Of a DNA stretch of 64,000 nucleotides, positions 1 through 64,000 are shown piece after piece. The notes under the pieces were generated by a model. That model was not told where the DNA came from and searched no databases. It was given only the letters and a program-made list of their open reading frames with translations. The DNA comes from Mesorhizobium loti R88b (GTDB lineage Bacteria > Pseudomonadota > Alphaproteobacteria > Rhizobiales > Rhizobiaceae): the NCBI RefSeq assembly GCF_013170845.1, contig NZ_CP033367.1, positions 6,511,001 through 6,575,000 of the forward strand, given 5' to 3'. The translations under genes were made by a program, and so were the position numbers. Every line of letters begins with the position of its first letter. Position 1 is the first letter of the stretch.

Positions 1-94
1 CATCGCCGCCCTGTTTGTCCTCTACCGCCGCAACCCACTCGGTTGGGAACGGGCAGCAGGCGCCGAGGACGAGCCGGCCGAAGGCACCGCCTGA
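1..94 (+). CDS. C-terminal end of a probable PTS IIC membrane component (partial)
   Basis: An open frame enters from the left edge and stops with TGA at 92-94, giving about 30 residues that begin IAALFVLYRRNPLGWE and end in an acidic tail. The start is hydrophobic, then basic, as expected for the end of the last membrane helix of a transporter. It is followed in the same direction by galactitol-type IIA and IIB genes, so a IIC permease is the natural guess. The visible part is too short to prove the family. Confidence 0.45.
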   Translation, partial: IAALFVLYRRNPLGWERAAGAEDEPAEGTA

Positions 95-121
95 AACCGC
101 ATCGAACCTTCGATTTGAAAT

Positions 122-266
122 GATCGTGCGCCCTCCCCCAGAGCATGATGCCGAAAAGTGTGAAGCGGTTTTCGGACGACATCATGCTCTATCTCTTTGA
201 TTTAGAGCCGGATTCAGATTTCAGGTCGATCCGACCTGAAATCATCCGGCTCTAGGGCGCACGATC
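122..266. repeat. RIME-like palindromic intergenic element
   Basis: The element is bounded by a perfect 13-bp inverted repeat, GATCGTGCGCCCT at 122-134 and its complement at 254-266. Inside lie two hairpin units. The first pairs GAGCATGATG with CATCATGCTC and CGAAAA with TTTTCGG. The second pairs AGAGCCGGAT with ATCCGGCTCT and has an inner CAGGTCG/CGACCTG stem. This nested architecture is typical of short mosaic repeats spread through rhizobial genomes. It separates the probable IIC end from the IIA gene and could lower or stabilise expression across the junction. Confidence 0.75.
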
Positions 267-282
267 CATAACGGAGCAACAC

Positions 283-744
283 ATGTCTCACGGCCTTATG
301 CAGCTTCTGGATCCCGAGGCGATCGTGCTCGGTTCCGATGCCTCGACCAATGAGGAGATCATCCGCATCCTGGCTGGCCGGCTTGAGGCCCTTGGCTATG
401 TCAAAAGCTCCTATGCCGACGCGGTCGTGCGCCGCGAAATGACCATCCCGACAGGACTGCCGCTGGAACGCGCCGACAATGTCGCGGTGCCGCATACCGA
501 CCCGGAGCATGTGCTGAAGCCCGGCATTGCGATGGGCACGCTGAAGCGGCCCGTGATCTTCGCCAACATGGAAGACCCCGACGAGAAGCTGCCTGTCGGC
601 TTCGTCTTCCTGCTTGCCATCAATGACAAGGACAAGCAGATTGAAGCGCTGCAGTCCGTCATGGCCACCATCCAGAATCCAGAGGCATTGGACGGCTTGA
701 GGTCGGCCAGGACGCTTGACGACGTGCGTGCCGTTCTCGGCTGA
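283..744 (+). CDS. PTS sugar transporter subunit IIA (fructose/galactitol type)
   Basis: This 153-residue protein has the PTS EIIA-2 fold. The likely phosphorylated histidine is in AVPHTD, about residue 70, in the usual context for GatA- and FruA-type IIA domains. It would accept phosphate from HPr and pass it to the IIB protein encoded 19 bp downstream. A GGAG ribosome-binding site lies just before the ATG. Separate A and B subunits with no fused domains point to the galactitol family; the substrate cannot be read from the sequence. Enzyme I and HPr are not in the window. Confidence 0.85.
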   Translation: MSHGLMQLLDPEAIVLGSDASTNEEIIRILAGRLEALGYVKSSYADAVVRREMTIPTGLPLERADNVAVPHTDPEHVLKPGIAMGTLKRPVIFANMEDPDEKLPVGFVFLLAINDKDKQIEALQSVMATIQNPEALDGLRSARTLDDVRAVLG

Positions 745-763
745 AAACAAGGAGGAGCAAGAG

Positions 764-1051
764 ATGTCCAGACACAAAACAATTCTCTTTGCCTGCGGCA
801 CGGGCATAGCCACCTCGACGGCGGTCAATGTCGCGGTCACCGAGGCGATGAAGAAGCGCGGCCTCACCTTCAACGCGCAGCAGGCAAAGGCCACCGAAGT
901 GCCGGGGCTGGCCGACAGCGTCGACTTCATCGTCTCCACGACGCCGATCTCGGCTTCAGTGACCAAGCCGGTCATCAAGGGCCTCGCCTTCCTCACCGGC
1001 ATCGGCAAGGACAAGGTGCTGGACGAGATCGAGGCGCAGCTGCGCAAGTGA
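764..1051 (+). CDS. PTS galactitol-type subunit IIB
   Basis: A 95-residue cytoplasmic protein of the EIIB-gat family. The N-terminal P-loop ILFACGTGIATST holds the cysteine that carries phosphate from IIA to the incoming sugar. I chose the ATG at 764 because AAGGAGGAGC lies just before it and the P-loop then falls near residue 11, as in GatB proteins; an upstream in-frame ATG overlaps the IIA gene. It ends 42 bp before the convergent multicopper oxidase gene. With the IIA gene and the partial upstream gene it forms a IIC-IIA-IIB operon for a polyol or similar sugar. Confidence 0.88.
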   Translation: MSRHKTILFACGTGIATSTAVNVAVTEAMKKRGLTFNAQQAKATEVPGLADSVDFIVSTTPISASVTKPVIKGLAFLTGIGKDKVLDEIEAQLRK

Positions 1052-1093
1052 TGATCACAAGTGGTCGCGGAAGCTGACGCCTCCGCTCCAGAC

Positions 1094-2488
1094 TCAAACC
1101 ACCCTGATATAGCTCGTCATGCCTGATTTCTGATGCTCGATGATGTGGCAATGCAGCAGCCAGTCGCCGGGATTGTCGGCGACGAAGCCGAGCTGGACCT
1201 TCTCGTTGGGCTGGATGAGATAGGTGTCGGAAATCAGCGGCTGAACGGGCCGCGTCGAGGATGACAGCACCTTGAAGCTCATGCCATGCAGATGCATCGG
1301 ATGCGATTGCGGTGTCAGGTTTTCCATGTCGATGACATAGCTCTTGCCGAGCTTCAGCTCGGCCAAAGGTGCGGTCGGGTCCGGCGTATCGCCCGGCCAC
1401 GGCACCTTGTTGATGGCCCAGAAACTGTAGCCGAGTGAGCCGCAGATACCGTCGCTCGGAGTGTTTTCGGCGGTGGCGCTGAGCGCCAGCGAAATATGCT
1501 GGGCGGCGGCGAGATCGACCTCCGCCACCGGATTCACTTCAAGCGGAGCAACATCGCGGACATCCCGCTTGAGCGAGCTGCCGGTCGCATGGAAGGTCGC
1601 CAGAACCTTAGGCTTGGTGCCCCTGACATCCCGCAGGCTGACGATCGCGCCCTCTTGGTCGGGCATGCGGATGGCAAGCTCCATGCGCTGGCCGGGTCCA
1701 AGCAGCAAGGCGTCGGGCGAAAAACGCTCCGGCACCGGATTGCCATCCAGCGCCATAACGACCGCCTCCGCACCGTCGACGCGAAAGGCATAGATGCGGG
1801 TGACATCGGTGATGGCGACGCGCAGACGCACCAGCCCGCCGGCGGGTGCGTCGTATTGCGGCTGGTCGAGCCAGTTGGCGGTGCGCACCGTGCCGTAGGT
1901 GCCAGTCCTTGCGGCATCGCGCGGCCGGAACTGGTCGATGAACTGGGCGTCGTCGCCGAGGCGCCAATCGCGCAGATTGAGGACGAATTCGGCGTCGAAT
2001 TTCGGATCGCTGGGGTTCTCGACCACGATCACACCGGTCAGGCCGTGCCCCATCTGCTCCAGCGTGTTGCAATGCGGGTGATACCAGAAGGTACCGGCGT
2101 CCGGCGGGGTGAAGGCGTAGTCGAAATGATCGCCGGTGTAGACGTAAGGCTGGACCAGGAAGGGCACGCCATCCATCTTGTTTGGAACGCGAATGCCGTG
2201 CCAGTGGATGGTCGTCGGATCGTCGATGGCATTGACCAGGCGCGCGGCGAACGGCCCACCCTTTTTCATCCGCAGCACCGGCGGCATTCCGGCGTTGCCA
2301 TAGGTCAGCACATTGTTGGTCGCGCCGACATCCATCAGCTTCGCCTGGACTTTCGCCGTCTGCAGCACCAGCGGCTCCGGCGTGGCTGCGGCCAGACTGC
2401 CAAGCCTGCCGATCGCGGCAAGTCCGACACCGCTGACACCAGCGACGGCGGCGGTTTTCAAGAGCCTGCGGCGTGTAAAGACGGTCAT
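1094..2488 (-). CDS. Tat-exported multicopper oxidase
   Basis: A 464-residue three-domain multicopper oxidase. The N-terminus has a twin-arginine signal (TRRRLLKTAAV, then a hydrophobic stretch and an Ala-rich cleavage region near residue 35), so it should fold in the cytoplasm and be exported. The copper ligands are present in order: HWHG near 95, HPHC near 137, HPMHLHG near 400 and HCHIIEH near 446, followed by a Met as probable axial ligand of the type 1 copper. The family oxidises phenols, metals or siderophores with oxygen; this substrate is unknown. No copper-resistance genes adjoin it. A TetR gene lies about 200 bp upstream on the same strand. Confidence 0.92.
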   Translation of the reverse strand: MTVFTRRRLLKTAAVAGVSGVGLAAIGRLGSLAAATPEPLVLQTAKVQAKLMDVGATNNVLTYGNAGMPPVLRMKKGGPFAARLVNAIDDPTTIHWHGIRVPNKMDGVPFLVQPYVYTGDHFDYAFTPPDAGTFWYHPHCNTLEQMGHGLTGVIVVENPSDPKFDAEFVLNLRDWRLGDDAQFIDQFRPRDAARTGTYGTVRTANWLDQPQYDAPAGGLVRLRVAITDVTRIYAFRVDGAEAVVMALDGNPVPERFSPDALLLGPGQRMELAIRMPDQEGAIVSLRDVRGTKPKVLATFHATGSSLKRDVRDVAPLEVNPVAEVDLAAAQHISLALSATAENTPSDGICGSLGYSFWAINKVPWPGDTPDPTAPLAELKLGKSYVIDMENLTPQSHPMHLHGMSFKVLSSSTRPVQPLISDTYLIQPNEKVQLGFVADNPGDWLLHCHIIEHQKSGMTSYIRVV

Positions 2489-2686
2489 TCAAGCTCCAAT
2501 TGCGAGGACGAGTACCCGGACTCTACCGCCGCCTTGGATCATGCGCGAGCCGGCGATGCAAATGCCAATGTTGGCACACCGCATCCCGATGCCCGGCTGC
2601 CGTTCACAGGAAGCGACGCCGCAAAAAACGACAGGCGCGGACGGGCAATCGACCGCAAGACGGATCGCCGGCGGAGAGGAGCGTGA

Positions 2687-3319
2687 CTATTTCGACCGCA
2701 CCCCATAGGCGGCAAGGAAGGCTTCAACCGAGGCGTCGGCATGCCGCTCAAGGTCGGCCTTCGAGCGCGGGTTGCGTCCGGTGAACATGGCTTCGTTCAT
2801 GGGGATCCAGAGCAGCATTCCGAAGAGATGACTGGCCGCCAAACGGGGATCGCTGGTCTGCAGCAGGCCCCGACTGGTGAGCTTTTGAAAACATGAAGCC
2901 ACCGAGGCCAGCATGCGCTCAAAGCCTTTTTCGTACCAGCTGCGGCCAAGCTGCGGCATCCGATCCGCATTGGCGATAATCAGACGCCGCAGCTTCAGCA
3001 GCTCGTCGTCCATCAGCGTCGTTGTCATGCGTCGGGCGAGCTGCTGCAGGCCGCCCTCCATGAATTTCGCCTCGGAAAGCAGCATGGTGACGGACTCGAC
3101 AATGTCGTTGGTCTGGCTGGCGGTCGACTCGACGACTTCGGTGAAAAGCGTCTCCTTGTCCTTGAAATGCTTGTAGACGGTCTGCTTGGAAGCCCCCGCC
3201 TTGGTGGCGATTTCCTCCATGCTGGTTCCGTCATAGCCCTTGGCGATGAACGCCGCCGTGGCCGCCTCGATGATTTCCCGATCCTTGCGGGCCGACCTGG
3301 TTTCACCATTATTTTCCAT
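2687..3319 (-). CDS. TetR/AcrR family transcriptional regulator
   Basis: About 210 residues with the N-terminal TetR helix-turn-helix (GYDGTSMEEIATKAGASKQT, then VYKHFKDKETLF), about residues 25-70, and a C-terminal ligand/dimer domain. I prefer the ATG at 3319 (MENNGETRSARK); another in-frame ATG lies at 3331. The gene diverges from a VOC-family gene, and the gap holds strong palindromes, so it probably represses itself and that neighbour. The multicopper oxidase gene downstream may or may not be in the same unit. The effector is unknown. Confidence 0.9.
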   Translation of the reverse strand: MENNGETRSARKDREIIEAATAAFIAKGYDGTSMEEIATKAGASKQTVYKHFKDKETLFTEVVESTASQTNDIVESVTMLLSEAKFMEGGLQQLARRMTTTLMDDELLKLRRLIIANADRMPQLGRSWYEKGFERMLASVASCFQKLTSRGLLQTSDPRLAASHLFGMLLWIPMNEAMFTGRNPRSKADLERHADASVEAFLAAYGVRSK

Positions 3320-3334
3320 AGCGCCCTTCAACCA

Positions 3335-3394
3335 GTACTAGACGGTACCGTTCCCGCGTGGTAGCCATTGCCACAGTACTAGACTGACTAGTAC
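3335..3394. promoter_or_regulatory. Palindromic operators between the TetR and VOC genes
   Basis: GTACTAG-ACTGA-CTAGTAC at 3376-3394 is a perfect 7+7 palindrome with a 5-bp centre. A second copy, GTAC-TAGACG-GTAC at 3335-3348, begins with the same GTACTAG half-site. One lies next to the start of each divergent gene. Their size and placement fit binding by the TetR dimer. Confidence 0.7.
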
Positions 3395-3421
3395 CCGTCA
3401 ACGAAAGCAAGGCTTGAACCG

Positions 3422-3826
3422 ATGAGCAAAATGATCTTCCTCAATCTGCCGGTGCGCGATCTGCAGGCGGCTACCAAGTTCTATCTCGCGATCGGCGGCA
3501 CGCTCAATCCGCAATTCTCCAACGACCAGGCCAGCTCGATCATGTTCTCCGAAGCGATCGGGGTGATGTTGCTGACCCACCAGCACTACGGCCAGTTCAC
3601 AGCACGCCCGATCGGCGACGCCAACCGGGACAGCCAGATGTTGATCGCACTTACCGTCGACAGCAAGGACGAGGTCAATGCCGTCATCGAGAAGGGCGTA
3701 ACGGCAGGCGGCCGCGCCGATCCCAATCCGGCGCAGGATCTCGGCTTCATGTTCAACCGCCACATCGAGGATCCGGACGGCAATGTGTGGGAGTTTTTGT
3801 GGATGAATCCCGCCGCGATGCAGTAG
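3422..3826 (+). CDS. VOC (glyoxalase/bleomycin-resistance) family protein
   Basis: A 134-residue single-domain protein with two beta-alpha-beta-beta-beta units. The N-terminal MIFLNLPVRDLQAATKFY and C-terminal HIEDPDGNVWEFLWM are characteristic of the VOC superfamily, in which such proteins are metal-dependent lyases, isomerases or dioxygenases, or simply ligand binders. The second half keeps the metal-ligand style DPDGNVWE. It sits alone and divergent from a TetR repressor, so it is probably induced by the repressor's ligand. The substrate is unknown. Confidence 0.85.
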   Translation: MSKMIFLNLPVRDLQAATKFYLAIGGTLNPQFSNDQASSIMFSEAIGVMLLTHQHYGQFTARPIGDANRDSQMLIALTVDSKDEVNAVIEKGVTAGGRADPNPAQDLGFMFNRHIEDPDGNVWEFLWMNPAAMQ

Positions 3827-3974
3827 GCTGTCTGAATAAAGCCGCGTGGAAACACTGGCGAAAAGAGCGATTGGCACTGCCTGTCGCTTCTACGCGTGCA
3901 AGCGGCGACATCGCCACTCAGATGCCACGGCCGCACACGGTTCGCGACCTGGTCGCGCTCCACCCAAATGAATG

Positions 3975-5405
3975 TCACTGCCCGCGTGCGGTTCGATAGG
4001 CCGCCAATGCCCTGTCCCTCGCCATGGCATGGTCAACGATCGGCTGCGGGTAGTCCCTTCCAAGCGTCAAACCAGACTGCCGCATGACATCGGCCGGCGC
4101 CTCCCACGGGCGATGAAGATATTTGTCGGGCAGCTTGGCGAGTTCCGGGACGTATTGGCGGACATAGGTGCCCTTGGGATCAAACTTCTCGCCTTGCAGC
4201 ACGGGATTGAAGATGCGGAAGTAAGGGGCGGCGTCGGCGCCCGATCCCGCAACCCACTGCCAGCTCGCGGGATTGCTTGCGGCATCTGCATCGACCAGCG
4301 TGTCCCAGAACCATTTCTCACCCTCGCGCCAGTCGATCAGCAGGTCCTTGATCAGGAACGAAGCCGCGATCATGCGGACGCGATTGTGCATATAGCCGGT
4401 TTGCCAGAGCTCGCGCAGACCAGCATCGACGATGGGATAGCCGGTCAGTCCATGCTGCCACGCCTTCAGTTCGGCCGCGGCCGCCTGCCATTTGAACGCA
4501 TCGAATTCCTCGCGGATGTTTTCGCTGTGAAGTTTGGGCAGATTGAACAGGAGATGATAGGAGAACTCGCGCCAGCCGAGTTCCTTCCTGAAGGTGTCGG
4601 CATCGCCTGAGCGCTTGCGGCTGACGGCGGCCATGATCTGGAATGGCGTGATCTCGCCATGCGCGAGATGCGGCGAAAGGCAAGACGTAGCGTCCTCGCC
4701 GGGAAAGTCGCGGCCCTCGGCATAGCCATCGAGGCGGTCTTCGATAAATGTTTCGAGCTGCTGCCGCGCCCCCTGCTCGCCAGGCTGCCAGCGTTTGGCA
4801 AGTCCGCCCGACCAATCCGGATTTTTCGGCAGGAGCTCGAGCGCATCGAGCGGATCGGCGTGGAGCCTTCCATTCCAGCCGGCGAGCTTATCCGGCGCAT
4901 CGACCGGATCGCGATGTTCGAGATCAGCCAGCTTCCGGTAGAATGGCGTGAACACCTTGTAGAAATCGCCCGATTGCGTCCGAAGCCGCGATGGCTCATG
5001 CAGCAGGAAACCGTCGAAACTCTCCGCCACGAAGCCATCCTTGCGCAGCTTCGCCATCATGGCCTTGTCGGTTTCGATGTCGGCCGGCGCATAGCGACGG
5101 TTCCAGAACACCGAAGCGGCCTTTGTCGTGCCGATGGCGTCGGAGACGATCGTCTCCGTCGCGCCTTGCCTAAGGATAAGTCGCGCGCCCAATGCCTCGA
5201 TGTCTCGCGCGAGCGCATGAAGCGAATGGTGCAGCCACCAACGGCTGGCGCCGCCCTTGCGGCGCGTCAGCTTTGCCTCCTCGTCGAGGATGAACAGCGG
5301 GACGACAGGCCTGCCAGTCGCTGCGGCCGCCGAAAGAGCGCGGTTGTCGCGGACCCGAAGATCGTTGCGAAACAAGACGAGGATCGGGGCTTCACTATCT
5401 GTCAT
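3975..5405 (-). CDS. phrB: Deoxyribodipyrimidine photolyase
   Basis: About 476 residues from the preferred ATG at 5405 (MTDSEAPILVLFRNDLR); an upstream in-frame start would add 22 residues. The N-terminal alpha/beta domain carries the antenna-chromophore fold (FRNDLRVRDNRAL) and the C-terminal helical domain binds FAD. The family signatures are GWREFSYHLL, TGYPIVDAGLRELWQTGYMHNRVRM and the Trp-rich WQWVAGSGADAAPYFRIFNP. It repairs UV-induced cyclobutane pyrimidine dimers using light. It is a single gene with no visible LexA site, reading toward the VOC gene and followed by about 150 bp without a gene. Confidence 0.95.
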   Translation of the reverse strand: MTDSEAPILVLFRNDLRVRDNRALSAAAATGRPVVPLFILDEEAKLTRRKGGASRWWLHHSLHALARDIEALGARLILRQGATETIVSDAIGTTKAASVFWNRRYAPADIETDKAMMAKLRKDGFVAESFDGFLLHEPSRLRTQSGDFYKVFTPFYRKLADLEHRDPVDAPDKLAGWNGRLHADPLDALELLPKNPDWSGGLAKRWQPGEQGARQQLETFIEDRLDGYAEGRDFPGEDATSCLSPHLAHGEITPFQIMAAVSRKRSGDADTFRKELGWREFSYHLLFNLPKLHSENIREEFDAFKWQAAAAELKAWQHGLTGYPIVDAGLRELWQTGYMHNRVRMIAASFLIKDLLIDWREGEKWFWDTLVDADAASNPASWQWVAGSGADAAPYFRIFNPVLQGEKFDPKGTYVRQYVPELAKLPDKYLHRPWEAPADVMRQSGLTLGRDYPQPIVDHAMARDRALAAYRTARGQ

Positions 5406-5529
5406 GCAGCAGACTCCGGCGCGGTCCATAAGGCGTCCCTGCGGACCGACGCCGACCATACTTTCGATCAAATTAGGTTAAGGTCGTTAAAGGCAAGAGC
5501 CGAGTATGCCTTTTAAGGGCGGCAAGCGC

Positions 5530-8500
5530 CTACTCCGCCGCCTCGGCATGATGCACGGGCACATAGTTGAGGATCGGGCCGAGCCAGCGCTCGACCTCGG
5601 CCAAGGGCATGTCCTTGCGACGGGCATAATCCTCGACCTGGTCGCGCTCGACCTTGGCGACGCCGAAATAATAGCTTTCGGGATGCGAGAGATAGATGCC
5701 GGAGACCGACGAGCCCGGCCACATCGCGTAGCTTTCGGTGAGGCTGACGCCGGCATTGCGCTCGCCGTCGAGCAACCGGAACAATGTCGCCTTCTCGGTG
5801 TGGTCGGGCTGCGCCGGATAGCCGGGTGCCGGGCGGATGCCGCGATAGGGCTCGCCGATCAGTTCGTCGGGGGCAAGCTTCTCATCGGCCGCATAGCCCC
5901 AGAACTCCTTGCGCACCTTCTCGTGCATGCGCTCGGCAAAGGCTTCGGCAAAACGATCGGCCAGCGCCTTGACCATGATCGAGGAATAATCGTCGTTGGC
6001 CCGCTCGAAACGCTCTGATATCGCCACTTCCTCGATGCCGGCGGTGACGATGAAGCCGCCGATATAGTCAGACTTGCCGCTCTCGGCCGGCGCGACGAAA
6101 TCCGACAGTGCGACATTGGCCTTGCCGTCGCGCTTGGTCAATTGCTGGCGCAGCGTGAAGAAGGTCGCCAGCTCCTGCGAGCGCCCCTCGTCCGTGAACA
6201 GCCTGATGTCGTCACCGACGGCATTGGCCGGCCAGAAGCCGATCACGCCGCGCGGCGCGAACCATTTTTCCGCGATGATCTTCTTCAGCATCGCCTGCGC
6301 GTCCTCGAACAGCTGGCGCGCGGCGGGTCCCTGCGCCTCGTCATCGAGGATCTTGGGATAGCGGCCTTTCAGCTCCCAGGTCTGGAAGAACGGTGTCCAG
6401 TCGATATAGCCAGCAAGCTCCGTCAGGTCCCAGTTCTCGAACACTTTTACGCCTGTGAAGGACGGCTTCGGCGGCTCGTAAGCCGACCAGTCGACCTTGT
6501 GGGCATTGGCCCTCGCTCTGGCCAGCGGCAACCGCTGTTTGTCGGCTTCGGAACGGGCATGCGCGTCGGCGACCTTCTTGTACTCCGCCCGCACCGTGTC
6601 GACGTAATCGGCCTTGCCGTCGTTGGACAGCAACGCGGCGACCACGCCGACCGCCCGGCCGGCATCGGTGACATAGACCGTCTGTCCCCTGGCGTAGCGT
6701 GGATGGATTTTCACCGCCGTGTGCACGCGGCTTGTCGTCGCGCCACCGATCAGCAGCGGAATATCAAACCCCTCGCGCTCCATCTCGGCGGCCATGTGCA
6801 CCATCTCGTCCAGCGATGGCGTGATCAGGCCGGACAGGCCGATGATGTCGACTTGTCTGTCGCGCGCCGTCTGCAGGATCTTCGCCGCCGGCACCATGAC
6901 GCCGAGATCGATAATCTCGTAATTGTTGCATGCCAAAACCACGCCGACGATGTTCTTGCCGATGTCATGGACGTCGCCCTTCACCGTCGCCATCAGGATT
7001 TTTCCAGCCGTCTGGCGCTCGCCATTGTCGATGCCATTGGCGGCGTTGGCCAGTTTTTCCGCCTCCATATGCGGCAGCAGCCCGGCCACCGCCTGCTTCA
7101 TCACACGCGCCGACTTAACCACTTGCGGCAGGAACATTTTTCCGGCGCCGAACAGGTCGCCGACGACATTCATGCCGGCCATTAGCGGGCCTTCGATGAC
7201 ATGCAACGGGCGCTCGGCGGCGAGCCGCGCTTCCTCGGTGTCGGCGTCGATGAATTCGGTGATGCCGTTGACCAGCGCATGCGAAATGCGCTGCTCGACC
7301 GTCCATTCGCGCCAGGCGAGATCGCGCTCCTGCGCTTCCTTGCCGGCCGTGCCCTTGAAGCGTTCGGCGATCTCCAGCATGCGCTCGGTGGCGGTGCCGC
7401 CGGCCCTGGGCACGCGGTTCAGCACGACATCCTCGCAGGCCTCGCGCAGCTCCGGCTCGATCGTGTCGTAGACGGCGAGCTGGCCGGCATTGACGATGCC
7501 CATGTCCATGCCGCGCTGGATGGCATGGTAGAGGAACACCGCATGCATGGCCTCGCGCACCGGCTCGTTGCCACGGAACGAGAAGGACAGGTTCGAGACG
7601 CCGCCGGAGATATGGACATGCGGCAGCGTCGAGGTGATCTCGCCGGTGGCTTCGATGAAATCGACGCCGTAATTGTCGTGCTCCTCAATGCCGGTAGCGA
7701 CCGCGAAGACATTGGGGTCGAAGACGATGTCTTCGGGCGGAAAGCCGGCCTGTTCGGTCAACAGCTTGTAGGCGCGGGTGCAGATCTCGACCTTGCGCGC
7801 TTTGGTGTCCGCCTGGCCGGCCTCGTCGAAGGCCATGACCACCGCCGCCGCGCCATAGGCGCGCACCAGTCTCGCATGATGCAGGAATGCTTCCTCGCCT
7901 TCCTTCATCGAGATGGAATTGACCAGCGGCTTGCCCTGCACGCATTTCAGGCCCTCCTCGATGATCTCCCATTTCGAGGAGTCGACCATCACCGGTACGC
8001 GCGCGATATCCGGTTCGGCGGCGATCAGGTTGAGATACTCAACCATCGCCTTCTTGGAATCGATGAGGCCTTCATCCATGTTGATGTCGATGATCTGCGC
8101 GCCGTTGGCGACCTGGTCGCGCGCCACGTCGAGCGCGGGGACATAGTTGCCCGCCGTGATCAGTTTTCGGAACTTGGCCGAGCCGGTGACATTGGTGCGC
8201 TCGCCGACATTGACGAAGGGAATTTCGTCAGTGAGCGTGAACGGCTCCAGGCCGGACAGGCGCATCTTACGCTCGATCTCGGGAATTGCGCGCGGCGGAT
8301 ATTTTTTGACCGCCTCGGCGATCGCCCGGATGTGCTCGGGCGTCGAGCCACAGCAACCGCCGACGACATTGACTAGCCCCTCTTTGGCAAAATCCTCGAT
8401 CTGCTGGGCCATGAATTCCGGGCTCTCGTCATAGCGGCCGAATTCATTGGGCAGGCCGGCATTCGGATAGGCACAGACAAACGTGTCGGCGGCGCCTGAA

Positions 8501-9339
8501 ATCTCGGCCAGATGGGCGCGCATGGCGTTGGCGCCGAGCGCGCAGTTCAAGCCAATGGTGAAGGGGCTGGCATGGCGCACCGAATGCCAGAAGGCGGTCG
8601 GCGTCTGGCCCGACAGGGTGCGGCCGGAGAGATCGGTGATGGTGCCGGAAATCATCACCGGCAGATGCACGCCCTTCTCGAGAAAAATCTCATTGCAGGC
8701 GAAGATCGCCGCCTTGGCGTTCAGCGTGTCGAAGATGGTCTCGATCAGGATGATGTCGGCGCCGCCATCGATCAGGCCGCGCAACTGCTCGCCATAGGCC
8801 AGGCGCAATTCGTCGAAGGTCACCGCGCGATAGCCGGGATTGTTGACATCGGGCGACATTGAGGCGGTGCGGTTGGTCGGCCCCAGCGCGCCGGCGACGA
8901 AGCGGCGCTTGCCGTCTTCCTGCTCGGCCCGGATGGCGGCGCGCCGCACCAGCCGCGCACCATCGCGGTTCAGTGCGTAGACCGCATCCTCCATGCCGTA
9001 GTCTGCCTGGGCGATCGAAGTCGAGGAGAAGGTGTTGGTCTCCAGAATGTCGGCGCCAGCGATGGCATATTGATAATGGATCTCCTCGATCGCTTTCGGC
9101 TGCGTCAGGATCAGAAGATCGTTGTTGCCCTGCTGGTGGCAGGCGCAACCGGCGAAGGCCTCGCCACGGAAATGCTCTTCGTCGAAGCCGAGACCCTGGA
9201 TCTGCGTACCCATGGCGCCGTCGAGGACAAGGATGCGCTCGCGCGCCGCCGCGGTGAGTGCCGCAAGCACTTCCGAACCGTCGGGCTTGGCCGCGACGGG
9301 ACCGAACAAAACGTCCAGCGATGCAGAATTCTGCGACAT
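5530..9339 (-). CDS. metH: Cobalamin-dependent methionine synthase
   Basis: Full-length at 1269 residues. In order: the homocysteine-binding domain ([13 protein letters not shown], zinc cysteines ending in GGCCGST), the methyl-THF domain ([16 protein letters not shown]), the cobalamin cap and Rossmann domain with the base-off motif [11 protein letters not shown], and the C-terminal SAM reactivation domain ([12 protein letters not shown]). It transfers the methyl group from methyltetrahydrofolate to homocysteine. It is monocistronic here. A 20-bp palindrome 35 bp upstream suggests control by a dedicated repressor. No metF or SAH hydrolase gene lies in the window. Confidence 0.98.
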
Positions 9340-9373
9340 TTTTTATCCTTGGGGCGACAAGCACCATTCTGTC

Positions 9374-9393
9374 ACATAAGGATATCTTTATGT
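9374..9393. promoter_or_regulatory. Palindromic operator upstream of metH (SahR-like)
   Basis: ACATAAGGATATCTTTATGT is a 20-bp palindrome with one mismatched pair, centred on GATATC, 35-54 bp upstream of the metH ATG. From memory, the ArsR-family SAH-responsive repressor SahR recognises AT-rich sites centred on GATATC upstream of methionine-cycle genes in proteobacteria. The assignment to SahR is inference; the palindrome is directly visible. Confidence 0.6.
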
Positions 9394-9462
9394 CAACATA
9401 CGCTGCATGCTCACCATTGTCACGCGACGTTGCCTCGTCGACCGGGGCGCAGCCCTCCAGCG

Positions 9463-18716: not shown

Positions 18717-20009
18717 ATGGATCGCATCAGAATTGTCGGGGGCAACAAGCTCTCCGGAAGCATTCCGATTTCGGGCGCCAAAAACGCCGCCTTGCCCTTG
18801 ATGATCGCGTCGCTTTTGACCGACGACACGCTGACGCTGGAAAACGTGCCGCATCTGGCCGATGTCGAGCAGTTGATCCGCATCCTCGGCAATCACGGCG
18901 TCGATTATTCGGTCAATGGCCGCCGCGAGAAGCAGAATGAGGGCTATTCGCGCACCATCAATTTCTCCGCCCGCAACATTGTCGACACCACCGCGCCTTA
19001 CGAATTGGTGTCGAAGATGCGCGCCTCGTTCTGGGTGATTGGGCCGCTGCTGGCCCGCATGGGCGAGGCCAAGGTATCGCTGCCCGGCGGCTGCGCCATC
19101 GGCACGCGCCCAGTCGACCTGTTCCTCGAAGGCCTGCAGGTGCTGGGCGCCGACATCGACGTTGACACCGGCTATGTCATCGCCAAGACCCGTAATGGCC
19201 GGCTTGTCGGCAACCGCTACGTGTTCCCGAAAGTCTCGGTCGGCGCCACCCACGTGCTGATGATGGCGGCCTCGCTGGCCAAGGGCGAGACGGTGCTGGA
19301 AAACGCCGCTTGCGAGCCCGAGATCGTCAACCTCGCCGAATGCCTCAACGCCATGGGCGCGAAGATTTATGGTGCCGGCACGCCAACCATCACGATTGAC
19401 GGTGTCGAATCGCTGTCGGGCGCCCGCGTGCGCGTCATCCCCGACCGCATCGAGACCGGCACTTACGCCATGGCGGTCGCCATGACTGGCGGCGATGTCG
19501 TGCTCGAAGGGGCGCGGCCTGAACTGTTGCAAACCGCGCTGGACGTGATTTCGCAGACAGGCGCCGAGATCACGCCGACCAATTCCGGCATCCGTGTCAG
19601 GCGCAACGGCGCCGGCATTTCGCCGGTGGACGTGACAACGGCGCCCTTCCCGGCCTTCCCGACCGATCTGCAGGCGCAGTTCATGGGCCTGATGACCATG
19701 GCCAAGGGCAAGTCGCGCATCACCGAAACGATCTTCGAAAACCGCTTCATGCATGTGCAGGAACTGGCCCGGCTCGGCGCCCACATCACGCTTTCGGGCC
19801 AGACGGCGATCGTCGACGGCGTGGCGAAGCTGAAAGGTGCGCCTGTCATGGCCACCGATCTTCGCGCCTCGGTCTCGCTGGTCATCGCGGGTCTTGCGGC
19901 CGAGGGCGAAACCACGGTCAACCGCGTCTACCATCTCGACCGCGGCTTCGAACGGCTTGAGGAAAAGCTGTCCAACTGCGGCGCGGTGATCGAGCGTATT
20001 TCGGCCTGA
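18717..20009 (+). CDS. murA: UDP-N-acetylglucosamine 1-carboxyvinyltransferase
   Basis: 430 residues from ATG at 18717 ([14 protein letters not shown]); an upstream in-frame ATG is rejected because the MDRIRI start matches the family. The domain is the inside-out alpha/beta barrel of EPSP synthase relatives, with [13 protein letters not shown] at the N-terminus (Lys and Asn of the active site) and the PEP-binding Cys loop in [14 protein letters not shown] near residue 125. It catalyses the first committed step of peptidoglycan synthesis. The Cys means it should be fosfomycin-sensitive in principle. It leads the block murA - DUF2948 - hisD. Confidence 0.97.
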
Positions 20010-20078
20010 CGATCGGACGGCAGCAGCTTCAGACGGAGACTGCCCGTACGGCATCTATCCCCCTGCCAGGACTGTAAA

Positions 20079-20098
20079 CCCGAGGCAATTGCCTCGGG
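20079..20098. terminator. Hairpin after murA
   Basis: CCCGAGGCAATTGCCTCGGG is a perfect 20-bp palindrome 70 bp after the murA stop codon. No run of T follows, so it is a weak terminator at best, or a processing hairpin between murA and the DUF2948 gene. Confidence 0.5.
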
Positions 20099-20177
20099 CG
20101 GAAGTCGTGTCGCGGTTGCACCGGCCGGAAAGACCGCCTAACAGAAGGCTGAAACCAACCTTAGGCACGAAATCCGC

Positions 20178-20609
20178 ATGGCCCTCAGACTCATCGCACT
20201 CGACGACCAGGATCTGAGCATCGTTTCGGCTCATGTCCAGGACGCCGTGCTGAAAGTCAGCGACCTCGAGTACCTGCCTTCGGCCAAGCGTTTCGTGCTG
20301 ACCATGAACCGTTTCGTCTGGGAGGCGAAATCGGGCCTGTTTCGCCAGCACAATGAGCGGCGCCAGGCCGTGCTGCATTTCGACCGGGTGCTCGGCGCCA
20401 AGACCAACGGGATTGCGCGCCACAAGCCGGCCGAAGTGCTGTCGCTGCTGGCGATCAGCTTCATCGAGATCAGCAAGCCGGCCGGCATCGTCGAGCTGAT
20501 CTTTTCGGGCGGCGGCACCATCATGCTCGATGTCGAGTGCATCGAAGCCCGTCTTGCTGACATAGGCGGTGCGTGGGAAGCCACGTCGCGTCCCATCCAC
20601 AAGGGCTGA
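20178..20609 (+). CDS. DUF2948 family protein
   Basis: 143 residues spanning the whole DUF2948 family, known almost only from alphaproteobacteria and nearly always next to hisD. The N-terminal LRLIALDDQDLSIVSAHVQD and the central RRQAVLHFDRVLGAK are typical. The function is unknown. It ends 3 bp before hisD and is surely co-transcribed with it. No membrane segments or signal peptide are seen. Confidence 0.88.
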   Translation: MALRLIALDDQDLSIVSAHVQDAVLKVSDLEYLPSAKRFVLTMNRFVWEAKSGLFRQHNERRQAVLHFDRVLGAKTNGIARHKPAEVLSLLAISFIEISKPAGIVELIFSGGGTIMLDVECIEARLADIGGAWEATSRPIHKG

Positions 20610-20612
20610 GCG

Positions 20613-21905
20613 ATGGCCATCACACTTGCCCAGTCCGACGCCGATTTCGAGCAGCGTTTCGCCGCTTTCCTCCTGACCAAGCGGGAAGTGTCCGAGGACG
20701 TCGATGCCGCGGTGCGCCAGATCATCGCGCGCGTGCGTGCCGAGGGCGACGCCGCGCTGATCGATTACACGCAAAAATTCGATCGGGCCGACTTGAGCAG
20801 GCTCGGCATTGCCGTATCGAAGCAAGACATTGCAGCTGCCTACGAAACCGCCGATCCGCAGACCATCGAGGCGCTTAAATTCGCCCGCGACCGGATCCGC
20901 TCCCATCACGAGCGGCAACGTCCCAGGGACGATCGCTATACGGATGCCGCGGGCGTCGAGCTCGGCTGGCGCTGGACGGCGATCGAGGCGGTCGGGCTTT
21001 ATGTGCCTGGCGGCACGGCAAGCTATCCAAGTTCGGTGCTGATGAACGCCGTGCCGGCCAGGGTGGCCGGCGTCGAGCGCATCGTGATGGTGGTGCCGGC
21101 GCCGGGCGGCGTCATCAATCCGCTGGTGCTGGTGGCGGCCGATATTGCCGGCGTGTCCGAGATTTACCGTGTCGGCGGGGCGCAGGCCATTGCAGCCCTT
21201 GCCTACGGCACCACAACCATAAAGCCGGTCGCCAAGATCGTCGGACCCGGCAATGCCTATGTCGCTGCAGCCAAGCGGCAGGTGTTCGGCACGGTCGGCA
21301 TCGACATGATCGCCGGCCCGTCGGAAGTGCTCGTCGTGGCCGATGGCAGCAACGATCCGGACTGGATCGCCGCCGATCTGCTCGCCCAGGCCGAGCATGA
21401 CGCGTCGGCACAGTCGATCCTGGTCACCGACGATCCGGCCTTCGGCAAGGCCGTCGAACAGGCTGTGGAGCGTCAGTTGCAGAGCCTGCCACGCGCCGAA
21501 ACGGCGTCGGCGAGCTGGCGCGATTTCGGCGCGGTGATTTTGGTACCGACCATCGAAGCCGCGCTGCCGCTGGTCGACCGCATCGCGGCCGAACATGTCG
21601 AACTGGCCATCGACGATGCCGAAGGCTTCCTGTTGCGGATGCGCAATGCCGGTGCCGTCTTTCTCGGCCGCCACACGCCGGAAGCCATCGGCGACTATGT
21701 CGGCGGCTCCAACCACGTGTTGCCGACGGCGCGTTCGGCGCGCTTCTCGTCGGGGCTTTCGGTGCTTGATTTCGTCAAGCGCACCTCGATCCTCAAGCTT
21801 GGGCCGGAGCAGTTGCGGGCGCTGGCGCCGGCGGCGATTGCGCTGGCCACGGCCGAGGGTCTCGACGCGCATGGCCGCTCCGTCGCCATCCGGCTGAATA
21901 TGTAG
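20613..21905 (+). CDS. hisD: Histidinol dehydrogenase
   Basis: 430 residues, full length. It carries the family signature VKIVGPGNAYVAAAKR-like segment (AKIVGPGNAYVAAAKRQVFG), AGPSEVLVVAD, and the zinc/catalytic region AEHDASAQSILVT and AEHVELAID. It oxidises L-histidinol to histidine in two NAD-dependent steps. It follows the DUF2948 gene by 3 bp and precedes the UPF0262 gene by 6 bp. That arrangement is standard for rhizobia, where the other his genes lie elsewhere. Confidence 0.97.
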   Translation: MAITLAQSDADFEQRFAAFLLTKREVSEDVDAAVRQIIARVRAEGDAALIDYTQKFDRADLSRLGIAVSKQDIAAAYETADPQTIEALKFARDRIRSHHERQRPRDDRYTDAAGVELGWRWTAIEAVGLYVPGGTASYPSSVLMNAVPARVAGVERIVMVVPAPGGVINPLVLVAADIAGVSEIYRVGGAQAIAALAYGTTTIKPVAKIVGPGNAYVAAAKRQVFGTVGIDMIAGPSEVLVVADGSNDPDWIAADLLAQAEHDASAQSILVTDDPAFGKAVEQAVERQLQSLPRAETASASWRDFGAVILVPTIEAALPLVDRIAAEHVELAIDDAEGFLLRMRNAGAVFLGRHTPEAIGDYVGGSNHVLPTARSARFSSGLSVLDFVKRTSILKLGPEQLRALAPAAIALATAEGLDAHGRSVAIRLNM

Positions 21906-21911
21906 GCTGAG

Positions 21912-22391
21912 ATGACGGGCTCCGATCGCTCAAAACTGATCGATGTCGAACTCGATGAGTCCATCGGCCGGTCGACGCCCGATGTCGAGCATGAGCGGGC
22001 GGTGGCGATCTTCGACCTGATCGAGGAGAACAATTTTCAGCCCGTCAACGACAGTGGAACAGGCCCTTACCGGCTGAAACTGTCGCTGGCCGAGCAGCGT
22101 CTGGTCTTCGCCGTGGCGCGCGAGGACGGCACCGCGGTCGTCACCCATATCCTGTCGCTGACGCCGCTGCGGCGCATCGTCAAGGACTACTATATGATCT
22201 GCGAGAGCTATTACGACGCCATCCGCTCCTCCACGCCGAGCCATATCGAGGCCATCGACATGGGCCGCCGCGGTTTGCACAATGAAGGCTCGCAGACGCT
22301 GATGGACCGGCTCTCCGGCAAGATCGACATCGACTTCGACACGGCGCGCCGGCTGTTCACGTTGGTCTGCGTGCTGCATTGGCGGGGCTAG
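21912..22391 (+). CDS. UPF0262 family protein
   Basis: 159 residues matching the alphaproteobacterial UPF0262 family along its length ([39 protein letters not shown]). It has no known function and no transmembrane segment. It sits in the hisD operon and overlaps the next gene by 13 bp, which suggests translational coupling. Confidence 0.88.
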
Positions 22392-22849
22392 CCCTGGCAC
22401 CCGGCGCCCTGCCCCGCTCGATCCTGTTCCTGTGCGGCATGAATGCCGTGCGTTCGCCAATGGCCGAGCAGTTGGCACGCCGGATGCTGCCCGCCACCAT
22501 TTTCGTCGCCTCGGCCGGCGTGCGCGCCGGCGAGCGCGACCCCTTCGTCGATGCCGTGCTTGCCGAGGAGGGTCTCACGCTGGGCGAGCGTCATCCCAGG
22601 ACGTTGGACGACCTCGAGGATGATTATTTCGACCTGATCGTCACGCTGGCGCCGGAGGCGCACCATGCCGCGCTCGAGCTTACCCGCTCGCTCGCCGTGG
22701 AGGTCGAATACTGGCCAACACAGGACCCGACCGATGCCGGCGGCACGCGCGAGCAGATCATGGCGGCCTACCGCGATGTGCGCGAGCGGCTGAAGTTGCG
22801 CATAGGCCGGCGTTTTTTGGCTTCAGAAGCAAAAAACGCGACGGATTAA
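22379..22849 (+). CDS. Low-molecular-weight phosphotyrosine phosphatase family protein
   Basis: 156 residues from a TTG start that overlaps the end of the UPF0262 gene. The P-loop [16 protein letters not shown] has the catalytic CX5R with Cys near residue 19, and the general-acid Asp is in the WPTQDPTDA region near residue 122. The fold is shared by tyrosine phosphatases and arsenate reductases; in this alphaproteobacterial position the phosphatase is more usual. Its target is unknown. It lies in the hisD to yacG block. Confidence 0.85.
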
Positions 22850-22946
22850 GCGTGTTCACAAGCGGACGATTATCATATAGGTTCCGCCGAAATTCCGGCC
22901 TGGGCGCGCCTGGGCGCCGGAACTGCCATCCAAGCAAAGGTATAGA

Positions 22947-23165
22947 ATGCCGAAGGAAGAAGTCCTCGAGTTTCCGGGTGTCGTGACGGAATTGTTGCCC
23001 AACGCGATGTTCAGGGTGAAGCTCGAAAACGAACACGAGATCATCGCCCATACGGCCGGCCGCATGCGCAAGAACCGCATCCGCGTGCTGACCGGCGACA
23101 AGGTTCTGGTCGAGATGACGCCATACGACCTGACCAAGGGCCGCATCACCTATCGTTTCAAGTAA
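22947..23165 (+). CDS. infA: Translation initiation factor IF-1
   Basis: 72 residues, the exact family length, an OB-fold protein ([40 protein letters not shown]). It binds the ribosomal A site during initiation. Its position before maf and yacG is conserved in rhizobia. Confidence 0.98.
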
Positions 23166-23188
23166 GATCAAGGCCCGGTCGAACCGCG

Positions 23189-23815
23189 ATGAGCCTTTTG
23201 CAGAAGCTGGTGCTTGCCTCGGGTTCGCCGCGCCGCATCGAACTCTTGCAGCAGGCTGGCATCGAGCCGGACCGTATCCTGCCAGCCGATATCGACGAAA
23301 CGCCGCTGCGTGCCGAGCATCCGCGCTCTCTGGCCAAGCGGCTGTCGAAGGAAAAGGCCGAGAAGGCGTTCGCGTCGCTGAAGACCGAGACCGACTATGC
23401 GCCAAGTTTCGTGCTGGCCGCCGACACGGTGGTCGCGGTCGGGCGGCGCATCCTGCCCAAGGCCGAAACGCTTGACGACGCCGCCAACTGCCTCGGGCTG
23501 TTGTCCGGCCGTTCGCACCGGGTCTATTCCGGCATCTGCCTGATCACGCCCGGCGGCAAGCTGCGTCAGCGGCTGGTCGAGACGCGGGTGCGTTTCAAGC
23601 GGTTGCCGCGCGAGGAGATCGACGCCTATGTCGCCTCTGGCGAGTGGCGCGGCAAGGCCGGCGGCTATGCCGTCCAAGGCATCGCCGGTGCCTTCGTCGT
23701 CAAGCTGGTCGGCTCCTACACCAACATCGTCGGCCTGCCGCTCTATGAGACGGTGGCGCTGCTGTCGGGCGAAGGTTTCAAAATCCATCAGAACTGGCTG
23801 TCCGCGCGGCCATGA
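23189..23815 (+). CDS. maf: Maf-like nucleoside triphosphate pyrophosphatase
   Basis: 208 residues of the Maf/Ham1 fold: the N-terminal [16 protein letters not shown] motif, [11 protein letters not shown] in the middle and the C-terminal [16 protein letters not shown]. Maf proteins hydrolyse dTTP, UTP or modified nucleotides and so act in housecleaning and septum arrest. It overlaps yacG by 4 bp (ATGA), a sign of coupling. The ATG at 23189 follows infA by 23 bp. Confidence 0.95.
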
Positions 23816-24009
23816 ATTCCGACTCCAAAGTCACGCCGCTCCGTCCAAAGCGGCCCTGCCCCGAATGCGGCAAGGCCTCGGCGCGCGACACCTTTCCGTT
23901 CTGCTCGACGCGCTGCAAGGACATCGACCTCAACCGATGGCTGAAGGGCGCATATGTCATCTCCGCCCGCGACGACGAGGAAGAGCCGGACAACGACGGT
24001 CCTAAGTAA
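23812..24009 (+). CDS. yacG: DNA gyrase inhibitor YacG-type zinc protein
   Basis: 65 residues with a four-cysteine zinc site: CPECG in the N-terminal part and [14 protein letters not shown] after it. The last motif is the YacG signature. In E. coli the protein binds GyrB and inhibits gyrase. It closes the conserved block and is coupled to maf by an ATGA overlap. The acidic C-terminus (DDEEEPDND) is usual. Confidence 0.95.
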
Positions 24010-24026
24010 GGCCTGGCTTTGTTTTT

Positions 24027-24075
24027 ATGCCTGTCGTCGCCCCAAAACCGGAACCCACTTTTGGGCGACATGCAT
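24027..24075. repeat. REP-like palindromic element
   Basis: A hairpin with arms GTCGCCCCAAAA and TTTTGGGCGAC, bordered by ATGC and GCAT, lies in the gap between the convergent yacG and GH4 genes. This is another short palindrome of the type repeated in rhizobial genomes. It could serve as a bidirectional terminator. Confidence 0.65.
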
Positions 24076-24078
24076 TCG

Positions 24079-25464
24079 TCAGGCCGCCTCGGTCTTGCGA
24101 CTCACGCGCGCCCATGCCGGCAGCCAGTCGCCATGAGCGGCGAGAAGATCGTCCACCAGTGACCAGATCTGGTCGAGATCGAGCTCGGCTGCCGTGTGCG
24201 GGTCCATCATCGCCGCGTGGTAGATGTGCTCGCGGTTCTCACTCATCAGCGCCCGCACCGTCAGTTCCTGGACGTTGATGTTGGTGCGGATCAGCGCTGT
24301 CAGCTGCGGCGGCAGGTCGCCTATATAGGTCGGCTGGATGCCGGAGGCATCAACCAGGCACGGCACTTCGGCGGCGCAATCGCGGGGCAACGAGGTGATG
24401 CAGCCATTGTTGCGGACATTGCCGTAGATCACCGACGGTTCGCCGGTCCAGACAGAATTCATGATCGAGGAGGCATATTCCCGGGACTGCTCGACCTCGA
24501 TGCGGTCGGCTGAGCGATAGGCTTGCGCCTGTCCCTTCCAGCGCTCGATCTGCTCGATGCAGCGCTTGGGATATTCGTCGAGCGGAATGCCGTATTTCTC
24601 GATCAAATCGGGGCGGCCCTCCTTGATGAAATAGGGCGTGTATTCGGCGAAATGTTCCGAGCTTTCGGTGACGAAATAGCCCAACCTGGTCAGCATCTCG
24701 TAGCGCACCTTGTTGGGGCAGCGCGGGTTCCAGCCAGGCTTGGGCGCACGGCCTTCACGATAGGCGCGCACCAGGTCGGGATAGAGGTCGCGGTAGGAGC
24801 CGTCGGGCTGGCGATGCTCGAATTTCAGATAGAAGGCCATATGGTTGATGCCGGCCGAGCGATAGCGTATCTCGTCGTAGGGAAGGTCGAGATCGTGGGC
24901 CAGTTCCATCGCCGTGCCCTGCACCGAATGGCAGAGGCCGACCTGTTTGATTTCAGGATATTTCTCCGATATCGCCCAGGTGTTGATCGCCATCGGGTTG
25001 ACGTATTGCAGCATGATCGCCTGCGGGCAGACGGCGAGCATGTCCTCGCAGACCTTCCACAGATGCGGCACAGTCCTCAAACCCCGCATGATGCCGCCGA
25101 CGCCGAGCGTGTCGGCGATCGTCTGGCGCAGGCCGTATTTCTTCGGCACTTCGAAATCGGTGACCGTGCAGGGCTCGTAGCCGCCTATCTGGAAGGCGAC
25201 GACGACGAAGTCGGCGCCGGCAAGCGCCTTGCGCTGGTCGGTATAGGTTTCGGCCCTGGCCTTTACCCCAAGCGTCGAGATCAGCTTGTTGACGACAATG
25301 GCGCTCTCCTCCAGCCGCTGCGGGTTGAGGTCCATCAGCGCGATCGTCGCGCCCGAAAGCGACGGCCGCTGCAGCACGTCGCCGACAATGTTCTTCATGA
25401 ACACGGTCGAGCCGGCGCCGATGAAAGTGATCCTGGGATGTCTTGCCATGCTAACCTCCGGCAT
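24079..25464 (-). CDS. melA: GH4 alpha-galactosidase
   Basis: 461 residues of glycoside hydrolase family 4. An N-terminal NAD-binding Rossmann fold (ITFIGAGSTVFMKNIVGD) is followed by the NPMA motif (VNPMAINTW), the metal-ligand Cys in GLCHSVQG and His in AGINHMAFY. The family uses NAD+, Mn2+ and a redox elimination mechanism. It is the last gene of the operon with the DppA-type importer, which in Sinorhizobium serves melibiose and raffinose uptake, so it should split imported alpha-galactosides in the cytoplasm. The preferred start may be the internal MARHPRITF (25449). Confidence 0.85.
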   Translation of the reverse strand: MPEVSMARHPRITFIGAGSTVFMKNIVGDVLQRPSLSGATIALMDLNPQRLEESAIVVNKLISTLGVKARAETYTDQRKALAGADFVVVAFQIGGYEPCTVTDFEVPKKYGLRQTIADTLGVGGIMRGLRTVPHLWKVCEDMLAVCPQAIMLQYVNPMAINTWAISEKYPEIKQVGLCHSVQGTAMELAHDLDLPYDEIRYRSAGINHMAFYLKFEHRQPDGSYRDLYPDLVRAYREGRAPKPGWNPRCPNKVRYEMLTRLGYFVTESSEHFAEYTPYFIKEGRPDLIEKYGIPLDEYPKRCIEQIERWKGQAQAYRSADRIEVEQSREYASSIMNSVWTGEPSVIYGNVRNNGCITSLPRDCAAEVPCLVDASGIQPTYIGDLPPQLTALIRTNINVQELTVRALMSENREHIYHAAMMDPHTAAELDLDQIWSLVDDLLAAHGDWLPAWARVSRKTEAA

Positions 25465-25468
25465 ATGT

Positions 25469-27136
<1,668 letters not shown>

Positions 27137-27146
27137 CCCAGCCACC

Positions 27147-28286
27147 TCAATAGGGGTCGACGGCATCGCGCAGGCCATCGCCCAGCGCGTTGAAGGCAAA
27201 GACGGTGGCGAGCACGAACCCGACCGGCGACAGGATCCAGGGATAGGTGCCGATGACGGAGTAGGTCGCTGTGTCCTGCAGCATCAACCCCCAAGAGATC
27301 AGCGGCGGCTTGACCGCGAAGCCAAGGAAACCAAGGAAGGATTCGAGCAGCACCACGGTCGGGATCGCCAGCGTCACGGCGACGATCACGTGGCTCATCA
27401 CATTGGGCAAGATGTGCTGCAGGATGATGCGCCGGTCGGTGGCACCGACCGCCATGGCGGCACGCACATATTCGATGCGCGCCAGCGCCAGCGTCTTGCC
27501 GCGCACCTCACGCGACATCTGCGCCCAACCCAGCGCCGACATGACGATGATGACGAAGGCGAGGAAGACATTCGTCGGCGCGGTGACCGGGATCAGCGTC
27601 GTCAGCGCCAGGTAGAGCGGCAGTTGCGGGAAAGCGAGCACCAGTTCGACGAAGCGCTGCATCCAGACGTCGAACCGACCGCCGAAATAGCCGGAGACCA
27701 TGCCGACCGTGGTGCCGATGACGGTGATGATGAAGACCACCGTCAGCGCGATCATCAGCGAGACGCGCGAACCATGGATGGCGCGAGACAGCACATCGCG
27801 GCCGAACTTGTCGGTGCCGAGGAAATGCACAGGCTGGCCGTCCGTCGAGGCGAAGAAATGCCGGTCCGCCGGGATCAGCCCGAAGAGCTTGTAGGGCGCG
27901 CCCTCGACAAAGAAGCCCAGCAGCCTCGGATGGTCATAGTCAGGGCCGACGATGGGCTGGAAGGTGACCGGATCGAGATCGGTCGAATCGGCCAGCGCAT
28001 AGACCCTCGGCCACGCGACGAAATTGCCGTCCTTGTCGTGGAAGGAAGGCAGCTGCGGCGGCGCGAAGCCGACATCGGTCGCCTTCGGATCCATCGGCGC
28101 CAGGAATTCTGCGAACACGGCCATCGCCAGCAACAGCACGACCAGCCAAAGGCCGGCCATGCCGGTCCAGGAGCGCTTCAGCCGACGCCAGACCAGCGCG
28201 ATGTAGCTCTCATTGCCGCGCGCCGGTTTGACGACGATGGGGCCTTCTACCGGCAAGGGTGGCGGTGATGGATCGCGCGCCAGCAT
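27147..28286 (-). CDS. ABC transporter permease, DppC type
   Basis: 379 residues with about six membrane helices and a long N-terminal extracytoplasmic loop (about residues 60-170), as in DppC proteins. The EAA loop is seen as EYVRAAMAVGATDRRIILQHILPN. It starts directly after the stop of the DppB-type permease and ends 10 bp before the ATPase. Together with AgpA-like binding protein they should import alpha-galactosides rather than peptides. Confidence 0.92.
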   Translation of the reverse strand: MLARDPSPPPLPVEGPIVVKPARGNESYIALVWRRLKRSWTGMAGLWLVVLLLAMAVFAEFLAPMDPKATDVGFAPPQLPSFHDKDGNFVAWPRVYALADSTDLDPVTFQPIVGPDYDHPRLLGFFVEGAPYKLFGLIPADRHFFASTDGQPVHFLGTDKFGRDVLSRAIHGSRVSLMIALTVVFIITVIGTTVGMVSGYFGGRFDVWMQRFVELVLAFPQLPLYLALTTLIPVTAPTNVFLAFVIIVMSALGWAQMSREVRGKTLALARIEYVRAAMAVGATDRRIILQHILPNVMSHVIVAVTLAIPTVVLLESFLGFLGFAVKPPLISWGLMLQDTATYSVIGTYPWILSPVGFVLATVFAFNALGDGLRDAVDPY

Positions 28287-29294
28287 CTAGCTCTCTCCGT
28301 ATTGGCGGATGCGCGGATCCAGCAGGACAAGCAGCATGTCGGCGATGATGTTGCCGACGATCAGCGTTGCCGACAGCACCATCATGAAGGTGGCGGTGAC
28401 ATAGACGTCGCCGACCGCCATCGAGCCGACGATCGCCGGACCGACGGTCGGCAGCGCGAAGATGATCGCCGTCTCGATCTCGCCGGTCAGCATATAAGGC
28501 AGCACCACGCCCTGATACATGACGAGCGGGTGCAGCGCGTTGGGTACGGCGTGGCGCATGACGACGGCGCTGCCGGTCAGGCCCTTGGCTCTCGCCGTCT
28601 CGACATATTGCGCGTTGAGCGTATCCAGAAGATTGCCGCGCATGACACGCATATTGTAGGCGAGCCCGCCAAAGGTGGCGATCGCCACCACCGGCCAGAC
28701 ATGCTTGACGAGGTCGACGAACTTCGCCCACGACCATGGCGCGCCGCCATATTGCGGCGAGAAGAATGAGCCGATCTCCGACACGTTGAACTGGAAGACC
28801 AGGAGATAGACGATGATCAGCGCCATCAGGAAGCGCGGCACCGTCATGCCGAGGAAGGAGATCGCCGACAGCGTCGTGTCGATCCAGGTGTATTGCCTTG
28901 TCGCCGCCCATATGCCGAAGGTGATGCCCAGCACCGAGGCGAGCAGATGGCAGACCAGCGCCAGGAGCAGCGTGCGCGGCAGGCGCTCGCCAACGACGTC
29001 GGCCACCGGCTTGTTGTAGTAGAGGCTGTAGCCGAAATCGCCGCGGGTGACGATGCCGCCGATCCAATTGAGATACTGGACGGGCAGCGGCTTATCGAGG
29101 CCATGTTCGACGCGGTAGGCCTGCGCCTGCGCATCGGCCTCGGCGAAGGAAGCGCCGCCCTGGTTGATCAGCTGCGAGCGGATGTAGTCGGCATAGTCAC
29201 CGGGTGGCGCCTGGATGATGGCGAAGGTGACGAGGCTCAGAATGCCAAGGACCGGTATTGCCGACGCTATGCGCATGAGCAGAAATCGCAGCAT
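28287..29294 (-). CDS. ABC transporter permease, DppB type
   Basis: 335 residues, six membrane helices, with the DppB-type N-terminus MLRFLLMRIASAIPVLGILS and the EAA loop (VETARAKGLTGSAVVMRHAVPN). A strong hairpin precedes it, between the binding-protein gene and this gene. It is directly adjacent to the second permease. Confidence 0.92.
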   Translation of the reverse strand: MLRFLLMRIASAIPVLGILSLVTFAIIQAPPGDYADYIRSQLINQGGASFAEADAQAQAYRVEHGLDKPLPVQYLNWIGGIVTRGDFGYSLYYNKPVADVVGERLPRTLLLALVCHLLASVLGITFGIWAATRQYTWIDTTLSAISFLGMTVPRFLMALIIVYLLVFQFNVSEIGSFFSPQYGGAPWSWAKFVDLVKHVWPVVAIATFGGLAYNMRVMRGNLLDTLNAQYVETARAKGLTGSAVVMRHAVPNALHPLVMYQGVVLPYMLTGEIETAIIFALPTVGPAIVGSMAVGDVYVTATFMMVLSATLIVGNIIADMLLVLLDPRIRQYGES

Positions 29295-29358
29295 GGACGG
29301 TCCGCTTCCTCATCTCGCCGGACGCTCCCGTTAAAGGACGTTCGGAGGGTTGGTCTGT

Positions 29359-29383
29359 CCGGCCGCGCCAGCAGCGCGGCCGG
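29359..29383. terminator. Intercistronic hairpin between binding protein and permease genes
   Basis: A perfect 10-bp stem, CCGGCCGCGC and GCGCGGCCGG, with a 5-base loop. On the coding (minus) strand it follows the binding-protein gene and has no run of T after it. Such structures usually protect the 3' end of the binding-protein message and so raise its level over the permeases. Confidence 0.6.
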
Positions 29384-29409
29384 GTCTCTCTTGGTCAGGG
29401 GAGGTAAAC

Positions 29410-31491
29410 TTACATCGGGCCCTTGTCTCCCGGTTTGCCGGGAAGCTGCTGCGGGAACAATTCGAATTTCGACTGCTTGTCGGCCGCGACGAAGACGCGT
29501 TCGCGGATGATCGAATCCTCGGCCCAGTTGAACATGAAGATCGGCGTGCCCTGCGGAATGTTCGAGAAGCGCTTGTTGACGATCAGCGCACCGGGATATT
29601 CCGTCAGGCCGACATTATAGACGTGTTCGGTCGAGATCTTCTGGAACTCCTTCATCAGGCTGGCGCGCTTGTCATTGTCCTCCGACGCGACAAACTTGTT
29701 GACGATGTCGACGAGGTCCTTTTCGAAAGGCATCAGGTCGACCTCGCCGCTTTCCGGCGCGCGGTGGTTCCAGCTGGTCTTCGGGCCGACGGGCGCGAGC
29801 TGTTCGGTGTTCTGCACGACGGAGGTCAGTTCCTGGTCGTTGCGCCGGATCAGCCAGTCGAAACGGCCGGAGTATTGGGAAGCATCGCGCTGCGTGCCGT
29901 TGAGACCGTTGAGCACGATCCGAAGCCCGAGCTTTTCCATTTGCGCGACGACGCCTTCGGCGAGGCTCTTGTCCGTGCCGTAGTCGTTGTTGACCAGCAT
30001 GACGATCTCGACATTCTTGCCGCCGGCCGTGCCGGCCGGGAAATTCACGAAACCGTCGCCGTCGGTATCCTTGAGGCCAGCCTTGGCGAGTTCGGCCTTG
30101 GCGCCCGCGAGGTCGAAAGGATAGTAGACGGTCGACTTGCGGTCATAGAAGCTGGTGCCCGAGGAGAAGCCGCCGGGGTAGATGGCGGTGAACGGGCCCT
30201 TGACGAGGGAGTCGCCCAGCGCCTTGCGGTCGAGCGCCATGGTGACGGCCTTGCGGAAATCCTCGTTGCGGTTCAGTTCGCGGACCGCCTGGCTGCGCTC
30301 GTCCGGGTTGCCCCAGCCATTGGCGGAATAGTTCAGGCGCAGATTGTAGCCGATGAGCCGAGGGCCGAAGGCGAGCCTTGCCGGCGCATTCGCCTCGGCT
30401 GCGCGCTTCAGCGAGGCGACGAAGTTTTCCGGCTGCTCCAAATTGGAGAAGTCGGCCGAGCCGGCGACCGCCTGGACGTCGCGGTCGGCCCAGGTCGACA
30501 GCTTGTACTGCAGCTCGTTGAGGTAGGGCAGCTGGTTGCCCTTCTCGTCGACCTTCCAATAGTAGGGGTTGCGGCGCATGACGATGATGTCGTCCGCGCG
30601 ATACTCGACCGGCACCCATGCACCCATGACCGGCATGTTCATGTATTCCGGCGGAAAGGCGTTCTTGAACTGGTCGTAGGTGTTCTTCGAGTATTTCGGA
30701 TGCTGCGGCTTCAAGATGTGCGCGGGGCCGGGGCAGAACGTGCCATAAGCCATGGCGTAGAGATACTGTTTCGGGAACGCGTCCTTGAACGTCCACTCGA
30801 CGGTGTAATCGTCGATCTTCTTCAGCGTCGTGCCGACGCCGAAGGTTTCCTGCGTCGCGCCGTTGAGCGGCGAGACGTTCGGATCGACCACCTCGTCGTC
30901 CCAGTAGAACATGACATCGTCGGCGTTGAAGGCGACGCCATCGGACCATTTGGCGCCCTCGACCAGATGCATGGTCAGCTTGTGGCCGTCCTTCGACCAG
31001 TCCCAGCTCTTGGCGAGGTTCGGCAGCGGTTCGGTGTCCTTGGCCTCGACCTGGAACAGCGGCGCGGTGCGCGTCAGGCATTCGGAGAGACCGATATCGA
31101 TGCCGCCCCAGCCTTGCGTCTGGCCGGCGCCATAATTCCAGCCTTCCGGCCGTCCGCCGATGACATGGCGCATCGTGTCGCCATAGACGCCGACGCCATC
31201 AGGCATGTTGGCGGTCTTGAAGACCAGCGGCTCCTTCGGCAGCCTGTCCTTCACCGGCGGCAGCTTGCCTGTCTTGACGTATTTGTCGGTCACCCAGTCC
31301 GGCTCGTGATATTCCGGCAGCGCCTTGAACTCCAGGATGGAGTCACGCGCCACATACTTGATCTTGCCCTCGGCCGGAAATGTCGCCGGTGTCGGCGGGG
31401 CCGTCGGTTCGGAAGCGAAAGCGTTGAGTGCCGGAATGGAGACGCTCAGCGCCAGTCCGGCGGCAATGCCAATGCTGCGTAGGTTCCTCAT
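29410..31491 (-). CDS. agpA: ABC substrate-binding protein, alpha-galactoside (AgpA-like, DppA family)
   Basis: 693 residues with a signal peptide (SIGIAAGLALSVSIPALNAFA) and the family 5 binding-protein fold. It is much longer than typical peptide binders of about 530 residues, a length I associate with the rhizobial AgpA group that carries melibiose and raffinose. The gene context supports this: two GH4 glycosidases flank the transporter. It lies 100 bp after the second GH4 gene on the same strand. The exact sugar is inferred. Confidence 0.75.
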   Translation of the reverse strand: MRNLRSIGIAAGLALSVSIPALNAFASEPTAPPTPATFPAEGKIKYVARDSILEFKALPEYHEPDWVTDKYVKTGKLPPVKDRLPKEPLVFKTANMPDGVGVYGDTMRHVIGGRPEGWNYGAGQTQGWGGIDIGLSECLTRTAPLFQVEAKDTEPLPNLAKSWDWSKDGHKLTMHLVEGAKWSDGVAFNADDVMFYWDDEVVDPNVSPLNGATQETFGVGTTLKKIDDYTVEWTFKDAFPKQYLYAMAYGTFCPGPAHILKPQHPKYSKNTYDQFKNAFPPEYMNMPVMGAWVPVEYRADDIIVMRRNPYYWKVDEKGNQLPYLNELQYKLSTWADRDVQAVAGSADFSNLEQPENFVASLKRAAEANAPARLAFGPRLIGYNLRLNYSANGWGNPDERSQAVRELNRNEDFRKAVTMALDRKALGDSLVKGPFTAIYPGGFSSGTSFYDRKSTVYYPFDLAGAKAELAKAGLKDTDGDGFVNFPAGTAGGKNVEIVMLVNNDYGTDKSLAEGVVAQMEKLGLRIVLNGLNGTQRDASQYSGRFDWLIRRNDQELTSVVQNTEQLAPVGPKTSWNHRAPESGEVDLMPFEKDLVDIVNKFVASEDNDKRASLMKEFQKISTEHVYNVGLTEYPGALIVNKRFSNIPQGTPIFMFNWAEDSIIRERVFVAADKQSKFELFPQQLPGKPGDKGPM

Positions 31492-31591
31492 TATCTCCTC
31501 CCTCGTGTTCAGATTTGCTGCTGCTCGTCTTCTGCCTGGACGCCGACTGCGGTGGACCTGCCTCCCAAGGTCCGCCGCTGCGCCCGAGGTT

Positions 31592-33058
31592 TCAGCCGGT
31601 CTGCTTCAGGGCGGCCTTCTCGGCGCGCAATTCCTCGATCGAGCGGACATTTCGCCGCGCGGCTCCGGCCCATTCGCGGGTCTTGACCGTAGATTTCGAC
31701 AGCCGCTCCTTGGCCGCCGGAACCGCATGCGCATATTGCGGCAGCCAGGCGGCCTGGGCGACGACCATTTCGTCGACCATCTGCCAGACTTCCTCCGGCG
31801 TCGACACCGCGCCGACCAGCGGATCATGCAGGACAGCGAGCTTCAAGAGATCGATGTCGCCCGATATCGCGGCATGGACCGACATGCGCTGGACGTTGAT
31901 CGAGGACATGCAGGTGGCCGCGCAAGCCTCTGGCAGCGTGATGCCGGCGGCCATGTTGATGCCGAAACGGTCGACGAAGCCGGGCGATTCGATGATGGCG
32001 TCCTGCGGCAAGTTGGTGATGATGCCTTCATTCCTGACATTGAAGTGACCGCGATAGACGCGGTTGGTCTCCAGCGCTTCGAGGATATGGCTGGCATGTT
32101 CGTTGGAGCGTTTTGTGGGGTCGATTGGCTTCGACGCCGCTTCGAGGAATTGCGGATATTCCGTCTCAAACCAGTTGCGGGTTTCGGTGGAGTAGCGGAG
32201 ATAGCCACCGGTCTCGCCATGGATCCAGTCCGACATATCGATCCAGCGCGTGATCTCGTCAGGGCGCTTGCGGTACCAGGGCAGATATTCCGAGAGATGG
32301 CCGTTGCTTTCGGTCGAATAGACACCGAAGCGCTTCAAGACATCGATGCGTAGCTTCTCCTGCCTGGAATAGACAGGATGCGCCTCGAAGGCGGCAACCA
32401 GTTCATCCTTGCCGATCTTGCGACCGTTCAGCCGCAGATCGATGAACCAGGTCTGGTGATTGATGCCGGAACAGACATAGTCGAGCTCGTGCCTGGACTT
32501 GGCGCCCAGCACCTCGGCGATCTGTTCGGCGCCGTGCTGGACCCCGTGGCAAAGCCCAACCGTGTCGACCTTGCCGTATTCGATCGCCGCCCAGGTGTTC
32601 ATCGCCATCGGGTTGGCATAGTTGAGGAATTTGGCGCCGGTCGCGGCGACCTCGCGGATATCCCTGCAGAAGTCGAGGATCACCGGAATGTTGCGCTGGC
32701 CATAGAGAATGCCGCCGGCGCAGATCGTGTCGCCGACGCATTGGTCGATGCCGTACTTCAGCGGAATCCTGATGTCGTCGGCATAGGCCTCCAGGCCGCC
32801 GACCCGCACGCAACTGATGATGTAGCGCGCGCCTTCGAGCGCCTTGCGGCGATCCGTCGTCGCCGTCACCCTGGTCGGCAATCCGTTCGCCTCGACAATC
32901 CTGTCAAGGATAGCCTTGATCATCCCGAGATTGTGCTCACTGAGATCGGTCAGCGCGAATTCAATATCCCTGAATTCGGGTACGCAGAGAATGTCGGTGA
33001 ACAATTTCTTGGTGAATCCGACGCTGCCGGCACCGATGATAGCGATTTTGAAACTCAT
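31592..33058 (-). CDS. Second GH4 glycosidase
   Basis: 488 residues from ATG at 33058 (MSFKIAIIGAGSVGFTKKLF), with GAGGTG before it. An upstream in-frame start adds 42 residues but overlaps the promoter region. It shares the GH4 pattern: Rossmann N-terminus, YANPMAMNTWAA, GLCHGVQHG and SGINHQTWF. It is clearly a paralogue of the other GH4 gene of the operon, differing in the substrate-side residues. It probably hydrolyses a related alpha-galactoside or galacturonide. First gene of the operon, divergent from the AraC gene. Confidence 0.85.
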   Translation of the reverse strand: MSFKIAIIGAGSVGFTKKLFTDILCVPEFRDIEFALTDLSEHNLGMIKAILDRIVEANGLPTRVTATTDRRKALEGARYIISCVRVGGLEAYADDIRIPLKYGIDQCVGDTICAGGILYGQRNIPVILDFCRDIREVAATGAKFLNYANPMAMNTWAAIEYGKVDTVGLCHGVQHGAEQIAEVLGAKSRHELDYVCSGINHQTWFIDLRLNGRKIGKDELVAAFEAHPVYSRQEKLRIDVLKRFGVYSTESNGHLSEYLPWYRKRPDEITRWIDMSDWIHGETGGYLRYSTETRNWFETEYPQFLEAASKPIDPTKRSNEHASHILEALETNRVYRGHFNVRNEGIITNLPQDAIIESPGFVDRFGINMAAGITLPEACAATCMSSINVQRMSVHAAISGDIDLLKLAVLHDPLVGAVSTPEEVWQMVDEMVVAQAAWLPQYAHAVPAAKERLSKSTVKTREWAGAARRNVRSIEELRAEKAALKQTG

Positions 33059-33271
33059 CAGCCGCACCTCATCTTGTTCTAGCGACAGGCCGGGAATGAC
33101 AGGGGTGGGTTGCGGCCACATGCCATGACATGTGTGCGCGACAAGCCGGATTCCGGCCTGCCAACCTCCCTGTCCGCTCCTCACCTGCGGATCTCTCTCG
33201 CTTTTCGAGGGGGATTATGCCCTTATTCACGAGCGCGACCAGAGAAGGATTATGCTTTCAAGGGTAATTTT
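33059..33271. promoter_or_regulatory. Divergent control region of the alpha-galactoside operon
   Basis: About 210 bp between the GH4 start and the probable AraC start. It must hold both promoters and the AraC site. I see no perfect palindrome, which fits AraC-type direct repeats. The exact sites are not assigned. Confidence 0.5.
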
Positions 33272-34180
33272 GTGCTGCAGGATTTAATCGCCAACGGACA
33301 GTCGATGCGCACGATCTCGCTGCCGCGCGGCCGCCAGCGCCTGCATGCCATGCCGACAAGCACCGGCTATGAGGTGCGCGAGGACGAGACCTACGACTGG
33401 GACGGGCGCAAACGCGGCCAGACGCCGTTCACCGTGCTCCAGCACACGATCAGCGGGACCGGCCGGCTGCGCTACGAGAATCGCAACTATCGCCTGCAGG
33501 AGGACGACACGCTGCTGGTGCTGGTGCCGCACAACCACCGCTACTGGCTGGGCAGCGACGAGCGTTGGGAATATTTCTGGATTTCCATGAATGGCGAGGA
33601 GGCGTTGCGCATCCACAAGTCGATCCTCAGCGTCTCCGGTCCGGTGTTCCGGCTGCAGCCGGCGACGATCGACCACCTTGCCGATTGCAGCCTGCGTCTC
33701 GTCAAGGGGGCGGCGTCGCCGGGTGCCGCGTCCGCCATCGCCTACGAGGCGGCGATGGCGCTCTATGACGATGTCTTCGGCTCCCATGCCTTTGCCGAGA
33801 AGCAGAGCGCCATGCAGCCGGTCATCGACCATATCAACGCCAATCTCGACAAGCCGCTACAGGTGGCGGACCTGGTCCAGATCAGTGGTCTCAGCCGCGC
33901 CCATTTCTCACGCTGCTTCGCCGAGAGCGAAGGTCTGCCGCCGGCTGAGTTCGTGCTGCAGCAGCGCCTGCAGCGCGCGGCGAAACTACTGACCAAGGCG
34001 GACTTCCTGCCGGTGAAGGAAGTCGCCATCCTGTGCGGCTTCGAGGACGCAAACTATTTTTCAAAGGTATTCCGCCGCCTCTACGGCACCACGCCCAGCC
34101 AATTCCGCACCACCGGCATGTATGCCAATCTGCGGACCCCGGCCAGACGCGGCGTCAGGGTCTCGGACGACGAGAGCTGA
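33272..34180 (+). CDS. AraC family regulator of the alpha-galactoside operon (AgpT-like)
   Basis: About 302 residues from a GTG at 33272 that has AAGGG before it; ATG at 33305 is the alternative. An N-terminal cupin-like sugar-binding half (QHTISGTGRLRYENRNYRLQ) precedes the double HTH domain: LQVADLVQISGLSRAHFSRC and KEVAILCGFEDANYFSKVFR. It is divergent from the first GH4 gene, the position expected for an activator of that operon. In Sinorhizobium the activator AgpT has this role. The ligand is probably an alpha-galactoside. Confidence 0.82.
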   Translation: MLQDLIANGQSMRTISLPRGRQRLHAMPTSTGYEVREDETYDWDGRKRGQTPFTVLQHTISGTGRLRYENRNYRLQEDDTLLVLVPHNHRYWLGSDERWEYFWISMNGEEALRIHKSILSVSGPVFRLQPATIDHLADCSLRLVKGAASPGAASAIAYEAAMALYDDVFGSHAFAEKQSAMQPVIDHINANLDKPLQVADLVQISGLSRAHFSRCFAESEGLPPAEFVLQQRLQRAAKLLTKADFLPVKEVAILCGFEDANYFSKVFRRLYGTTPSQFRTTGMYANLRTPARRGVRVSDDES

Positions 34181-34204
34181 CGCCTCTGGATCCTTGTTCA
34201 TGCA

Positions 34205-36238
34205 TCAGGCGGCGTGCAGGCTGCCGCCGTCCAGCCATTCGAGATCGGCCGGTGAAAGCTTGATGTCGAGGGCACGCAGGCTGTCGTCGAGCTCACCCAG
34301 CGTGCGCGGCCCGATCAAGGGAACCGACGGGAAAGGCTGGTTGAGCACATAGGCCAGCGCGATGTGGATCGGGCTCTTGCGCAGCCGCGCGGCGAGTTCG
34401 ATCGCGCGGTCGCGGCGGCCGAAATTGCGCTCCGAGTACCAGACCCGCACCAGTTCCTCGCTGTCGCGCCTGTCGCGGCCGGCGCGGTCGGTGAAGAAGC
34501 CGCGACCTTGGCTCGACCAGGCGAAATTCGGCATCTGCCTGGATGTCAGCCAGGCCTTCCAGTCATCGGTGGAGGAAGTGACGCAGCCCGCCCAGATCGG
34601 CTCCAGCATTTCGGCCAGCGAGAAATTGTTGGAGAGCGCACCGGGCTTCTGCTTGCCGGTGCGCTGCGCATAGGCAATCGCCTCATCCATGCGCTGCATC
34701 GTCCAGTTCGAGCCGCCAAACGGGCCACGGATGCGGCCGGCCTTCACCTCGATATCCATGGCATCGACGAATTCGCCGACCGGCACGTCCGGATTGTCGC
34801 GGTGCATGAAATAGATGTCGACATGGTCGGTCTGCAGGCGGTCGAGCGACTGGGCAAGCTGCTTGCCGATCACGTCGGGATAGCAGAGCGGCGAATGCGC
34901 GCCCTTGGCGATGATCACCGACTGCTCCCGCACGCCGCGGTTTTTCAGCCATTCGCCAAGCAGCTTTTCGGTGTATCCGGCGCCATAGACAAAGCCGGTG
35001 TCGAACAGATTGCCACCGGCCTCGAAGAAAGCATCGAGCAGGATCGAGCCGGAGGAGAAGGTGCGGAAATCCTCGAAGCCGAGCGCCACTATAGACGCTG
35101 GTTTTGCCAGGCCCGGAATGGCGCGCTTGCCGATCGCGGTGCCGCCGGACCGCAAGGGCCGACCAGAGATGGTGCTGGTGCGCAGCGCGGCCTTCTCGAT
35201 CTCGTATTCCAGCCCGACGGCAGCGCGCCATCTGTCGAGGACGCGCAAGGTGCCGAGACTGTCGGCCCAATCCATGCCCGGCCAGGTGAATTCCTGCCGC
35301 CCGGCAAGGATTGCCTCGCCGGCGCCGTCGACCTCGAAGGAATAGACATGGCGTTTTTCGTCGACGCTGATGGTCTCGCTTGCGCCGTCAGCGCCGATCA
35401 CGTCGATCCGGCCGAGGCCGACATCGCGATTTCCCCCGGCGAACCAGAAGTCCGGCACTTCGATGCGACCTTTGGTGCCGAGGATGCGCAGCACATTGTC
35501 CTGGTTGAGCGAGATGCTGCAGGAGACTTCGGCGACGATGCCGCCGGGAAAGTGCAGCAGCGCCGAGGCCCATTCGTCGACGCCGGACTGGCCAAGATGG
35601 GCAGTACCCACCACCTTGTCCGGTTCGACAAAGGCGAGGCCTGCCGCAGCCCCGGCAATCAGCCGCACCATCGACACGGGATAACCGCCGACGTCGAGAA
35701 TGCCGCCACCGGCAGAATCGTTGGCGTAGAGCCGGTGCTCCGGCATGAAGCCCGGCATGGCGAAGCCGAAGCTCGACTTGATCATCCTGATCTCGCCGAT
35801 GACGCCTGACTTGATCAGCTCCACCAGCTTCAGCGTCTGCGGATGCAGCCGGTACATGAAGGCTTCGCCGAGAAAGGTGCCGGCCTTCCGCGCGGCATGC
35901 ATCATGGCGTCGGCCTCGAAAGCGGTGAGCGCCAGCGGCTTTTCGCACAGCACATGTTTTCCGGCCTCCGCCGCCCGGATCGCCCATTGCGCATGGCCGG
36001 GATGCGGTATCGCGATATAGATGGCATCGATGCCGGGATCGGCGAGCAGCGCTTCGTAACCGTCGACGATGCGGGCGCCGGGAAATTTCTCGGCAAGGCC
36101 CGGCTTGCCGGGGTTGCGCGCGCCGATGGCGACCAGTCTTCCGGTGTGCGAAGCGGCCACGCCGCCGGCGAAGGCCTGGGCGATACCGCCTGGGCCGAGA
36201 ATGCCCCAGCGAATGGGCGTGGTTGCGGTCATTGTCAT
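34205..36238 (-). CDS. Fusion of a Gfo/Idh/MocA oxidoreductase and an aldo/keto reductase
   Basis: 677 residues in one uninterrupted frame. Residues about 10-345 are a Gfo/Idh/MocA enzyme (RWGILGPGGIAQAFAGG Rossmann motif and CEKPLALT with its catalytic Lys). Residues about 360-675 are an aldo/keto reductase with the tetrad Asp and Tyr in FDTGFVYGAGY, Lys in VIIAKGAHS and His in YFMHRDNPD. Both halves use NAD(P)(H) and act on sugars, so the protein may interconvert two positions of the imported sugar. It is last in the CUT1 operon, 29 bp after the ATPase gene. Confidence 0.88.
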   Translation of the reverse strand: MTMTATTPIRWGILGPGGIAQAFAGGVAASHTGRLVAIGARNPGKPGLAEKFPGARIVDGYEALLADPGIDAIYIAIPHPGHAQWAIRAAEAGKHVLCEKPLALTAFEADAMMHAARKAGTFLGEAFMYRLHPQTLKLVELIKSGVIGEIRMIKSSFGFAMPGFMPEHRLYANDSAGGGILDVGGYPVSMVRLIAGAAAGLAFVEPDKVVGTAHLGQSGVDEWASALLHFPGGIVAEVSCSISLNQDNVLRILGTKGRIEVPDFWFAGGNRDVGLGRIDVIGADGASETISVDEKRHVYSFEVDGAGEAILAGRQEFTWPGMDWADSLGTLRVLDRWRAAVGLEYEIEKAALRTSTISGRPLRSGGTAIGKRAIPGLAKPASIVALGFEDFRTFSSGSILLDAFFEAGGNLFDTGFVYGAGYTEKLLGEWLKNRGVREQSVIIAKGAHSPLCYPDVIGKQLAQSLDRLQTDHVDIYFMHRDNPDVPVGEFVDAMDIEVKAGRIRGPFGGSNWTMQRMDEAIAYAQRTGKQKPGALSNNFSLAEMLEPIWAGCVTSSTDDWKAWLTSRQMPNFAWSSQGRGFFTDRAGRDRRDSEELVRVWYSERNFGRRDRAIELAARLRKSPIHIALAYVLNQPFPSVPLIGPRTLGELDDSLRALDIKLSPADLEWLDGGSLHAA

Positions 36239-36267
36239 TCTCCTTGAAGGCTGGGAGGGGCGGCCGG

Positions 36268-37347
36268 TCAGCGCAGGCGCAGCCCTTTTTCGTCGAACAG
36301 GTAGGATTTGCGGATGGAAACGGTGACTTCGGAGGTGGTGGGGACCTTCGCCGCGTCGCGCTGGATCACCACATCTTCGCCATTGGCGGTCCGGGCGTAG
36401 AGGAAGCTCGTGCCGCCGAGATGCTCGACCACGTCGATGGTAACGACGAGGTCGGTGTCGCCTTCCCCTGAACTGCCGAAATGTTCGGGCCGCACGCCAA
36501 CGATGACCTTGCTGCCTGTTTCAGGCGCGGCATCCACCAACGGCTGCGTGATGCGGGTCCGCTCCTGGCCAGCAAGCTCGACCGTGACGCTGCGCGTGTT
36601 GCGCCCGACAACACGGCCGTTGATAAAATTCATCTTCGGCGAGCCGACAAAACCAGCCACGAACTGATTATCGGGATCGTCATAGAGATCGAGCGGCCGG
36701 CCGATCTGCTCGACATGACCGGCGCGCAGCACGACGATTCGGTCGGCGAGCGTCATCGCCTCGGTCTGGTCGTGGGTGACATAGATCATGGTGGTGCCGA
36801 GTTCCTTGTGCAGGCGCGAGATCTCGACTCGCATCTGGACGCGCAGTTCAGCGTCGAGATTGGAGAGCGGCTCGTCGAACAGGAACACTTGCGGTTCGCG
36901 CACGATGGCGCGACCGATGGCGACGCGCTGGCGCTGGCCGCCAGAGAGTTTTTTCGGGCGCCTGTCCATCAATTCGCTGATGCGCAGAATTTCGGCCGCG
37001 CGCTTCACTCGCCGCTCGGTGTCTGCCTTGGGGTTGCCGGTCATGCGCAGGCCGAAGGAGAGGTTCTGCTCGACGCTCATATGCGGATAGAGCGCGTAGG
37101 ACTGGAAGACCATGGCGATACCGCGGTCGGCCGGCTCGACATCGTTGACCAGCTTGCCGCCGATGGCGATCTCGCCGCCGCTGATGTCCTCGAGCCCGGC
37201 GATCATCCTGAGCAGCGTGGACTTGCCGCAGCCGGAGGGTCCGACGAAGACGACGAACTCGCCATCCTTGATGTCCATGTTGGCGCCATGGACGACTTCG
37301 AAGGCGCCGAAGCGCTTGACGACATTGTTGAGGGTGACGGTTGCCAT
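36268..37347 (-). CDS. ABC transporter ATPase, MalK/UgpC type
   Basis: 359 residues from ATG at 37347 ([19 protein letters not shown]). It has Walker [10 protein letters not shown], signature [15 protein letters not shown], Walker [17 protein letters not shown] and the C-terminal regulatory OB (TOBE) domain typical of sugar importers. It follows the second permease by 8 bp. It powers the CUT1 permeases and precedes the fusion oxidoreductase. Confidence 0.93.
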
Positions 37348-37355
37348 GCTGCCCC

Positions 37356-38192
37356 TTACTTGACCGCGCCGGCGGCGATGCCGGCGATGAAATGGCGCTG
37401 CAAGAGCACGAAGACGATGAGCATCGGCACCGTCAGCATCACGGCGCCCGCCATGATGCCGCCCCACGACACTTTGGTGAGGCCGATCAGCGTGCCGAGC
37501 GCCACCGGCGCCGTCATCGAACCCGGCTGGCTGTTGATCAAAAGCGGCCAGAGATAGTTATTCCAGGAGGCAAGGAACAGGATGATGGCGAGCGCGGCCA
37601 GCATCGGCCTCGCCAGCGGCAGCGCGACGAACAGGAAGATGCGCCACTCCTTCACGCCCTCGACGCGGGCGGCGTCGAACAAATCGTCCGGCATCATCGA
37701 AAAACTCTGGCGCATGAACAGCACGCCGAGCGAATTGAACAGCGGCGGCACGATCAGCGCCACCCAGGTGTTAGCGAGCTGGAAGTCGCGCGCCACCATG
37801 ATGAATTGCGGGATGAGCACCACCGCGTAGGGCAGCGTGATGGTGCCGAAGATGATGCCGACGACCACGCCCTTGCCGAAGAACTGGTAGCGCGCCAGCG
37901 CCCAGCCGGCCATCGACGTCAGCAGCACCGACAGGATGGTGTAGGTCACCGCCACCGAGACCGAGATGCCGATGGCGCCGACGAAGTCAGTGTCGCGCTG
38001 CAGATTGTTGAAATTGTCGACGAAATTGCCATGCGGCAGAAGTTCGATGCCGGGGCTGAAGATGCCGTTGTCGGGCATGGTCGAGAACACCACCATCATC
38101 CACAGCGGAAACAGCCAGATCAGCGCCAGCGGGGTGAGGAAAAGATGCAGCGCAATGCTGCGTCTCAGCCGGGCGGAGGAGAGCGAACTCAT
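37356..38192 (-). CDS. Sugar ABC transporter permease, MalG type
   Basis: 278 residues, six membrane helices, with the EAA loop [20 protein letters not shown] (DAARVEG before it). It overlaps the upstream permease by 4 bp. It forms the CUT1 membrane pair for the carbohydrate bound by the exported protein of this operon. Confidence 0.93.
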
Positions 38193-39049
38193 TGTTTTTC
38201 CCTCGTTAGCCAGAGCTGCACCAGGGTGATCGCGATCGCCAGTGCCGCCATGGTGTAGGCGACGGCCGAGGCGTAGCCGAAATTGAGCGACCGGAACCCC
38301 TGGCGGTAGAGCAGCAGGCCGAGTGTCTCGGTGCCGCCGCCCGGTCCGCCGCGCTCGGTGATCAGGAACGGTTCGGTGAACAGCTGCATGGTGCCGATGA
38401 TCGACAGCACCAGACAGAAGACGATGACCGGCTTCAGCAGCGGCAAGGTGATGTAGAAGAACTGCTTGAGCTTGCTCACGCGGTCGAGCGTTGCCGCCTC
38501 ATAAACGTCCTCGGGGATGGATTGCATGCCGGCGAGCAGGATGATGGCGTTGTAGCCGGCCCAGCGCCAGGTGACCGCGATCATGATCAGCGCCATGGCC
38601 GGTGTGACATTGGAGAACCAGTCGATCTTGGGCAGCCCGACGCTGTTCAACAGCTTGTTGACGATGCCGAAATCGAGGCTGAACATTAGCCGGAACACCG
38701 CCGAATAGGCGACCTCGCCGACCACCACCGGAGCAAAGAAGGCGAAGCGGTAAAGCCCCCTCGCCTTCAACAGCGGCGAATTCAAAAGCACCGCCATCAC
38801 CATGGCCAGCGCGATCATCACCGGAACCTGGATGACGAGGATGAGCAGCGTGTTCTTCAGCGCGTTGAAGAAGGCCGGATCGCCGATCAGCCGGCCCCAG
38901 TTGAAGCCCGGCGCGAAACGCCAGGGCACGGTGCGCGTCGCCTGGAACGAGATCATGAACGAGGAGATGATCGGCCACACCCAGAAGACGGAGAAGATCA
39001 GCAGATAGGGCGCCAGGAAACGATAGGCCGTGGCGTTGCGGTTACGCAT
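38189..39049 (-). CDS. Sugar ABC transporter permease, MalF type
   Basis: 286 residues, six membrane helices, EAA loop region YEAATLDRVSKLKQFFYITLP. It is the first permease after the binding protein and is separated from it by 89 bp that contain a hairpin. No long periplasmic MalF insert is present, as usual for rhizobial CUT1 systems. Confidence 0.93.
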   Translation of the reverse strand: MRNRNATAYRFLAPYLLIFSVFWVWPIISSFMISFQATRTVPWRFAPGFNWGRLIGDPAFFNALKNTLLILVIQVPVMIALAMVMAVLLNSPLLKARGLYRFAFFAPVVVGEVAYSAVFRLMFSLDFGIVNKLLNSVGLPKIDWFSNVTPAMALIMIAVTWRWAGYNAIILLAGMQSIPEDVYEAATLDRVSKLKQFFYITLPLLKPVIVFCLVLSIIGTMQLFTEPFLITERGGPGGGTETLGLLLYRQGFRSLNFGYASAVAYTMAALAIAITLVQLWLTREKQ

Positions 39050-39095
39050 CTTCCTCCTCCTTTTTCCGATGTCTCAGACAAGCTTCCAGGCGAAA

Positions 39096-39124
39096 GGTCC
39101 GGGCGGCACGAGCCGTCCCGGACC
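39096..39124. terminator. Intercistronic hairpin between binding protein and permease genes (second operon)
   Basis: GGTCCGGG at 39096-39103 pairs with CCCGGACC at 39117-39124, with further partial pairing in the loop. It has no T run after it on the coding strand. It mirrors the hairpin in the other sugar operon and probably protects the binding-protein mRNA. Confidence 0.55.
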
Positions 39125-39138
39125 CTCTCCTTGGGAGG

Positions 39139-40410
39139 TTATGATTTGACCGGCAATCCGGTCGCCGCGGCGATCTGTTTTGCGGCGTCGTCGAGTGCCG
39201 CCTTGGCATCGGGATAGCCACCGCCCAGATATTTGGTCTGCACCGCGCGAACGATGATTTCGGCATCGCTCTGGAACTGGGTTCCCCGGCTGGGCACGAC
39301 CTTGGGCAAGGTGCCCAGAATATCCTTCCACACCGCCTGACCACCCCAGTAGGGCAGGCCCTGGCTGACATAGGGATCGTTCAGCGCCGAGACCAGCGAG
39401 GGGACGAGGCCAAACTCCTTCAGCATGGTGATCTGGCCTTCATTGGTTCCGAGCGTGTATTTCAGATACTCGTAGGCCGCGTCCTTGTTCTTCGAGGCCG
39501 AAGTGATGGCGAGCGACGAGCCGCCGAGATTGGCGGCGCGCGGGCCGTCGGCGGTCAGGCTCGGCATCAGATAGACGCCCCATTTGCCGTTTTCGCCGGC
39601 CGATTCGGTGCGGATGGTGCCTTCATACCAGCCGCCATAGACCTGGGTGGCGACGGTGCCCGCCGTGTTGTTGGTGATCTTGGTGCCCCAGTCGGCGGAC
39701 GAGACGATGCCGGCGTCCTTCATCTCCTTAACCTTGGTCATGGCGTCGACGCATTTGGGCTGGTTGACCGTGATCGACTGGCCGTCCTCGGCGAAATAGG
39801 CGCAGCCCTGTTCGTTGGAGATCATGCGGAAGAATTCGCTGTCGCCGTTGAAATCGGCATTGGTCATCGACACGCCCGGATTGGCGGCCTGGACCTTCTT
39901 GCCGGCGGCGATGAAATCGTCCCAGGTCTTGATCGATGCCGGGTCGACGCCTGCCTTCTCGTAGAAGTCGCGGCGATAGAAGGCGGCGACCGGGCCGGAA
40001 TCCCATGGCATGGCATAGGCCTTTTCGCCGACCTCGAGCTCGGTGCGTTTGAAATCGGGGTATTTCTTCTGGTCTTCCGCCGTGTAGCCCAGCGTGTGCA
40101 GGTCGACGAAGCAGTCGGGGAACTGGCTCCAGTAATTCTCGGCCTCGCCATTCTCGATGGTGACGATGTCGGGCAGGCCGACGCCGCCGGCCGCACAGCC
40201 GGCGATCGACTTGTCATAGGTGGGCTGGTTGCCGAGATCCTGGACGGTGACCTTGATGTCGGGATGCAGCTTGTTGAAGCCGGCAATTGTCGCCTTCAGC
40301 GAGGAGGCGGCGATGTTCCAGCTCCAGATCGTGATTTCGCCGGACTGCGCGAAGGCGGGGGCTGAGCCCAGGCCAAGCGCGAGCGCGGCGCAAGTCAGTG
40401 TGATGCGCAT
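39139..40410 (-). CDS. Sugar ABC transporter substrate-binding protein (family 1)
   Basis: 423 residues with a signal peptide (LTCAALALGLGSAPAFA) and the family 1 carbohydrate-binding fold, EITIWSWNIAASS being the first strand. Similar proteins bind lactose, maltose or other oligosaccharides; this one resembles the LacE-type group in the first 40 residues. The substrate is not resolved. It heads the CUT1 operon, divergent from the MelR-like gene. Confidence 0.88.
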   Translation of the reverse strand: MRITLTCAALALGLGSAPAFAQSGEITIWSWNIAASSLKATIAGFNKLHPDIKVTVQDLGNQPTYDKSIAGCAAGGVGLPDIVTIENGEAENYWSQFPDCFVDLHTLGYTAEDQKKYPDFKRTELEVGEKAYAMPWDSGPVAAFYRRDFYEKAGVDPASIKTWDDFIAAGKKVQAANPGVSMTNADFNGDSEFFRMISNEQGCAYFAEDGQSITVNQPKCVDAMTKVKEMKDAGIVSSADWGTKITNNTAGTVATQVYGGWYEGTIRTESAGENGKWGVYLMPSLTADGPRAANLGGSSLAITSASKNKDAAYEYLKYTLGTNEGQITMLKEFGLVPSLVSALNDPYVSQGLPYWGGQAVWKDILGTLPKVVPSRGTQFQSDAEIIVRAVQTKYLGGGYPDAKAALDDAAKQIAAATGLPVKS

Positions 40411-40514
40411 TGAAATCCTCCCATTTCATTTGCTCTCTCTGCGAGCCCGGCTAGACTATGCAGCGCGGAAGGCTTGTCCCCGACAAAGGGAATACGGAAT
40501 TGGCGGAAAGTAAG
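40411..40514. promoter_or_regulatory. Divergent control region of the CUT1 operon and its regulator
   Basis: About 100 bp between the binding-protein start and the regulator's start. It must contain both promoters and the MelR-like activator site. No clear palindrome is visible. Confidence 0.5.
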
Positions 40515-41387
40515 ATGCCGGAACGGCCGTTTTACCAGCCAGGCGCCAGCAGCGTGGAAGGCCTGCCGCTGCTCCTGCAGATGTTTCACACCAGTCCACT
40601 GGTGATGCTGAAGCCACATTGGCACGCCCAGGTGGAGGTGAATTTCATCGTGCGGGGCAGCGTGCACTACCGCATGAACGACCACGAAATCTCCCTTTCG
40701 GCCGGCGAGATGTGCTTCTTCTGGGGCGGCCTGCCGCACCAGATGGACGATCTCTCAGACGACGCCGTCTATGCCGGTGCGCATCTGCCGCTGGTGCATT
40801 TCTTCCGGCTGCATCTGCCGGCCGACGTGCGCCACCGGCTGATGACCGGCGCGACACTGGTGACCGACGCCACCGATCAGTCCGACAACGACAATTTCGC
40901 TCGCTGGAACCGCTATGCCCGCTCGGGCGACCCGGCAAAGGCCGAGCACGCCGTCAACGAACTTCTGCTGCGGCTGGAGCGGGTGCGGTTCGAGACCTAT
41001 CGGCTGGTGCCCGAAACCGCGGCCGGACAGGACGCCGGCAGCCCCTTCGACCAGCAATCGTCGCGCAATGTCGGGCGCATGTGCGATTTCATCGCCGAGA
41101 ACTTCCTCTACGACATCGACTGCATGAACATTGCCGGGGCGGCCGATATCCATCCCAAATACGCCATGAGCCTGTTCAAGAAATCGACCGGCATGACGCT
41201 CAACGAGTATGTCAACCTGCTGCGGCTGAGCTACGCGCAGGCGCTGTTGATGCACCAGGACGCCAATGTGCTGCGCGTCGCCATGGACTCCGGCTTCGGC
41301 TCGCTCAGCGCCTTCAACAAGTCGTTCCGCAAGCTGGCCGGCATGACGCCGTCCGATTTTCGTAAGGGTCTGCCAAGCGCCAGATAG
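40515..41387 (+). CDS. AraC family regulator, MelR-like
   Basis: About 290 residues from ATG at 40515 (MPERPFYQPGASS); an upstream in-frame start is less likely. The N-terminal cupin has HWHAQVEVNFIVRGSV, closely like the MelR ligand domain, and a C-terminal AraC HTH (MNIAGAADIHPKYAMSLFKK, VAMDSGFGSLSAFNKSFRK). It faces the CUT1 operon and likely activates it in response to the imported sugar. It shares no close identity with the AgpT-like regulator. Confidence 0.85.
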   Translation: MPERPFYQPGASSVEGLPLLLQMFHTSPLVMLKPHWHAQVEVNFIVRGSVHYRMNDHEISLSAGEMCFFWGGLPHQMDDLSDDAVYAGAHLPLVHFFRLHLPADVRHRLMTGATLVTDATDQSDNDNFARWNRYARSGDPAKAEHAVNELLLRLERVRFETYRLVPETAAGQDAGSPFDQQSSRNVGRMCDFIAENFLYDIDCMNIAGAADIHPKYAMSLFKKSTGMTLNEYVNLLRLSYAQALLMHQDANVLRVAMDSGFGSLSAFNKSFRKLAGMTPSDFRKGLPSAR

Positions 41388-41713
41388 AAGTGATGGCCCG
41401 CTGCCGCTGGCCTGTTGACGTAGCGCATTGCGGCATCTCGATCGTCGGCTAAGAGCGGATCCCGGCAGGTGCAGCGCACCATGGCGGCACCGGGACAGAG
41501 GCCAAAAAGGCTGAAAGAGGCCCGCCCGCGCGCTATTGTCGTGATGAAAGCACCTGATGAAGCCGCCCTTTCCACAGCCTCTCTTTTCCTGCCGGAAATC
41601 GCCACCTAGGCGCTGGACAGGCTGAATTCCCGTGCTATAACCCACGCGCTTTCAAGGGGCGCCCACGGCGCCTTGATGAAATCCGGTTCACGCAATTTCG
41701 TTTGCCGGAACAG
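41388..41713. other. 326-bp stretch between the MelR-like gene and tRNA-Phe
   Basis: I see no gene. The last 80 bases should contain the tRNA-Phe promoter; a GGGGCGCCCACGGCGCC palindromic patch at about 41657-41673 is the only visible structure. It marks the left flank of the island. Confidence 0.5.
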
Positions 41714-41789
<76 letters not shown>

Positions 41790-42001
41790 TCCCCTCTTCT
41801 CCCGACAGTCTCTTTCGCCGAAGCCTCTACGCTTCTGTCTCGGCAACTAGCTGAAATCCTTACTGATTTCGGCGCGCAAAGCGCGGATGGTCGGGTTTTG
41901 TGGAATTTCGGCGCAGTTGGTCCAACGAGGCGGGGGGCTGGTATTTTCGGTGGTATTGGAGATGCTGATGGTATCGCTGCAGCCAAATGGAGGTCCCGAA
42001 A

Positions 42002-43246
42002 ATGGCCCTTTCCGACGTAAAATGCCGAAATGCCCGACCCATTTCTAAGCTCGTAAAATTGTCTGACGGTGGCGGGCTCCAGCTTTGGGTGCAGCCTACC
42101 GGATCTCGCCTATGGCGCCTCGCCTATCGTTTTGGCGGCAAACAGAAGCTTCTGGCGTTGGGCAGCTATCCCCTCATCTCCCTCGCTGAGGCACGCGAGG
42201 CGCGCGATGCCGCCAAACGTCTCCTCCTACGTGGCATCGACCCCGCACAGGAGCGTAAGTCGCAAAAGGCTTCGGCGGAGGACACCTTTCGCTCAATCGC
42301 GGAGGACTATGTCGACAAGCTGAAGAAGGAGGGACGTGCCGACCGGACCATCACCAAGGTCAAATGGTTGCTCGACTTTGCCTATCCAACGTTTGGGAAC
42401 AAAAGCGTTCGGGAGATCGATCCGGCCACAATTCTTGTCGCTCTCCGCAGCGTGGAGGTTCGCGGTCGATACGAGTCGGCAAGGCGACTGCGCTCCACCA
42501 TCGGCAGCGTGTTTCGATATGCAATCGCAACCGCACGCGCCGATGTAGATCCGACGATCGCCCTGAGGGGCGCACTGGTCGGTCCGACGGTCACCCCGCG
42601 TGCCGCAGTTACCGATCCTAAGGCCTTGGGAGGCTTGCTGAGGGCGATTAATGCATTTGACGGACAGCCTACCACCCGAGCCGCTCTGAAGCTGATGGCC
42701 CTGCTGTTTCCCCGCCCCGGCGAGCTGCGCGCGGCCGAATGGGACGAGTTCGATTTCGAAAGCGCAGTGTGGAGCATCCCTGAAGGACGCATGAAGATGC
42801 GACGGCCGCACCGCGTACCTCTTTCCAGACAGGCCGTCAGCGTCCTGACCTCACTTAGAGAAATCTCTGATGGTGGAGCACTGGTGTTTCCCAGTGTTCG
42901 GTCGCGTTCGCGTCCGATTTCTGACAACACGCTTAACGCTGCCTTGCGCCGTATGGGCTACGGCAAAGAAGAAGCTACCGCGCATGGTTTTCGAGCAACG
43001 GCATCAACTCTGCTAAACGAATGTGGAAAGTGGCATCCGGACGCCATAGAACGGCAGCTGGCCCACATTGAGAGCAACGACGTTCGTCGGGCCTACGCCC
43101 GGGCGGAGCACTGGGAAGAGCGCATCAAGATGATGCAATGGTGGGCCGATTATCTGGATGAACTCGAGAGCAAAGACGCGGGGGTAATCTCGATTGGGGG
43201 ACACGGCAAATCCACCGTCCATACGCCGTCGCGAGATCTACGTTGA
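42002..43246 (+). CDS. Tyrosine recombinase (P4-type integrase)
   Basis: About 414 residues from MALSDVKCRNARP at 42002, with an in-frame start 15 bp upstream as the alternative. An N-terminal DUF4102-type arm-binding domain (LSDGGGLQLWVQPTGSRLW, GSYPLISLAEAREARDAAK) precedes the SAM-like and catalytic domains. The catalytic residues are all visible: Arg in LFPRPGELRAAEW, HGFRATAST (H-x-x-R), and the C-terminal QLAHIESNDVRRAY with His and nucleophilic Tyr. It should be active and integrates into the adjacent tRNA-Phe gene. Confidence 0.93.
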   Translation: MALSDVKCRNARPISKLVKLSDGGGLQLWVQPTGSRLWRLAYRFGGKQKLLALGSYPLISLAEAREARDAAKRLLLRGIDPAQERKSQKASAEDTFRSIAEDYVDKLKKEGRADRTITKVKWLLDFAYPTFGNKSVREIDPATILVALRSVEVRGRYESARRLRSTIGSVFRYAIATARADVDPTIALRGALVGPTVTPRAAVTDPKALGGLLRAINAFDGQPTTRAALKLMALLFPRPGELRAAEWDEFDFESAVWSIPEGRMKMRRPHRVPLSRQAVSVLTSLREISDGGALVFPSVRSRSRPISDNTLNAALRRMGYGKEEATAHGFRATASTLLNECGKWHPDAIERQLAHIESNDVRRAYARAEHWEERIKMMQWWADYLDELESKDAGVISIGGHGKSTVHTPSRDLR

Positions 43247-43633
43247 ATCCAACATCGACGGTCGACCAAACGCCGAGACAAATCTCCAACCTCCGAAAAT
43301 CACACTGAACCCCATCGAAAAACCGAAAGTGGGCGACCAATGTGACAGAACCGGATGGTCATCGTTTTCCACATTAAATCAATATTTTAGCGTCTGGTTC
43401 GCCACACATTTCCTTCGTATTCTCTCGTATGGTCTGGCGAACCTAAGGACCAGGAGGAGGACTAGTATTCCCTCCGCGGCGTCTCGTCGGCCCACAAGAA
43501 GGGTCGATTAACCGTGACGAACGTGGCTGGTTTGGGGCCGAGACCGGAACGGCGACTTTCGAAAGGCGAAAACGAGTAACCAGCCATTCCGGTGGTTCAG
43601 CCTCCAACGGGCCAGCATGATCATCATTCGGTG
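43247..43633. other. 387-bp stretch after the integrase with a 9-bp inverted repeat
   Basis: No convincing gene. GGTTCGCCA at 43396-43404 and TGGCGAACC at 43435-43443 are perfect inverted repeats 30 bp apart. The stem may be an integrase or excisionase site, or a terminator between the convergent integrase and Rossmann-like genes. Confidence 0.5.
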
Positions 43634-44791
43634 TTATGTTGCCGCCGTCACTGCTGCCGACGCGGTGGCTGGAATCGGCTCCTCCCATTCCCCGCGTATC
43701 CACAACGAGTGAAGTTCAAAATCGGCAGTTTCAGCATTTTGCTCGGGATCTCCATATACAGCTGTCTCGACATAGGGGATGCCTACGTCAAAGCGGTCGC
43801 TAGAGCCCTTTCCAAACTTATGATCATAACACGCGAGCAACACGCCAATCGAAAGCAGCTTTGATGAGAGAGGCGACACAAACAGCTTACAGCCACCCAT
43901 AGGTTTGAGAGCTTTTTTGTATCGTTCCATGGCCGTAAATATTTGGCGGTAAGCCTCGAACGGATTGTATTCGCTTGCTAGCAAGATGTTTGCCGGCTCC
44001 ACCTTGAAGTCGTCGAACAGAGTGTCACGGTGCTCACCAACCACCTCGTCCCCTCGCCGTGGCTTTCTCGTAGGAAAAGGGATAACCGGGCAAATCTCAT
44101 CCGGGTTCACATGGTCTTGTATGAGATGCAGTCGGTCACGCTGACCCTCACCCAAAACAGGAAACCACACCCGCGGCCAATTCTGAGTAGTCTGCTCTTC
44201 AAGATGTCCGGAGAAGCCAAGGACGAAGGTTACGCTGTCCCTGAGACTGCCTTTTGCCGCGCCGAGATCCGCAGAAACACTCTCGGATGTGGTCACGTGA
44301 AGATTTACGCTTGGGCCGTTGGCTTCGGCCAGCTTATCAAGTTTGAAGAGAAGAACGCTGACAGCGGTAAGTGCCACCATGCGCGGCATAGCGCTGATGT
44401 CGACAATGACATCGTCAAAGTCGCGACAATCTCCCGCTCTGTCCAATGAAGCTTTGGTATTTCGTGGAGTTACAGCAGCGCCTACGGGGCCTCCAATCTC
44501 GATCGGCACTGCAACGATCTTTTCCGCGGGAACGAGTTTCAAGAGTCCTTCGTGGTTGGTCGCCGTGAGTTCCGATCGCTTCGGGCTGTCGCCCAATCCG
44601 TTGTCGAACACCAACTGCCAGACCGATATATCGGCGTCCAGGGCATGCAAGCGTCGAGCAGTTTCAAGAGTTCTGACGTCGAAACCGCGACCAATCACGA
44701 GAAGGACCTTACGCTTCTTGGCCGACAAGCGCCGTCGCCAGAACATGGTGAAATCGGAGTCGAGTGTGAGGGAGTAGGGATCCCATCGCAT
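43634..44791 (-). CDS. Uncharacterised Rossmann-like protein, third gene of the PRTase-ATPase operon
   Basis: About 385 residues (ATG at 44791; a TTG at 44812 overlapping the ATPase stop is an alternative). I recognise no named family. The N-terminal RKVLLVIGRGFDVRT followed by ETARRLHALDADISVWQL is a beta-alpha-beta pattern, and DDVIVDISAMPRMVALT forms a second such unit. A C-terminal segment (CKLFVSPLSSKLLSIGVLLA, VETAVYGDPEQNAE) could be a second Rossmann lobe, faintly like CARF-type domains. It is probably cytoplasmic, with no membrane segment. The overlap with the ATPase gene shows that it belongs to the same system. Confidence 0.72.
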   Translation of the reverse strand: MRWDPYSLTLDSDFTMFWRRRLSAKKRKVLLVIGRGFDVRTLETARRLHALDADISVWQLVFDNGLGDSPKRSELTATNHEGLLKLVPAEKIVAVPIEIGGPVGAAVTPRNTKASLDRAGDCRDFDDVIVDISAMPRMVALTAVSVLLFKLDKLAEANGPSVNLHVTTSESVSADLGAAKGSLRDSVTFVLGFSGHLEEQTTQNWPRVWFPVLGEGQRDRLHLIQDHVNPDEICPVIPFPTRKPRRGDEVVGEHRDTLFDDFKVEPANILLASEYNPFEAYRQIFTAMERYKKALKPMGGCKLFVSPLSSKLLSIGVLLACYDHKFGKGSSDRFDVGIPYVETAVYGDPEQNAETADFELHSLWIRGEWEEPIPATASAAVTAAT

Positions 44792-44804
44792 TGCCGGGCT
44801 CGGA

Positions 44805-46715
44805 CTAGACAAGAGTTGCCTCCTCGGCCACGGCGATTGCCTTCGCTCCTGCTTCTTGCCAGTGAAGCAAGCTCTTCAGTGTTTGATGTCTCCAGCCGCC
44901 GTAACCAAGTGGCAGGCCAAAATGTACGCAGAGAAGACGGTTCAGATAGAACACGACATATTCCCGACCATTATTTCTATGGTCGAGACGTGGCATCAGT
45001 AGGTTATGCGACACGAGAGACGTCATGACGTCTCGAAGTCGAATAAAATGCGAGATTTCAGCGTCCTCGCTGTCAATTATCAGTTTTCGATCGTCCATCG
45101 TGATCGCAATTCCGGTGACGCCGGGTGCGTAGGGGGCGCTGCTTCTGAAAGTCTGTTGGCGGCAGTATTCGCCGATTGCTTCGAGCAGGCGGCGCGCCTC
45201 GACACCACGCGGAAGGCGGCGCGGAAGCCCGTCCCACCGATCCTTCGCAACGCCCCGGATCAGTGCGTCCTGTCGCGCTGCCGTGAGTGGCACCGGCTGA
45301 TCTCGGTGAAACCGGATTTTCGCAGAGATTTCTTCAAACAATGCGCCTGCCACCTCCAGATACTGGTCCACATTGGAGGATGATACGGCGCTCAAAGACT
45401 CACGGCCGAAATAGATTGGCGCTCCCACATCTGTTCGCAGAAAGTGTTCTGCTGCTCGGTCCGTGCCGCTGCCTGATCGTGCTCCGAACTCATCCAATGT
45501 CAATGAATCGAAATCGAAGCTTGTCTGGGTTCGTCTCGTATCTCTTATGACCAGAATTTTGAGCAACTGCCATTTGAAGGCGCGTTCGAGAAGGTTGCCG
45601 CTTAGCCCGCGAGCATTGGCAAGCCAATTCGAATAACGAGGGCCAACGCCGGCCATCTTAACAACTTCGGCCTCGATCTCCGCCGTACGGCCAGTGAGAG
45701 CGGTCTCCAAGCTCGGTATGTCGTCGGTTTCACCAATGAGCGGAAACAGCTCGCGCCCTTCGAAACCATCAGCCTTGGCCGCCCGAAGATTGGCGATCGT
45801 TTCCACAAATTTGGTATAGGACTTGGTTCTTGTTCCAGACCAACGTTCTTCCAGTTGCACGACGTTCTCGTAATCTCGTTTGCGAAGCGCGCCCTCGGAG
45901 AGCAGATCCTTATGCGTAAGAGCCTCTAGCCTTTCAGCGATCCATACTCCGCACTGCTCCCGCGCATTGGTTATGAATTCAATCAGGCTTGCACGCTGTG
46001 GAGGAGCCAGTGTCTGGAGTTCGTCCATGAGAAGGACGCGCTTGACGTCCATATCACCCTGCGCGTCGCTTATGCGAACATGCGCAAACCACTTGAGCCC
46101 GTCCAAGCGCGCGTGCCCACCTTTTATCGACGCAGGCGAACCGAGATCGTCCATTCGATCGTAGAAATCTCGTTCGATGCGCGACGCCCAGGTAAAAAGC
46201 TCCTTTCCTGTAGCGCGGCCCGGAATAGTCGCGTCTGATTCCGGCTCCCATTCGAAGCTGTATTGGTCAAGATCGTCGGGAAATTGACGTTCCGCTCGTT
46301 CCAGCACCGACCTGAGTGTCGCGACCACAATTCGAGAATTCAATAGCTCTCGAAAGAGTATATTGCCGCGGTCAAAGGCACTCAGTTCCTTGTACTCACT
46401 GGTGAAGACGACCATCGCACCAAGCAATTTCGGTCCGTCGCGACCGATGGCGCCCACCTCCCTCAGCGCGTCGCGCGTCGCCTTCACCTGCTGGTGCTGA
46501 TCAGCGAGGTTGTCAGTGAGCTTCAGCGGACGCGGCGTAAGAATACGCAGAAACGTAGTCTTTCCGCCACCAGGTGCACTTCGAAGAAAGACGAGACCGT
46601 TCCAAGGGTCATCGAAGGACTTGATGACCTCCAAAGCACCCACGCCGAAGAGACGAACAAACTCATCGTCACTCGTCGAGCGCTGGGATGCGCGCATTCG
46701 GAATGGATTTCTCAC
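44805..46715 (-). CDS. ORC/CDC6-like AAA ATPase of a conflict-type operon
   Basis: 636 residues from a GTG that directly follows the stop codon of the PRTase gene (an ATG lies 18 bp further). Walker A is SAPGGGKTTFLR near residue 46-57 and Walker B is VLLMDELQTL near 225. The long C-terminal part has helix-rich regions compatible with winged-helix or sensor domains. I place it with the ORC/CDC6-like AAA proteins described, from memory, in biological conflict systems with PRTase-like partners. It would act as the energy-using sensor or assembly core. Codon use is less GC-rich than the flanks. Confidence 0.72.
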   Translation of the reverse strand: MRNPFRMRASQRSTSDDEFVRLFGVGALEVIKSFDDPWNGLVFLRSAPGGGKTTFLRILTPRPLKLTDNLADQHQQVKATRDALREVGAIGRDGPKLLGAMVVFTSEYKELSAFDRGNILFRELLNSRIVVATLRSVLERAERQFPDDLDQYSFEWEPESDATIPGRATGKELFTWASRIERDFYDRMDDLGSPASIKGGHARLDGLKWFAHVRISDAQGDMDVKRVLLMDELQTLAPPQRASLIEFITNAREQCGVWIAERLEALTHKDLLSEGALRKRDYENVVQLEERWSGTRTKSYTKFVETIANLRAAKADGFEGRELFPLIGETDDIPSLETALTGRTAEIEAEVVKMAGVGPRYSNWLANARGLSGNLLERAFKWQLLKILVIRDTRRTQTSFDFDSLTLDEFGARSGSGTDRAAEHFLRTDVGAPIYFGRESLSAVSSSNVDQYLEVAGALFEEISAKIRFHRDQPVPLTAARQDALIRGVAKDRWDGLPRRLPRGVEARRLLEAIGEYCRQQTFRSSAPYAPGVTGIAITMDDRKLIIDSEDAEISHFIRLRDVMTSLVSHNLLMPRLDHRNNGREYVVFYLNRLLCVHFGLPLGYGGWRHQTLKSLLHWQEAGAKAIAVAEEATLV

Positions 46716-47834
46716 CTACTGTAGCTTTCTGTGGCGGCTAACTCTCGGAAACAGGCCACGAACCGATTGGTCGTCCTCTGCCCAGAGCAGATAGATCGAG
46801 TTGTTGGGAGTGTTGTGAGCTAGCACGAGCGGGAGCCTGCAATTCGCGAAACCGTAGCGCTTGCTTGTACCGCCTACTTTAGAATGCTCATCGTCGGCAT
46901 CGTCGTCAAAATATCGATCATCTGCGACGAGCCCCAGGATTGGGCTGTCGCTTGCATCATCGAGCGGCGTCGTTTCGCCCAGTTTGTGAACCACCTCGAA
47001 CTCGACTGTGCCCTTGCCGAAGGTCAACTTGGGCAAACGGCTTTCAATGTGCTCGATTGCCTGATCGCCGGCGACATAGAGAATGATGATTATCTTGACG
47101 CCGGAATTCGCTATCGCGTCTCCAAGGTTTCCTGCTTTCATTAAGCCGCTAACGATCTTCGCTATCTTCCCGGTCCATCCACCTTGCCCATCCTCTCGAA
47201 TGAAACTCGTACCACTGCCAGTGAAATCATCGAGCAGTACGATGTACCGGAACCGGGCCTCATGATCGTGGGGTTCTCGACCCAAGATCTTCGTTAGGTG
47301 CTTCCGAAGGTCTTGGACCATGCCCTCGCTTTTCGGATCCGAAACGTCATAGGCATGAAAGACTTGCTCATTGGACATCTCTTGCGGATTCGCGCGACGA
47401 AACCAGTCTGTTCGCGCACCGTCGCTCAGGCCTAGGACCAGTGTCTGGCGAAGTCGAGTTCGATACTCCACCGTGTCGACGATTGCCTTCACTTTATGTG
47501 GATCGACCCCAAGTTCGGTCGCAGTGTCAGCGATTAGGATTGGGCGAATGATCGTCGGGAAGGTAAGCTCCACCAGATGATTCATTTCATCTGTGGATAT
47601 GAAAAGCAGCCTCTTTCGCACGAAGTTGTAAGCCTCGCGACGCTCTTCACCCCCGGTGAACTGCCCAAGCCAGAGCGCCAGACTCTCGATGAACCGTTTG
47701 CCTGGCGAGAACTGCTGATATTCGTCGTATTTGTAACTGGCAAAGCTTTCGAGATAAGCGCGTTCCGCTGCCTTTTCCTCGTCAGACCATTCCATGATTT
47801 TTGCCAGCAGGCTTTCCGCCAAATCCTTCCTCAT
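46716..47834 (-). CDS. PRTase-like protein (conflict-system type)
   Basis: 372 residues from ATG at 47834, preceded by GGGGAG; a GTG at 47852 is an alternative. The central YIVLLDDFTGSGTSFIRE is a phosphoribosyltransferase PRPP-loop motif (hydrophobic strand, Asp-Asp, then TGSGTS). A helical N-terminal region of about 180 residues precedes it and a C-terminal region with acidic DDDADDEHS follows. It should bind a 5-phosphoribosyl-type ligand. The operon and this PRTase class recall the conflict-associated PRTase families; the reaction is unknown. The stop codon abuts the ATPase start. Confidence 0.7.
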   Translation of the reverse strand: MRKDLAESLLAKIMEWSDEEKAAERAYLESFASYKYDEYQQFSPGKRFIESLALWLGQFTGGEERREAYNFVRKRLLFISTDEMNHLVELTFPTIIRPILIADTATELGVDPHKVKAIVDTVEYRTRLRQTLVLGLSDGARTDWFRRANPQEMSNEQVFHAYDVSDPKSEGMVQDLRKHLTKILGREPHDHEARFRYIVLLDDFTGSGTSFIREDGQGGWTGKIAKIVSGLMKAGNLGDAIANSGVKIIIILYVAGDQAIEHIESRLPKLTFGKGTVEFEVVHKLGETTPLDDASDSPILGLVADDRYFDDDADDEHSKVGGTSKRYGFANCRLPLVLAHNTPNNSIYLLWAEDDQSVRGLFPRVSRHRKLQ

Positions 47835-47937
47835 CAGAACTCCCCATGACACCTCTACCCGACCGCAGCGATATACCGCAGGGAGGAGTGCGTTCGTCCA
47901 GCGAAATCAACCTGGTCCTTACCTTAATTCACGGGAT

Positions 47938-48297
47938 TCACTTGCGGGTGATTTCGCCAACCGCAGCTATGACTTTTGCAAGCCGCTCCGCACCGGCCGG
48001 TGTATTATCCCAAGCACGCCGAATTGAGCGCTCCAGCTTTGCCCAGTTCGGATCGGATGCGTGCCGACTGCGTTTCCATGTCGTTCCTTCACCCTGCGTA
48101 TTTTGCAGCCCGAGGGTCGTGCAAATTCGCACGACGCTCGCTCCGAACGTAATGAATTGCCCCCGACAAATACGCGAAACTTGGCTAGCGTCGACATCAG
48201 CAATGTCAGCCAGTTCCGCGTAAGAAAGGCCTGCTTCTAAGCGCTTTTCATTGATATGGCGGACCAACTCCGCCCTTTCAATTTGCTTCGGCTTCAT
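47938..48297 (-). CDS. XRE-family helix-turn-helix regulator of the island operon
   Basis: About 119 residues from ATG at 48297 (MKPKQIERAELV); an ATG at 48309 lies inside the operator. The HTH is seen as LSYAELADIADVDASQVSRI, near residues 25-45. The C-terminal part (LERSIRRAWDNTPAGAERLAK) is helical. It is first in the leftward operon. A 12+12 bp inverted repeat directly at its start and at the NADAR start suggests that it represses both directions. Confidence 0.82.
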   Translation of the reverse strand: MKPKQIERAELVRHINEKRLEAGLSYAELADIADVDASQVSRICRGQFITFGASVVRICTTLGLQNTQGEGTTWKRSRHASDPNWAKLERSIRRAWDNTPAGAERLAKVIAAVGEITRK

Positions 48298-48331
48298 GTA
48301 AATTTGCATGCACTAAACGATGCAAATTTAC
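48298..48331. promoter_or_regulatory. 12-bp inverted-repeat operator between the XRE and NADAR genes
   Basis: GTAAATTTGCAT at 48298-48309 and ATGCAAATTTAC at 48320-48331 are perfect inverted repeats separated by 10 bp. The site touches the XRE start and lies just before the NADAR ribosome-binding site (GGAG at 48335-48338). Symmetry, length and place fit binding by the XRE dimer. Confidence 0.82.
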
Positions 48332-48344
48332 AATGGAGTTTTTC

Positions 48345-48830
48345 GTGACGGATGTTGGCCAGGAAATCCGGTTCTATCGTGCCAGCGAGAAGCCTTACGG
48401 GGCCTTCAGCAATCTATTCCGGCGCGAGATTGAATTCGAAGGCGAGCGCTTTGCGACGAGCGAGCACGCCTATCAGGCCGGCAAGGCGCGTAAGCCGGAA
48501 GTCAAAGCATGGCTTATGGCGGCACCGTCTCCCGCGCTTCTGGCGATGGCGGCGCACGGGCTATATTACTGGGATGTCAGCCCAGGCTGGTCACGGACAA
48601 AGTTTGACAGGATGAGGTGCGTGCTCCGAGCCAAGTTCACTCAGCATGAAGATCTTCGCGAATTGCTGGTATCGACGGGCTCAGCTCGACTGATTGAAAC
48701 TGCGACCGTCGACAATGAGGTGAATCGGCTCTGGGGAGAGGTGAATGGTCAGGGTCGCAATATGCTTGGAGAGCTACTGATGGAACTCCGTGCAAAGCTT
48801 CAGAACGACGACGTCTCGAAGGCGGCGTAA
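48345..48830 (+). CDS. NADAR-family protein
   Basis: 161 residues from GTG at 48345, chosen because GGAG lies 6 bases before it; the ATG at 48333 would put the start inside the control element without a ribosome-binding site. The NADAR signatures are FYRASEKPYGAFSNLF, FATSEHAYQAGKA and LWGEVNGQGRNMLGELLMEL. NADAR proteins cleave N-glycosidic bonds of ribosyl compounds, and some remove ADP-ribose from nucleic acids in toxin-antitoxin pairs. No DarT-type toxin is seen here. It is divergent from the XRE gene and convergent with the PfkB gene. Confidence 0.85.
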   Translation: MTDVGQEIRFYRASEKPYGAFSNLFRREIEFEGERFATSEHAYQAGKARKPEVKAWLMAAPSPALLAMAAHGLYYWDVSPGWSRTKFDRMRCVLRAKFTQHEDLRELLVSTGSARLIETATVDNEVNRLWGEVNGQGRNMLGELLMELRAKLQNDDVSKAA

Positions 48831-48868
48831 GAAGAGCCAATGCAAATCTGAAACTGCCGACATCGGGT

Positions 48869-49777
48869 TTACCCCCGCAAGACAGACCGCGCGTATTCTG
48901 CACCACGCTCGCGGAAGATGCCGCGAGCACCGACATAGGCGCAGTTCTCGGCAGCCAGGCGTTGTCCAGCTTCGATTCCGACAACGAATTCGTCAATTGA
49001 AATCTTCCGGGTCGCGCGGTCGCGGCGGCTCAGCAGCCAATCAATCACGCCAACGCTTACCATATCGCCAGAACCACAGGTGTCGCGCAATTCGGGCGCC
49101 GGGTAGGATTTGCACCACGCCTTCTCAGCTCCCCGTCGTACCTCCAGACCAGCTTCTCCGTGCGTCACGATTAGGAAAAGGGCGTCGTGGGGGGCGACCT
49201 GCCCCGCCAGTGTTGCCAGACGCTCTGCTGAGAACTTGAGAACGGACGCTGCAGCGACTGCGCGTCTGAAAAGCTCTTTATCGCCAAGCGCGGATGGCTC
49301 GAAATAGACGGTGGACCCTGCGTCGGCCGCAGCTTCCATCGCATCGACGATCGCTCCGGATAATCGATCCGTATAGAAGACATTGCAGTTCTTGATCGCC
49401 GGCAGAGCCCGGCTCACATCTTCCCAGTCTATCGGCTCATATCGCGGAAGATCGATGGAAGTTTCTGGACACCTAAATTCGAATGTATGTACCCCGGGCC
49501 CATGCAGACGCTGAGCAAGGATCGGCGAGCGGATGTGTTCTGTTTGTCGGATGTATCGCGTCTCGGCTCCCGCGTGCCGGAATGCGACCACAAGACGGAT
49601 GCCAACCTCGTCTTCACCGAGGCTCAACACCGGCGCCACATTCCGCTGAAGCATGGCGAGCGAAATCAAAACGTTCCCGCAAGAGCCACCAAGATCCTCG
49701 GACGACACCGCCAACGAGTCCGCGTAGATGCGGTCGAGAACAGTAAATCCTGTGCCGACCACGTCGACTGCACTCAT
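48869..49777 (-). CDS. PfkB/ribokinase-family sugar kinase in the island
   Basis: About 302 residues from ATG at 49777 with GGGAGAG before it; an ATG at 49828, 1 bp after the SIS-HAD stop, is an alternative. The fold is PfkB: LGGSCGNVLISLAMLQRN near the N-terminus and DTCGSGDMVSVGVIDWLL with the catalytic Asp near residue 240. It would phosphorylate a sugar or nucleoside with ATP. It is tightly coupled to the SIS-HAD gene upstream, so their substrates are probably related. The specific sugar is unknown. Confidence 0.83.
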   Translation of the reverse strand: MSAVDVVGTGFTVLDRIYADSLAVSSEDLGGSCGNVLISLAMLQRNVAPVLSLGEDEVGIRLVVAFRHAGAETRYIRQTEHIRSPILAQRLHGPGVHTFEFRCPETSIDLPRYEPIDWEDVSRALPAIKNCNVFYTDRLSGAIVDAMEAAADAGSTVYFEPSALGDKELFRRAVAAASVLKFSAERLATLAGQVAPHDALFLIVTHGEAGLEVRRGAEKAWCKSYPAPELRDTCGSGDMVSVGVIDWLLSRRDRATRKISIDEFVVGIEAGQRLAAENCAYVGARGIFRERGAEYARSVLRG

Positions 49778-49829
49778 CGGACTCTCCCGGTCATAAGCTG
49801 GCCCACTCTGTTTTTTCTCGGTCACCATT

Positions 49830-51761
49830 TCAAGAGTGCTGATCGAGGGTCAGAGCAGAAAGATCAATCATCATTTCGCATCCCTTCGCACGAGCGGCCT
49901 GCAAAATGCGCAGGAGAGCATCCGGACCTCGCAACTTTGATCCAAACAGCGTCCAAGCGCCGCCTGAAGCGCCGCAAACACTGCCAACGCTTAGACAATG
50001 CGGTCCGGATAATAGCTCCCGATCATTTCCCAATGGCGAGCCACTATCTCCGATGCCGAGAACGGCCTTGCTCGCATCGCCGGATCGACGGGCGAGCTCC
50101 TCTACAACGCGGAGCTTTGACGTAGATGCCAAGACGATATCGACGCTATGGTGAGATCTCAGCACCTTCACGCTACCTTCGACTATCTGAGGGCAAGCAG
50201 CCAAGCCATCCGCAAAACGCTCGACGTCGATGACATCGGCACAGTCAATCGACACCTGAATTGGACGCGTCTTGATCTCGACTCCGTCGCGAAGCAGGCC
50301 TGAGCCCGTTAGCCACCGGGTAACCTCGGCAATGTTCGGATTTCGTTGCGGGGGGTCCTCAGCTATGTCGACGTCGAGCGTTCGAATGTGGGCGCCGTTA
50401 TAATAACCCATGAGGACATTTCTATGTATCCGCTTCGGAAGGGCGTCTCGCAATTTTTCGCCAGCGGAGCCGCCGCGTCCTGTCGCAAAGCCCACCTGGA
50501 TGCCGTCATCAACAAGCCTGACCAGTTCGTGCATAATCGCTTTGGGAGGAGGACCGAGCCGGGCTTCACGCGGATCGTTCGGGACGACCGTCCCATCATA
50601 ATCGAGCGCGAGACCGACAAAGCTCGCGCCCCCCAAACTAAGCAGCCTCTCTCGCCCAACGGAACAAAGTGATGCTGATCGCTCATCGATAGGATCAAAG
50701 TACATCCGCGCGGACGTCTTGTGTCGAACCGATGAAGTCAAATCTCGCGAAAGCGTGTCGAGCGCGGGATTGTCATATATCGCCTCGGCAAACGCGCCTC
50801 TCCCCGGGCGTCCCGGATCGATACTCGTAGCGTTTCCGAGGTGCTGAACGAAGGATAGACCCCACAAAATGCTGACCGCGTTGGCCAATCGGCCACCGTG
50901 ATCGAACTCAGCATCTTGAATCCTGGTCTGGGAAGGAAGTGCTGCACGGATGGGCTTCCAAACATCGCCACTTTCCGCGGTTGTCAAAGCCAGCACGTAC
51001 ATGGTCTCTGGATGCTTCGCCGCCCAAACATGACGACCGTGAGCGAAGTTTCTGAAATCAGTCCTCTGTACTGGCGCTATTCCGGTCTCCCAAAGAGAAG
51101 TTTCAATCAACGTTGCAGCTGCTGCGTTTTGCGGATCGTGCAGAACGAACAGAGTATCCCCAACCTGGAAATCGAAGTCTGGGCTTTGAGGTGCACTTAG
51201 CACCTCTTCCGCGCGCTTTCGGAGTTCTTCGGCCAATCTCCCGCGTTGCGGCTGCTCAGTGGTGAGATCTGACGCCATCAACAAGGCGGTCACCATCGAA
51301 ATCATTGAATGCGTCGCTAGAAACCCATCCTTGGGATCGGCAACTGGCGTAACAATCACTTTGGCGCGAGGACTATTTGAGGCCACAATGGTTGTCGCGC
51401 CTTCCGATTGAACTGTCATCAACTGGAGCGATTTGCAGCTGGATGCATTTGCGACACGGAAGGCTGCCGCGATGTCAGGATTGTTCGCTCCGGCGCTGAA
51501 CAGCCAGATATCGCATCCATCCCAATTTTCCATCGATAGGACGAACTGCATGGGTGTCATCACCATCGTCGGACCCAATTGCAATGTTGTCCGGCACCGC
51601 GAGAAGAATTCTGCTGTAACTACGGATCCCCCCGAGGCAATAGCGACGGCGAGCCGTCCTTTCCCTTGTGAAAGAGCGAAAGCAATGTCGCCAGCTCCGT
51701 GCGCGCTCGCCAACTCGATTGTCTCAGGCAACCGGCGCAATTTTTCGGAGAAGACAGTCAT
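49830..51761 (-). CDS. SIS-domain and HAD-phosphatase fusion protein in the island
   Basis: 643 residues. The N-terminal 350 residues hold two sugar-isomerase (SIS) lobes: AVAIASGGSVVTAEFF and LFSAGANNPDIAAAF in the first, and the repeat LFVLHDPQNAAAATLIETSL in the second. The C-terminal 260 residues are a HAD phosphatase: motif I LALDYDGTVVPND near 385, FATGRGG as motif II and VLGIGDSGSPLGND as the acidic motif IV. Each half would bind a phosphosugar. The fusion followed by a PfkB kinase suggests a cycle of phosphorylation, isomerisation and dephosphorylation. It is a cytoplasmic protein with lower GC codon use. Confidence 0.82.
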   Translation of the reverse strand: MTVFSEKLRRLPETIELASAHGAGDIAFALSQGKGRLAVAIASGGSVVTAEFFSRCRTTLQLGPTMVMTPMQFVLSMENWDGCDIWLFSAGANNPDIAAAFRVANASSCKSLQLMTVQSEGATTIVASNSPRAKVIVTPVADPKDGFLATHSMISMVTALLMASDLTTEQPQRGRLAEELRKRAEEVLSAPQSPDFDFQVGDTLFVLHDPQNAAAATLIETSLWETGIAPVQRTDFRNFAHGRHVWAAKHPETMYVLALTTAESGDVWKPIRAALPSQTRIQDAEFDHGGRLANAVSILWGLSFVQHLGNATSIDPGRPGRGAFAEAIYDNPALDTLSRDLTSSVRHKTSARMYFDPIDERSASLCSVGRERLLSLGGASFVGLALDYDGTVVPNDPREARLGPPPKAIMHELVRLVDDGIQVGFATGRGGSAGEKLRDALPKRIHRNVLMGYYNGAHIRTLDVDIAEDPPQRNPNIAEVTRWLTGSGLLRDGVEIKTRPIQVSIDCADVIDVERFADGLAACPQIVEGSVKVLRSHHSVDIVLASTSKLRVVEELARRSGDASKAVLGIGDSGSPLGNDRELLSGPHCLSVGSVCGASGGAWTLFGSKLRGPDALLRILQAARAKGCEMMIDLSALTLDQHS

Positions 51762-52192
51762 TCTGCTCGCCTAACTTCAAACGGACTCGGAGCAAGCGGA
51801 CGCTGTAGTTCACGAGAACGGATCGTTCGCGAACGCGGCGGGGCAAGCAATCTCACCGGCCCGTGCCTAAGAAACATCGCATATCCAGAGCCGGGCCGCA
51901 CGCTATTTTCTGCCAACGTATGATGGCACCCATCTTCCAGATAAAGCGCATAAAAACACCAGCTTCCTCACACCACTGCACCAGTTTGTTCCTGTTATGT
52001 TCGGTTCAGCGATGATTCTCAAGCCTACCGATCGCAAATTTGTACATGCTATCAATGCGCTGAGCATGGCGAATATCGGCCATCATCGGCATCGACATTG
52101 GCGTCATCGATCAACCGTCTCGGTGAAGCTGAGGTAGCGCCTAACATCGGCCAAATGATCGGCCAGTTATGGGCGCTCAGCTAAAATTTCTG
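51762..52192. other. Long gene-poor stretch at the right of the island
   Basis: No gene is supported between the SIS-HAD start and the Fic remnant. The part should hold the SIS-HAD promoter. ATCGGCCA-type words recur (about 52074, 52147, 52157 and again near 52224), as if part of an operator for the vanished Fic unit. Confidence 0.5.
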
Positions 52193-52220
52193 TTGACACA
52201 TATGTACTTAGCGCAATCTA
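52193..52220 (+). promoter_or_regulatory. Possible promoter of the Fic remnant
   Basis: TTGACA at 52193-52198 and AATCTA at 52215-52220, spaced by 16 bases, lie just upstream of the Fic start codon at 52234. The fit to the -35 box is perfect, to the -10 box poor. ATCGGCCA repeats surround it. Confidence 0.35.
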
Positions 52221-52233
52221 GCATCGGCCAATC

Positions 52234-52681
52234 ATGGAAGAGACCGTACAGCGCATCGAGCCGGCGCGCCTGGCAGACGTTGCGGAGCCTATCTCCGACG
52301 CGCTGGCTGAGCTGTCAGCAAGCTCGGCGGTTCTCGGCGCCAAGCTGCATCCGCGCACGCGTATGCATCGACCAGGTCAGTTTCATGTCCAGCCTTTTCG
52401 ATTTTAACCAACTTGCCCGGCGCCTGCAGCGGTTTGTTCAACGCTACGACCTGAAGCCGGAAGCTTTCCGGCTGCTCGAGGAGGCGCTTCTGCGCGGCGA
52501 GTTCGATCGCGGTGAGGCCTCACGTATCGCTGGCTTGCCGGAACGTAGGGCCCGCCGCGTGTTTACCGAGGTGCTCGAGCTTGGCCTGCTTGCGTCCGAT
52601 ACCCCGAAAGGACCGGTATCGCTACGCTTCCCGGTCGACACGTTGGACGAACTGTTTCCTAAGCTATTTCCGGAAACTTAG
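52234..52681 (+). pseudogene. Fic-family gene with large internal deletion
   Basis: The first 43 codons from ATG 52234 (METVQ-like start: MEETVQRIEPARLADVAEPI, then AKLHPRT) match the N-terminus of Fic proteins. From about 52360 the match continues in a different frame (CIDQVSFMSSLFDFNQLARR, LLEEALLRGEFDRGEASRIA, ending LRFPVDTLDELFPKLFPET), which is the C-terminus with the winged helix. The catalytic core with HPFxxGNGR, about 230 residues, is gone, and the join shifts the frame. It cannot AMPylate. It shows that the right part of the island has decayed. Confidence 0.8.
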
Positions 52682-52861
52682 CGTCGCATAACTGCGCCTA
52701 TAGTGTTGCCGATGCCCTTGTCACTCCCACGAGTCCAGCCGCGGATAGATTGGGAACCGAAACAATCCGCAGAAATATTTTGGTATCTATGTTGGTAGCG
52801 CTGCCGCTGCGCAAATCACAACTATTTGGAAACAAAGAATCTTCTTGGACCGGATTGGGCC

Positions 52862-53050
52862 TCTGACGGTGGCGGGCTCCAGTTTTGGATGCAGTCCTCC
52901 GGATCCCGCCTATGCCGCCTCACCTATCGATTTGAAGGCAAGCAGAAACTTCTGCCGCTAGACAGCTATCTTCTCATTTCTCTCGCCGAGGTACGCCAAG
53001 CCCGCGATGCCGCAAAGCGCCTGCTGCTGGTTGGCATCGACCCGGCACGA
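52862..53050 (+). pseudogene. N-terminal stub of a second tyrosine integrase
   Basis: About 63 codons (SDGGGLQFWMQSSGSRLCRL, then GKQKLLPLDSYLLISLAEVR and RDAAKRLLLVGIDPA) parallel the N-terminal domain of the island's integrase but with many substitutions, so it is a different integrase and not a recent copy. The catalytic domain is absent. It is 60 bp from the ccoS stop codon, so it marks the right edge of the inserted DNA. Confidence 0.82.
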
Positions 53051-53110
53051 TCGTTATTCCGAGTCGGCTGAGGGCCGGCGTCAGCACAGCGTCGGGAATA
53101 GCGCTCTGGC

Positions 53111-53260
53111 TCAGCGTTCCGGCTTGTCGTCCCGGAGGATGCGCTCAGCGGCTCCGTCAAGATCCTCATATTGGCCACTCTTCAACGCCCACAGAAAGCC
53201 AGTCAGCCCCAGTGCGCCAAGAAATAGGGCGACTGGCATGAGGTAGACGAGTATCGTCAT
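53111..53260 (-). CDS. fixS: cbb3 oxidase assembly protein CcoS/FixS
   Basis: 49 residues, too short for many gene finders: MTILVYLMPVALFLGALGLT, then the GFLWALKSGQYEDLDGAAER motif typical of FixS, ending DDKPER. One membrane helix, followed by a short cytoplasmic tail. It is needed for haem and copper insertion into the cbb3 oxidase in model organisms. Its start overlaps the fixI stop (ATGA). It ends 50-60 bp from the island's integrase stub. Confidence 0.93.
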   Translation of the reverse strand: MTILVYLMPVALFLGALGLTGFLWALKSGQYEDLDGAAERILRDDKPER

Positions 53261-55539
53261 GATGACCGCGCTGATGGGTGAATGCCGGAATGTGTTGCCG
53301 AAGAAGCCCTCGTCAGCTCGGCGAGCATAAAGCCCTGCAGCCGCAGCCCGTTTCCGATCACCAGCAGCGATGAGGCGGACATCGCGACCGCCGCGACCAA
53401 CGGCGTGACGTTGCCGAAGATGGCGATCGGCACGGCAACGGCGTTGTAGATGATCGCGATGGCTATGTTCTGGCGGATAAGCCGCCCTGCCTTCCGCGAG
53501 ACGTCCAGCGCAAGGGTTACTGCCGAAAGGCTTTCACGCAGGAACACGAAATCAGCCGCGTTGCGACCAATATCGGCGGCGGTGGCTGGAGCGATCGAGA
53601 CGTGCGCAGCGCCCAGCGCTGGCGTGTCGTTGAGCCCGTCGCCCACCATCAGGACCTTGTGGCCGGCTTTGGTCAGCACTTCGATCCGCTCAACCTTCCC
53701 GGACGGCAGCAGCGCCGGAACAAAACGGTCGATGCCCAATATTCTTGCGACATCGCCACAGGCGTCCGCGGTATCGCCCGACAGCATTTCGACCGCGACC
53801 CCTGCATCGTTCAATTGCGCCATGACGCTCCCGGCATCGGCCTGCAACGCATCCTCGAAAGCGAAGGAAGCGACAATCATCCTGTTCTTCGTCAGAACCG
53901 TGCCGTAGCCATGTTTGCCTTCGCCGCCGGTTCGAGCCTTCCATCCAGCCCATCCGCGTCGACCGAGCCGCCAGGTGCTGTCCGCGGTTGTGGCTTCGAT
54001 CCCGAAACCGGGGTGCTCGCTGACGGCCTCCAATTTCGGTTGACCGACAAAATTCGCGAAACCGGCTATGGCCTTTGAGAACGGGTGGCGGGAGTGCGCG
54101 GCCATGTCGGCTGCGATCGCCAGCATCGTCGGATCGATCGACGACGCATTGACCAGTCGGGGCTGGCCGAGCGTGAGCGTTCCGGTCTTGTCGAACACCG
54201 CTGTATCAATCGTCGCCAGGCGCTCCATGGCCGAACCATCCTTGACCATGATGCCGTTTTCGAACAGGCGCCGCGCGGCGACTACCTGCACGATCGGCAC
54301 GGCGAGGCCGAGTGCGCATGGGCATGTGATGATGAGAACGGCGATGGCGATGGTTATCGCCCGGTGCCAGTCGCCGGTCGCCGCCATCCAGCCAAGGAAC
54401 GTCGCGAAGGCTGTGAGATGAACCACCGGGGCATAGAGCCCTGAAACGCGATCGGCGATCCGGCGATAATGCGCGCGGCCGCCCTCTGCGGCTTCCATGA
54501 GCCGAACCATTTCCGCCAGAAACGAATCTTTCGCGGCGGCTGTGGCCTCAATCGTCAGCGAGCCGGTCAGGTTGAGGACACCGGCCTGCACGGCTTCACC
54601 TGCCGCCACGTTTCGAGGCGTGCTCTCGCCGGAAACCAGCGAGCAGTCGAGATCCGAGGCCCCTTGAATGATCTTGCCGTCGACGGGGATTCTTTCGCCG
54701 GCCCCGATCAACAGCAGCATGCCGGGTTCGATCTCGCCAACCGGCAGATAGTCGCGCGCGCCGTCGCCGCGCAGCACCATGGCGCCACGTGCGGCCAACT
54801 GGGACAGGCCTTTCACGGCGGTCCGGGCCCGCTCGCGCATCACGTGATCCAACGTGCGACCGATCAACAGGAAAAACAGCAGCGAAACCGACGCGTCGAA
54901 ATAGGCGTGATCGCCGTGGTTGATCGTCTCATAGAGGCTCATGGCATAGGCGAGGGACACTCCGACCGCGATCGGAACATCCATGTTCATGCGGCCGTGA
55001 CGCAGCGCGTTCCAGGCCGAGCGGAAGAAGATGCCGCCGGCGAAGGCCAGTGCCGGGATCGCAATCAGCGCCGAGACCCAATGAAACAGGTCCCGCGTTG
55101 CGCCTTCGGCGCCGGACCAGACCGAGACCGAAAGCAGCATGATGTTGCCGGCGGCGAAGCCGGCGACCGCGACCGCGCGGATCAGCTCGGCAAGCGTCTT
55201 GTCCTTTTCATCGATCTCGGCGGCGAAAAGGTGCGCCTGATAGCCCAGCCTTCCCAGCGCGGCGACGAAGGGTGGCACCTCGTCGCCACGCCACCGGATC
55301 GCGACCCGTTTCGTCGACAGGTTGACACGCGCGCCTTCGACATTGTCGAGCTTTGCCAGCGCCGTCTCGATCGTCTGGATGCAGGCCGCGCAGTGAACCG
55401 TCGGCACTGAAAGGTCGGTCTGCCAAAGATTGTCGCCAAGCGACCGGCTCGCCAACCTGATCTCCTGGCTAGACGGCAGGACCGATGTGGTACCGGTCAG
55501 ATCCAGCGCCAGTTCCGCGCTGGGTGCACAACAGCTCAT
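53257..55539 (-). CDS. fixI: Cation-transporting P1B ATPase for cbb3 oxidase assembly
   Basis: 760 residues. The N-terminal metal-binding motif VHCAACIQT (CxxC) precedes eight membrane helices with CPCALGLAVP as the metal-translocation motif, DKTGTLTLGQ as the phosphorylation site, HSRHPFSKA as the His-Pro site and GDGLNDTPALG at the hinge. It is the CcoI/FixI type, which exports copper for the cbb3 copper site. Overlaps by 4 bp with fixH and fixS support coupled translation. Confidence 0.96.
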   Translation of the reverse strand: MSCCAPSAELALDLTGTTSVLPSSQEIRLASRSLGDNLWQTDLSVPTVHCAACIQTIETALAKLDNVEGARVNLSTKRVAIRWRGDEVPPFVAALGRLGYQAHLFAAEIDEKDKTLAELIRAVAVAGFAAGNIMLLSVSVWSGAEGATRDLFHWVSALIAIPALAFAGGIFFRSAWNALRHGRMNMDVPIAVGVSLAYAMSLYETINHGDHAYFDASVSLLFFLLIGRTLDHVMRERARTAVKGLSQLAARGAMVLRGDGARDYLPVGEIEPGMLLLIGAGERIPVDGKIIQGASDLDCSLVSGESTPRNVAAGEAVQAGVLNLTGSLTIEATAAAKDSFLAEMVRLMEAAEGGRAHYRRIADRVSGLYAPVVHLTAFATFLGWMAATGDWHRAITIAIAVLIITCPCALGLAVPIVQVVAARRLFENGIMVKDGSAMERLATIDTAVFDKTGTLTLGQPRLVNASSIDPTMLAIAADMAAHSRHPFSKAIAGFANFVGQPKLEAVSEHPGFGIEATTADSTWRLGRRGWAGWKARTGGEGKHGYGTVLTKNRMIVASFAFEDALQADAGSVMAQLNDAGVAVEMLSGDTADACGDVARILGIDRFVPALLPSGKVERIEVLTKAGHKVLMVGDGLNDTPALGAAHVSIAPATAADIGRNAADFVFLRESLSAVTLALDVSRKAGRLIRQNIAIAIIYNAVAVPIAIFGNVTPLVAAVAMSASSLLVIGNGLRLQGFMLAELTRASSATHSGIHPSARSS

Positions 55540-56033
55540 TGCAGCGCTCCTTGCGAAATTATGATCCGGCGAACGTCGCGATAGGGCTCCGCGAGACCGA
55601 CGTCGGCATCGACTTCGACGATCCAGACGCCATCCTTGGGCACGTCCCGTGCTGCAAACTCCTGAGCCGAAGCAAGGGTAAGAGTGACGGACTTGTCCTC
55701 GGCCTCATAAGCGGGATGGCGAAACAGTATCTTGACGCCATGCAAGGGGACCGGCTTGCCGGTGGTATCGCTCAAGCTGTAGCGGACCTCACCCCGAGCG
55801 ATCGTCAGTTTGCCGGTCCAGCCGAGTGCCGCCTGCGCGCGCCCTTCCTCGGCCTTTCGGTTGAATTGCTGGCTGGCCACATAGGTGTTCTCGACGACAA
55901 GGCCGGTCCAGCTCGTGCTGGCGAGTGTCGCCATCGTGAGATTGACCGCGATGATCACGCCGAAAAAGCCGAGAATGGTGAGCAGCATGTGCCTGCCGGT
56001 GAACTCACGCGTCTTTTGCGTATTGGTGCTCAT
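55536..56033 (-). CDS. fixH: cbb3 oxidase accessory protein FixH
   Basis: 165 residues with an N-terminal membrane helix (GRHMLLTILGFFGVIIAVNL, then TMATLA) and a periplasmic beta domain ending DVGLAEPYRDVRRIIIS. It is the FixH/CcoH type that stabilises the maturing oxidase. Start and stop each overlap neighbours by 4 bp. Confidence 0.93.
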   Translation of the reverse strand: MSTNTQKTREFTGRHMLLTILGFFGVIIAVNLTMATLASTSWTGLVVENTYVASQQFNRKAEEGRAQAALGWTGKLTIARGEVRYSLSDTTGKPVPLHGVKILFRHPAYEAEDKSVTLTLASAQEFAARDVPKDGVWIVEVDADVGLAEPYRDVRRIIISQGALQ

Positions 56034-57601
56034 CTGGCGATCTCCGGGGCGTTGAAGGTGGCGGTGTATTCGTCCGATTCGAAGCTCGCTCTGTCCTCGA
56101 CGCGGAACTTGAAGGTTTGTGCAGCGTGCCGAACCTCACCCGCTGGCTGGCGCACGAAGACCTTCAGCATGTTTAGCCGGTCGGGTTCGACCGCGATGGC
56201 GAAGAAGCGAGCTGCCGGCAGATCACTGCCGACGACGCTCATTTCGGCTCCCTGCAAGCCCTGCATCGTGACGACGATCGTCCTTGGCTCGGGGATCATG
56301 TTAAGCAGCTTGACGGTGTAACCGTTGCGGATCGAGCCGTCGGACAGGGTCACGAATTGCGGATTGCGGTCGTGCAGGACGTTGATCTCGAGTCGGTCGC
56401 GCGTCAGCAGCGAATAGATCAAGGCAAGCCCGACCGCCGTCCACGCGCCCATGTAGAAGAAGGTCCTCGGCCGGAAGATCTTGCGAATATGGAAATGCGC
56501 CAACCTGGCGGAGAATGTGCTGTCGGCCGTTCTGACGAGTGAAGGGTTCACGGGACCGGAGCCGCCTGCGGTCGCCACCGCCATGTTGGCGTTGTAGTCG
56601 GACAGCGTCGCATAGGAGATCAGCCCGCGCTCCTTGCCGAGCTTGTTCATGACGCCATCGCAGGCATCAAGGCACAGCGCGCAAGTGATGCATTCGAGTT
56701 GCTGGCCGTCGCGAATGTCGATCCCCATCGGGCAGACTGCGACACAGGCATTGCAGTCGACGCAGTCACCGACCGGCTGCCCCGCAGCCTGGACCTTCTT
56801 GGCGTGCCGCGAACGAGGTTCGCCACGCCAGTCATTGTAGGTCACAGTGAGCGAATTCTCGTCGAGCATGGCAGCCTGGATGCGCGGCCACGGGCACATG
56901 TAGGTGCAGACTTGCTCGCGCATCAGCCCGCCGAACGTGTAGGTGGTCGCCGTCAGCACCGCGATGGTGACGTAGGCGACCGAAGCGGCGGTGCCGTTGA
57001 ATACGTCGCCGATCAGCGTCGGCGCATCGGCGAAATAGAGGATCCAGGCGCCGCCGGTAGCTGCCGCTATGACCAGCCAGATGACGTGTTTCGACACACG
57101 CAGCACCAGTTTGCGCGCGGTCCAGCGGCCGGCGTCGAGCTTCATGCGAGCGTTGCGATCGCCTTCGATCGCCCGCTCGACAACTAGGAAAAGATCGACC
57201 CATACCGTCTGCGGGCAGGTATAGCCGCACCAGGCGCGGGCGACGGTGGACGTGATCAGGAAGAGGCCGATGCCGGCCATCATCAGAAGGCCGGCGACAT
57301 AGTAGAATTCCTGCGGCCATATCTCGATGAAGAAGACGTAGAAACGGCGGTTGGCAAGATCGATCAGCACGGCCTGATCAGGAGCAAACGGACCTCGATC
57401 CCAGCGCAACCAGGGCATCAGATAATAGATGCCCAGCGTGATCGCCATCACCAGCCATTTGAAGCGGCGAAAGCTGCCCGAGGCGCGTTTAGGGAAGATT
57501 TTCTTGCGCGGAGCATAGAGCGGCTGTCGTGTCTTGGCGGAGTTGACCGCTTTTGCCTCGAGCCGCTCCATCTGCGTTTTATCCAGCACGTGCATCTCCA
57601 C
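56030..57601 (-). CDS. fixG: cbb3 oxidase accessory ferredoxin-type membrane protein FixG
   Basis: 523 residues. Several membrane helices flank a ferredoxin domain with two 4Fe-4S motifs, CVDCNACVAVCPMGIDI and CITCALCLDACD. The C-terminal 150 residues form an Ig-like periplasmic domain. An electron-transfer protein needed for copper delivery to the cbb3 oxidase (CcoG). It starts after a 197-bp gap that carries two hairpins. Confidence 0.95.
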   Translation of the reverse strand: MEMHVLDKTQMERLEAKAVNSAKTRQPLYAPRKKIFPKRASGSFRRFKWLVMAITLGIYYLMPWLRWDRGPFAPDQAVLIDLANRRFYVFFIEIWPQEFYYVAGLLMMAGIGLFLITSTVARAWCGYTCPQTVWVDLFLVVERAIEGDRNARMKLDAGRWTARKLVLRVSKHVIWLVIAAATGGAWILYFADAPTLIGDVFNGTAASVAYVTIAVLTATTYTFGGLMREQVCTYMCPWPRIQAAMLDENSLTVTYNDWRGEPRSRHAKKVQAAGQPVGDCVDCNACVAVCPMGIDIRDGQQLECITCALCLDACDGVMNKLGKERGLISYATLSDYNANMAVATAGGSGPVNPSLVRTADSTFSARLAHFHIRKIFRPRTFFYMGAWTAVGLALIYSLLTRDRLEINVLHDRNPQFVTLSDGSIRNGYTVKLLNMIPEPRTIVVTMQGLQGAEMSVVGSDLPAARFFAIAVEPDRLNMLKVFVRQPAGEVRHAAQTFKFRVEDRASFESDEYTATFNAPEIAR

Positions 57602-57736
57602 TCGCGCGCGGCCTATGACATCGTTGTGCGACGGACTTGTCTGCTTCGACAGACGTCCGGTCTGCAGTGAGCCCGCTTCGCCGTGTGGGCCGCGCCGCCT
57701 TGCTGCAGGTCAATCGCCGCATGCCGGAATGGTGTC

Positions 57737-57806
57737 GGGGCCCGACTCGTGCCGGGCCCCGTCGCTTGGCGGGGAGGGCCGAGAATAGGCTTCCGTTCCT
57801 ATTCTC
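57737..57806. terminator. Two hairpins between fixP and fixG
   Basis: GGGGCCCG at 57737-57744 pairs with CGGGCCCC at 57753-57760. GAGAATAGG at 57781-57789 pairs with CCTATTCTC at 57798-57806, overlapping the fixP stop codon. Neither has a T run after it on the minus strand. They may limit read-through and so lower fixGHIS relative to fixNOQP. Confidence 0.55.
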
Positions 57807-58662
57807 CGCCGCCAAGCGAATGGACATAAACCGCAAGTTCCTTAACCTTCGTCTCGCCGAGACGCCCGATCCAGGCCGGCATGACACCGTGCTTCGGCGC
57901 GCGGACTTGGACGGCGATGGCTGTCTCGCCGGGTGCGTAGAGCCAGATCGCATCGGTCAGATTGGGCGCGCCGAGCTCTTTGTTGCCTTTCGCATTATCG
58001 CCATGACAGGCGACGCAGTTTTCCACGAATACCTTGGCGCCGGGCTCGATAAGACTTGCATCCTGGACCTTGCCCGAGAGGCTGGCGACATAGGCGCCGA
58101 CCTGTGCGATCTGTTCGGGCGTGATGATGTCACCGAAAGGGGGCATTTCCGACTGCCGAGTATCCGGGTCGGATGCGAAACGGATGCCGTGCGCGATCGT
58201 TTGCTGGATCTGCTCGGTCGTGCCGCCCCACAGCCAGTCATCGTCGTTCAGGTTTGGAAAGCCCTTCGACCCTTGGGCGCCCGAGCCGTGGCATTGCACG
58301 CAATTGACCTTGAAGGTAGCTCCGCCGGCCGCTATCGCGAATTCACGCAGCGCGTCGTCGGCTGCAATCTCGGATACGGTCTTCTGCTGGATGGCCGCGA
58401 CATATTTGCCCTTGGCGGCTTCGGCAGCCGCCAGCTCAATCTTGACAGCGTTGCGGCTGGAATAGCCAAGCACACCCTTGGTCGCGGAAGACAGCATCGG
58501 CCAAGCCGGATACGCAATTGTATAAGCCACCGCCCAAGCGACGGTGATGTAGAAGGTTATCACCCACCATCGGGGCAATGGGGTGTTGAGCTCCCTTATC
58601 CCGTCCCATTCATGACCGGTCGTTGAGATGCCCGAGACTTCATCGATATACTCGCTGCTCAT
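57799..58662 (-). CDS. fixP: cbb3 cytochrome oxidase subunit III, dihaem cytochrome c
   Basis: 287 residues with an N-terminal membrane anchor and two c-type haem sites, CVQCHG near residue 128 and CVACHG near 212, each followed by a Met-ligand region. It passes electrons from the bc1 complex via cytochrome c to FixO and FixN. The N-terminal EVSGISTTGHEWDGIRELN, with PLPRWW, is the CcoP signature. It starts 2 bp after fixQ. Confidence 0.96.
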   Translation of the reverse strand: MSSEYIDEVSGISTTGHEWDGIRELNTPLPRWWVITFYITVAWAVAYTIAYPAWPMLSSATKGVLGYSSRNAVKIELAAAEAAKGKYVAAIQQKTVSEIAADDALREFAIAAGGATFKVNCVQCHGSGAQGSKGFPNLNDDDWLWGGTTEQIQQTIAHGIRFASDPDTRQSEMPPFGDIITPEQIAQVGAYVASLSGKVQDASLIEPGAKVFVENCVACHGDNAKGNKELGAPNLTDAIWLYAPGETAIAVQVRAPKHGVMPAWIGRLGETKVKELAVYVHSLGGGE

Positions 58663-58664
58663 GA

Positions 58665-58814
58665 TCAGTCGTCCTTGAGTGGAATCTGGGCGGCTTGATC
58701 GGCCTGTGTTTTGCCGCCGGGACGCAAGGCAAAGGCAATGCAGCCGACGAAGAAGAGCGCCATGGCAAGCAGACCCCAGCTGTCCGCGAATTCCCGCATC
58801 AAATTATAGCTCAT
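58665..58814 (-). CDS. fixQ: cbb3 oxidase small subunit FixQ
   Basis: 49 residues from ATG at 58814 (MSYNLMREFADSWGLLAMAL), one membrane helix ending in a basic, acidic tail. A longer open frame upstream overlaps fixO and is not used. It helps hold FixP to the core complex. Its length and position between fixO and fixP are those of ccoQ genes. Confidence 0.93.
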   Translation of the reverse strand: MSYNLMREFADSWGLLAMALFFVGCIAFALRPGGKTQADQAAQIPLKDD

Positions 58815-58824
58815 TGCGTCCCCC

Positions 58825-59556
58825 TCAGCGGTAGCCGGCTGCATCGTCATAGGTCTTGAAATCGACCAGTGTTCCCAGCATTTGCAGATAGGCGACGAGG
58901 GCATCCATCTCGGTCACCTGCTGCGGATTGCCGTCCAGATCACCGACTTTGGCTTTCGGATAGCGTTTCTCGACGCCGGAGGCATCGGCATTCGGGTCGG
59001 CCTGGACCATCAGATCGGCATTGGCGTGCGCGATCATCTCATCGGAGTACGGGACGCCAACACGCGCGTTCGCAACCAGATGCGTCGAGAAGTCCTTCAC
59101 CTCGATCGGAGCGTCCTTCAGGAAGGCATAGCGAGGCATGATAGATTCCGGCACCACCGAACGTGGATCCATAAGGTGCTGAACGTGCCATTCGTTGGAA
59201 TAGCGGTTGCCGACTCGTGCAAGGTCAGGGCCGGTGCGCTTCGAGCCCCACTGGAAGGGGTGGTCGTACATGGACTCGGCGGCCAGGCTGTAGTGGCCGT
59301 AGCGCTCGACCTCGTCCCGGAAAGGCCTGATCATCTGGCTGTGGCAGAGGTAGCAGCCCTCGCGCACATAGATGTTGCGTCCGGCGAGTTCCAGTGGCGA
59401 GTAGGGCCGCATGCCTTCGACTTTCTCGATCGTGTTGTCGAGATAGAAAAGCGGCGCAATCTCGACGATGCCGCCGACGGTCACGACAAGAAGAGAGCCA
59501 ACGAGAAGAAGCGTGGCGTTCTTCTCGATGATCGCGTGTTTGTCCATCAAGCCCAT
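58825..59556 (-). CDS. fixO: cbb3 cytochrome oxidase subunit II, monohaem cytochrome c
   Basis: 243 residues from ATG at 59556 ([20 protein letters not shown]); a longer in-frame start upstream lies within fixN and is rejected. One N-terminal membrane anchor and one haem site, CYLCHSQMI near residue 68. The length is that of FixO proteins. It starts 11 bp after fixN. Confidence 0.96.
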
Positions 59557-59567
59557 TGTCTGGCTCC

Positions 59568-61178
59568 CTATTCGGCAGGCCGGAGGGCGGGCTCGGAACC
59601 TGGCATTGGTTGCTCTTCGCGCTGGTGGCCAAGAATGGTCATGGTCACGTTCCAGGCCATGAGCAGGGCGCCGGTGAGGTACATCGCACCGCCGATGGCA
59701 CGCATGACGTAGAAGGGATGCATGGCGGCGACGGTTTCGGCGAAGGAGTAGACGAGGAAACCCTGCTCGTCGTGTTCGCGCCACATCAGGCCCTGCATGA
59801 TGCCGGAAACCCACATCACCGCGGCGTAGACGACGATTCCGAGCGTCGCCAGCCAGAAGTGCCAGGTGACGAGCCGCAGCGAATAGAGACGTTCACGGTT
59901 CCACAGTTTCGGCACCATGTAGTAGATTGCGCCGAACGAGATCATGCCAACCCAGCCGAGCGCTCCGGAATGGACATGGCCGATGGTCCAGTCCGTGTAG
60001 TGCGACAGCGAATTGACCGTCTTGATCGACATAATCGGACCTTCGAAGGTCGACATGCCGTAGAAGGCGACTGCCATCACCATCATGCGGATGATCGGAT
60101 CGGTGCGCAGCTTGTCCCAGGCGCCAGACAGCGTCATCAGGCCATTGATCATACCGCCCCATGACGGCATCCACAGCATGATCGAGAACGCCATGCCGAG
60201 CGTCTGCGCCCAGTCGGGTAAGGCGGTGTAATGCAGGTGGTGCGGGCCGGCCCAGATGTAGAGAAAAATGATCGCCCAGAAGTGGACGATCGACAGGCGG
60301 TAGGAATAGACCGGCCGGTTCGCCTGCTTGGGCACGAAATAATACATCATGCCGAGGAACCCGGCGGTGAGGAAGAAACCGACGGCGTTGTGGCCATACC
60401 ACCATTGCGTCAAGGCGTCCTGGACGCCGGAGAAGGCGGAGTAGCTCTTCGAGCCCAGGAACGACGCCGGCATCGACAGATTGTTGACCACATGCAGCAT
60501 CGCGATTGTCACGATGAAGGACAGGTAGAACCAGTTGGCGACGTAGATATGCGGTTCCTTGCGCTTCAGGATCGTGCCGAGGAACAGGATGAGATAGGCG
60601 ACCCAGACGATGGTCAGCCAGAGATCCACATACCATTCGGGTTCGGCGTATTCGCGGGCTTCGGTGATGCCGAGCAGGTAGCCGGTCGCCGCCATGACGA
60701 TGAACAGCTGGTAACCCCAGAACACAAACCAGGCCAGTTTGCCGCCAAACAGCCGGGCGCGGCACGTGCGCTGCACGACATAGAGAGACGTGCAAAGCAA
60801 AGCGTTGCCGCCGAAGGCGAAGACGACGCCGGATGTGTGCAGCGGCCGCAGCCGGCCGAAATTGAACCAGGGTTGGATGTTGAGGTGAGGGTATGCCAGC
60901 TGCAGGGCAATGATCACACCGACGAGCATGCCGACGACGCCCCAGAATACCGTTGCAATGGCTCCGTAGCGGATCGGGCCATCCATGTAGGCGGAGGTGT
61001 CGATCGGAGCCGCCGGCTTGAAATCTGTGTTGCGCAGCAGGATCGCGGTAAAGCCAGCCACGGCGAAGAACAAAACCCCCATATGCTGGCGAAAAGGTCC
61101 TTCTACGCCGAAGCCGGCAGCCACCAGGGCCGCAAAAGCAAACAGGCTTAGAACGACGATCTCCGTGCCGAATTTCAT
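59568..61178 (-). CDS. fixN: cbb3 cytochrome oxidase subunit I
   Basis: 536 residues from ATG at 61178 ([15 protein letters not shown]), which has GGGGA before it. It has twelve membrane helices and the haem-copper ligand histidines, e.g. in [18 protein letters not shown] and [15 protein letters not shown]. It is the catalytic subunit that reduces O2 with high affinity. An Fnr/FixK-type box lies about 80 bp upstream. First gene of fixNOQP. Confidence 0.97.
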
Positions 61179-61257
61179 GACATGTCCCCGACCAGGATTC
61201 CAATGCGCGGACGCCAAATCCGCGGTGCATTAATTCCGTAGTTGCCGCCTGCTCGCC

Positions 61258-61271
61258 CTGATCCATGTCAG
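61258..61271. promoter_or_regulatory. FixK/Fnr-type box between fixN and the hemerythrin-like gene
   Basis: On the minus strand the sequence is CTGAC-ATGG-ATCAG, a near-perfect dyad with the TGAC-N4-ATCA core of CRP/FNR-family sites (consensus TTGAT-N4-ATCAA). It lies 80-93 bp upstream of fixN and about 60 bp upstream of the divergent gene. The same half-sites occur upstream of hemN. Confidence 0.65.
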
Positions 61272-61328
61272 AGCCGCACGATTTTGCTTCGGGCAGCATC
61301 GAGTTCGGTGCAATCAGAAGGTGGCGAT

Positions 61329-61847
61329 TTGAACAAGGAAACGCAGCACGGGCCAACCCGCTCATGGACAAGTGCGGCTTTCTCGCGCCAGGCCGGCACA
61401 GAGGCGATTCCGGGCGAGGTCATGAAGCTTGCTCATCGGGAAAAGCTGGAGCTCTGCTTCTCGCTGGAAAGCATTGCCGATGCACTGCCGAACGTCGACC
61501 GCCTCAAATGTCTTGGAACGGCCAAGAAGATCGTTCCGCTGCTCCGTGACATTCATGGGTTTGAGGAGAGGGTGATTTTCCCTGCGTATGAGGCGCACTT
61601 GACCCCGGCCGAGGCCAAACTTGCCTCTACCAGCCGGTTGCGCATCGAGCACCTTGAGGATCAATGCTTCGCTGGCGAGGTGGCCGAAACGCTCCTAGCG
61701 ATCGGTCATGGTGATCCGATAGAGAGCGCGGAAGCTGTCGGATTCATGCTACGCGGCTTCTTCGAAGGCTTGCGGCGACACATCGCTTTCGAACGCGAGC
61801 ATGTCCTGCCGCGGATCGTAATAAGCGACGAAGGCCCCGACGCTTAG
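61329..61847 (+). CDS. Hemerythrin HHE-domain protein
   Basis: About 172 residues from TTG at 61329, which has AAGGTGGCGA before it; ATG at 61422 (MKLAHREKLELCF) or an ATG at 61242 are alternatives. The C-terminal 140 residues form a four-helix bundle with DIHGFEERVIFPAYEAH, LRIEHLEDQC and RRHIAFEREHVLP supplying His and Glu candidates for a di-iron site. Hemerythrin-like proteins bind O2, NO or iron. Divergence from fixN with a shared FixK-type box links it to microaerobic growth. The metal site is inferred. Confidence 0.78.
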   Translation: MNKETQHGPTRSWTSAAFSRQAGTEAIPGEVMKLAHREKLELCFSLESIADALPNVDRLKCLGTAKKIVPLLRDIHGFEERVIFPAYEAHLTPAEAKLASTSRLRIEHLEDQCFAGEVAETLLAIGHGDPIESAEAVGFMLRGFFEGLRRHIAFEREHVLPRIVISDEGPDA

Positions 61848-61850
61848 GTC

Positions 61851-62606
61851 TCATTCAAAGGCCGGTTGCCGCGCGCCTCGGCCGCCGCAGCGCTGCTCCA
61901 GCCGGCTCATGCTGTCGACCGTTACATGGCGTTTGTTCTCGATCCGGATCACGCCGTCAGCCCGCAATCGCGTAAGCTGGCGGCTCACGGTCTCGTTCGT
62001 CAGTCCAAGGAAATCAGAGATGTCGGCACGTGTCAGCGGCAGATCGAAGCATGCCGACCCAGCCGCCGGGTCGATACTGGAATCCATATTCCGGGCGATC
62101 ATGAGGAGAAAGCTCGCCACCTTCTCCGGTGCGGTCTTGCGCCCGAGAGTCACCATCCATTCAAGTGCCTCGTCGAGTTCGTCCAGCGTCTGCTTGAGCA
62201 GGCGATGCTCGAGTCCCGGTGATTCCTTCATTATCCGTTCAACGGCCGCCTTCGGAAACGAGCACAGGGAGACGGAGGTTGCCGCTTCCACATTGATCGT
62301 GCTTTTCACCTTGAAGGGCCGTCCCAGAAAATCCGGTGCGAACCGAAGACCGACAATCTGCTGGCGGCCGTCCGAAAGGCACTTCGTCAGCTTCACAACG
62401 CCTGAAAGCAAGTTTGAATAGCTGTCGACGGCCTCGGCGTCGGTGATCAGTTCGACCCCCGGCTCGAGCTTGTGCCGCGACGAAGTTTTGGCTAGCCCAA
62501 CCAAATGGTTTGGATCGAGCGCACCGCAGACGCCGCGATGTCGTGCTGCGCAAGACAGGCAAAGAACGGGAATGCCGGAACTGTGAATGTCTTGCCGTAC
62601 TGTCAT
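61851..62606 (-). CDS. fnrN: FnrN-type CRP/FNR family regulator with Fe-S cysteines
   Basis: 251 residues. N-terminal Cys16, Cys19 and Cys27 (VLCLSCAARHRGVC) and a Cys near 115 (SVSLCSFPKA) match the four ligands of the oxygen-sensing 4Fe-4S cluster of FNR. The HTH domain has DISDFLGLTNETVSRQLTRL with the E-x-x-S-R core of FNR recognition helices. The protein should activate fixN, hemN and itself at low oxygen. Its stop is only 4 bp from that of the hemerythrin-like gene, convergent. Confidence 0.92.
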   Translation of the reverse strand: MTVRQDIHSSGIPVLCLSCAARHRGVCGALDPNHLVGLAKTSSRHKLEPGVELITDAEAVDSYSNLLSGVVKLTKCLSDGRQQIVGLRFAPDFLGRPFKVKSTINVEAATSVSLCSFPKAAVERIMKESPGLEHRLLKQTLDELDEALEWMVTLGRKTAPEKVASFLLMIARNMDSSIDPAAGSACFDLPLTRADISDFLGLTNETVSRQLTRLRADGVIRIENKRHVTVDSMSRLEQRCGGRGARQPAFE

Positions 62607-62691
62607 TACGCTCGCGCTACCGATCTCAAGTTTCGACAGGATAGCAAGCGATGGCAGAGAAATCCTTGCGGCAGTTTGTCCGTGCTGGAGG

Positions 62692-62705
62692 CTGACCGAA
62701 ATCAG
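62692..62705. promoter_or_regulatory. FixK/Fnr-type box upstream of hemN and fnrN
   Basis: CTGAC-CGAA-ATCAG, with the same half-sites as the box upstream of fixN. It lies 59-72 bp upstream of hemN and 86-99 bp upstream of the divergent fnrN. It can serve activation of hemN and autoregulation of fnrN. Confidence 0.68.
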
Positions 62706-62763
62706 GGCATTGGCTCTTCGACGCGTCCAGACTTCCGGCGAGGCAAAAACGGCGGACCACCAA

Positions 62764-64000
62764 ATGAGACCGGAATTAGCTGCCAGGCTTGGCGAGAACG
62801 TCCCGCGTTATACCAGTTACCCGACCGCGCCGCATTTCCATCCTGGCGTCGACGCTGATGTCTATCGAAGCTGGTTGAAGGCGCTCGAAAGCGGTGACGA
62901 GGTCTCGCTCTACCTGCACATCCCTTATTGCGACCGGCTGTGCTGGTTCTGTGCGTGCCATACAAAGCAGACCCGCCGCTACGAGCCGGTGGCTTCGTAT
63001 CTCCGCTCGCTTCACGCGGAGATCGCGACTGTCGCCGGTCTTGTCGGCAGCAAGGCCCATGTCCGCGCCGTGCATTTCGGCGGCGGCTCGCCGACCATGC
63101 TGAAGCCCGAGGATATGATAGCCTTGGGAACTGTCCTGCGGGATAGCTTCGATTTTCTTGCCGATGCGAAGATCAGCGTCGAAATCGAACCCAACGACAT
63201 GGACGAAGCCCGCCTTGATACACTTGCCGAGATCGGCATGGCGCGGGCGAGCGTCGGCGTTCAGGATTTCGATCCGAAGGTGCAGAAGGCGATCAATCGC
63301 GAGCAGAGCTTTTTGCAGACCAAGGCGGTTGTAGACGGCATTCGCTCTCGCGGCGTAGGGTCCGTGAACCTCGATTTGCTTTACGGCCTGCCGCATCAGA
63401 CCAGGGAGAGCGTCTGTTCCACCGTGGCGCAGGCGCTGACTCTGGAGCCGGACCGGATGGCGCTGTTCGGCTACGCGCATGTGCCCTGGTTCAAGAAGCA
63501 TCAGACTATGATCGACGAGGCATGGTTGCCGGGTCCGGCCGAACGGTTCGCTCAGTGGCAAATTGCCGCCCGTCTGATCATGGGCGCCGGATACGAGGCG
63601 ATTGGAATAGACCATTTCGCCAGGCCGGATGATGCGCTTGCAGTCTCGGCTCGCGCGGGAACAATCCGCCGCAATTTCCAGGGCTACACCGAGGATCGCT
63701 GCGAAACACTGATCGGGCTCGGGTCGTCATCGATCAGCCGGTTTCGACAGGGCTATTCGCAGAACATGCCGTCGACAGCCGAATATAGACGCATGGTCGA
63801 GGGGGGACATCTGGCCACGGTCCGCGGCATCGCGTTTTCCGAAGATGACCGTGTTCGCGGCTGGATCATCGAGCGCTTGATGTGCGATTTCGGCTTTTCA
63901 GCAGCCGATCTGGTGGAACGCTTCGGGGAAGCCGGACAAAAGCTTCTTTTCCAAGCAAGCTCCATCGCCATTGGCGACCCTGCTCGACCGCTTGAACTCC
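62764..64000 (+). CDS. hemN: Oxygen-independent coproporphyrinogen III dehydrogenase (partial at the right edge)
   Basis: The frame opens at ATG 62764 (MRPELAARLGENVPRYTSYP) and is still open at 64000, after about 412 codons of an expected 450. The radical SAM cluster motif is YCDRLCWFCACHTK (CxxxCxxC), and HFGGGSPTML follows. The C-terminal HemN region is partly visible. It makes protoporphyrinogen IX when oxygen is low, which supplies haem for the cbb3 oxidase. The upstream FixK-type box supports this control. Confidence 0.96.
   Translation, partial: MRPELAARLGENVPRYTSYPTAPHFHPGVDADVYRSWLKALESGDEVSLYLHIPYCDRLCWFCACHTKQTRRYEPVASYLRSLHAEIATVAGLVGSKAHVRAVHFGGGSPTMLKPEDMIALGTVLRDSFDFLADAKISVEIEPNDMDEARLDTLAEIGMARASVGVQDFDPKVQKAINREQSFLQTKAVVDGIRSRGVGSVNLDLLYGLPHQTRESVCSTVAQALTLEPDRMALFGYAHVPWFKKHQTMIDEAWLPGPAERFAQWQIAARLIMGAGYEAIGIDHFARPDDALAVSARAGTIRRNFQGYTEDRCETLIGLGSSSISRFRQGYSQNMPSTAEYRRMVEGGHLATVRGIAFSEDDRVRGWIIERLMCDFGFSAADLVERFGEAGQKLLFQASSIAIGDPARPLEL

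Follow-up and report, generated by a model that had tools for sequence, protein, structure and literature searches.

A widely spread but rare mobile cassette of PRTase, ORC-like ATPase, CARF and sugar-phosphate enzyme genes in Mesorhizobium loti, with a probable role in defence

A cassette of seven genes occupies positions 43634–51761 of the 64,000-nucleotide stretch of Mesorhizobium loti R88b DNA analyzed here (contig NZ_CP033367.1, positions 6,511,001 to 6,575,000; hereafter the window). It consists of a trio of genes, encoding a phosphoribosyltransferase (PRTase), an ORC-CDC6-like ATPase and a CARF protein, together with HTH, NADAR, PfkB and SIS-HAD genes. The cassette is real, widely spread but rare, and mobile; its protein families, conserved catalytic residues, gene association across phyla and mobile carriers are established by computation. 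A role in defence or conflict is likely, and the chance that it serves defence through the PRTase as effector is about even. An earlier note had proposed the trio as a conflict or immune system. That role is supported by the mobile carriers and by the PRTase-CE family, which the cassette has in common with the DS32 anti-phage pair and with retron-type effectors, but the unit extends beyond the trio.

The trio comprises three minus-strand, co-translated genes (43634–47834), an arrangement that the open reading frames (ORFs) of the window confirm: the TAG stop of the PRTase gene (46718–46716) is directly followed by the GTG start of the ATPase gene (46715), and the TTG start of the third gene (44812) overlaps the stop of the ATPase gene, which ends at 44805. 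The ATG at 47834 agrees with the start of the PRTase in most aligned relatives; its longest ORF opens at GTG 47852, from which the residues are numbered. The PRTase (46716–47834, minus strand), a predicted effector, matches the PRTase-CE family PF24390 with 77 bits (cut-off 27), and the ORC-CDC6-like AAA+ ATPase (44805–46715, minus strand), a predicted switch, matches PF24389 with 68.8 bits (cut-off 27). The PRPP-loop (LLDDFTGSGTS), Walker A (GGGKTTF) and Walker B (LLMDEL) motifs pointed out earlier are thus far above chance. The assignment of the first gene holds by both profile and fold, with the PRPP-binding Asp-Asp loop in place and phosphoribosyl transfer predicted from sequence, and that of the second gene holds by profile. 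Comparisons with solved structures were unconvincing for the PRTase (one match by sequence search, E 1.5; three by profile search, E 0.05–0.97), for the ATPase (by sequence and profile searches) and for the third protein by sequence search (two matches, E 0.34 and 1.3).

The third protein (43634–44812, minus strand) matches PADLOC CARF6 over residues 8–377 (E 1.2e-109), and hmmscan of its 392 residues found zero Pfam matches. It is a CARF protein by profile and by fold, and is predicted to bind a nucleotide ligand. The fold call rests on the VIA alignment and not on the top rows of Foldseek itself, in which the model was placed with chloride-cotransporter domains (rmsd about 19) and CARF proteins came at ranks 12 and 13. 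The third protein, in which the earlier note saw two Rossmann-like units (with DISAMPR), is thus not an unspecified Rossmann protein; a plain Rossmann enzyme was rejected on the CARF profile and fold. Because of this fold, the protein is a probable ligand sensor.

The HTH gene (47938–48309, minus strand) encodes a Cro/C1-type helix-turn-helix protein, the predicted repressor of the cassette (PF13560, 30.4 bits, and PF01381, 27.1 bits, above cut-offs). Divergent from it, on the plus strand, is the gene of a NADAR (YbiA-type) N-glycosidase (48333–48830), a predicted eraser (PF08719, 87.7 bits, cut-off 35.1; TIGR02464, 79 bits, cut-off 73.7), whose profile matches the Escherichia coli YbiA structure 2b3w at E 4.7e-25. 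The PfkB-family sugar kinase (48869–49828, minus strand; PF00294, 45.6 bits, cut-off 25.8) matches by profile the fructokinase structure 5ey7 (E 3.5e-20). The SIS-HAD protein (49830–51761, minus strand) joins a phosphosugar isomerase-like domain to a HAD-IIB phosphatase (PF08282, 24.5 bits, cut-off 20.9), and its profile matches the HAD structure 4qjb (E 2.3e-8) and the SIS protein 2aml (E 3.6e-6). When 20 SIS-HAD proteins were compared with Pfam (E ≤0.01), the HAD model was reached by all 20 and the SIS model by three.

A scan of a species-genome collection with the CARF alignment yielded 27 loci. In 22 of these, the PRTase, ATPase and CARF genes occur with SIS-HAD and PfkB genes; four loci end at a contig edge, and the remaining locus is an isolated CARF fragment. 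The gene order of the window (SIS-HAD, PfkB, divergent NADAR, HTH, PRTase, ATPase, CARF) is found in 8/27 loci, and the order SIS-HAD, PRTase, ATPase, CARF, PfkB in 14/27. A plasmid search gave 18 records, of which 15 were examined (H8, H10 and H12 were left out): 13 loci are complete, one is decayed and one is a fragment, and five of the complete loci are on plasmids typed as conjugative (L033, L035, L040, L108, L109). The cassette is also carried by two viral contigs found by a search with the PRTase alignment. The 37 complete loci counted below are these 22, 13 and two; left out were the window (the same DNA as L001), L098 (on the contig of L014), four loci at contig ends (L003, L009, L011, L025), three fragments (L018, L099, L112) and the decayed L111. 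Because the 37 include near-copies (L036/L037/L040 and L013/L019/L108), counts over them are not independent events, and because the loci were found via CARF or PRTase matches, both proteins are present in all of them by choice.

With these limits, the PRTase, ATPase, CARF and SIS-HAD genes are present in 37/37 complete loci and the PfkB gene in 35/37, and all five core genes stand together in 35/37. The three genes of the trio are real, but SIS-HAD and PfkB belong to the unit too, and the window adds NADAR and HTH; the unit is therefore not a trio. The loci are distributed over Pseudomonadota (Alphaproteobacteria and, in L039, Betaproteobacteria), Actinomycetota (L035), Bacillota and Bacteroidota, in addition to the two viral contigs. 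Conservation of the Asp-Asp and Walker residues, a check suggested by the earlier note, is complete: PRTase Asp208-Asp209 of the PRPP loop, ATPase Lys52 (Walker A) and Asp231 (Walker B) are each found in 37/37. The same holds for CARF Asp45, Asp138 and Ser140, for Asp387 and Asp389 of the HAD domain, and for Ser43-Gly44-Gly45 and Asp235, Arg237 and His241 of the SIS domain. PfkB Gly252, Gly254 and Asp255 are conserved in 35/35, and all 16 NADAR proteins retain the SEHAYQAGK block with Lys51, which we take to be the catalytic residue. Cys120 is also invariant in the 35 PfkB kinases, and 22 of them have a second cysteine three residues on, resembling a small metal knuckle.

Several loci have further features. 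In L032, a single SIS-HAD/PfkB/NADAR set is accompanied by two trios, the second of them divergent (13315–17571); L033 likewise has a second, divergent trio (1–3079), truncated where the stretch ends but with at least its ATPase and CARF genes. The PRTase gene next to NADAR in L033 is split across two ORFs. A gene annotated as RHE_PE00001 family protein is near the cassette in four rhizobial plasmid loci (L032, L033, L037, L110). The viral contig of L105, which by eye has Mu-like transposition genes, holds the complete five-gene core (8081–15357). The CARF protein was found in 0 of 50,697 phage records, and of the 53 pattern stretches from viral contigs, the CARF alignment confirmed none. Within the class, CARF6 is patchy, occurring in just 3/385 genomes, and a housekeeping role for the trio is unsupported.

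Within the locus stretches examined, NADAR was found in 16/37 cassettes and NUDIX in 4/37, never together. The NUDIX gene is located directly 5′ of SIS-HAD in its four loci, all from Bacillota (L023, L024, L026, L027). NADAR lies between PfkB and HTH, or 5′ of SIS-HAD and in its orientation (L032, L038, L106), or at the cassette end, following PfkB (L039, L109, L110), and both cassettes that lack PfkB (L038, L106) have it. On a quick tree of the ORC proteins, with long branches flagged, the presence of NADAR needs five changes, at least four of them forced by well supported branches. The mutual exclusion of NADAR and NUDIX, as if they were alternative degraders, is consistent with a rather unlikely explanation in which the PRTase, SIS-HAD and PfkB enzymes synthesize a nucleoside- or sugar-nucleotide-like messenger that is received by the CARF protein and degraded by NADAR or NUDIX, with the ORC-like ATPase as executor or regulator. 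The CARF fold and the biosynthetic character of PRTase, HAD and sugar kinase enzymes also fit this explanation, as does the Ter stress system, for which excerpts of PMC7824862 describe the making of a nucleotide-like signal by PRTases and HAD enzymes. Against it, PRTase–NADAR pairs also occur as two genes with no adjoining CARF receptor, and the PRTase of type III retrons is a presumed effector (PMC12548924, PMC9122126, both in part).

Such pairs recur outside the cassette. PRTase-CE and NADAR ORFs overlap, with the other cassette genes absent, in L089 and L090 as well as in two viral contigs (L103, L104), and NADAR lies 1–5 bp 3′ of the PRTase gene in all three plasmid relatives of the L089 PRTase. 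By eye, the overlapping genes of L089, L103 and L104 lie within a type I restriction-modification-like locus, in which the NADAR ORF seems to continue into specificity-subunit-like sequence. In 337 genomes of the class, three of 11 above-cut-off PRTase-CE genes have NADAR within 2 kb, for an expectation of about 0.001 (genomes of 2–3 Mb); one of the three is that of the window genome, and P is about 3e-7 to 6e-7 when this genome is excluded. Four of the 11 (L092–L095) have reverse-transcriptase-like neighbours by eye, as in retrons. The L089 PRTase matched two viral contigs, was absent from phage records and had no E. coli match as DNA; for the L102 pair, the NADAR part alone matched as DNA, in 62 of 5426 E. 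coli genomes.

The pairing bears on a second, improbable explanation, that of a PRTase toxin with a NADAR antitoxin, retained chiefly because the two help to maintain the mobile element. Plasmid and integrative-element carriers speak for it. NADARs are N-glycosidases acting on riboflavin intermediates and guanine-ADP-ribose, and they serve as antitoxins of ADP-ribosyltransferases, according to the available parts of PMC11125620 and PMC9503650 (for the toxin link, PMC11125620). However, an antitoxin should always be present, and NADAR was not found in 21/37 cassettes; among 14 genomes with NADAR-less cassettes, 10 show no above-cut-off NADAR at all and four have one elsewhere. NADAR is therefore not an obligatory antidote, and the presence of CARF and ORC in all 37 loci suggests signal-gated activation. 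A NADAR elsewhere is more frequent in these genomes (4/14) than in the class sample (19/337; Fisher P 0.009), the taxa of the two samples being different, and the window genome itself has a second NADAR outside the cassette.

Among the closest known systems is DS32 (NCBIfam NF053875 and NF053876), a two-gene anti-phage pair that shares with the cassette adjacent PRTase-CE (PF24390) and NADAR (PF08719) genes. The four scanned pairs (L090, L100, L101, L102) all pass both the DS32_1 and DS32_2 cut-offs. Unlike the cassette, DS32 pairs are without SIS-HAD, PfkB, ORC or CARF genes in the stretches examined. The window proteins are not DS32 members, as both fail the NCBIfam cut-offs: the score of NADAR for DS32_2 is 63.5 (cut-off 240), and the PRTase has no DS32_1 match at E up to 1. 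From its name, NCBIfam DS32 would correspond to DS-32 of the DefensePredictor paper (PMC13092281), the text of which contains neither "DS-32" nor "DS32". In its accessible parts, PRTase and NADAR are among the validated or predicted defence domains, and no mention of the seven-gene cassette was found.

Retron type III-A PRTase effectors belong to a PRTase family in common with the cassette (PADLOC PRTase_III-A, PDLC02935, E 1e-13), but the reverse transcriptase and the winged-helix gene of retrons are both missing from the cassette; its seven proteins have no Pfam reverse transcriptase match, and a retron type III-A assignment was rejected on this ground. The DprA-PRTase anti-phage system of P2-like phages similarly combines a PRTase, the proposed effector, with a separate sensor, as proposed for the cassette, the sensor being DprA in that system and, by prediction, CARF in the cassette; the PRTases are likened by general type (parts of PMC9122126). 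In a pair from Bacillota (L096), a PF24390 gene (162.6 bits) lies next to a PF24389 gene (361.6 bits) as in the cassette, but the third gene is different (304 amino acids, no above-cut-off Pfam family), and no SIS-HAD, PfkB or CARF6 match is nearby. The earlier view of the system as undescribed is uncontradicted by the open-access literature searched, in which neither a description of the whole cassette nor experiments on it were found, but its separate parts are already named in Pfam and PADLOC. The parts and one sub-pair (PRTase–NADAR) are thus already known.

The CARF protein also invites comparison with type III CRISPR, whose CARF proteins (Can2, Card1, Csa3, Csm6) differ from that of the cassette, in whose 392 residues Pfam recognizes no fusion to a nuclease, deaminase or DNA-binding domain. 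The window genome is without an above-cut-off Cas10-palm match: two PF22335 matches score 23.7 and 22.1 bits, below the cut-off of 27. A type III CRISPR module is accordingly unsupported, and CBASS is likewise unsupported, as the window genome has no match to the SMODS nucleotidyltransferase family (PF18144). Across the 30 genomes searched, which include at least one genome counted twice (G091 and G398, with the same matches), SMODS is above cut-off in seven and Cas10 palm in three, one of these matches being strong and the other two marginal.

The setting of the cassette is that of a mobile element. The window and M. loti CJ3Sym (L001) share 13,099 bases with zero differences, from the first base of a tRNA-Phe gene (41714) through position 54812, and identity falls to 93.9% over the 8.1 kb to the left of the tRNA gene, a boundary that ICEMlSymR7A would be expected to give. 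The tRNA-Phe gene is followed by a tyrosine integrase gene (41714–43246), the edge of a mobile element, and L001 has the same tRNA-Phe and integrase. CJ3Sym arose when ICEMlSymR7A was transferred during a mating in the laboratory (PMC4572658, in part), and this element integrates through IntS at the 3′ end of tRNA-Phe (PMC8627217, in part). From the identity boundary and this literature, the cassette very probably sits at the integrase end of an ICEMlSymR7A-type symbiosis element, the near end of which was examined. The GC content is 54.7–56.9% in the cassette vs 62.7% left of tRNA-Phe. No direct repeat of the tRNA-Phe region of 14 or more bases was found within the window, and the window integrase as a query matched 1045 plasmid records, too common to be informative. 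A remnant of a second integrase gene at 52826–53071 has 82% identity over 187 bases to the intact integrase gene at 42062–42248 (via L001). Integrase genes, one intact and one broken, thus flank the cassette, which may have come in as a separate unit. Beyond it (53257–62606), ORFs resembling cbb3 oxidase, fixGHI and Fnr genes were seen by eye.

On these grounds, a tentative scheme of immune phosphoribosylation is proposed. The CARF protein would bind a nucleotide-like ligand, formed by neither Cas10 nor CBASS, that rises on invasion, and the ORC-like ATPase would pass this signal on and thereby switch on the PRTase. In infection, the PRTase would take 5-phosphoribose from PRPP and attach it to a target (nucleic acid, nucleotide, metabolite or protein) at an amine or base, in a manner analogous to the use of ADP-ribose by DarT enzymes; this PRPP-based counterpart of ADP-ribosylation is a possible, though doubtful, analogy. 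NADAR, as an optional component, would hydrolyze the N-glycosidic phosphoribosyl bond and so undo the modification in host cells. SIS-HAD and PfkB would process sugar phosphates, at a guess for substrate supply or product clearance, and the HTH protein would repress the cassette. The parts differ in probability: the chance that the PRTase is the effector is slightly better than even, the action of NADAR on its product is evenly balanced, and all steps holding together is possible but on the doubtful side, as is the writing and erasing of a phosphoribosyl mark under CARF–ORC control. Several results weigh against this reading: NADAR was not found in 21/37 cassettes, the window genome has no above-cut-off Cas10-palm or SMODS source of a CARF ligand, the window NADAR and PRTase fall outside DS32, and the phage records gave no match.

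PfkB kinases and SIS deglycases act jointly on Amadori compounds. An operon that breaks down or repairs a phosphorylated sugar adduct (e.g., of the Amadori type), with a regulatory sensor and no part in defence, would fit SIS-HAD, PfkB, PRTase and NADAR, all of sugar-phosphate, PRPP or N-glycoside enzyme types. This explanation is very unlikely, given CARF and ORC in 37/37 loci, the patchy occurrence in 3/385 class genomes, and the PRTase-CE family shared by the cassette and DS32.

For the scheme of immune phosphoribosylation, the presence of the cassette on an element shared with the sequenced laboratory transconjugant CJ3Sym, of a harmless legume symbiont, makes it directly testable. In retrons and the DprA-PRTase system, PRTases are presumed effectors whose mechanism is not known (PMC9122126, in part). 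The CARF sensor, with no above-cut-off Cas10 or SMODS source in the window genome, may lead to a new immune signal, and the repeated pairing of PRTase and NADAR suggests a testable chemistry, in which a PRPP-derived N-glycosidic mark would be made and removed.
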